Part shown: one piece after another, positions 1-32,503 of the stretch
Numbering within the stretch: position 1 is the stretch's first letter
Layout of the letters: each line of letters begins with the position of its first letter
From: a virus
IMG/VR virus record: IMGVR_UViG_3300037485_000496
Coordinates: 1 to 32,503 of that record
DNA length: 32,503 nt
Strand: one strand, 5' to 3'
Notes under the pieces: model-generated
Told to the model about the DNA's origin: nothing
Databases searched by the model: none
The model's input: only the letters and a program-made list of their open reading frames with translations
Translations under genes and position numbers: made by a program

Positions 1-621
1 GTATATCCCGATTTCTTTATTGCCTAAGTGCCTTAAAAAGATTCTTTGGCTTGTTAAAAATATCTCAGTTTCTTTATAGTCATTGATTCTAACTAAAAAG
101 TCCTTTGCTCTTAGTATGGCCTCTTTAATACCTTCCTTATCCAGTTTCAGCTCTCTGTATTCCTCAGGTAGTTTAGTGACTATCTTTACCCAATCTTCGC
201 CAAAGTCCCTTATTAACCCCTGAGTAAATCCAATCGGGTTTCCTGATTTGTATAAGTTGTCAGCTACTGACTGCGAATAGATGTTATGTAAGTTAAATCT
301 TAAATGCGGGTAAGCACCTACTGAGTAATAGTGACCAGCTTGGTCGTTTGTTTTGTATTTTCTTCCTGAACTTATACAGTTGTGTCCTTCATCAATTGTT
401 CGGACTATCTTGTTTATTATTATCTGTAAGTCCTTGCGATAGTTAGAAATAGTCTTTGCTGATTCTCTTAGCTCTTTGCGTATCTTAACCTTTTCTTTTT
501 TCTCTGACTTGGCTTTAACCTGATTGCTTAGTTCAATTGCGCAGGCTGGTGAGCAAACTTGTTGAAGTGGTTTTGCTGGTTCAAAAGAGACTTTACAAAA
601 TTTGCACTTTTTAGGCTTCAT
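1..621 (-). CDS. NinG-like recombination protein, 3' end cut by window
   Basis: 207 codons without a stop, so the C-terminus lies beyond the window. N-terminal zinc motif CKFC at 6-9 and CSPAC at 23-27, then a NinG-like core: CISSGRKYKTNDQAGHYYS, LRFNLHNIYSQSVADN, YKSGNPIGFTQGLIRDFGEDW. NinG (lambda Rap) aids recombination and processing of joint molecules. In the canonical core the CISC and H.QCxxC cysteines bind zinc; here these are S, S and D, with Tyr for His. Likely a variant subfamily rather than a dead gene, because the frame is intact. Confidence 0.78.
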   Translation of the reverse strand, partial: MKPKKCKFCKVSFEPAKPLQQVCSPACAIELSNQVKAKSEKKEKVKIRKELRESAKTISNYRKDLQIIINKIVRTIDEGHNCISSGRKYKTNDQAGHYYSVGAYPHLRFNLHNIYSQSVADNLYKSGNPIGFTQGLIRDFGEDWVKIVTKLPEEYRELKLDKEGIKEAILRAKDFLVRINDYKETEIFLTSQRIFLRHLGNKEIGIY

Positions 622-623
622 AG

Positions 624-890
624 TTAGAATGGGATATTATCACCAACTCTTTTAACAAATTCCGAAATAGCTTTTTTTGTTAAAGTTTTAGCAGTTCCGA
701 TAAACTGGCGTGGCTGCTTTGCTTCCCTTTCCTCTTTGGTTTGATTCACATAGGCTGTTAAATCGTTGCCATAGTTGTCAGGTTCTTTTCTTTCAGTTAC
801 GCAAATAGAAAGGTATTGCTTACCATTTTTTGAAGTGAAGATTTTCTCTCTTGGAATGTCCGATAGACAAAGGTTAATATTAATGAGCAT
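624..890 (-). CDS. SSB-like small protein with acidic DNIPF tail
   Basis: 88 residues. The body (FTSKNGKQYLSICVTERK, YVNQTKEEREAKQPRQFIGTAKTL) is beta-rich and OB-like; the C-terminus VGDNIPF resembles the D-D-I-P-F tip of bacterial SSB that recruits partner proteins. It is half the usual SSB size, so it may be a reduced single-strand binder or an SSB mimic. It follows a terminator and overlaps no neighbour. ATG at 890 with A-rich leader. Confidence 0.55.
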   Translation of the reverse strand: MLININLCLSDIPREKIFTSKNGKQYLSICVTERKEPDNYGNDLTAYVNQTKEEREAKQPRQFIGTAKTLTKKAISEFVKRVGDNIPF

Positions 891-923
891 TTATATTTTG
901 AATTAGTTTTTTTAGTCTTTAAA

Positions 924-959
924 AAAAGGGTAGCCCTCTACCAAAGAAACTACCCTTTT
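924..959 (-). terminator. Intrinsic terminator
   Basis: AAAAGGGTAG (950-959 complement) pairs perfectly with CTACCCTTTT (924-933 complement) over 10 bp around a 16-base loop, followed by T run on the minus strand. It separates the replication genes from the SSB-like and NinG genes. The stem is symmetric with A/T tails on both sides, so it could work in both directions. Confidence 0.82.
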
Positions 960-972
960 AAAATTTTAATAT

Positions 973-1044
973 CTAATCTAAGCAATACAAAAATAATTCA
1001 TTGATTTCGTTTTCTTGTTGCAGTTGTAAACTTGTTTTGCACAT
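973..1044 (-). CDS. 23-residue ORF before the terminator
   Basis: ATG directly after the preceding stop (TAA then ATG). The product starts MCKTSLQLQQENEINELFL. A terminator follows. Very short, translation uncertain. The sequence AATGTGCAAAA at its start recurs at 3081, where it precedes only ten codons. Confidence 0.25.
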   Translation of the reverse strand: MCKTSLQLQQENEINELFLYCLD

Positions 1045-1419
1045 TTATAATTCAAGCACATTAATCTTATTTGATAAATCAAAATTCATTTGTTCAAGTT
1101 CAGCAATTCTTTCTTTTGCCTCATCTAATTTTGCAAGTGCGTACATCTCGGCAGTTAGCATCTGAGTAATAGTATCGTGAACTTTGTAAAGTATCTTTAA
1201 CTTTTCAATTTTAGCGTTCCTCTGACCTTCGTTTGGTATTTCGCTTATCTTATTTTCTGATTCGTTTAAAAAGTTTTCTAAGTCTATTACTGCTTGAATC
1301 CTTTGAGGTCTTCTCCCTATTCGTCTTTCTATGTCTGCCATTGCGTGATTGGTAAAAGTAAAGTTAATTTGTCGGTCTTGTTGAGCTTTGTAATACTCAT
1401 AGCGTTCTAAGTGGTTCAT
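1045..1419 (-). CDS. Coiled-coil protein of the replication operon
   Basis: 124 residues. The N-terminus is basic (MADIERRIGRRPQRI) and the rest is helical coiled coil ending AKERIAELEQMNFDLSNKINVLEL. Place after the ATPase suggests a replication accessory (loader or clamp-like), unproven. Confidence 0.6.
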   Translation of the reverse strand: MNHLERYEYYKAQQDRQINFTFTNHAMADIERRIGRRPQRIQAVIDLENFLNESENKISEIPNEGQRNAKIEKLKILYKVHDTITQMLTAEMYALAKLDEAKERIAELEQMNFDLSNKINVLEL

Positions 1420-1421
1420 AT

Positions 1422-2339
1422 TTAAAATGGTGTGTTAATTTGTAATCCGTTAAATGGAGTTTCTAAATAAAATCGTTCTCCTTGATTTTCGTAGTAGGCA
1501 TTCTTAAACACATCAAATGTAAGCCTTGCAGTTCCTTTTTCACCTTCTGCTCTTTTCTTTATTTTCCTGACGATTATCTGAGCCTCACTTGATTGCCTCC
1601 AGCCTTCTCCGTGTTCTTCATAGTCTCTATGTACACAAATTAAATTTAAAGCTTTAGCGTACCAAACACTACCGCCTTCAATTTCGTCAGGTCTTGGAGC
1701 TGGAGGGTACTTATCGCCTCCTCTCATATCAGGGTTTCTTGCGTGAGCTACTATGAAATTATGAGTATTGTTTTTTCTTGCGTGACGATTTACTCTTGGT
1801 AGTTGTTGCTTAAGGTATTCGGAAATAGTGTTAGTGTACTTATGTTCAATGTCGTTCCAGTTATCTACTGAGCTACTAAATATCCCGTAGTCTTTTATAG
1901 CCTCATCTGTAAGCTCCAGCCACTCATCAAAATCAAGTCCTTTCTCATCTACATCAATAACCTTAAAATAGTCAGTTACGAATGGCATAACACTATAAAG
2001 CTCTTTCTCCGTGATTTGGTAGTTAATACTGCGCTTATCAAAAGTCTTACCAGTTAGGCAGTGAATTATCTCTGCGTATATCTCATAGGCTGACCCAGTT
2101 TCAGGAGTGTAGATTAAACACTTCTTATTGTGCCGAGTTGCAAGTGCGCATAGTGACTGAATTAGGAATTGACTTTTACCACTTGTAGGGTGTCCGTAGA
2201 TAATTGTACTTCTACCTTCTTTGATTGAGTAGAGTTTATCCAAAGTAGGGAATCCTATTTTTAACCCAGCATTCTGTCCGAATTTGTGGAGATGGAATAT
2301 TTGTTCTTGTAGTTCGTTAGCTTGTATTATCTTTCCCAT
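1422..2339 (-). CDS. DnaB/RecA-like replicative ATPase
   Basis: 305 residues from ATG 2339. Walker A GHPTSGKS at 49-56, Walker B-like region around VIDVDEKGLDFDEWLEL, and a DnaB-like late motif (EIEGGSVWYAKALNLICVHRDY) with the conserved Arg/Asp pattern of helicase C-domains. Only the ATPase core is present; the N-terminal DnaB domain is lacking, as in many phage helicases. It probably unwinds or translocates DNA in the phage replisome. Ends three bases before the coiled-coil gene. Confidence 0.75.
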   Translation of the reverse strand: MGKIIQANELQEQIFHLHKFGQNAGLKIGFPTLDKLYSIKEGRSTIIYGHPTSGKSQFLIQSLCALATRHNKKCLIYTPETGSAYEIYAEIIHCLTGKTFDKRSINYQITEKELYSVMPFVTDYFKVIDVDEKGLDFDEWLELTDEAIKDYGIFSSSVDNWNDIEHKYTNTISEYLKQQLPRVNRHARKNNTHNFIVAHARNPDMRGGDKYPPAPRPDEIEGGSVWYAKALNLICVHRDYEEHGEGWRQSSEAQIIVRKIKKRAEGEKGTARLTFDVFKNAYYENQGERFYLETPFNGLQINTPF

Positions 2340-2341
2340 AA

Positions 2342-2947
2342 TTACCAAATTACTGGCTTCTCCTTAGCCTTGTCTTTATTCTCATCCTTAAACCAAACTC
2401 CCCTCATCTTTTGCTTCCAGTTTCTAACCTTATTACCTTTGCTATCCATCCAATTAGCATTGTCAGCATTATAGTAGTTAAAAGCATTTATTGCGGATGA
2501 CCTTGTATATCCGTGAAATTTAAAAAAATCAATTACTTCATCTAAACTCGGAGGTACAAATGCCTTATTATATTTGTTATTAATATCTTTGTTATTATGT
2601 ATGACACTTTTGTCATAGGGGGTTATGTCAGATTTGTCGTGGGGGGATGCAAAGTTTGTCATAGGGTCTAATACTACTAAAGCTCTGAAATCTAAGTTAC
2701 CATTTGAGTCTAAATTCATAACTCGGTTAACTATTTTTTTCTTTTCTAAGTTTGAAATGCACCTTTGAATTGTTCTCTCATCGCATCCCAATGACTCAGC
2801 TAAATAGTGATTATTTGCCCAGCAGTAACCTTTCTCATTTGATAGGTTATTAATTAAAGCAATTAAGAGCTTTCCTTTATCGTTTATGTCTTTTCTGCAT
2901 AATAGAGCCGAAGGAATAACGGCATAATAATTCTTTTGATTATTCAT
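2342..2947 (-). CDS. Replication-initiator-like HTH protein
   Basis: 201 residues from ATG 2947; a longer open frame to 2986 uses TTG and passes through the hairpin, so it is rejected. Residues 1-85 (YYAVIPSALLCRKDINDKGK, then AESLGCDERTIQRCISNLEK) form a winged-helix domain of the phage initiator (lambda O/DnaD) type. The C-terminal part (about 135-200: SLDEVIDFFKFHGY, YYNADNANWMDSKGN, RNWKQKMRGVWF) has the W/F-rich motif found in such proteins. It would bind the origin and load the downstream ATPase. It lies between the DnaA-IV-like gene and the ATPase. Confidence 0.7.
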   Translation of the reverse strand: MNNQKNYYAVIPSALLCRKDINDKGKLLIALINNLSNEKGYCWANNHYLAESLGCDERTIQRCISNLEKKKIVNRVMNLDSNGNLDFRALVVLDPMTNFASPHDKSDITPYDKSVIHNNKDINNKYNKAFVPPSLDEVIDFFKFHGYTRSSAINAFNYYNADNANWMDSKGNKVRNWKQKMRGVWFKDENKDKAKEKPVIW

Positions 2948-2953
2948 AAAAAA

Positions 2954-2988
2954 AATTGCCCTCGGCAGTAGTGGTGCTTCGGGCAATT
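2954..2988 (-). terminator. Terminator-like hairpin abutting a start codon
   Basis: AATTGCCC (2981-2988 on the complementary reading) pairs with GGGCAATT (2954-2961) around a 19-base loop and is followed by a run of T that ends exactly at the ATG at 2947. It looks like an intrinsic terminator placed as an attenuator directly before the initiator-like gene. It could reduce or condition its expression. Confidence 0.6.
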
Positions 2989-3033
2989 ATTTAATGCTTT
3001 ACTAATTTGATGGTCCACTACAATCATCAAACA

Positions 3034-3041
3034 CAAAAATA
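3034..3041 (-). promoter_or_regulatory. Possible -7 box only
   Basis: On the minus strand TATTTTTG matches TAnnTTTG exactly in the gap before the initiator-like gene, but the nearest TTG upstream is 26 bases away instead of about 19-20. Weak candidate. The rest of the gap 2989-3092 holds no gene, only a 10-codon ORF at 3081. Confidence 0.25.
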
Positions 3042-3092
3042 ACTTGTTTTAAAAAGGAGTAATACTACAACTTTTGCACATTATAACGGACT

Positions 3093-3353
3093 TTATAACT
3101 GATAGAACTTAGCTAAATCTCTACTCGCTTTGTTAGGCTTTAATTTGTAGCTCATAAACTTACCAGCTGTGCCGAACTTGGTCTTGAAGTGTTTTACTTC
3201 GCCTGAAATGTTGCAGCCATTCTCTCTAAATTCGTGTACTCTGGTAGCTAATTTCATTGAACCAGTAGCTTTAAAAGCTTTGATTAAGTCAATCTCTTGA
3301 CCGCTTAATAATAGGCTGAATATTGCAGCCTTTTGTGATTTGATTTTTTTCAT
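3093..3353 (-). CDS. HTH-type small protein (PF14090-like)
   Basis: 86 residues with KAAIFSLLLSGQEIDLIKAF, then TRVHEFRENGCNI, the winged-helix pattern of the HTH_39-like small phage proteins, which often carry ILA.L..G. ... A.RIH.LR..G.NI. Likely DNA-binding regulator or replication accessory. It is followed by an intergenic stretch 2989-3092 and a hairpin before the initiator-like gene. Confidence 0.65.
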   Translation of the reverse strand: MKKIKSQKAAIFSLLLSGQEIDLIKAFKATGSMKLATRVHEFRENGCNISGEVKHFKTKFGTAGKFMSYKLKPNKASRDLAKFYQL

Positions 3354-3562
3354 AATTTTTCTATTTCGGTTTTTACTTGATTCCAGTATTCACATCGTTT
3401 TGCATCTTGCGGGTAGTGTTCTTTAATGATTTCGTCAATGGCAATTAATACACATCTTTGTGCATAAAAAAACCCCATTTTAAACCCATCAAATTGTTCT
3501 GAATCTTCATCAATACCCATAAATTTATCTACTAACTCTTTTGCTTTTTCTTTTGGTGTCAT
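3350..3562 (-). CDS. Hypothetical helical small protein
   Basis: 70 residues: TPKEKAKELVDKFMGI, FYAQRCVLIAIDEIIKE and YWNQVKTEIEKL. This pattern is common in small proteins of Bacteroidota phages, function unknown. Overlap of 4 bases with both neighbours. Confidence 0.65.
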   Translation of the reverse strand: MTPKEKAKELVDKFMGIDEDSEQFDGFKMGFFYAQRCVLIAIDEIIKEHYPQDAKRCEYWNQVKTEIEKL

Positions 3563-3957
3563 AGTGTTTTAATTAAGTGCTGAAAGTTTTTAAAGGTTTG
3601 CATAAACATACGCTGGTTAATTTCAATCATTGAATCTACAAAATCCCTTGAATGTATTACCGTTGAATGGTGTTTACCTCCGAATGCGTAACCGATTTCG
3701 TTAAGAGATCCGAGCTGGTTCTGATAAGCAATATACCTTCCAATGTGTTTAACTTCAATTATCTCTCTTTTTCTTGATGTGCCTCTGATTTCATCATAAC
3801 TTAAACCGCTAATATTACTGAGTTCGTGGATAAGTAACCCAATATCATTTAGGTTGTCTTTGTCTTTCGTGTCCTTGATGTAATCAGCCCATTCGTTTAG
3901 TGTATTAAACTCGTATTTTTTAGCTAAGTGCTTTAAAAAGGGATTGTCAAATTTCAT
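3559..3957 (-). CDS. DnaA domain IV-like DNA-binding protein
   Basis: 132 residues. Residues 48-120 match DnaA domain IV: ISGLSYDEIRGTSRKREII, then HIGRYIAYQNQ and the DnaA-box reading signature GGKHHSTVIHS at 93-103. No AAA+ ATPase is present, so it cannot form a DnaA filament; it may bind phage origin boxes and act with the HTH and helicase proteins that follow. A decoy or host-origin regulator is the alternative. Adjoins the MazG-like gene. Confidence 0.82.
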   Translation of the reverse strand: MKFDNPFLKHLAKKYEFNTLNEWADYIKDTKDKDNLNDIGLLIHELSNISGLSYDEIRGTSRKREIIEVKHIGRYIAYQNQLGSLNEIGYAFGGKHHSTVIHSRDFVDSMIEINQRMFMQTFKNFQHLIKTL

Positions 3958-3958
3958 A

Positions 3959-4393
3959 TTAGTTTTTTATAAAAGTTCCGTTAATAGTAGTTCCTTTTCT
4001 GTCCTTGATTTCTTGCCAAGCTACTTCTAAACATTGAACCAAATCCAGTCCGTAAAAAAAACAAGCATCGTTTAAAAAGTTCATAGCAGAAGGGTTTACG
4101 AAGTCAGGACCTACTCGCCTAACAACATCGTGAAGATTAATAAAACCGATTGGTTTATAGGTATCGCTCAACTCTTGGCTGTTTCCTATCTGCTCTCCAA
4201 GTATTATCATAGTTACTGCAATGTCTCCAAACCCGTCAATAACTCCAGCAGAATCGTCTTTTAAAAGAGCTTTTGCAGTTTCGCCTATTTCCTCTAAGAA
4301 TTTAAGGTATTGATTAGTAGAGTTCTCTTTTTTGATTAACTCTCTTTCATTTGCCCAGTCAATAATGAGCTTTTTTAATTCGTTATAGTTCAT
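3959..4393 (-). CDS. MazG-like nucleotide pyrophosphohydrolase
   Basis: 144 residues. The metal-binding pattern EEIGETAKAL at 34-43 (EExxE) followed by DGFGDIAVTM with Asp residues (53-62) is the all-alpha NTP pyrophosphohydrolase (MazG/dUTPase-like) active site. It would hydrolyse NTPs or dNTPs to monophosphates and may control nucleotide pools or ppGpp during infection. Longer C-terminal part (about 70 residues) is not explained by the core fold. Overlap ATGA with the preceding gene. Confidence 0.75.
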   Translation of the reverse strand: MNYNELKKLIIDWANERELIKKENSTNQYLKFLEEIGETAKALLKDDSAGVIDGFGDIAVTMIILGEQIGNSQELSDTYKPIGFINLHDVVRRVGPDFVNPSAMNFLNDACFFYGLDLVQCLEVAWQEIKDRKGTTINGTFIKN

Positions 4394-4608
4394 TTGTTAA
4401 ATGTTTTATTATAATAATCTATTGAATCTTGATACATAACATCATTCTTATGTATACCATCTGCATAACCTTCTCCATAAGCATCTTCTACCTCCTCCTT
4501 GTGCATTTCTTTGGCTTCTTTTAAAATAGCATACCAATTTAATTTATCCTTTGGTGTTTCCCATAACTTATAGAATAACCATTCAATACTACTTTGTTTA
4601 TTGTTCAT
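4390..4608 (-). CDS. Hypothetical small protein
   Basis: 72 residues: IEWLFYKLW, then AKEMHKEEVEDAYGEGYADG and a C-terminal YYNKTFNK. Small proteins with a WL...L, EMHK.E..DAY.E.. and YYN.TF pattern are widespread in Bacteroidota phages. Strong Shine-Dalgarno. Function unknown. Confidence 0.65.
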   Translation of the reverse strand: MNNKQSSIEWLFYKLWETPKDKLNWYAILKEAKEMHKEEVEDAYGEGYADGIHKNDVMYQDSIDYYNKTFNK

Positions 4609-4834
4609 TGTTACCTCCTTGTAATATTAAATCACGAAGCCATTTTACACCAAATGCTATATGAGAAAAATTTGGATTATAATGTACCATTTCTTCTATC
4701 TCCTCATCAGTTGGTAGTTCAATTGGTGTGAGTGAATTGATAATTTCATCAAGATGTTTCCCATCTGAAAATGGATGTTCTGTTTGCCATAATGCTTTTT
4801 TCACTTGGTCTTCTGTATATAGTTTATTGCTCAT
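4598..4834 (-). CDS. Hypothetical small acidic protein
   Basis: 78 residues: LYTEDQVKKALWQTEHPF at the N-terminus, LTPIELPTDEEIEEM in the middle, FGVKWLRDLI at the end. The 'LYTEEQVRKA ... SLTPIELPSDEE' pattern is common in small proteins of Bacteroidota phages, function unknown. Confidence 0.65.
   Translation of the reverse strand: MSNKLYTEDQVKKALWQTEHPFSDGKHLDEIINSLTPIELPTDEEIEEMVHYNPNFSHIAFGVKWLRDLILQGGNNEQ
4614..4620 (-). promoter_or_regulatory. Strong Shine-Dalgarno site
   Basis: AAGGAGG ends five bases before the ATG at 4608 within the preceding coding sequence. It is nearly perfect and notable because most genes here have none. Confidence 0.55.
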
Positions 4835-5000
4835 TGTTAGGATTAATTAAAGATTTCATAATTTTAATTCCTTCTTGAATGCCTTGTTGTTTTGCTAACT
4901 CTAATTCTAATTGTCTGAGTCGTTCAGCTCCAGCTACTATCTCAGGAGTTGCTTGTTGGCTTATCGTTAAAGCCTCTAATAAAAATTGGATTGATGTCAT
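4824..5000 (-). CDS. 58-residue small protein coupled to the exonuclease
   Basis: ATGA overlap with the exonuclease stop at 4997-5000, stop inside the next gene. The product (MTSIQFLLEALTISQQATPE, then VAGAERLRQLELELAKQQG) is helical and Glu/Gln/Leu-rich. The tight junction supports a real gene. Unknown. Confidence 0.6.
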   Translation of the reverse strand: MTSIQFLLEALTISQQATPEIVAGAERLRQLELELAKQQGIQEGIKIMKSLINPNNEQ

Positions 5001-5608
5001 TTGAAATTGTTAATTAAGTTGTTATAAAATTCGTTTCTCATTTGAATTACTGGTTCGCCTTTTTCTAATAGTTCATCCGACCAGCCTTCTTTCTTTTGCA
5101 CCTTAGTTATTATCATTCTTTGTTTATGGTCAATTGGATAAACGATTCCATCATTAGACATTTTATTAGTTTCTAATAAGTAGGCGCATATATGCCATTC
5201 AGGTCTATCATAAAGAAACATATACATTTGACATTGATGATACTGCTGCTCATCTATCCCTTCGTGTAGATAGTCAAGCCATTTTTCTAAACTTGTAGGG
5301 CATTTAAAATCTACACCCCATTCAGGAGCGATACAATCAGCTGTCCCTCCATACTCCATATACATTTCAAAGTTAGGTTGGTACTCAGCATCCTTGCAGA
5401 AATGCTGCTGGTAGTACTCAAATGCTGTGCTTTCAACATTTTTACCGTGTTCAGTTTGCCAAGTATTATTTTCATCGTAAAACTTGAAGTACATTTGATT
5501 AGCTAACTGCTTGGCATAAGTCCTTTGACCCTTTTCTGCGCTTCTTTTTGGGAATAATACTGAGCATCTGCTACCAGTAATAAGTCCGAATCTGTTACTA
5601 TCAAACAT
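4997..5608 (-). CDS. YqaJ/lambda-exonuclease-type nuclease
   Basis: Processive 5'-3' exonuclease of phage recombination. In 203 residues: ITGSRCSVLFPK at 10-21, EHGKNVES, YGGTADCIAP with the first metal-binding Asp, GVDFKCP with the D/E-x-K catalytic pair, and QQYHQCQMYMF with the conserved Gln/Tyr helix. These are the lambda-exo/YqaJ motifs in order. Works on linear or broken DNA ends to make 3' overhangs for annealing. No recognisable Beta/RecT/Erf annealing protein is in the window. Overlaps the next small gene by ATGA. Confidence 0.82.
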   Translation of the reverse strand: MFDSNRFGLITGSRCSVLFPKRSAEKGQRTYAKQLANQMYFKFYDENNTWQTEHGKNVESTAFEYYQQHFCKDAEYQPNFEMYMEYGGTADCIAPEWGVDFKCPTSLEKWLDYLHEGIDEQQYHQCQMYMFLYDRPEWHICAYLLETNKMSNDGIVYPIDHKQRMIITKVQKKEGWSDELLEKGEPVIQMRNEFYNNLINNFK

Positions 5609-5610
5609 AA

Positions 5611-5955
5611 TTAAGCTTTTTGATTTTTTACACGAAGAGCATCTACCATCTCACCGAATGCTCTGACTTTAGCTGAATAAATTATAATTGATTTGCCCAC
5701 CCAGTGTTCAATAAAAGGAGTATCTAATACCTTAGTAATGATTTTAGCATTAGTCTTATTAATAATCATTCCCTTTTGCCCTCCTTTGAAGTAACAAACG
5801 ATACATTCTTGAGTACCTTCAGCAGTCTTTACTTGTTCTTTTTGGACCTTCTCAATTGTGAGCTTTAATTCTTGGTTAGGTTGCAGGATTTCGGCTCCGA
5901 TATAGTTCGGATTAGTTAGCTTCTTCCAGTGTGTTAGTGGTGTTTCTGTTGCCAT
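5611..5955 (-). CDS. Conserved-type protein paired with the exonuclease
   Basis: 114 residues: HWKKLTNPNYIGAEIL, then a beta-rich region (NQELKLTIEKVQKEQ), MIINKTNAKIITKVL and HWVGKSIIIYSAKVRAFGEM. This family with K.LTNP.Y.GA and GK.I.LY...V.AFGE motifs is frequent beside YqaJ/lambda-type exonucleases in Bacteroidota phages. The beta-rich core could be an OB fold, suggesting single-strand DNA binding, but this is inference. Ends two bases before the exonuclease start. Confidence 0.6.
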   Translation of the reverse strand: MATETPLTHWKKLTNPNYIGAEILQPNQELKLTIEKVQKEQVKTAEGTQECIVCYFKGGQKGMIINKTNAKIITKVLDTPFIEHWVGKSIIIYSAKVRAFGEMVDALRVKNQKA

Positions 5956-6199
5956 AAAATTTTAAATTAGTGAATTTGTTAATTTCTGATTGAATTGAAT
6001 CTAATAAGTCGTTCTTTTGCTGCCAGTCTTGAAGTGCTTGACCAAGTGCGGTGTAGTCTTCTTCAGTTGCTTTCTTTGAGTTGAGTTTTTTTCTTAGTGC
6101 GTTGTAGTTTTTCCAAGCCAGTACTAAATCATCTTTTGCGGCCTGAAGTCTGTATCGCATTTCTAACTTTTCAGGGTACTTAGATTTAAGCTTGTTCAT
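5912..6199 (-). CDS. Coiled-coil small protein
   Basis: 95 residues, mostly helix with heptad-like charged residues (MRYRLQAAKDDLVLAWKNYN and LRKKLNSKKATEEDYTALG). It lies immediately before the 114-residue companion of the exonuclease and overlaps it by 44 bases. Unknown function, possibly a recombination accessory. Confidence 0.55.
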   Translation of the reverse strand: MNKLKSKYPEKLEMRYRLQAAKDDLVLAWKNYNALRKKLNSKKATEEDYTALGQALQDWQQKNDLLDSIQSEINKFTNLKFYGNRNTTNTLEEAN

Positions 6200-6377
6200 A
6201 AATTTGGAATTTGTTAAATGTTGTTAAGTTGAGTTCTTGCGTAACTCGTTGAATTAAACCATCTGCCTGAATTTTTTTGCAAATGTTTTTATCTTGAATT
6301 GCAAATGTTCTCAATCTCTGCAATCTTAAGTATCGGTTAATTAGTATTTGATTCATTTCTAAAAGGGTTTGCTGCAT
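6186..6377 (-). CDS. Hypothetical small basic protein
   Basis: 63 residues from ATG 6377 (MQQTLLEMNQILINRYLRLQ); an ATG at 6356 would reduce the 41-base overlap with the preceding gene to 20. Helical, basic, no motif. Overlaps the next gene by 14 bases. Confidence 0.5.
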   Translation of the reverse strand: MQQTLLEMNQILINRYLRLQRLRTFAIQDKNICKKIQADGLIQRVTQELNLTTFNKFQIYEQA

Positions 6378-6570
6378 TATAAATTAAAAATCTTAGTTCA
6401 TTGTCTCTGCCTTTTTGTTCTTGCTGGTTTTGCATCTCAAGTAGCTTTAACTCGGCAGCAAAGTTCCAAAGTCCTAAATCTTCTGCAATTTCTAAACATT
6501 TAGGAAAGTCTTTCTCCCCCATTGAGTACCATTCCATAATGGTATCTTCTGCGAATTGTTCAAGTGTCAT
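6337..6570 (-). CDS. Hypothetical small protein
   Basis: 77 residues, acidic and helical (MTLEQFAEDTIMEWYSMGE, then FPKCLEIAEDLGLWNFAAEL). No motif recognised. Overlaps its neighbours. The opposite-strand open frame here is a shadow. Confidence 0.55.
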   Translation of the reverse strand: MTLEQFAEDTIMEWYSMGEKDFPKCLEIAEDLGLWNFAAELKLLEMQNQQEQKGRDNELRFLIYNAANPFRNESNTN

Positions 6571-6752
6571 ATTTCATTTTTTAAGCGTTCTACTTCATTT
6601 TCGTAGGCTGAACAAATTGAACCTATTGAATATGTCATTGACTCAATTAGCCTTGTTATAACTGGTATAAGTTCTTGCGTTGAAATTCCATCGCTTAATT
6701 CAACTGAATGCTTAATACCATAAACTTCAAAAGTGATTTTCATTTTTTCCAT
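6567..6752 (-). CDS. Hypothetical small protein
   Basis: 61 residues from ATG 6752 (MEKMKITFEVYGIKHSVELS); a second ATG at 6743 is possible. The N-terminus is beta-rich and the C-terminus is a helix (SAYENEVERLKNEI). ATGA junction with the next gene. Unknown function. Confidence 0.55.
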   Translation of the reverse strand: MEKMKITFEVYGIKHSVELSDGISTQELIPVITRLIESMTYSIGSICSAYENEVERLKNEI

Positions 6753-6753
6753 T

Positions 6754-6924
6754 TTATTTAGTTTTTAGAAAGTTGTTAAGTGCATCAGTAACAAGCTGGT
6801 CCTTAGTGTATAGACCTTCGTAGGCTGTGCGAGATTGATTGATTTTGTCTTGGTGGATTGAGATTCTGCGTATCAGTTCCTCAGATAATCTAAAGCTTTG
6901 TAGCTTCTTTTTTTCTTGTATCAT
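6754..6924 (-). CDS. Ribbon-helix-helix-like DNA-binding protein
   Basis: 56 residues with the CopG/Arc-like pattern: QSFRLSEELIRRISIH (beta strand followed by first helix) and TKDQLVTDALNNFL (second helix). Such proteins bind operators as dimers. Being early in the operon it may regulate its own promoter at 7597-7626, where repeats occur. Gene shares two bases of spacing with the next start. Confidence 0.6.
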   Translation of the reverse strand: MIQEKKKLQSFRLSEELIRRISIHQDKINQSRTAYEGLYTKDQLVTDALNNFLKTK

Positions 6925-7054
6925 ATATGTTATAAATAGTTAGTGAAATGGTTAATAAAGCTCCGAACAAAATAGTAGTAAAATACTTGTAAGGAATGTA
7001 GGCCGTTAAGTAAACAGCTAAAATAGCTAAGGCAATTGGAAGTAGTTTTTTCAT
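6890..7054 (-). CDS. 54-residue two-segment membrane protein
   Basis: ATG at 7054. Two hydrophobic segments (LLPIALAILAVYLTAYI and about TTILFGALLTISLTIYNIY) separated by a short loop, then a basic tail. It overlaps the next gene by 35 bases. Function unknown; small membrane proteins in early phage operons often act on the host envelope (inference). Confidence 0.55.
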   Translation of the reverse strand: MKKLLPIALAILAVYLTAYIPYKYFTTILFGALLTISLTIYNIYDTRKKEATKL

Positions 7055-7102
7055 ATTTTTAAAGTTTAATTGTGCGTTGATTGAGTCGCACCCCTCAGTT
7101 GG

Positions 7103-7261
7103 TTATTTTTTTTCAATTAATTTTGCAAGCTCATTTCCGAATTGGATTAACTCATTGTAATTCCATCCACTTTCTTTAATTTCTTTTTCGTCATTGCCCA
7201 TTAATTCAATAAATAAATCAGAGTTAAAAATGTCTTCAATTGTTTTGATTTCTGCTTTCAT
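7103..7261 (-). CDS. 52-residue acidic protein
   Basis: ATG at 7261 behind the sequence ACTAATTATGA, the same leader as the gene before it. The product is acidic (MKAEIKTIEDIFNSDLF ...) with SGWNYNELIQFGNELAKLIE near the C-terminus. No family known. Confidence 0.55.
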   Translation of the reverse strand: MKAEIKTIEDIFNSDLFIELMGNDEKEIKESGWNYNELIQFGNELAKLIEKK

Positions 7262-7267
7262 AATTAG

Positions 7268-7555
7268 TTATTTTTTAAAGTTTAATGAAACATTAATCAC
7301 ATCTAAATTGTGACCTTCAAACCCGCAATTAACAGCCCAATCAGTTGAAATTAAGGTAAAACCTTTTTGAGTTAAAACATTAATGTATTTATCTAATTTA
7401 GATTGTTTAATTGCTTGACTTGTTATTTTTAAATTTTCAATACCATTAACAACTTTAGATAAGTCAGTTAATTTATAATTATTAACAGTAGTGAATGAAC
7501 CTACTTGCTTAATACATGTTAAATTTTTGCTGATTGAAATAGTTGCGTTTATCAT
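7268..7555 (-). CDS. Hypothetical protein, first gene of the downstream operon
   Basis: A 95-residue protein, MINATISISKNLTCIKQVGS at the start and a charged helix KSKLDKYINVL-like near 55-65. It is the first gene behind the candidate promoter, with an A-rich leader (AAACTAATTATG). First-gene position and small size suggest an early host-takeover or regulatory protein, but no family is recognised. Confidence 0.6.
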   Translation of the reverse strand: MINATISISKNLTCIKQVGSFTTVNNYKLTDLSKVVNGIENLKITSQAIKQSKLDKYINVLTQKGFTLISTDWAVNCGFEGHNLDVINVSLNFKK

Positions 7556-7596
7556 AATTAGTTTTTTTTAAGTGGTTTATTACTGATTTGCTGATA

Positions 7597-7626
7597 CGAA
7601 GATAGGGGTATTGTTTATATATGCAA
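7597..7626 (-). promoter_or_regulatory. Bacteroidota-type promoter of the replication operon
   Basis: On the minus strand TTG (7624-7626) is followed by exactly 19 bases and then TATCTTCG (7597-7604), one mismatch from the Bacteroidota -7 box TAnnTTTG with the standard -33 TTG spacing. Transcription would start near 7590 and run into the small-gene and DNA-metabolism operon. It lies in the largest gene-free gap (7556-7699). Upstream are direct repeats ACAAAATA (7637-7644 and 7646-7653, forward) and two TTGCA units 10 bases apart, possible operator. No other stretch of the gap has a gene. Confidence 0.6.
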
Positions 7627-7699
7627 GCACCTGCAAACAAAATAGACAAAATAATTTCATACTTATTGCTAAGTTGCTGAAAATCAATAAGATTATTTT

Positions 7700-8041
7700 T
7701 TAAAATATTAGGATTAATCCCAAAATAATAGCCGTAGTGGTGGCAATTATAGATAGTTTTTTGTGGCTGTCCACTTTGATTCGTAGTTCTTGGTTAGTTC
7801 TTATTAACTTTTTATTGTCTATGTGGTAAGTTTCGGCAATAAAGTTAATGTGTTGCACCTTCTTTTCAAGATTCTCAATGATGCGCTGCTGAGTTTCTGA
7901 TATTGTATGTATAGAATTACTCTGTTCCATAACTACTAAGATTTTTCGGTACTCCGATGCTGTCAAAGTCTTGCAGTCTTGCCCGAATGCTGTCAACCAA
8001 CACGCTGTCAGGCCACAAATAAATAATCCTAATCTTTTCAT
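7700..8041 (-). CDS. Exported protein nested with the spanin-like gene
   Basis: 113 residues from ATG 8041; the frame extends to 8122 but the ATG at 8041 begins a clear signal peptide (MKRLGLFICGLTACWLTAFGQD). Cleavage could be at the typical Bacteroidota A-F-G-Q site or, less likely, at LTAC (Cys14) as a lipobox. The middle (VMEQSNSIHTISETQQRII and following) is coiled coil. The C-terminal 19 residues (SIIATTTAIILGLILIF) are a membrane anchor, unlike lambda Rz1. Candidate o-spanin or partner of the previous protein, 125-base overlap with it. Confidence 0.55.
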   Translation of the reverse strand: MKRLGLFICGLTACWLTAFGQDCKTLTASEYRKILVVMEQSNSIHTISETQQRIIENLEKKVQHINFIAETYHIDNKKLIRTNQELRIKVDSHKKLSIIATTTAIILGLILIF

Positions 8042-8240
8042 TTGTTTTAATTTTAGTGCGATATATAATAGAATCATAACGCTTAACGATAGTATCAATT
8101 CGAAGTATCTCTTTTTGAGCATTTATAATAGCTGTGTTGCTTTCTTTCTCTTCGTGGGTACAAATTGTCCCTATGAATAAAATAAGCGCAATTATACCAA
8201 TAAGTATTATACCAAAGAGTACATTATTTCTTTTTTCCAT
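7917..8240 (-). CDS. i-spanin-like membrane protein (Rz-like)
   Basis: 107 residues. An N-terminal signal-anchor (NVLFGIILIGIIALILFIG) is followed by a charged region with helical and coiled stretches (AIINAQKEILRIDTIVK). This inner-membrane type II topology is that of an i-spanin, which joins the outer-membrane partner to disrupt the outer membrane. It overlaps the next gene by 125 bases in a different frame, a nested layout typical of spanin pairs. Call rests on topology and place. Confidence 0.6.
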   Translation of the reverse strand: MEKRNNVLFGIILIGIIALILFIGTICTHEEKESNTAIINAQKEILRIDTIVKRYDSIIYRTKIKTNEKIRIIYLWPDSVLVDSIRARLQDFDSIGVPKNLSSYGTE

Positions 8241-8379
8241 TCTTTAAGTAATTACCTGACTTCTGTTTATCGTTCCATTCCTTTTCAACTTCTGCGACTA
8301 TTTTTTTTCTTTGAATTTCGTGTTCGGCAATGGCTTTGATTTGTTCAGGTGTAGCTTTATATTTGAGTAGGCTTTTCAT
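8224..8379 (-). CDS. Small basic helical protein
   Basis: 51 residues from ATG 8379 (MKSLLKYKATPEQIKAIAEH), mostly charged helix ending with GKKK. The longer open frame to 8418 starts at TTG and is not needed. It is coupled to the 27-residue peptide by ATGA and overlaps the spanin-like gene by 17 bases. Unknown function in the lysis operon. Confidence 0.6.
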   Translation of the reverse strand: MKSLLKYKATPEQIKAIAEHEIQRKKIVAEVEKEWNDKQKSGNYLKNGKKK

Positions 8380-8459
8380 AATAACGTGCTGAGTAAGTAA
8401 CTTACCCAAATGATGCACAAAATTAACAAAATTACGTCATCTTTTTCTTGTTCACTCAT
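8376..8459 (-). CDS. 27-residue transmembrane peptide, candidate holin
   Basis: ATGA overlap with the endolysin stop at one end and ATGA overlap with the next ATG at the other. The product has a charged start (MSEQEKDD), then an 18-20 residue hydrophobic helix (VILLILCIIWVSYLLSTLL). It is one single transmembrane segment placed directly after the endolysin. Perfect coupling at both ends makes a real gene likely. Candidate small holin or lysis regulator; untested. Confidence 0.6.
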   Translation of the reverse strand: MSEQEKDDVILLILCIIWVSYLLSTLL

Positions 8460-8857
8460 TTTATAACTAAAATTTGTTTTCTATTTTTTGTCGAATAACT
8501 AATATGAACCCAGCTAAAATCATACTCGTTAATTAGTTGGTCAAATTCTAAACTCTTAGCAAGTTCAAATAGCTTTTTATTCTCAACTTTATTACCTCCA
8601 GTTATATCTATTGCTTGACCTTTTGCGTGTTGACTTGTTGGACTTCCACCTACTAACTTATTTAATTTAGCAGAGCGAAAGAATGAATTAATCTTGATAG
8701 GTTTGCCGTACATCTTTCTCAATGGCTCAAAGATATTATCTGCTAACTCTTTCATATTGTGTAGCTGTTGCTCGTTTGGCATATTGTCTATTCCGTTTCT
8801 TATAGCTGTCGGGGATAGTACCGCCTCATCGTAGCTAATATGTTCGCTAATCTTCAT
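8456..8857 (-). CDS. M15-family peptidase endolysin
   Basis: Cleaves peptidoglycan stem peptides at lysis. The 133-residue protein from ATG 8857 shows the M15A pattern: NSFFRS (Arg61), SQHAKGQAID with zinc ligands His77 and Asp84, and WVHIS with His118. The usual family opening (MKISEHISYDEA) supports the ATG at 8857 over the longer TTG start at 8878. There is no signal peptide, so export through a holin is expected. Its TGA overlaps the ATG of the next small gene (ATGA). Confidence 0.88.
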   Translation of the reverse strand: MKISEHISYDEAVLSPTAIRNGIDNMPNEQQLHNMKELADNIFEPLRKMYGKPIKINSFFRSAKLNKLVGGSPTSQHAKGQAIDITGGNKVENKKLFELAKSLEFDQLINEYDFSWVHISYSTKNRKQILVIK

Positions 8858-9080
8858 AATTTTCGTAATAAATCTCACTCAAAAATCCTTCTACTAATAT
8901 TAAAGCCATTCGCCTTATATTGTCTATTCGGTCCTTATCTTCTCTACTCATCATAGAGTAATCGTAATAGTCACAAGTCGCAAGTGCGTAATTACAAATC
9001 GAAATAATCTCGCCCCTCGTTTCTCCAGCCTCTATTAAATACTCTTCTAAGTTCTCTGTTTTTTCAGTAGATTGTTCCAT
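8847..9080 (-). CDS. Small acidic protein before the endolysin
   Basis: A 77-residue acidic, helical protein (MEQSTEKTENLEEYLIEAGE, later YYDYSMMSREDKDRIDN). No membrane segment or known motif. It has a strong Shine-Dalgarno site and overlaps the endolysin start by 11 bases, so it may be highly translated and could couple to or regulate lysis. Function unknown. Confidence 0.65.
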   Translation of the reverse strand: MEQSTEKTENLEEYLIEAGETRGEIISICNYALATCDYYDYSMMSREDKDRIDNIRRMALILVEGFLSEIYYENYED

Positions 9081-10026
9081 TGATTACCTCCTTTTGTGTA
9101 ACGATTCCGTTTTCAACTATACAAAAGCCGTGAACCCAATTGTTAATAGGTAAATAGGCTGGAGTTAAATCGCATAAACAACCTAATGAATAGGTATAAT
9201 AATGTGGTTTGCCTAATATCATTCCAGCATCTTTTGATTGTCTATGAAAATGACCGATAATTAAAGGTCGATTGACCGATAAACGAGCAGCTCTTGCTGG
9301 GTTAATACCTCCTGACTTCATCGGTAATTCGTGGCCGTGTAAAACTGCGATGTCCCACATATAACACCACTGCAAAGAATCAAGCTGAATGATGCCTAAA
9401 TCCCTCAATGATAGCAGTTCTGATAGCATAATGTTCTCTATATCCAACAGCTCAGGAGCTTTAAGTCTAATCCATTTATCAAACCTTAAATCGTGGTTTC
9501 CGTACTTGTAAATAATGAGAGCTTTTGGAAACATCTCACGCAATCCTTTAAGAAAGACCTTAGCACAGTCTAATTCGTACTTAACGGAATGCTTAGTTGT
9601 ACTTGTCTCGTGTTTCGATATTAGGGCAAAATCCAATAAATCCCCATTTATGTAGATAGTATCTACTTGTTCCATCAATCCGTATTCTAAGGCAGCAAAT
9701 AAAGCCTTGTCATCGTGGTAAGGAAGGTGTATATCTGATATAATTAATACTTTCTTTCTATCCTTTGGTAAGTAGTAAGGTTCTAACTTTTCGCTTTCTC
9801 CTTTTGGTAGTTCAGATTTTAGTTTTTCTAAGTAATCAATGTAAGGTTTTGCACATTTTTTGTCTTTTATACCTTTGTTTCCTCTGTAATATCTGACTCT
9901 GTCACGCACACTTTCAACATCATTAAATTTTTCAGGATGTTCTTTGTATATTTTTTTTGCTAAAGTAAGGTTTGCTGTGTTTGGGAATTGCTTACAGTAC
10001 TCAAATATTAGGGCTTTATTTTTCAT
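9064..10026 (-). CDS. Calcineurin-like metallophosphoesterase
   Basis: Two-metal phosphoesterase, complete in 320 residues. Motifs in order: SDIHLP with Asp98 and His100, NGD at 127-129, GNHD at 176-179, HGHE at 230-233 and GHFH at 258-261. These ligands bind two metal ions and hydrolyse phosphoesters; substrates in phages may be nucleic acid ends, nucleotides or cyclic signals. Residues 1-55 look like an HTH (LALA-type: NLTLAKKIYKEHP, DRVRYYRG), so DNA binding is possible. The gene sits in the lysis region and ends over a strong Shine-Dalgarno for the next gene. Confidence 0.85.
   Translation of the reverse strand: MKNKALIFEYCKQFPNTANLTLAKKIYKEHPEKFNDVESVRDRVRYYRGNKGIKDKKCAKPYIDYLEKLKSELPKGESEKLEPYYLPKDRKKVLIISDIHLPYHDDKALFAALEYGLMEQVDTIYINGDLLDFALISKHETSTTKHSVKYELDCAKVFLKGLREMFPKALIIYKYGNHDLRFDKWIRLKAPELLDIENIMLSELLSLRDLGIIQLDSLQWCYMWDIAVLHGHELPMKSGGINPARAARLSVNRPLIIGHFHRQSKDAGMILGKPHYYTYSLGCLCDLTPAYLPINNWVHGFCIVENGIVTQKEVINGTIY
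9087..9095 (-). promoter_or_regulatory. Strong Shine-Dalgarno site
   Basis: AAAAGGAGG ends six bases before the ATG at 9080 and lies inside the last codons of the phosphoesterase gene. It is among the best matches in the window, in a genome where such sites are rare. Confidence 0.6.
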
Positions 10027-10295
10027 ATATATAGGGTTATAAATAGTAGGCTCATAATTGTAGTAACTACTGGGAATGCTAAGGTCTTAACAAGTAAAAA
10101 AGCGACTATGTTGTATTGCATGAATTTTGCCAAATGCCACGCATCCCAAAACATTGGAAAGTACTTAAAAAAAATAGGTTTATTCATTTCTGATTGATGC
10201 CGAGAAAAGAATTTACCTAACTTGTAATAAGCATCGTGGTGAGCTATTGAGTCTCTAATTGCATCAAGCCATACATATAGTAAAAGTAAAATCAT
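10023..10295 (-). CDS. Small membrane protein with histidine-rich centre
   Basis: A 90-residue protein with hydrophobic segments at about 1-10 and 62-90 and a polar centre with DAIRDSIAHHDAYYKLG and a W/F/Y-rich stretch (FPMFWDAWHLAKF). Two HH or H-D motifs are visible but no known catalytic pattern. ATGA junctions on both sides place it between the holin-like proteins and the phosphoesterase. Unknown role. Confidence 0.6.
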   Translation of the reverse strand: MILLLLYVWLDAIRDSIAHHDAYYKLGKFFSRHQSEMNKPIFFKYFPMFWDAWHLAKFMQYNIVAFLLVKTLAFPVVTTIMSLLFITLYI

Positions 10296-10531
10296 TCACT
10301 TTTTTTGTTTATCAATTTTCTTAAAGCTCCTTTGACATCATCAGGTATAATAAGTAAACACAAACCAATGATTCCAAGACCAGCAGAGTAGTAAATATCA
10401 ATCTCGGCAAAGGTTTCATAAACCAAAGGCAATCCAATTAAAACAAGCGAATAAAAAAAACAAATCAATCCGCATATCGTTGTAATTGGGTTATCTAATA
10501 AGTTAATATTTTGCTTTATTTTTTTAACCAC
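10292..10531 (-). CDS. Membrane protein without ATG start; GTG or frameshift
   Basis: The open frame extends to a TTG at 10612 but contains no ATG. GTG at 10531 (MVKKIKQNINLLDNPITT) would give 79 residues and a 16-base overlap with the preceding gene; a -1 slip from that gene would give 129 residues in total. The conserved-looking part has two membrane segments (ITTICGLICFFYSLVLIGL and about AGLGIIGLCLLIIP), followed by DD and a basic tail. Proteins of the form NPITTI.G...F....L near lysis genes are known in Bacteroidota phages as small membrane or holin-like proteins. It overlaps the next gene by 4 bases. Confidence 0.55.
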   Translation of the reverse strand: MVKKIKQNINLLDNPITTICGLICFFYSLVLIGLPLVYETFAEIDIYYSAGLGIIGLCLLIIPDDVKGALRKLINKKSE

Positions 10532-10680
10532 TTTTTTAGCATTTGGGTAAGTTGCCAAAGTGAAATGATAACTGATAAAGTAAACGATAAGAATTGAACT
10601 ACTGGTAGCCAATGAGCAAGTGTTCCGACTATTGCAAAAGTCCAGCTAACTATATTAAGCTCTATTATTTTTGTGTTCAT
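10516..10680 (-). CDS. 54-residue two-helix membrane protein, holin-like
   Basis: ATG at 10680 in a TAATG junction with the fibre gene. The product starts MNTKIIELNIVSWTFAIVG, has hydrophobic stretches at about 9-24 and 27-45 and ends with LKKWLKK. Size, two membrane segments and a basic C-terminal tail are holin-like, and the lysis genes follow. The last codons are TTA AAA AAA TAA, a -1 slippery heptamer directly before the stop, and the next frame has no ATG. So it may be the N-terminal half of a 129-residue product. Confidence 0.6.
   Translation of the reverse strand: MNTKIIELNIVSWTFAIVGTLAHWLPVVQFLSFTLSVIISLWQLTQMLKKWLKK
10519..10527 (-). other. A_AAA_AAA slippery heptamer before a stop codon
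   Basis: Codons 52-54 of the 54-residue gene read TTA AAA AAA and are followed by TAA. A -1 slip makes the next codon ATA and enters the frame that ends at 10292, whose only starts are TTG or GTG. This is the canonical bacterial -1 sequence. A missing base in the seven-base run would look the same, and independent initiation at GTG 10531 is a third option. Confidence 0.5.
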
Positions 10681-11906
10681 TACGATAACGGATTTGCAAT
10701 TGTTGTAGCCTCAAAATTAGTATAACAAATATCAACTGTACTTGAACTATTAATGAATAGAGCAACAGACAATGAATTAGTTGTTAAATTAGTTCTTGTT
10801 ATTGTATATTGTCTCCAATTGCTTGTTAAAGTTACGGATTGTAATGTTTGACCTGCTGGGCTGTTAAAAATACTTAAATTTACAGAGCCTGTTCCTTTTA
10901 AATAAACTGAAAATGTACCATTTGGAACGGCAGGATTAACAGCAAGTTCTTGATAAATTTGCCCACTTGTAGCTACTAAAGTGTCATAAGGTAAATTATT
11001 AATACCGCCTGATGAATTATGAGTAAATGATGTATAAGTAAGTGCATTAACCCAAGGACTTTGAGTTAAATCAGTAGGGCTTGTTAGCAAATTTGTAGTT
11101 GCAAAAAGTGAATTAAAATAATCTTTAAGAATTGACCTAAATGTTGATGCTTCTGCCGCTAAATTTCCACCAATAAAGCCTAATCTTACTTGTGTAGTAT
11201 TTCCATAAGTAGACCCGTTCCAAAACAATGACCAAGCCGAATCTGTTAAATTCCAAGCTGCTGTTGCAGGACTTGTTCCAGCAGAAGTACCATCAATAAA
11301 AGCTTGAATAGTTCTTATAGGTCCAGCTGTTTCTGTTCTGTTTATATGAATAAATTGATTGTCTTTATAAGTTGATACAATTGTTGAACCAGCTATTTGA
11401 CTTGAACCACCTACATTCCTTACTCTTACATTATTGACAGTAGTTGAACCAAAAACAGCAGGTGAACTGCCGATAGGAATAACACCAACATAAGCCCCTA
11501 ATGATGCACCTGATGAGTTAAAATTAAGTCCTGAAGTTAATGGATTAAAATTTAAATTAATTCCACCAGTACCGTTTCCTGTAAATCCATTTTTAGCATT
11601 AATAGGTGGAAGCCCTGTACCCTGTGCAGTTCCATAATTAGCACTTGGATTTTTCCAATTAATACGAGCAAATGCCCCAGTACTATCAGTACTAATTCCA
11701 TTACAAAACATATAGAACGCATCTAACTTATTCCAAATACCAGCAGTTTTTAAATCTATTATAAGTTTATTCTGTAAAGTTTGTTCTGCTGAACTTGGTT
11801 GTGTGAATCCACTTCCAGCAGTTAAAACAGCCTGATACTCGGCAGAAAAACCACCAAAGCTGCTACCATTACCTCCAACAACAGTTCCTAATCCTAAGCT
11901 AATCAT
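10680..11906 (-). CDS. Receptor-binding tail fibre/tip protein
   Basis: A 408-residue protein rich in G, S, T and N, typical of beta-structured adhesins. The N-terminal part has a glycine-rich attachment segment (LGLGTVVGGNGSSFGGF), followed by a lectin-like domain (about 55-270: WNKLDAFYMFC, ARINWKNPSANY) of the LamG/concanavalin type. The C-terminal 120 residues (FSVYLKGTGSVNLSIF, LTSNWRQYTITRTN, VDICYTNFEA) have the beta-sandwich pattern of carbohydrate-binding modules. It probably recognises host surface glycans. Its stop TAA shares one base with the ATG of the next gene. Confidence 0.7.
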   Translation of the reverse strand: MISLGLGTVVGGNGSSFGGFSAEYQAVLTAGSGFTQPSSAEQTLQNKLIIDLKTAGIWNKLDAFYMFCNGISTDSTGAFARINWKNPSANYGTAQGTGLPPINAKNGFTGNGTGGINLNFNPLTSGLNFNSSGASLGAYVGVIPIGSSPAVFGSTTVNNVRVRNVGGSSQIAGSTIVSTYKDNQFIHINRTETAGPIRTIQAFIDGTSAGTSPATAAWNLTDSAWSLFWNGSTYGNTTQVRLGFIGGNLAAEASTFRSILKDYFNSLFATTNLLTSPTDLTQSPWVNALTYTSFTHNSSGGINNLPYDTLVATSGQIYQELAVNPAVPNGTFSVYLKGTGSVNLSIFNSPAGQTLQSVTLTSNWRQYTITRTNLTTNSLSVALFINSSSTVDICYTNFEATTIANPLS

Positions 11907-12181
11907 TAACCAATAATGTTAAATCCGTAACCAATAACAGAACCGCTTGAAGGTGTAATATTTGCAATCGGATCTCCGTTAAAAGCAGGTATCAACATTC
12001 CTTGTTTTAAGGTTTTACCGCTCAATCCGTACTGAGTTAATAGATTTTGCCCGTTCACAGTTGACAAAGTTGTTAAAACGCAATCAGCATTTACAACCAA
12101 AACGTAAAAAGTATTCCCAGTTGAGGCTGCATCGATGAATTTACACCCGTTACCGCCTAACATTCTTTGTTCTAATATCAT
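11906..12181 (-). CDS. Small protein before the tail fibre
   Basis: A 91-residue protein starting MILEQRMLGGNGCKFIDAAS and ending VIGYGFNIIG, glycine- and beta-rich, with two cysteines. It shares its stop with the fibre start (ATG within the stop junction at 11906), so the two are made together. It could be a fibre adaptor or decoration; no family recognised. Confidence 0.55.
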   Translation of the reverse strand: MILEQRMLGGNGCKFIDAASTGNTFYVLVVNADCVLTTLSTVNGQNLLTQYGLSGKTLKQGMLIPAFNGDPIANITPSSGSVIGYGFNIIG

Positions 12182-12210
12182 AATATTATATATTTTTTTA
12201 TTTTAAAATT

Positions 12211-12657
12211 TTAATTTGTTGGAACTACGCACGAATCGTATGGGTTAGCAATGTTTAAAGTGAAATTACAAACCCATCCAGCCACTTCATCACCATAGCT
12301 ATCTTTAATCGGTGTGCAAGTAATATTTTCTTGCATTTCAAAATAACTTCCGTAGTAAGTAGACTGCTTTATTTTAGCGATTACGTCTGAAATAATTTGT
12401 AGTGTATCACTCAACACATCTCTTTCGTTAGATAAGTCCTTTAAAACAATGTCTATTGCAGTCAATTGTAAGTTAAGGCTAAATACCTTAGTGCTAAAAT
12501 TTGAAGGTCTTACATCGCCCCACAAAAGAGGGTAAGATAAAGGCGCACTCGCTCCCAAATCTGCGACATCGCAAAAAGTAAAATTTCCATTTAAGAATTG
12601 ATTACTTGTTGCTATCTCTTGTAGTAAGTTGACTACTTTGTTTAGGCTGGTTTGCAT
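12211..12657 (-). CDS. Tail terminator/neck-like protein
   Basis: A 148-residue protein. It starts MQTSLNKVVNLLQEIATSN and contains SYPLLWGDVRP, NLQLTAIDIVLKD and the C-terminal NFTLNIANPYDSC. Proteins with a PLLW motif and an IANPYD..C ending are encoded near connector genes in many Bacteroidota phages, and their size and place suit a tail-terminator/neck role. Function is inferred from context. A 29-base AT-rich gap follows. Confidence 0.6.
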   Translation of the reverse strand: MQTSLNKVVNLLQEIATSNQFLNGNFTFCDVADLGASAPLSYPLLWGDVRPSNFSTKVFSLNLQLTAIDIVLKDLSNERDVLSDTLQIISDVIAKIKQSTYYGSYFEMQENITCTPIKDSYGDEVAGWVCNFTLNIANPYDSCVVPTN

Positions 12658-12715
12658 TTAAATAGATTCTTAATTTTTCTAAATTTGATTTGTTTTTGCT
12701 TCCTTTTTTTCTCAT
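12602..12715 (-). CDS. 37-residue basic protein
   Basis: ATG at 12715, two bases after the preceding stop; stop inside the next gene, overlapping its start by 56 bases in another frame. The product starts MRKKGSKNKSNLEKLRIYL: strongly basic, then a helix. It fills what would otherwise be a 60-base gap in a genome without gaps. Too short for a family call, and translation is unproven. Confidence 0.4.
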   Translation of the reverse strand: MRKKGSKNKSNLEKLRIYLNANQPKQSSQLTTRDSNK

Positions 12716-12717
12716 AG

Positions 12718-13296
12718 TTAAGTTCTTCTTCTAAAATTGCCTTGATATTTAATGTGCGGAGGTACCAAATCCCAGTCAATGTCAGGACCTAAGTACATTC
12801 CATTTTGATAGTTATTATCGTTCGGGTAAATAGTATCTATATTTGCATTTACTTGTGTCAAATATAACGGATAAGTAGTATTATTTGCGAGTAGAAAATT
12901 AGTCAATCTTTCTGCGTACCACTCAGCTCTATTCTTTGTGTAGTCAAGTAAGTATCTTAAATCGTCTAAACTTGCTTGGTTACTAAACTCTGAGTTCTTT
13001 GTAGCTATGTTCTTATTCTGAAACTTAAAACTAAGAGGCAAAATAGACTCATACACGCAATATTTTACGAGAGTAGGCGTAATGTAAGTATCTAACAAAG
13101 TTACATTCGCTGCGCTTACTGTATTGCTTGAGACTTGAGTAACTAATTGATTGTATAAAGAAGTACCAAGTATGGGAAGTAAGTAAACATTTTGCGCCTC
13201 TTTAATCGTAGGCACTAATAATTTAGGGTCTACATTCTCCGAAATTATAGACTCTTGTTTAAGGGTCTCTTCTGATATGAATATTACTGTTGCCAT
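12718..13296 (-). CDS. Head-tail connector-like protein (DUF6712-like)
   Basis: A 192-residue protein. Its N-terminal DPKLLVPTIKEAQNVYLLP and ILGTSLYNQL segments are typical of the DUF6712 connector-type proteins coded next to the portal in Bacteroidota phages. It is largely helical with a C-terminal tail rich in N and Y. It probably binds below the portal. Shares one base with the portal stop (TAATG). Confidence 0.7.
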   Translation of the reverse strand: MATVIFISEETLKQESIISENVDPKLLVPTIKEAQNVYLLPILGTSLYNQLVTQVSSNTVSAANVTLLDTYITPTLVKYCVYESILPLSFKFQNKNIATKNSEFSNQASLDDLRYLLDYTKNRAEWYAERLTNFLLANNTTYPLYLTQVNANIDTIYPNDNNYQNGMYLGPDIDWDLVPPHIKYQGNFRRRT

Positions 13297-15128
13297 TATT
13301 TCTTTTTAACTAAAATTGATGCCCATTGATGTCTGCAATAAGGAAGGTGAATATCGGTGCCAGGCTTAGTATACCAGCCGCCTCTTTTTGTCCAAACGTT
13401 TCTACCTACTCGCTGTGAAATTTTGCTAATCTCGTCTCGTGTGTAGAGCTTATTCAAGTTCAATAAAGCCTTGCAGAAAGCTCTATTCTTGCTATCCTTT
13501 GGTCCTTGATATTTGTAGCGCACTTCGTACTTTCTAAGTTCATCTGCTATCTTTCCTATCGCTGATTGAGTCGGCAGGATATTAATAACGTTCCAAGCAC
13601 CTTCAGTAAGAGTTAAAACTTTCTTATCTTTCAAAGACTTAATTAACTCGTCTAATTTACCCTCACTTACTTCTAAGTTAACAGCTAAATCTTTCTTGCT
13701 AATTAATGGGTCTCTTTTTACTTGGCTTATTAAACTTCTCTCCTCTTCAGTTAGTGACTCAATAGCAAAAGCCATCTCTGTTAAATCTTGCTCACTAAAC
13801 TCTAAGTGTGACTCAAAAGAGTAGTGGTCTTCAAAAATCTCTAACTTTCTGCTTTCTATCTCAAAATATTCGTCTGCGTCTACTCCGTACTCTGCGAAAA
13901 CTTCAATTTCGCTATCTTCTGAGAACGATTGTGGAGTTACTGGCGTTGGTTGTTCTAATTTAGGTAAACCTGCCATCTCTCTTAATTCGTCTTTTGTCGC
14001 AATTTGAATCAAAGTTTGTTCAGTGAACTCAGGACTGAAAGGCTCTAAAGGTTGTACTTCATAAGGCTGATTGATTCCGTTTAGGCCTATTATGTAATTA
14101 AATAATTCTTCAAAATGGTTCTGGTCAGGTTTGATTTCGTTTTGTTCAAACAATTTAAAAGCATCTACCATTTCGTTTCTACCTCCGAGCTGACCCTCAA
14201 CACGAATACCCATAAAAATAGGAGATGTAACACGATGAGCTACGAAAATCTCTTGCTGTATAGTATCGTTTAAGATATCAAATTGCTTGTCTAATTCAGA
14301 AGGCTGTAAGTTAATTACATTCGGAGCTTTGTCACTACCATCTGAAAAGTTAATAATCCATCTTCCAGCATTATCAGTGCTGCCGTGTTTGTTGTTTATC
14401 CTTCTAACTAAAGCTCTTTGTTCCTCATCTGTTGGAATGCCATTGTTAAAGTTTAAAATACCACCAAAGAAAAAATTATTTTGCAGGTTAGCTCTATGAA
14501 AATTCGCTACCTCAACATCGCTTTCAATGTACGGAATAGCTCCAATATAATCAGGTAATGGATAAGTAGCTAAATTAGGTCTGTATTCTCTATAGTAAAG
14601 GATTTGAACTCCCTCTCTTTTCTCAGGATTGAAAGCGTCAAATTCAGTTACCTTTGGCCTGTAATCTTCCCAATTATCCGAGTAATAGAATGAAGTATTA
14701 TCTACATTTGAACGAACCTTAGCAAAGTCCATGTGGTAACATTGAGCCACCTTACCGCTTAACTTGCTCCAAACTATTTGAAGCGCATAACCTGCGTATA
14801 ATCTTTTATCTAAAACTACCTTATTAAATATGTCGCTTAGTGTTTCAAAGTTGTTAGGACGCACTAAAAAAGACTGAGCTTTAATTGCTTGGTCAGTTAT
14901 TAAATTCTCTTTAATCTTTAAGCCTCTACCGTAAGTGTATTTCTGTTTGGCTGTTAAAATTGCATTGTGTTTTGCACTCCTATTGAATAGGCCTACTAAA
15001 TACTGAGGATAACAGTTATCCTCTCCATAATTAACCCAGTCTTTGTTTTTATCTTTCTCAAAAACTGGAACTGTATAAGTTGAAACGGGTTCGTTATAAA
15101 AAACGAATTTGCTTTTATTCTCTGTCAT
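13296..15128 (-). CDS. Portal protein with C-terminal fusions
   Basis: A 610-residue protein. Residues 1 to about 385 are a phage portal: N-terminal WVNYGEDNCYPQYLVGLFNR, a central FFGGILNFNNG, and QEIFVAHRVTSPIFMGIR with GRNEMVDAFKLFEQN, the stem and wing region. The portal forms the ring through which DNA enters and leaves. It continues with an acidic linker, a winged-helix-like segment (about 458-515) and a C-terminal domain (534-610) with conserved C, R, H residues (RAFCKALLNLNKLYT, NVWTKRGGWY, LPYCRHQW), resembling the tail of phage minor head proteins (MuF/gp7-type). So portal and minor head functions may be joined. Start overlaps the preceding stop. Confidence 0.82.
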   Translation of the reverse strand: MTENKSKFVFYNEPVSTYTVPVFEKDKNKDWVNYGEDNCYPQYLVGLFNRSAKHNAILTAKQKYTYGRGLKIKENLITDQAIKAQSFLVRPNNFETLSDIFNKVVLDKRLYAGYALQIVWSKLSGKVAQCYHMDFAKVRSNVDNTSFYYSDNWEDYRPKVTEFDAFNPEKREGVQILYYREYRPNLATYPLPDYIGAIPYIESDVEVANFHRANLQNNFFFGGILNFNNGIPTDEEQRALVRRINNKHGSTDNAGRWIINFSDGSDKAPNVINLQPSELDKQFDILNDTIQQEIFVAHRVTSPIFMGIRVEGQLGGRNEMVDAFKLFEQNEIKPDQNHFEELFNYIIGLNGINQPYEVQPLEPFSPEFTEQTLIQIATKDELREMAGLPKLEQPTPVTPQSFSEDSEIEVFAEYGVDADEYFEIESRKLEIFEDHYSFESHLEFSEQDLTEMAFAIESLTEEERSLISQVKRDPLISKKDLAVNLEVSEGKLDELIKSLKDKKVLTLTEGAWNVINILPTQSAIGKIADELRKYEVRYKYQGPKDSKNRAFCKALLNLNKLYTRDEISKISQRVGRNVWTKRGGWYTKPGTDIHLPYCRHQWASILVKKK

Positions 15129-15522
15129 AAACTATTACTTCAATATTTGGGTCGTAACTGGTAATGGTTGCATCGCTGAACTCTAATAAACATTTGCCTC
15201 TTTCAAGTAAAGTATCGTTTTCGCTTGGACTTTCTCCACCTGTGTTAGTATAAAGTGAATACTCGTAAAAACCTTTCTCTTTTAAGTAAACAATTCCTTG
15301 TAACAAGTCCTCTCCTGCTGGTGTATCTATCACTTCTAAATTAAAATTGTCGCATCTTGGCAAATAACTTGATTGATTCACTAACATAACCCATTTAGTT
15401 ACCTTAGTAACTTGTGAGTATATACCAAACCAAGCTTGGTTCAATGTAGTTATGTTTGGGTCTGTAATATTTTCAGTACCAGTTAGCAGTATTTCATTAA
15501 CTCCATAAGTAAGATTGACCAT
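15115..15522 (-). CDS. Hypothetical virion-associated protein
   Basis: A 135-residue protein, beta-rich, starting MVNLTYGVNEILLTGTENI and containing YLPRCDNFNLEVID and GFYEYSLYTN. A common companion of portal genes in Bacteroidota phages, but I cannot name a function. It overlaps the portal start by 14 bases, so it is co-translated with head genes. Confidence 0.65.
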   Translation of the reverse strand: MVNLTYGVNEILLTGTENITDPNITTLNQAWFGIYSQVTKVTKWVMLVNQSSYLPRCDNFNLEVIDTPAGEDLLQGIVYLKEKGFYEYSLYTNTGGESPSENDTLLERGKCLLEFSDATITSYDPNIEVIVYDRE

Positions 15523-15563
15523 ATTTGATAATATAAAAAAGACATTTCGTTATAAAATAGAAA

Positions 15564-15584
15564 AGGTAGCCTTGTGAGCTACCT
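15564..15584 (-). terminator. Terminator after the tail-tube-like gene
   Basis: AGGTAGC and GCTACCT pair exactly around a 7-base loop (15564-15570 with 15578-15584), followed on the minus strand by TTTTCTATTTT. It closes the unit that starts behind the capsid terminator. No promoter is evident between it and the next start at 15522. Confidence 0.78.
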
Positions 15585-15616
15585 AATCTAACTATGAAAC
15601 AACCCTATCTTGAAGC

Positions 15617-16126
15617 CTATAATTTACTAAACGCTGAAGTTGAGGTTAAGATTTGAGCAGGAGCTGCCTCCATACCTGTCAAAGTAAGTTGAACTCCGTT
15701 AAAATCTCCCATTGCTGCACCTGAAGTATGTGAACCTGCACTAACTTCTAAGCCATTTACTTCACCAAGTAACCAAAAGCTACCGTCTTTTTTCTCAATG
15801 ATGGTTAATAATCTTGCTTGAGCTAAAGTGTACCACTTATTTCGTGATGTTTGACTCATTTTAGCAAAATTAGCTACTACTGTTTGAGTGTAGAAAACTG
15901 TCCCATTCGCTGGAGCTGCGGTAATCTCTTCAGTAAAAGAGTCTGCTGCTTGTGGCATTAACTCATACTTGTAGAAACTTACTCCACTCACGTTAGAAAT
16001 ACCTGAAGCAGTTGTACTTGTTATAGTAGCTGCACTTGGTAAACCATTTGCGAAATAGATATTCTTTAATCCACCAACTGCGTCTTTGCAATCAAGTGTA
16101 TATCCTGCTGTTACTGCACACGGCAT
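15617..16126 (-). CDS. Major tail (tube)-like protein
   Basis: A 169-residue protein. It starts MPCAVTAGYTLDCKDAVGG and contains YKYELMPQAADSFTEEI and, near the C-terminus, GEVNGLEVSAGSHTSGAAM then LTLTGMEAAPAQI. The LTLTG.E..P ending and the size are typical of tail-tube-type proteins encoded beside capsid genes in Bacteroidota phages. It stands alone between two terminators with a Shine-Dalgarno site, which fits high, separately tuned expression of an abundant virion protein. A decoration protein is the alternative. Confidence 0.6.
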   Translation of the reverse strand: MPCAVTAGYTLDCKDAVGGLKNIYFANGLPSAATITSTTASGISNVSGVSFYKYELMPQAADSFTEEITAAPANGTVFYTQTVVANFAKMSQTSRNKWYTLAQARLLTIIEKKDGSFWLLGEVNGLEVSAGSHTSGAAMGDFNGVQLTLTGMEAAPAQILTSTSAFSKL

Positions 16127-16134
16127 AATTTTTT

Positions 16135-16140
16135 CTCCTT
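16135..16140 (-). promoter_or_regulatory. Shine-Dalgarno site for the tail-tube-like gene
   Basis: AAGGAG lies 8 bases before the ATG at 16126 and just after the capsid terminator. Most genes here lack such a site, and Bacteroidota ribosomes use it little, so it marks this gene as unusual. Confidence 0.55.
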
Positions 16141-16155
16141 TTATTGTTTATAAAA

Positions 16156-16193
16156 AAGGGGATAAGGCTTGAACATTCAAACCGAATCCCCTT
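16156..16193 (-). terminator. Terminator after the major capsid gene
   Basis: On the minus strand AAGGGGAT pairs with ATCCCCTT (16186-16193 with 16156-16163), with a 22-base interior that itself holds the palindrome TTGAATGTTCAA, followed by a run of T. It lies 13 bases after the capsid stop and before the next gene. Partial termination would reduce expression of later genes relative to capsid. Confidence 0.8.
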
Positions 16194-16206
16194 CTTTGAT
16201 TATTAT

Positions 16207-17166
16207 TTAAGCTGCGCCTACGAAATAAACGATTTCAGCTGGGAATGCGATTTGAACACCTGCTTTGAATTCGCATACATAACGAACTTCCATTGACTCC
16301 TGCGCCCAGAATAATTGAAACTTACTTTCTTCGCCAAGTACATCACATCCGAAGAACATATTTGAAGTGCGTAATGCGTAGATTCTGTTAGTACCATTCA
16401 ATCCGTTTACTCCTACTACTTTGATGTTAGTACCAGGAATTGTAATTTCAAAGTTTGAGCTTGAAGCGTCTGTGTTGTAATGGAATAAGTTAGCGTTAGT
16501 TAAAGCTAATTGGTAAGTTCTGAAAGTATCAATACCTACGAATACCATTGTATCGGGTTTATCTACCAATGCAGCAGGAATAGCTCTGAATACACCTTGA
16601 ATGATGTTACTTACATTTGATACAGTAATTCCACCAGTAGCTGAGTAAGGCGCACCAGCCATAAATGCTGAAGAGTTAGCAGCGATTGCGCTACCTGAAA
16701 CCGAAGTTACAAGTTTAACCATTCCATCAAATTGAGCTAAAGCATTGTCACCGCTTCCAGTGTCACCCTGCCAAAAAGCTCTCTCCAAATTTTGTGCAAT
16801 TAAACCAGCTTTCAAGTCTGTGAATTGTTGCTCAAATGGAATTGATTTTGGATTTGAACCTGAAGGTAATACTAAACCTAACCAAGTGTTCTCTAATGTT
16901 TTTGGACACAAAGACTCGTGAACTTTAATCGGAGAAACAGTCATATTTCTGCGCGTAAAAGTTGTTGTACCTGATGCTACGAATCCACAAGATACACCTG
17001 ATTGAAATACTGCGTCAGTATCCATCAAGTTCAATTGAGAAGAAGATTTTACATTCGGCATTTTACTTGCCAAACTGATTGATTTTGCAGAGAATAAAGA
17101 CTTAGTCAATAATTCTCTTTCGTTGGCTTTTACGTAGCCAGTTAACGTTCCTACTGAGAATGCCAT
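16207..17166 (-). CDS. Major capsid protein
   Basis: A 319-residue protein right after the protease/scaffold gene, with the pattern common to capsid proteins of Bacteroidota phages: KSSSQLNLMDTDAVFQSG near residue 40, TFTRRNMTVSPIKVHESLCP near 70-95 and a C-terminal beta-rich region ending EVRYVCEFKAGVQIAFP. A HK97-like fold is expected. No large N-terminal delta domain is seen, so the scaffold is the separate upstream domain. A clear terminator follows. Confidence 0.88.
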   Translation of the reverse strand: MAFSVGTLTGYVKANERELLTKSLFSAKSISLASKMPNVKSSSQLNLMDTDAVFQSGVSCGFVASGTTTFTRRNMTVSPIKVHESLCPKTLENTWLGLVLPSGSNPKSIPFEQQFTDLKAGLIAQNLERAFWQGDTGSGDNALAQFDGMVKLVTSVSGSAIAANSSAFMAGAPYSATGGITVSNVSNIIQGVFRAIPAALVDKPDTMVFVGIDTFRTYQLALTNANLFHYNTDASSSNFEITIPGTNIKVVGVNGLNGTNRIYALRTSNMFFGCDVLGEESKFQLFWAQESMEVRYVCEFKAGVQIAFPAEIVYFVGAA

Positions 17167-17169
17167 TTT

Positions 17170-17769
17170 TTATTTATTTAATATGTTTAATATATCGTTT
17201 AATTTATTGTACTGATTATCTTTTTCAGCTTGAAAATTTACATTGAAAGGTTTAGCCTCAACGATTTCAGAAGGTGCGTCTGCTAACTTTTCTACGATTT
17301 CAACTAACTTAGAGAATGCGTCTTTTTGTGTATTCATTTTCTCTTCAGTTGCGCCCATCTTTTCAGCAATTTTAGCTTCTAAAGCTGCCAACATTTCTTC
17401 CATTTTCATAATCTTAGCACCCATTGCCTCAATCATTGGCAAATAATCTTCAGCCATTTTTTCTTTAGCTTCAATTTCAACTTCTACTGATGGCTCTTCT
17501 TCTGTTGGCATAACTTCAGGAACTTCTAAGGAAATTACTTTTCCGTTTTCAACAGTAATTTTTCTGCCGTCTTGAAGCTCGTGTTCGCCATCTGGTGCAG
17601 GAACTTCTCCTGATTCACTTACTACCATTACGCTGGTACCTTCTGCTAATGGTCCTTCCCACTTAATAATGGTCAATCCATCGGCTAACTTTGCCTCTTC
17701 AAAAGACATAGGAGCTTCTTCTGTGAATATCTCCTTTAATTTGCTTAAAAGCACTTTTACATCGCTCAT
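17170..17769 (-). CDS. Candidate nested scaffold protein (internal start)
   Basis: In-frame ATG at residue 344 of the protease gene, preceded by a strikingly AT-rich stretch inside the coding sequence (ACAAATAAT just before the ATG), which is the kind of leader Bacteroidota genes use. The 199-residue product would start MSDVKVLLSKLKEIF and contain only the acidic coiled scaffold. This is the layout of lambda C/Nu3, where free scaffold comes from an internal start. Inference only; no direct evidence of initiation. Confidence 0.4.
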   Translation of the reverse strand: MSDVKVLLSKLKEIFTEEAPMSFEEAKLADGLTIIKWEGPLAEGTSVMVVSESGEVPAPDGEHELQDGRKITVENGKVISLEVPEVMPTEEEPSVEVEIEAKEKMAEDYLPMIEAMGAKIMKMEEMLAALEAKIAEKMGATEEKMNTQKDAFSKLVEIVEKLADAPSEIVEAKPFNVNFQAEKDNQYNKLNDILNILNK

Positions 17770-18798
17770 ATTATTTGTATATATATTTGTTTTATTTAAT
17801 TGTAATTTATCAATCAATGCGATAGCTTCTTGAACATTGCTAACCATCTCTACTTTTCTATCCGTGAATAATCCCTCAACTGAAAAACCTTTAAACTTTC
17901 CACTCTTGATATAATCGTTCCAAATCTCTTCGTTATCTACTTTGCAGGAAATAAACCAAGAACCATCGGGCAACTCGTCAAAGCCTTCAGGAGTTTTTAT
18001 TCCTCTTTCTGAATCAATAATAAAAGACTCAATTAAGTACACCCCATCCGCCAACATATTCTTTTTATGTTGCAAGTTGAAGTTAGTTCCGTACTGGTTT
18101 TTGAAGTATCTCTCAACTATTTTTTGTATCGTCTCTTTTGAGAAAACTACGTTGTACTCTTCGCCATCTTTTGACCTACGATAAATAGGTTTGTCAGGAA
18201 TCATTGCAGCTCCTGAGATTATCTGTTTGTCGGTAGTTTTAAAGTTAAAGTTTTTCTTATCCCACTTAGTGTAGCAAATAGCTGCTGCTTGATCTTGTTC
18301 AATTCCGTTTCCGACTTCAACCGAAATACATCTACTGATAAACTCGTTCTTATCTTCTCCAGCTTTTGGTTCTACTACGAACTCGTCAATCTGTTTTAGT
18401 TTTCTACTTGCCCACTCTACCCCTTCGTCTCCGCCCCAAGCTAACCACATCAAAGCTCCGCAGTCCTCTTTCGGATCACCTTTAGAATTGTCTCTATGCC
18501 TTTCAAAACCTGACATTCTCGCAATCGTTTCTCTACTAAGGTTTTCTCCATTTGCTAATTGAGATGCCCTAACCCAGCCGACTTGAGTGCCGCAATCTAA
18601 GTTGTATTTTTCTTTTAATTCAATCGCTCTTTTTGCGTTCTCACTTGCTGCTTTTGGATAGTCGCTGTATGTCTCAAATTGACTTTCAAAAGCTACCCAG
18701 TCGTACTCAATTGCAGGAGAATCTACCAAAGCGATAAAGTCTACCCCAGTCTCTTCGTCTTCGTTAATGAGCAGCTCGTATAAAGGAAGTTTAGCCAT
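17170..18798 (-). CDS. Prohead protease (XkdF type) fused to scaffold
   Basis: A 542-residue protein with four parts. Residues 45-138 form a W/C/G-rich domain (DYPKAASENAKRAI ... CGALMWLAWGG) found in head proteins of related phages. Residues 143-181 carry a CxxxE...QAAAICY motif. Residues 192-312 match the XkdF-type protease: GAAMIPDKPIYRR, candidate catalytic His244 in NLQHKK and Ser306 in KGFSVEG. Residues 344-542 are acidic and coiled, a scaffold. It would guide capsid assembly and then cleave scaffold and capsid. It directly precedes the major capsid gene. An internal ATG at 17769 may give free scaffold. Confidence 0.8.
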   Translation of the reverse strand: MAKLPLYELLINEDEETGVDFIALVDSPAIEYDWVAFESQFETYSDYPKAASENAKRAIELKEKYNLDCGTQVGWVRASQLANGENLSRETIARMSGFERHRDNSKGDPKEDCGALMWLAWGGDEGVEWASRKLKQIDEFVVEPKAGEDKNEFISRCISVEVGNGIEQDQAAAICYTKWDKKNFNFKTTDKQIISGAAMIPDKPIYRRSKDGEEYNVVFSKETIQKIVERYFKNQYGTNFNLQHKKNMLADGVYLIESFIIDSERGIKTPEGFDELPDGSWFISCKVDNEEIWNDYIKSGKFKGFSVEGLFTDRKVEMVSNVQEAIALIDKLQLNKTNIYTNNMSDVKVLLSKLKEIFTEEAPMSFEEAKLADGLTIIKWEGPLAEGTSVMVVSESGEVPAPDGEHELQDGRKITVENGKVISLEVPEVMPTEEEPSVEVEIEAKEKMAEDYLPMIEAMGAKIMKMEEMLAALEAKIAEKMGATEEKMNTQKDAFSKLVEIVEKLADAPSEIVEAKPFNVNFQAEKDNQYNKLNDILNILNK

Positions 18799-18827
18799 AT
18801 ATTTAGATAGTTTTTTTTAGATAAGTT

Positions 18828-20669
18828 TTAACCTATTACAGCCTTAGCTTTAATAGAGTCAACTTTCTTTTGAGTATTGGTTATGTCGGTTTCTGTTACG
18901 TATACTTTTGTTAATCCTGTATTGTTTACGTCAATCGGTTCGGTATTGTCTATTCTCGTGAAACTACTTGAAGGCCTTGTCATTGGTGGGGCTGATATGT
19001 TTGCTGAACCTCCACTACTGCCAGGTACTTGAACCGCTAAAATTTTATTGACATTTTGAATACCAGCTGCAATAGCTGCTGCTGCACTTAATGGAGCTAA
19101 GAATACTGGGTCAATTTTGGCTGCTGCTGCATAGGCTGATGATGCTGCTAAGTAAGTATCAATTGTTGCTGCTGCAACTGCTAAGGCTTTTCCTTCTGCT
19201 GTGCTTTCACCAAGAATTCCTGAGAAAGTTTTTAATGCGCTTGAATAAATTTGTAATGCTGCGACTCTATTAGCTGCGACTTCATTATCAAGTTTTTTAG
19301 TAGCCTCTTTATTCTCTTTATTAATATCATATTTTTTCTTAGCAATCTCTGCCTCAATTGAAATTGTAGATTGTCCGTAGTCTTTAGCTGTTTGTAGTTT
19401 CTGTTCAAGCTCTTGTAACTCTAAACTCTGTTGTTCTTTTCTAATTTGGTCCTGAGTTAGATTATTATCATAGAGTAGTGTTTGTTGTTTTTTATAATAG
19501 TCTTCTGTCGCTTTATTGCTATCCTCAAATTCTTTATTCGCTCTATCAATCTCAGCCTTCTTTGCGTCATCTATTTCTTTCTGAGCTGCTAATTCAGATG
19601 CTACTTTTTCTTTATTTAATGACTCAATAGACTTAACTACTTTTCGCCTACGCATTATTGACTCAGCCTCTAACTCATTAACTCTTGCGATAGCTTCTGC
19701 CTCTTGTGCTAATGCCTCATCACTTGCAGATGTCAACTTGTTTCTTTCTTTTATTGCATTGGCTTTCTGTTTAGCGATAACTAATTCTTTTGCTGCTAAA
19801 CTTTCTTCAGATGCTGCTACTTCTTGGAGTGCTTTAATCCTTTCATCAAAAGTAGCATTCTCATCCTCCATCATTAATCTCGCAGCTGCCGTTTGTTTAG
19901 CTTGTTTGCTTCTTTCTATTCGTAGTCCTCTTTCAGCATCCTCTACGCCTTGTAAAATAGCTTCTATTCTTGCAGATTCTTTAGCTGCCTTAGTCGCTTC
20001 TGCTGCTACTTTGCTTACTTCATTGATTGCATTGCCTACTTTCTCAGTAATACCTTCAACTCCTAAAGTAACTTTGCCGACTGCATCCGCTGCTACTTGT
20101 CCAGCCTCTGAGAATTTACCTTCAAATAATAATCCAATCGCTTGTCCTAAAGCTGGGACTAACTCAATTAATCCTTCAAATCTATTCGTTATATTTTCTT
20201 GAATTAAATTAGCAAAGTCAGTTAGTGCTTGTTTTGGATTCTCAAACATCCCAATCAATAACTCAGTTACCTTAGCTAAAGAATTCATTACAACATCTAA
20301 CCCAGTTTTTAACCCAGCCATTACTTGGTCAAATTTATCTGCGCCTTCGTTTGTAGATGTAAAGGCTTTAAATAGTAAAAATAAAGTTCCAGCAATTGCG
20401 GCTAATACTGCACCGATAGGATTAGCTACTAAAGTCCACATAGCTTTTGCCGTATCTTTTAAGGCGTTAACTACGCCACCAATAGGTCCGGGCAAATCAG
20501 CAAAATCTTTTTTAGTTTCTTTGACTGCCTTACCTGTTTTTTTGGTAGTCTTCTCTGTATCTTTTAGATTTTCGTTTAGGTTTCCCGTAGCATTACTTAA
20601 CTCATCTATTTGCTCAACGGAATCACCAGTGTCAACTTCTGTTTTTATTTTGACATTATTTTGCGCCAT
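18828..20669 (-). CDS. Tail tape measure protein
   Basis: A 613-residue protein with the usual build: a charged, coiled N-terminus (about 1-55), a hydrophobic glycine/alanine-rich segment (about 80-105, IGAVLAAIAGTLFLLFKAF), further hydrophobic stretches to about 190, long Ala/Glu/Lys coiled coils (about 205-480) and an alanine-rich helix near 500-545. Tape measures set tail length and are ejected with the DNA. At about 0.15 nm per residue the tail would be about 90 nm (inference). It is followed by the prohead protease, not preceded by the major tail protein as usual. Confidence 0.8.
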   Translation of the reverse strand: MAQNNVKIKTEVDTGDSVEQIDELSNATGNLNENLKDTEKTTKKTGKAVKETKKDFADLPGPIGGVVNALKDTAKAMWTLVANPIGAVLAAIAGTLFLLFKAFTSTNEGADKFDQVMAGLKTGLDVVMNSLAKVTELLIGMFENPKQALTDFANLIQENITNRFEGLIELVPALGQAIGLLFEGKFSEAGQVAADAVGKVTLGVEGITEKVGNAINEVSKVAAEATKAAKESARIEAILQGVEDAERGLRIERSKQAKQTAAARLMMEDENATFDERIKALQEVAASEESLAAKELVIAKQKANAIKERNKLTSASDEALAQEAEAIARVNELEAESIMRRRKVVKSIESLNKEKVASELAAQKEIDDAKKAEIDRANKEFEDSNKATEDYYKKQQTLLYDNNLTQDQIRKEQQSLELQELEQKLQTAKDYGQSTISIEAEIAKKKYDINKENKEATKKLDNEVAANRVAALQIYSSALKTFSGILGESTAEGKALAVAAATIDTYLAASSAYAAAAKIDPVFLAPLSAAAAIAAGIQNVNKILAVQVPGSSGGSANISAPPMTRPSSSFTRIDNTEPIDVNNTGLTKVYVTETDITNTQKKVDSIKAKAVIG

Positions 20670-20790
20670 TCAATACCTCGTTTTCTGTGTTAATGATTAT
20701 ACTTAATATACTTGAATCAGCTAAATCAATTAATTTAATTAGCTCTTCAAATTCAGTTTGTTCAATTAACTCTTTTAATTTATCCAACAT
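20656..20790 (-). CDS. 44-residue protein between tail tip and tape measure
   Basis: ATG at 20790, 11 bases before the end of the large tail gene; stop inside the first 14 bases of the tape measure gene. The product (MLDKLKELIEQTEFEELIKL then IDLADSSILSIII) is one amphipathic helix followed by a hydrophobic stretch. It bridges the only gap between its neighbours and ends with GAGGT upstream of the tape measure start, so it may couple translation. Unknown function. Confidence 0.5.
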   Translation of the reverse strand: MLDKLKELIEQTEFEELIKLIDLADSSILSIIINTENEVLNGAK

Positions 20791-23395
20791 TTGTATTATT
20801 ATTTAAGATTACTTGCCATCCACCACCATAATTTGCAAACCAAGCTGTATGCTTAGATTTTAAAGTAAAGCTTGTACTGCCTTCTATTGTTTGCCCAGCA
20901 ATTGGGTAAATAGTTGTACTTCCATGATGTTTATTGTGAGTTATTATTATAGGGTACCCCGTTTTTAACTTAGGTAAATTTGCATCGGGTAGATACACTC
21001 TGGTTGATCCATCAATTAACCAAATCTTTTGAGTAAAATCTATTGACACTATACCATCGTTAGTGTAACTAATATCTGTATAGTTCTTACTTCTGTCAAA
21101 TAAAAAAGGATTATTTTCATCCTTAAATAAATCGGGCAAAAGAATCTCAGGTAAGTTCGGCTGCTCAGGTTCGTAAGTTGCGTAGCCTCCGTTTGTTGTG
21201 GTATTCTCGCTAATAAACGCAGGGGCTAATTTTAATTTAAGGAACTCAATCTTAACAGGCTCGTCTGAGTTCATATCGTACTCTACGTTGTGCAGCCTGT
21301 AATATTGTTGGTCAATTCGGTAGTAGTCCCTAAACGATAAATTAGCTAATTGATTAGGTGAAAGATGAAAGTAACCGCTAACGAGTTTAGAATCTTTGTC
21401 GGTAATCTCTGAAATGGTTTTAAGCCAATAAGAGTTATAAAGGTTTGCCGTAGTTATTGCAGGTTTACTTCCATACTGATAGGCTCTTGCTGTTGAACAT
21501 TCTAAACTAAAAGTCGGAGCTGTAACACTATTTAACATTCCTGCATAAGGAAACTCTTCATACCTTACAAATCCTGTCGCTGCGGTTTGCCACAAGTTCC
21601 ACCCTGTTGAAGTATTTACTAAACCTCCGTATTGCAAAAGTCTAATATTATAAACAGGTAATTGGCTTGAACCTGTTGAGGGGTCTTGCGGTCTTATCTT
21701 AGTTAGTACCCTATCGTTTGCCGTTGAATCTGCCAAAGGACTTGCAGAAAATCCAAGATCAACTGTTTTGGCATCTCTTACAAAGTCGTTGTTAACGTTG
21801 AATTTTAAAGTGCTAAATGATTCTCTAAAAACGTCTTCGTATCTTTTATTGAACTCGTCTGAATCTGACTTGTAAGACATTTCAAATACTCTGAAGTCAA
21901 GTAAACCCATCGGCTTTATTTCAAGCTCTTGTGATACATCTAAATAGTTAGTAAGGTCTACTAAGTTCTCAGTATAAAATTCATCTCTCGGCTCAATGAT
22001 TAGTTTTTTAGGGTCAATCTTATCTACCTCAACGTATAAGTTAAAAGCCTTAATTAAATACTGAAGGAACTCTGTTTGCTTTGTCTTCTCAGGTAGTGCC
22101 GATGCTATGTCAATATCTTGACCTTCTTGGTAGGTTGCTTCAGGGTTTGAATAAAGAGCGAATCCACTCGCAAAGGTTATTGAAATATTTGTTGCATTGC
22201 CACTTGTAAATAATGGGCGATAGTACATATTTAAATAAACCTTATCTCCTGCAATTATATCAGAGGGGATTGTTTGTAGGCTTACATCATAACTGTTACC
22301 CGCTATTACCCCTTTATTTAATTGCCCTATTGTAGTTAATGCTGAGCTTCTTTCTCTAATAATGCTTAAATAAACTAACATTACTCCACCTGTTCCACTG
22401 GCTGAAATTGTGCCTTCAAAAGCAAATCTGTACTTACCATTTAATCCGCTTGGAGCTAACCACCAATGATTAGCCGTACTTACTCCTGTTGGGTCTGTAT
22501 CGTTGTCGTTTTGATTAAAACCTACTTTAAATGTTTGCGATTGATTAGCTGTTGAACTGGTATAAGTTAATGCCGTGTTATTAGTCATTAAAAAAGTTCG
22601 GTCCTCTACTTCATTCTCAGTCATTCTAAAATCGCCACCGCAAAAAGGTACTATTAGGTTTTTGAATCGTTGACTATTAAAAAAGTTAGATTCGTACCTG
22701 TAACCTGCACCAGCAAAAATAGAATCTACTATTTGTTTAGTGTAGATAGCAGGGTAAAAAGTTGCAAGATTGTAATCGTTCTCAGTATTCCCGTTTGAGT
22801 TTCCTCTGTCTATTAGTGGGTAAACATATCCAGTCCCATCGGGTTGGCCACTTGCGTTGAAATTTACATAGGTAGTACCGTTCTTTATTATTGAGGTGTC
22901 CCAGCTATTTTCTACGTTTGTTTTATTCCATCCGTGAGTGAACTCAGATAAGTCTAACTCTTGCAAACTCAACTCTCCTAAATCCTGAAATAGATTTGCG
23001 AACTTACCAATCATAACGCATTCGTACTCTATCGCTCCATCTACATTCTTAATACTTAGCAATTGCACGTAACCTCTTAGCTGTTGGATTCCTTTTCTGT
23101 AAAGTATCGCCTCAGCTTTTAAGTTCGGGTTAAAGTCAGGTTGAAAGTTTAAGTTAGTTGTGTTTATTACTGACCTATCAAGATTGAAAATACTTGAGAA
23201 TAAAGAATGATTATTTGCGGTGCCAGGAATCGTTATAGATTTTGAATAATCACTCTGTCTTTTATCAGGTTCTCTAATATCTATAATAGTCTTGTTAACT
23301 GGTAAAGGTATTGAGTCGTACAAATCCACGTTAAAGGAATCAGTAACTATTCCTGAAGCGTTGTAAACTACTATTTTTAGTTCTGTTTGGTTCAT
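20780..23395 (-). CDS. Large tail protein (distal tail/baseplate type)
   Basis: The largest protein of the window, 871 residues. The N-terminal 130 residues (LYDSIPLPVNKTIIDIREPDK ... SDYSKSITIPGT) look like a tail-attachment region common in Bacteroidota phages; the rest is beta-rich, and the C-terminal 100 residues (VYLPDANLPKLKTGYPIIIT ... GGGWQVILNN) resemble a short tip or fibre-like domain. It likely forms the tail tip. No enzymatic motif is visible. A small gene starts within its last 11 bases. Confidence 0.65.
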   Translation of the reverse strand: MNQTELKIVVYNASGIVTDSFNVDLYDSIPLPVNKTIIDIREPDKRQSDYSKSITIPGTANNHSLFSSIFNLDRSVINTTNLNFQPDFNPNLKAEAILYRKGIQQLRGYVQLLSIKNVDGAIEYECVMIGKFANLFQDLGELSLQELDLSEFTHGWNKTNVENSWDTSIIKNGTTYVNFNASGQPDGTGYVYPLIDRGNSNGNTENDYNLATFYPAIYTKQIVDSIFAGAGYRYESNFFNSQRFKNLIVPFCGGDFRMTENEVEDRTFLMTNNTALTYTSSTANQSQTFKVGFNQNDNDTDPTGVSTANHWWLAPSGLNGKYRFAFEGTISASGTGGVMLVYLSIIRERSSALTTIGQLNKGVIAGNSYDVSLQTIPSDIIAGDKVYLNMYYRPLFTSGNATNISITFASGFALYSNPEATYQEGQDIDIASALPEKTKQTEFLQYLIKAFNLYVEVDKIDPKKLIIEPRDEFYTENLVDLTNYLDVSQELEIKPMGLLDFRVFEMSYKSDSDEFNKRYEDVFRESFSTLKFNVNNDFVRDAKTVDLGFSASPLADSTANDRVLTKIRPQDPSTGSSQLPVYNIRLLQYGGLVNTSTGWNLWQTAATGFVRYEEFPYAGMLNSVTAPTFSLECSTARAYQYGSKPAITTANLYNSYWLKTISEITDKDSKLVSGYFHLSPNQLANLSFRDYYRIDQQYYRLHNVEYDMNSDEPVKIEFLKLKLAPAFISENTTTNGGYATYEPEQPNLPEILLPDLFKDENNPFLFDRSKNYTDISYTNDGIVSIDFTQKIWLIDGSTRVYLPDANLPKLKTGYPIIITHNKHHGSTTIYPIAGQTIEGSTSFTLKSKHTAWFANYGGGWQVILNNNTNVG

Positions 23396-24600
23396 AATGA
23401 TTGGCGATAATTATCAAATGTGTATTCAATCGTTAACTGAAGAGAGCTTATTTGTCTATCGTTTATGTATTGTTTCTCCTCGTAGTTGCTCTCCTTAATG
23501 TTTACGGGTATATAGGTCGCTCCGTATTCCATCATTACTACTGGACTTAGTACTAACTCTTTTAAGCCTATCCATTCTGCATCGGTTAACCCATCGGAAT
23601 TTATTTGAATCGTGTCCGTAAGTTTAGTAAAATAGTTTGTTTTAGCTCTGAAGGTCTTTGGATAGTTCAAAGGTTGAAATTTCTTAAACATCTTTCTTTC
23701 TATATCGGTAAAGTTTCTGCTTACCTTAGTAAATGTATAAGCATCAAAGCCTCCTAAGTTGTTTAGCCAATGTAGGCGAATTGGTGAATACTTTTGGCAA
23801 GTTGTATCTATCAAGAAAGTTCTGCTGAAATAAGTAACTGCGCCACTACCAGCCGTATTCTGACCATTAACCCTATAATATACAGCATTCGGATAATCAA
23901 AAGCCGCATCGTAAACCGATTTGTAATATCCAGTTGCATTACCTGAGTTAGCAACATTGACAGAAACAATTGAACCGAATGGAGTGAACCCTGCATTTGA
24001 TTCAATTAATAAATTTAGATTTTTATCAAGTACCTGAACATTAATATTAGCAAATAAACCCTCTCTATCAAATATAGTTAAGAATCTTTCCTCACCTTGT
24101 CTTAGCTTCTCTTGGTAGGTAGTTTGGTTCAAAGTTTTTAAAGAGCTTTCAGGCGGTCCTATGTTTAAACTCGTGAAGGCTGTTTTACTCCAGTCTAAGA
24201 AATCAAAGATTGCATTTGTTGAATGAGCATTGCTACCACTTGTATAAAAGTTAATTAAGTTTGGATAAATTACAGGTACCCCTGATGCGTTGTTTCTCAC
24301 CTCACCGAACTCTACCCAATAGTCAACTTTTGAATTGATACAGTGGTAAATACCCGAAGCGTTATAACTTGCAAAGTCATAACTAACGTATTGCCTCAAC
24401 ACCTCGCTCACATCTACGTCAACTGTATTAATGTTAGGCTGTTTAGGGTAAGTCAATCTTGCGACTGGATTCGTTTGTCCGCTTACATTTATGTCTACTA
24501 AGAATTGAAAACCAGCAGCAGTTGCGTTGGTGCTTTCCAATCCAAACACCATCTCGTTATAAACATTCTGCCAATTATTAGGACTTGAATTTATTATCAT
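23392..24600 (-). CDS. Putative minor tail protein
   Basis: A 402-residue protein rich in beta-forming residues and N, T, Y. It starts MIINSSPNNWQNVYNEMVF and has no catalytic motif that I recognise. It sits between the completion protein and the 871-residue tail protein and overlaps both by 4 bases, so a distal tail or baseplate-type role is likely. Family not recognised with confidence. Confidence 0.6.
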   Translation of the reverse strand: MIINSSPNNWQNVYNEMVFGLESTNATAAGFQFLVDINVSGQTNPVARLTYPKQPNINTVDVDVSEVLRQYVSYDFASYNASGIYHCINSKVDYWVEFGEVRNNASGVPVIYPNLINFYTSGSNAHSTNAIFDFLDWSKTAFTSLNIGPPESSLKTLNQTTYQEKLRQGEERFLTIFDREGLFANINVQVLDKNLNLLIESNAGFTPFGSIVSVNVANSGNATGYYKSVYDAAFDYPNAVYYRVNGQNTAGSGAVTYFSRTFLIDTTCQKYSPIRLHWLNNLGGFDAYTFTKVSRNFTDIERKMFKKFQPLNYPKTFRAKTNYFTKLTDTIQINSDGLTDAEWIGLKELVLSPVVMMEYGATYIPVNIKESNYEEKQYINDRQISSLQLTIEYTFDNYRQSL

Positions 24601-25223
24601 TTTAAAATATTTTTTGTTATTGTAATCTCTATTGACCTTCCTAACGCATCAGCTAAACCTTGAGCGAATGCTGCCACATTTCTTTCGCTTAGTGCATCAT
24701 TAATAAAATTAGTTGGTTTTATACCTTCTCTCTTTATACCGATACCCATTGCGTAGGCCATTTGGGTTTTCTCGTCAATTTGTTTTTTCTTTCTTTGGTT
24801 CTTAGTTAAGTTTCTTGTTTGTGAGTATCTACTCTCAATCGGGATGCCTCGTTTAGTAATCCACTTTCTTAGTGACTTGTTAAAGGCTGGACTTACTGAC
24901 TCTTTTTTGAATGAATAAGGAGAATTGAATTTGTTTCTGGTACCACTTACACCTTGATTGAGAAAATCTCCGTAGTAATTCATTTCAATAGACATCTCAA
25001 AGCTATTGCCATTTGAACTCAAAGGCAAAGTTATAATTGACTGAACTAACTCCGAATCCGCATAGTAAGCATCTAACTCGGTAAGGTTAGATTTCATCGT
25101 GTCGGTTAACCCATTGACAAACCTAACTAAGGCTTCCTCAATAATAGAGTCAAACTGAACTTCACCAGCCTCAGCATCTGTGCCTAAATCGCCTAAAAGT
25201 TTAGTGTAGTCTGTTTCTGCCAT
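24597..25223 (-). CDS. HK97-gp10-like head-tail/tail completion protein
   Basis: A 208-residue protein. The centre (YYGDFLNQGVSGTRNKFNSPYSF) and the C-terminal YAMGIGIKREGIKP ... FINDALSE resemble the HK97 gp10/tail-completion family, where a short FLN.GV.G motif precedes a basic loop and the protein ends with a G.KP..F...A helix. Such proteins sit at the head-tail joint. Starts inside the frameshift extension and overlaps the next gene by 4 bases. Assignment by pattern and place. Confidence 0.55.
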   Translation of the reverse strand: MAETDYTKLLGDLGTDAEAGEVQFDSIIEEALVRFVNGLTDTMKSNLTELDAYYADSELVQSIITLPLSSNGNSFEMSIEMNYYGDFLNQGVSGTRNKFNSPYSFKKESVSPAFNKSLRKWITKRGIPIESRYSQTRNLTKNQRKKKQIDEKTQMAYAMGIGIKREGIKPTNFINDALSERNVAAFAQGLADALGRSIEITITKNILK

Positions 25224-25458
25224 TCTCTTTTTTTATCTGTTCAGTGTGTTCTATGTGGTAGCTTACTATATTAAAAAACTCCTTCAGTCTTAAATTAAAA
25301 AAGTAATCCCATTTGGTTTTATCGTGGTTTGCAAGGTTGTCTATTGTTGCGACCCATCCCCATTTTGTATAAAAGTTCTGAGCCTGTTCAAAGTCTCCTC
25401 CTTCGTGCTTAGGAAATAAGTTAGGATATTGTCCGATAATTTGGCGGAGAGAGTGCAA
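25201..25458 (-). CDS. Frameshift extension of the preceding gene (-1 frame)
   Basis: An 85-codon frame that overlaps the preceding frame by 118 bases. It has no ATG: its first possible start is a TTG formed by the end of the T9 run, and no ATG occurs upstream before a stop codon near 25500. It therefore is best read as the C-terminal part of a -1 fusion, entered after codon 158 of the gene starting at 25931. The sequence looks like real protein (NFYTKWGWVATIDNLANHD, then a helix EFFNIVSYHIEH). Its stop overlaps the next start by 23 bases, as nearly all other junctions here do, whereas the unshifted stop would leave a 117-base gap. Confidence 0.7.
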   Translation of the reverse strand: MHSLRQIIGQYPNLFPKHEGGDFEQAQNFYTKWGWVATIDNLANHDKTKWDYFFNLRLKEFFNIVSYHIEHTEQIKKENGRNRLH

Positions 25459-25931
25459 AAAAAAAGCATAATCGGGTAAGCGTCTTTTACTTTCATTTGG
25501 TTAAGTAGTAACTCACTTATCTCATCGTGTTCACTACCATCGTACTTACTTGGTTTTCCGTATCTCCAGTTAATTGGTCTAATGCAAGATGCCACTATCT
25601 TATGTATGTTCTCAATCGGGTTGGATTTAGAAAAGTGCGAAATGTCTATGAATTGGCTGCTACTAATTTGACTTAACCTGTAATCCACAAAGAACCATCT
25701 ACCGCCTACCTTAACTCTTTTCTTGTAGGTAGTCTTAATCGGTTGTGCTTCTAACTTTTCAAAGTCACTGTAAAGGCTTATTATTTGCTCCGAAGTAAAA
25801 CCATCAAAGAATTCAAGTTCAATTTTGTAGACAATAGAAAGTTTCTTTTTCTTACCTTCAATTCCCGACTCAGTTACCTTTTGAAGTTCTATGAAGTCCT
25901 TTAAAGTTAAATTATAGTAATTGCGTTTCAT
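25341..25931 (-). CDS. Upstream frame of a slippery-site gene; tail-assembly-chaperone-like
   Basis: A 196-residue protein if translated without slippage. It starts at ATG 25931. Codons 156-159 read CTT TTT TTT TGC across a run of nine T on the coding strand (25457-25465). A -1 shift there would replace the last 38 residues by an 85-residue extension, giving about 243 residues. No domain is recognised, but a -1 slip giving short and long products is characteristic of tail assembly chaperones (lambda gpG/gpGT). Position after the terminase and before the tail genes fits, though it lies about 4.7 kb before the tape measure rather than next to it. Alternatively it is one intact gene broken by a homopolymer miscount. 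Confidence 0.7.
   Translation of the reverse strand: MKRNYYNLTLKDFIELQKVTESGIEGKKKKLSIVYKIELEFFDGFTSEQIISLYSDFEKLEAQPIKTTYKKRVKVGGRWFFVDYRLSQISSSQFIDISHFSKSNPIENIHKIVASCIRPINWRYGKPSKYDGSEHDEISELLLNQMKVKDAYPIMLFFCTLSAKLSDNILTYFLSTKEETLNRLRTFIQNGDGSQQ
25456..25466 (-). other. T9 slippery run for -1 frameshift
   Basis: On the coding strand the sequence is C followed by nine T and then GC. In the zero frame it reads CTT TTT TTT TGC, which contains the heptamer T_TTT_TTT. Slippage by -1 (ribosomal) or insertion of one U (transcriptional) enters the downstream open frame. A sequencing error in the homopolymer would give the same picture. Confidence 0.65.
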
Positions 25932-25949
25932 TCTATATTATATATTTTT

Positions 25950-27104
25950 TTAGGCTCGGATTGTAACATATTGACCCCTTCTGTGTTCTTGTAGTTTCAT
26001 CAAGGCTAAGTACCGTGTGGCGTCTATTAAGTGGTTATTGAAGTCCACAGGTTCATTGACTATCTTACCAGCCTTATCCGTTTTCCACTTATAGGTGCGG
26101 AACTCCTTTTGCAGGTTGTTTCCAATTAGGTGCAGTTTATATCGTCTAAGTATGTCTATTGAGTTAATAATGCTGTCCTTGCCTTTCTGTGTAGGCTTGA
26201 TGTTATAACCTAACCGATATACTTCTTCAATAGATTTCGGTTCAGCAGAATCAGCAAATATCTCCTTTCTACCAATCTCCAAACTCTTTAATCGTTCAGC
26301 TATGTCTTGGTTAGTCAAACCTCTGTCGTATAGTTCCTCTCTTATGTAAAGCTCTTGCTCATACTTCCAAACTGAAACCAATGCGGTAGGGTCAGCACTA
26401 AATCCCCAGTCTAAACCATACCCGATAAAGTTAGCTTCGTTTGGTACAACTACTTGATTAGTCCAATTGTTGAATACTAAACCCATTAATTGTCCTCGTT
26501 CGCCTAAACCAAAGATTTTCCAGTATTCAGGATCAGCCTGTTCTAAACTTTCTATTTCCCTTTTAAGTGCATCGGGTAAATGTGGGTTATCTTTGTAAGT
26601 TGTAATAATCAATCCGCAATCGTCACGGGTTAATACTTGGTCATAAATCCAGTGTTCAAAGTCAGAAGGGTTATAATCAATAATTACCTTGCCAGTCGTT
26701 CTAAGTAGTAACTGCCTCCAGTCTTCAAGGTCTATCTCGTTTGCTTCGTTTACAAATAGTATATCTCTTTTCCTGCCTCGTATCTTCTGAGCATCGTCTA
26801 CACTAAAAAACTCAATAAGGTTTTTGTTGAGTATATAAGTGTTCTCCGACTTATTGTGGTCGCTTTCGTGGTAATGATTTATTGAGGTAAGTATCTCAAT
26901 AAAGTCTCGCATAGCTGATGACTTCAAAGCTGGTAGTGTTTTCCGCACTATTGATATAGTCATTCCCTCATGTTTGAGGCAAAGTCGGATTAACCATTGC
27001 AGAGCTGAATAAGTCTTACCTGAACGAGTACCACCTTGTAGTGCGACTATTCGTTTACTCTTTACTGACTTTTCTAAAAAAACTAAATTAGGATTAAAAA
27101 TCAT
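25950..27104 (-). CDS. terL: Terminase large subunit
   Basis: ATPase and nuclease that packages DNA into the prohead. In 384 residues the N-terminal ATPase domain has the Walker A motif GGTRSGKT at 24-31 and a Walker B-like RDILFVNEANE at about 112-122. The C-terminal RNase H-like nuclease domain shows its acidic residues in YGLDWGFSADPTA, IFADSAEPKSIEE and LIDATRY. Length is slightly below the usual 400-450 but both domains are complete. It resembles the PBSX/Terminase_3 group. A 19-base gap separates it from the next gene. Confidence 0.93.
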   Translation of the reverse strand: MIFNPNLVFLEKSVKSKRIVALQGGTRSGKTYSALQWLIRLCLKHEGMTISIVRKTLPALKSSAMRDFIEILTSINHYHESDHNKSENTYILNKNLIEFFSVDDAQKIRGRKRDILFVNEANEIDLEDWRQLLLRTTGKVIIDYNPSDFEHWIYDQVLTRDDCGLIITTYKDNPHLPDALKREIESLEQADPEYWKIFGLGERGQLMGLVFNNWTNQVVVPNEANFIGYGLDWGFSADPTALVSVWKYEQELYIREELYDRGLTNQDIAERLKSLEIGRKEIFADSAEPKSIEEVYRLGYNIKPTQKGKDSIINSIDILRRYKLHLIGNNLQKEFRTYKWKTDKAGKIVNEPVDFNNHLIDATRYLALMKLQEHRRGQYVTIRA

Positions 27105-27466
27105 TCAATATTTTTAGTCAACCATTCAGGCATATTGTTTACTGATATGTTTTGATTTGAAGTTGTTTTAGTTGATGCAATGCGATGATATTCTTCTTCT
27201 GTTCCAATCAACTTGTATAAAGCCATTTGTGTCAATGGGTTGTTTCCTTTGAACCATTTAGAACGCAAAGATGATTTGACTTCAACTTTGTTTTTATCCA
27301 ACATCTCTTTTAGTTCGTTACATTCGTTACTTTCAATTGGAAAAAATTCATAAAAAGTCTTTTTTGCTATTGGCAACCAAGCCACAACATCTTCAATGAA
27401 GAACAATTTATATTTATCAATTGCTTCCTTTGCCTGCTGAAAGATTTTTTGTTTATCGTATGCCAT
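27101..27466 (-). CDS. Terminase small subunit-like
   Basis: A 121-residue protein directly before the large terminase (overlap of 4 bases). The N-terminal half has an HTH-like segment (EDVVAWLPIAKKTFYEFFP), followed by a helical region (KSSLRSKWF ... PLTQMALYKLIGTEEEY), the layout seen in small terminase subunits of Bacteroidota phages. It would recognise the packaging site on concatemeric DNA and recruit the large subunit. Assignment is by position and pattern. Confidence 0.75.
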   Translation of the reverse strand: MAYDKQKIFQQAKEAIDKYKLFFIEDVVAWLPIAKKTFYEFFPIESNECNELKEMLDKNKVEVKSSLRSKWFKGNNPLTQMALYKLIGTEEEYHRIASTKTTSNQNISVNNMPEWLTKNIE

Positions 27467-27467
27467 A

Positions 27468-28508
27468 TTATTTGATTTTATCTAACCATTGTAATCGAAT
27501 TTGATTTGCTATTTGTGCTGTCATTACAGGCGGAACACTCATTCCGATTAAATACTTTGGTTCTACTTTTTTGAAATTGTAATCAAGTGGGTAAGAACCG
27601 CAAACTTGAAAATCATAATCTGAAAACCAACTTTTATCTATTGCTCTAAATTGTTTTCCACCACTTGTTATAGTTGGCGCAACATCTGAATCGTGAACAA
27701 CATTATCTGTAAATCCAGAACCTTTGCCAAAATGTTTAATTTCTATTTGCTCTAATGTTTTTTCAGTAGTTAAATAACTTAATGTTTTAATTTGCCTTTC
27801 AGTTAATGTTTTAAAATTACCTTGCTTACTTCTTACATTTCCAAACGGAATTGCATCTTCATTAAACTCTAATTTTAATTTCGGCAAATTTAAATCTTTT
27901 CTTTGGCAAATAAAAAACACTCGTTCTCTTTTCTGCGGAACGCCCATTGAAGCCGCATTTAAAAGAAACAACTGAACATTATAACCTGCTTCATCAAATG
28001 CTTTAAAAATACGTTTAACATACAATTTAGCGTTACCTTGAATTAATCCTTTTACATTTTCAGCAAGTACAATTTTAGGCTGTAATTTTTTTGCAAGTTC
28101 AATGTATTCAAAAAACAAATCGTCTAAAACTTGTTGAGCTTGTCCCTCTTTAAATACTTTACTTTTACCCCAATCTTTTTCCCTATTTCCTGCCATTGAA
28201 AAACTTGAACAAGGCGGTGAACCATCTAATAAATCTAAGTTGTAAAGTTCTTGAGGTATATCCGAACGCTTTACAAAATTTCTAATATCTTCTAAATATA
28301 AATATTTTGGATTGTGATTTGTTTTGTAAATATCTGCAATCGGTGGGTCAATTTCAACGCCACCTAAGTGATTAAACCCTGCTAACTTGTACCCCATTGT
28401 TGAACCACCGCCACAAATAAAAGTGCCAAAAACATTATAATTATTTGGTTGTATATTCTTTGACGGATAGCCGTCTTTTAAATACCATTTATAAGGAAAT
28501 AAGTGCAT
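27468..28508 (-). CDS. DNA C5-cytosine methyltransferase
   Basis: Transfers a methyl group from S-adenosylmethionine to carbon 5 of cytosine in DNA, probably protecting phage DNA from host restriction. All core motifs are visible in 346 residues: motif I FGTFICGGGSTMGYKLAGF at 27-45, the catalytic PPCSSFS with Cys100, ENV at 150-152, QKRER at 192-196, and the C-terminal motif X region SVPPVMTAQIANQI. The region between motifs VIII and X is the target recognition domain; its specificity cannot be read. No partner endonuclease is nearby, so it looks like a solitary methyltransferase. The ATG at 28508 overlaps the ParB-like gene. Confidence 0.92.
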   Translation of the reverse strand: MHLFPYKWYLKDGYPSKNIQPNNYNVFGTFICGGGSTMGYKLAGFNHLGGVEIDPPIADIYKTNHNPKYLYLEDIRNFVKRSDIPQELYNLDLLDGSPPCSSFSMAGNREKDWGKSKVFKEGQAQQVLDDLFFEYIELAKKLQPKIVLAENVKGLIQGNAKLYVKRIFKAFDEAGYNVQLFLLNAASMGVPQKRERVFFICQRKDLNLPKLKLEFNEDAIPFGNVRSKQGNFKTLTERQIKTLSYLTTEKTLEQIEIKHFGKGSGFTDNVVHDSDVAPTITSGGKQFRAIDKSWFSDYDFQVCGSYPLDYNFKKVEPKYLIGMSVPPVMTAQIANQIRLQWLDKIK

Positions 28509-29034
28509 CGTAAAGTATTTTTTCAGCTGTTTGTCCTAACTCCTGTAATCGTTCTTTGACTAAGTTATAATCGTCCTCTGAATATTCTAATTTAATAGTA
28601 TATTTCTGATCCTCAAAATCATTCAAATCTAACTCTTTGTTTTTTTCTGAGTAATCAACATCAGTTTCAAAAGTAGGTATTTCTAAACCCCAATCTTCTA
28701 ACTGCTCAACATCCCATTCATTTGCTAAACTATCCCAATCCCATTCTCCAAAGCCTACGTTGTCTTTAATAATAAATTCTTTTTGCTGTTCTTCACTCAA
28801 TTCACTTGCTTTTATAATTGGTACTTCTTTTAATCCAGCCTCCTTACAAGCTTTCAATCGCATATTACCTCCTAGCACAATCATATCTTCATTTACTACA
28901 ATTGGTCTAAGCTCTAACATTTGAGGAAAGTCTTTTATTGACTGAACAAGTTTTTTAAATTTGTCATCCTTTATAATTCTTGGGTTATTAGGATTTGGCT
29001 TTAATTCAGATATTTTTATTTTATTAATATTCAT
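28489..29034 (-). CDS. ParB N-terminal-domain-like protein
   Basis: A 181-residue protein whose first 100 residues match the ParB/Srx nuclease-like fold: ISELKPNPNNPR at 8-19 and the phosphate-binding GGNMRLKA at 55-62. In chromosomal ParB this fold binds CTP; in phages such proteins commonly sit beside DNA methyltransferases and terminases. The C-terminal half is acidic and lacks a recognisable HTH, so it is not a complete partition protein. It overlaps the methyltransferase gene by 20 bases, which suggests a shared role in DNA modification or packaging. Confidence 0.75.
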   Translation of the reverse strand: MNINKIKISELKPNPNNPRIIKDDKFKKLVQSIKDFPQMLELRPIVVNEDMIVLGGNMRLKACKEAGLKEVPIIKASELSEEQQKEFIIKDNVGFGEWDWDSLANEWDVEQLEDWGLEIPTFETDVDYSEKNKELDLNDFEDQKYTIKLEYSEDDYNLVKERLQELGQTAEKILYDALISL

Positions 29035-30079
29035 AGTTTTTAAATAAATCTTTTCTTAACTCGTTTATCTTTAATATATTGAAATTGGTGTAAATTTCTT
29101 GATATAAGGCTTCGCCTAAGTCTTTTCTCATCTCTTTGCTGTCTATTAACTTCTTTATGTTTTTATACCAATCGTTTTTATTAGCTACTAAGGAGTTTAT
29201 CCCGTGTTTAGCTATGTTGGTGTAGGGATATTGATTTGAGACAATTACAGGAAGCTTCTTTGCCCCCATTTCCATCATCTTTAATTCTGACTTGCAACGG
29301 TTAAATTCGGTATCCTTCAAAGGTATTAATCCGACATCCATCATATCGTAAGCACTCGCATAGGTATATACGTCCATTCCGTTTATTCTGCAATATTGGT
29401 CTTCTGCTATTTTGTAGCCACTTGTAAACATCTTCTCGTATTCCTTCCAAATCATATCCCCTTCAGCAAATCCGCTCAAAACAAGTCTATATTTTCCTTT
29501 TAAGTCTGGATTAGAGTTCATTTGCATAAAAGTGTCGGTTAGCATTACAATGTCTTTGAAGTGAGTAACGGAACCGCTCCAGCCTATGTGAACTTTCTCA
29601 GTCTTTAAGTTCTGAACTTTTACATCGGGTTGGAATTGTTTTTGGTTAAAGTCTATTGCGTTGGGAATTACAAACACATTCTTGTTAAACTGTCTAACTT
29701 TTTGGGCAAGATACTCGGTAGGAACTGTGACAGCGTCAGCCATTTTTAAATTGTAGACTATTTGCTCGGCAGTTTTATTCGCTAACCAGTCTTTCTTCAT
29801 TATATGGTCGTGAGGCAAAATCCAATCATCGTCTCTATCAACTATTACTGGGATACCTAATCTTTTTAACTGCGCCCAAGCTACCTCTTGAAAGCCTGAC
29901 TTACTGACTACTGAACTCGTATATATTAAATCAAACTCTTTGAAGAATTCATCGGATTGATGGTCTATATTCTTTACTCCAGTAATTTTGTAATCGCTGC
30001 CCATATTCTCAAAAGGCATTATTAACCGATGGTATTCTACTCCAGTTACTGGTTCAGGTATTATTACAAGTATTTTCAT
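29024..30079 (-). CDS. Glycosyltransferase family 4-like (GT-B)
   Basis: A 351-residue protein of normal length for GT4. The N-terminal Rossmann domain starts MKILVIIPEPVTGVEYHRL. A linker reads VFVIPNAIDFNQ, the typical VIPNGID-like hinge. The C-terminal domain starts VHIGWSGSVTHFKD and includes PLKDTEFNRCKSELKMMEMGA, the GT4 segment with acidic and small residues that binds the donor sugar. It is the clearest enzyme of the three-gene glycosyltransferase block. It overlaps the ParB-like gene by 11 bases. Acceptor unknown: host polysaccharide, phage protein or DNA are all possible. Confidence 0.8.
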   Translation of the reverse strand: MKILVIIPEPVTGVEYHRLIMPFENMGSDYKITGVKNIDHQSDEFFKEFDLIYTSSVVSKSGFQEVAWAQLKRLGIPVIVDRDDDWILPHDHIMKKDWLANKTAEQIVYNLKMADAVTVPTEYLAQKVRQFNKNVFVIPNAIDFNQKQFQPDVKVQNLKTEKVHIGWSGSVTHFKDIVMLTDTFMQMNSNPDLKGKYRLVLSGFAEGDMIWKEYEKMFTSGYKIAEDQYCRINGMDVYTYASAYDMMDVGLIPLKDTEFNRCKSELKMMEMGAKKLPVIVSNQYPYTNIAKHGINSLVANKNDWYKNIKKLIDSKEMRKDLGEALYQEIYTNFNILKINELRKDLFKNYEY

Positions 30080-30813
30080 AGTAGTGAAAGGATTTCTGAT
30101 TGCTTGGTTTGTTCGTGTAAAACTAATCTGTGTTTTAATTGATTCTCTCTTATTTCATCTAAGTCATAATGCTCACCTACTACTGCCATATTGTAGTTAG
30201 GTATCAAAATGTCTTGGTATCCAAAATCGTAAGTACCTCTGTCCATTATAATAGGTACTCCGTAGCTGATAGCTTTTACTACCGCATTGCATAAGTAACC
30301 GCATCTTTTAATATGTACTAAGGCTTTCATTCCTTCCTCAAATAGCTCAGAGTCGTTTCTTTCTCCTAATTCGTTTTCTTGCCCATATACCAAAGCTCCT
30401 AAACTTAAAGCCTGATAATAGCCTTGTTCGTCTCTTTGTTTATAAAAGTGAATAATTGAAACAAGTTTGTCATTTATTGGTGCAGGTTCGTAAAGTTTTA
30501 CAAGTGGGGGTAAAATAACACCATCCCCTAACCAATGCTTTTTATGTTCAGAGTTTTTAAGGATTGCCCTTGTATATCCTGCATAAAAATATGAGTTAAT
30601 GTGCATCGGGTGTACGCAAAAAATAATAATGCAGTCCTTTCTCCTATCGTGTGGAATTTCTCCTGCAAACGGTCCATCGTGTACAAATAGCAAATCAAAG
30701 TCAGTCGGAGGTCTATCCCCTAAAAATCTTTCACAGTCTAATCCTGCTAAATTTAGAAAGTGTTTAACTCTTTCGTATTCGTCTGGGTGTTTATCCCAAT
30801 AAACTATTTTCAT
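30076..30813 (-). CDS. Glycosyltransferase-like protein (GT-B type)
   Basis: A 245-residue protein. The C-terminal half has the acceptor/donor-domain pattern of GT-B glycosyltransferases: HIKRCGYLCNAVVKAISYG followed by PIIMDRGTYDFG, where a conserved acidic/aromatic stretch normally contacts the nucleotide sugar. The N-terminus (MKIVYWDKHPDEYERVKHFL) is a Rossmann-like start. Shorter than full GT4 enzymes (about 350), so it may be a reduced or accessory member. Overlaps both flanking glycosyltransferase genes by 4 bases. Substrate unknown. Confidence 0.5.
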   Translation of the reverse strand: MKIVYWDKHPDEYERVKHFLNLAGLDCERFLGDRPPTDFDLLFVHDGPFAGEIPHDRRKDCIIIFCVHPMHINSYFYAGYTRAILKNSEHKKHWLGDGVILPPLVKLYEPAPINDKLVSIIHFYKQRDEQGYYQALSLGALVYGQENELGERNDSELFEEGMKALVHIKRCGYLCNAVVKAISYGVPIIMDRGTYDFGYQDILIPNYNMAVVGEHYDLDEIRENQLKHRLVLHEQTKQSEILSLL

Positions 30814-31565
30814 ATTAATTGATTAAGTGCGTTTTTAAATCCATTTTGATTAAATACATCGTAGAATTCCCCACCTACTGGAATGACATTTGGGCAGCCA
30901 AAGTACATTTCAAGTATTCTTTCTGTTTGTAGTTGCTCAGCAATTGCAAAACACATTGATTGATTCCCGATAAATACTTTACTCTTGTCTATGTAGTGAG
31001 CTAACTCTAAAAAGTCTTTTACTTCTAAATACTCAAGACTTGGAATAGTCTTTTTCATTACTTCAAATTCTTGCCTAACTCCAACAAATAACTTTTGATT
31101 ATTGTAATTGTTAATAATTGAGTAATCTATTTGCCCATTCTGATACCTATTGGTTCTATTGATTAGAATATAATCCTCTTTTTTATTGTTAAATTCAAAA
31201 ATAGGTCCTTCTATGTCAAAGGTCATTTCAGGATAGGCATAATAGTACCATTTCTTGATGTCAGAAGCGCACAAATTTAAGCCTATATGTCTAAATCTAT
31301 CTAAATCGTAGTCTATTTTTTGTTTATCATAAACCATTACATCTGAAATAAATGAACAAGAAAGTAATAAAGGTCGGAGATTCTTGTACATATACTCGTT
31401 TAGCATAACATTACCAAGCGGGTGGTTAGGCATAAACCCAATTGAGCGTTGGTCTAAGTGCAGGAATAAAACTGCCTGAGTGTCGTTTGCCTCACATACT
31501 TGCTTAATTGCGTTGAGTGAGTAGATTATATCCCCAGTGTTGCCCGAATGTTTAAATTTTAGCAT
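30810..31565 (-). CDS. Glycosyltransferase-family-9-like protein
   Basis: About 251 residues from the ATG at 31565; a longer non-ATG start at 31601 is unlikely because the family normally opens with a sequence like MLKFKHSGNTGDIIYSL. The N-terminal GDIIYSLNAI segment and the late FIGNQSMCFAIAEQL segment match the nucleotide-sugar-binding layout of heptosyltransferase (GT9, GT-B fold) proteins. The known role of the fold is transfer of a sugar from an activated donor. Phage versions may modify host surface glycans, virion proteins or DNA; nothing here says which. It overlaps both neighbours and forms a three-gene glycosyltransferase block with the two genes that follow. Confidence 0.6.
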   Translation of the reverse strand: MLKFKHSGNTGDIIYSLNAIKQVCEANDTQAVLFLHLDQRSIGFMPNHPLGNVMLNEYMYKNLRPLLLSCSFISDVMVYDKQKIDYDLDRFRHIGLNLCASDIKKWYYYAYPEMTFDIEGPIFEFNNKKEDYILINRTNRYQNGQIDYSIINNYNNQKLFVGVRQEFEVMKKTIPSLEYLEVKDFLELAHYIDKSKVFIGNQSMCFAIAEQLQTERILEMYFGCPNVIPVGGEFYDVFNQNGFKNALNQLI

Positions 31566-31800
31566 TGCGTTTCCTTTTCTTTTCAGGTGTATAGTTATCA
31601 AATTGTCTAAATACTCGTGTAATTAATTCCTGAACGCAAGACTGACAGCCCATATTTCTAGGAGGTGCGCCAAACATTAAACTCCAAGCTTCCTGAACTA
31701 TTGTATAGTCTTGGTTAGTGAATATTGAATGATGTTCGTTTTTAAATGTTTCCCATTTTGGCTTCAATGGTAAAAGGATTTCATAGATTGTTTGATTCAT
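31552..31800 (-). CDS. Hypothetical protein with CxxC motif
   Basis: An 82-residue soluble protein. It carries one CQSC motif in the sequence GAPPRNMGCQSCVQELI and a basic C-terminus (KKRKRNAK). One CxxC pair could bind metal as a dimer, but there is no second pair. Its start overlaps the preceding stop (ATGA) and its end overlaps the glycosyltransferase-9-like gene by 14 bases, so it belongs to the glycosyltransferase operon. Function not recognised. Confidence 0.6.
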   Translation of the reverse strand: MNQTIYEILLPLKPKWETFKNEHHSIFTNQDYTIVQEAWSLMFGAPPRNMGCQSCVQELITRVFRQFDNYTPEKKRKRNAKI

Positions 31801-32042
31801 TGCACTATAATTTTAAAGATAATAGAAGATATAACCGCAGATAAACAAGCGTAACCAAACGCATATAAATTAGGTTCAATGACTAAGAAAGTTACTAAGC
31901 CAATCCAAAACGAAAGACAGTACCCACAGCTCAAAGGTTTTTTAGGGAAAGAGTTAAAAGTCTTCCTCCAAAATTCGATTATCGTCTGACTCAGTACATA
32001 ACCAGTTGACCCGATAAGTAAGCAGATTATTATATTCTCCAT
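31797..32042 (-). CDS. Small membrane protein, DUF1360-like
   Basis: An 81-residue protein with two or three hydrophobic segments (about 3-20, 43-58 and 62-79) and a CGYCLSFWIG motif between the first two. A CxYC..FW pattern is typical of the DUF1360 family of small membrane proteins of unknown function. It starts inside the end of the sigma-like gene and overlaps the next gene by an ATGA junction. It acts in the host inner membrane if expressed; the role is unknown. Confidence 0.65.
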   Translation of the reverse strand: MENIIICLLIGSTGYVLSQTIIEFWRKTFNSFPKKPLSCGYCLSFWIGLVTFLVIEPNLYAFGYACLSAVISSIIFKIIVQ

Positions 32043-32503
32043 AATGTTTCTCTTTTAGTTTTTTTATTGTTTGTAGTATTGAATGCCTAACAGCTCCGTA
32101 TTTGATTCCGACTAAATTACTAATTTTACGAAAGTCACGAAATTGAACATATAGTTTAAATAGTTCTCGCTCGTATTCGTCAAAGGTTTCAATATCGTTT
32201 TCTAAATGCTGAATAAAGTTTTCAAATAGTTCTTCGTAATTGTCGTTTTCAATTTCAATATCAGCCTGAATTTTCTTAAAGTCATCTGTTGTTTGGTTAA
32301 AGTGTCTATATTTTTTAGCAAATGGTGAGGTATAAGAGATATAAGAGTTGGTTACTATCTTGTAAAAAAGGAAGCTAAGGTAATTCTTATTGTGAGCGTC
32401 TATTATCTTTTGCTCATCTAATTCGTAAAGAGTTAAAATACATTCGTGTAATAAGTCAGTCGTGTAGTATTCGTGGGAATTCTTAATACAAATTCTCATC
32501 GGA
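31954..32503 (-). CDS. Sigma-70-like RNA polymerase factor, 5' end cut by window
   Basis: Probable phage sigma-like factor that would redirect host RNA polymerase. The visible protein has an N-terminal helical part resembling sigma region 2 (DLLHECILTLYE, then a segment rich in Y, N and K) and a C-terminal helix-turn-helix resembling region 4 (ERELFKLY ... FRKISNLVGIKYGAVRHSI, about residues 108-150). The first ATG is at 32499 but the frame is open to the window edge, and proteins of this type usually have about 20 more residues before this point, so the true start probably lies outside. It overlaps the next gene by 89 bases. The assignment rests on pattern similarity only; a DNA-binding protein without sigma activity is possible. 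Confidence 0.6.
   Translation of the reverse strand, partial: PMRICIKNSHEYYTTDLLHECILTLYELDEQKIIDAHNKNYLSFLFYKIVTNSYISYTSPFAKKYRHFNQTTDDFKKIQADIEIENDNYEELFENFIQHLENDIETFDEYERELFKLYVQFRDFRKISNLVGIKYGAVRHSILQTIKKLKEKHYGEYNNLLTYRVNWLCTESDDNRILEEDF

Follow-up and report, generated by a model that had tools for sequence, protein, structure and literature searches.

The window analysed here, a 32,503-nucleotide stretch of viral DNA (positions 1 to 32,503 of the IMG/VR record IMGVR_UViG_3300037485_000496), carries on its minus strand a gene in which a run of nine T joins two overlapping reading frames, and this gene is most likely the tail assembly chaperone pair (G/GT-type) of its phage family, a reading to which we give a probability of about 0.75. 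The programmed −1 frameshift itself is, judged from comparative sequence evidence, almost certainly real. One gene would thereby yield two products with a common N-terminus, a short form of 196 aa and a long form of 243 aa, the latter carrying a KWGW domain; as with lambda gpG/gpGT, the tape measure protein would be coated by the short form in many copies and by the long form in few, and the extension of the long form would recruit tail-tube subunits. Frameshifting in tail chaperones is a classic example in the study of gene expression, and what is described here appears to be a new, unannotated and hitherto unreported variant of it, a literature search having found no report of this frameshift family.

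The short product corresponds to a zero-frame ORF at 25341–25931 (minus strand, 196 aa), which contains a putative G-like chaperone domain and whose residues 1–158 are common to the short and long products. The slippery T9 run, the proposed site of the programmed frameshift, lies at 25457–25465 and is read CTT TTT TTT TGC in the zero frame. The −1 frame extension (25201–25458, minus strand) comprises 85 codons without any ATG, bears the KWGW motif as a putative T-like domain, and gives a joined product of 158 + 85 = 243 aa; a shift at a run of this kind, T9–T12 across the family, would produce the joined reading ..L-F-F-L... The two ORFs overlap by 118 bases, both frames being open 3′ of the run at 25341–25456, where the zero frame encodes the tail of the short product, and the stop of the −1 ORF lies within a 23-base overlap with the next gene, whose ATG is at 25223. 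An earlier note, made from the letters of the window, had described the run with its zero-frame codons, the 85 open codons lacking an ATG and both overlaps, and had predicted products of 196 and 243 residues; every measured detail proved correct, the product lengths being confirmed by ORF reading, although its description of the 23-base overlap as the standard spacing of this genome is loose, gene overlaps being variable. The run is the only A9 or T9 in the window, against a mean of 8.8 in dinucleotide shuffles, which indicates that long runs are avoided elsewhere and kept at 25457–25465.

Relatives were fetched by protein similarity, and the peptide patterns used excluded the T run. The pooled set comprised 207 loci with 157 distinct proteins, falling into 31 groups at 70% identity and 9 at 50%. 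The run was T9 in 159 loci, T10 in 45 and T12 in three, was shorter than nine T in none of the 207, and led into the −1 frame in all of them; no in-frame fusion of the two parts was found among these relatives. The slippery junction proposed earlier is therefore real and conserved, with the same −1 outcome at each run length, and the question raised with it, whether homologues keep the run or are one fused frame, is answered in favour of the former. In the close-relative set, 48 of 48 loci had exactly T9, and the lengths of the zero-frame and −1 parts were constant within each clade, while divergent relatives (down to about 15–30% identity) carried T9, T10 or T12. The run lay inside the overlap in 131 of the 132 evaluable loci of the broad set, the lone exception being L235, in which a T10 sits just upstream and the −1 frame contains a stop. 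This locus (1934–1990) keeps its T10 intact, but its −1 frame meets a TGA ahead of the KWGW domain, and it is either a degenerate copy or a sequence error. Within 1.3 Mb of these phages, 207 of the 231 runs of T9 or longer were the frameshift site. The in-phase heptamer T_TTT_TTT was present in every one of the 207 loci, including those in which the run has moved one base against the reading frame (L298, L307, L309, L308 and L240–L242) and is still nine or ten long; in three lineages with one T before the two TTT codons, extra T downstream restore a length of nine or ten. A scan of genome contigs with the extension gave no confirmed relatives and hence no prophage or host link.

Two cultured Nonlabens phages of the genus Inhavirus, P12024L and P12024S, carry a homologue directly after the terminase, with a T9 run read CTT TTT TTT TAT; the −1 extension contains KWGW in P12024L and KWSW in P12024S. 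These pairs (P12024L gp40+gp41 and P12024S gp38+gp39) resemble the window gene in the post-terminase position, the T9 and the −1 extension, but they have been deposited as two hypothetical proteins and share only about 15% identity with the window protein. P12024L gp41 and P12024S gp39 (each at 12528–12695, in L160 and L161, respectively) correspond to the C-terminal portion of the extension, their annotated start being an internal ATG. P12024L infects Nonlabens (Persicivirga) sp. IMCC12024, and a fused product in this phage would read ..CILFF-LSFR.. across the junction. Searches of cultured phages with the window proteins, the extension of the divergent relative L122 and the fusion from L157 gave no matches, and P12024L and P12024S were reached only from the short form of L122. 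Because homologues sit in these Nonlabens phages, Bacteroidota hosts are suggested for the phage family with the frameshift gene. In Flavobacterium phage 6H (NC_021867; L162 10056–10927), gp10 (191 aa) is a weak structural and profile relative. The gap behind it, some 305 nt long, holds a −1 frame ORF that lacks annotation and is possibly an overlooked chaperone extension, but there are only six T and an intervening stop.

The pattern of variation across the gene follows the proposed shift. In a codon-position analysis of 25 distinct sequences from the nearest clades, 138 of the 155 zero-frame third positions ahead of the run were variable, whereas beyond the zero-frame stop it was the −1 frame third positions that varied (39 of 46, versus 7 of 46 and 15 of 45 for the other positions). 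Codon-position variation thus moves from the zero frame to the −1 frame across the run, in which none of the nine positions is variable, and in the overlap constraint acts on both frames. Past the run the zero frame is open for another 25–57 codons, whereas the +1 frame reaches a stop after a median of about four. When the −1 protein is recoded synonymously, the zero frame is open that far in a fraction of 0.02–0.35 by lineage, values that are not independent probabilities as the lineages are related. Since the zero frame is open further than most recodings allow, the short product appears to have its own maintained tail, the stop position of which is conserved. The run, both frames and the −1 direction are thus conserved across the sequences compared, and both the 196-aa and the 243-aa proteins are probably made.

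Two explanations would dispense with a programmed shift. Homopolymers are error-prone and the two ORFs abut at one, so that a homopolymer miscount, raised in the earlier note, or more generally an error of sequencing or assembly, or else a frameshift mutation of recent origin, in one continuous gene, had to be considered; this explanation is refuted. A miscount is excluded because the same junction and frame recur in 207 loci from many independent metagenomes and in two cultured phages, and an error would account neither for the T10 and T12 relatives, which still need a −1 shift, nor for a zero-frame tail that is kept open to a conserved stop. It is also very improbable that these are two separate genes, with the KWGW protein initiating by itself, from a TTG in the run or by translational coupling, and no fusion being formed. 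The deposited annotation of P12024L and P12024S does start the second gene at an internal ATG, and the −1 ORF of the window offers a TTG where the run ends; however, the window extension is without an ATG, the TTG is not shared throughout the family (relatives with T10 and T12 read TTT followed by CTA or TTA there in the −1 frame), and an independent start would need neither nine T nor an in-phase heptamer.

The lambda and HK97 tail chaperones have the same architecture, a short and a long form generated by a −1 shift (PMC5009743). Like lambda gpG/gpGT, the window gene combines a short form with a longer −1 form in a tail cluster upstream of the tape measure, but the two have no sequence similarity, the mixed heptamer of lambda is replaced by a T9–T12 run, and the overlap is 118 nt in the window gene against 19 nt between the annotated lambda G and T. 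The gene order differs as well, as the lambda, HK97 and TP901-1 chaperones adjoin or lie near the tape measure. In the window, all on the minus strand and in the same direction, the gene is preceded directly by the terminase large subunit (25950–27104; Terminase_3 6e-20, Terminase_3C 5e-18) and followed by proteins of 208 aa (24597–25223; phrog_29822), 402 aa (23392–24600) and 871 aa (20780–23395), the last just upstream of the 613-aa tape measure protein (18828–20669; phrog_20660, tail length tape measure, with PHROG tape-measure matches). The terminase and the three intervening genes are conserved neighbours: the terminase lies just upstream in 164 of the 196 loci with enough upstream sequence, and the order terminase, frameshift gene, 208, 402, 871 is kept in distant relatives. 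The earlier note had placed the gene after the terminase and three genes before the tape measure and had called this an unusual place; the placement holds, and the unusual place is itself conserved. No other small gene stands directly before the tape measure in the window, which leaves no rival chaperone candidate there. Across 12718–27104, the tail genes (the chaperone candidate, the 402- and 871-aa genes and the tape measure) come before head-looking genes encoding a 319-aa capsid-like and a 610-aa portal-like protein, the reverse of the usual siphophage order. A 169-aa protein at 15617–16126 is a candidate for the tail-tube protein. Upstream of the terminase, at 27468–31601, are a DNA cytosine-methylase-like gene and three glycosyltransferase-like or related proteins.

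Fold comparisons were made with the short form and the extension folded separately. The short form, modelled by AlphaFold with a mean pLDDT of 85.5, matched many uncharacterised phage proteins and, at 2e-7, P12024S, and the named virus matches were tail assembly chaperones, those of ctCpR1 (E 0.04, probability 0.91) and Kitkat (E 0.36), with weak E-values. The top aligned solved structure was the HK97 chaperone 2OB9 (Z 3.6, 56 residues, 2.7 Å, 12% identity), a match that covers the N-terminal 62 residues with a Z below the aligner's own safe level; 2OB9 was absent from the PDB list of the Foldseek search with the short form at E ≤ 10. HK97 gp13, with its frameshifted chaperone form, is likewise an annotated −1 frameshift pair, but it differs from the window gene in gene order and slippery site, and the structural match is weak. 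Comparison with lambda, HK97 gp13, TP901-1 and T4 proteins revealed no sequence similarity, no named Pfam or PHROG family was found for the frameshift gene, and its profiles returned nothing credible against PDB sequences; sequence dissimilarity is usual within the tail-chaperone functional class (PMC5009743). Two candidate relationships were rejected. T4 gp26/gp51 were considered because the weak fold list of the extension includes a cyanophage Gp51 (E 4.8) and because a paper cited in PMC10885494 describes T4-like chaperones, but they have no similarity to the frameshift-gene profiles; phrog_166 ('tail protein') gave weak matches in 7 of 38 members, 3.7e-4 at best.

The tail-chaperone resemblance pointed out in the earlier note is therefore the best functional reading, and tail-chaperone function is considered probable on the basis of architecture, position, the absence of a rival candidate by the tape measure and weak fold similarity. 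The shift might instead be real in a protein that is not a tail chaperone, for example a head–tail or packaging factor tied to the terminase. The constancy of the terminase as upstream neighbour (164 of 196 loci), the lack of sequence similarity to known chaperones and the weak fold evidence would fit such a factor, but the downstream neighbours are also conserved and run on into the tape measure, no other chaperone candidate lies beside it, and the named viral fold matches are tail assembly chaperones, so that we regard this alternative as unlikely.

Which machine slips is a separate question, as slippage by RNA polymerase and by the ribosome gives an identical protein. We lean towards polymerase slippage, with one U added to the transcript, because of the nine-T minimum and because no strong RNA stimulator was found. 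Transcriptional slippage sites are typically homopolymers of eight or more (PMC3711429), and bacterial polymerase slips on runs of nine A or T, as on the T9 of Thermus dnaX (PMC5009743); the minimum of nine across the 207 loci agrees with this threshold of about nine or more A or T. The Thermus thermophilus dnaX gene resembles the window gene in its nine-T slippage run and two products (PMC5009743), but it is unrelated, and its frameshifted product is the shorter one. Downstream of the run no strong or clearly conserved stimulatory RNA structure was found, the mean folding z versus shuffles being −0.78 at +6 to +46 and −0.12 at +3 to +103, with controls at about −0.2. Ribosomal −1 frameshifting on U_UUU_UUU, with an unaltered mRNA but the same proteins and function, has in our view a little under an even chance. 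It would explain why T_TTT_TTT is in the right phase in 207 of 207 loci, those with a run shifted by one base included, it is how the known phage chaperone frameshifts are described (PMC5009743), and folding 6–46 nt downstream is slightly above random. Against it, seven T would suffice for the heptamer, whereas the shortest run at any locus is nine; in E. coli, U_UUU_UUU shifted far less readily than A_AAA_AAG (PMC5009743); and a clear conserved stimulatory structure is lacking. Some of the T could also be kept by constraint on the encoded residues, which are L-F-F in both frames.

The conserved run marks a tail-chaperone candidate in a group of phages that is widespread and poorly annotated, and with it the annotation of the cultured phages P12024L and P12024S is corrected. 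These two phages can be grown, so that the choice between polymerase and ribosome is directly testable in them. The nine-T minimum, kept despite the one-base displacement of the run, is an unusual evolutionary clue to the slipping machine. We tentatively suggest, at somewhat less than even odds, that the tail-chaperone ratio of a large, probably Bacteroidota, phage family is set by polymerase slippage on T9–T12; if true, this would be the first case of a tail chaperone that owes its two forms to slippage during transcription.
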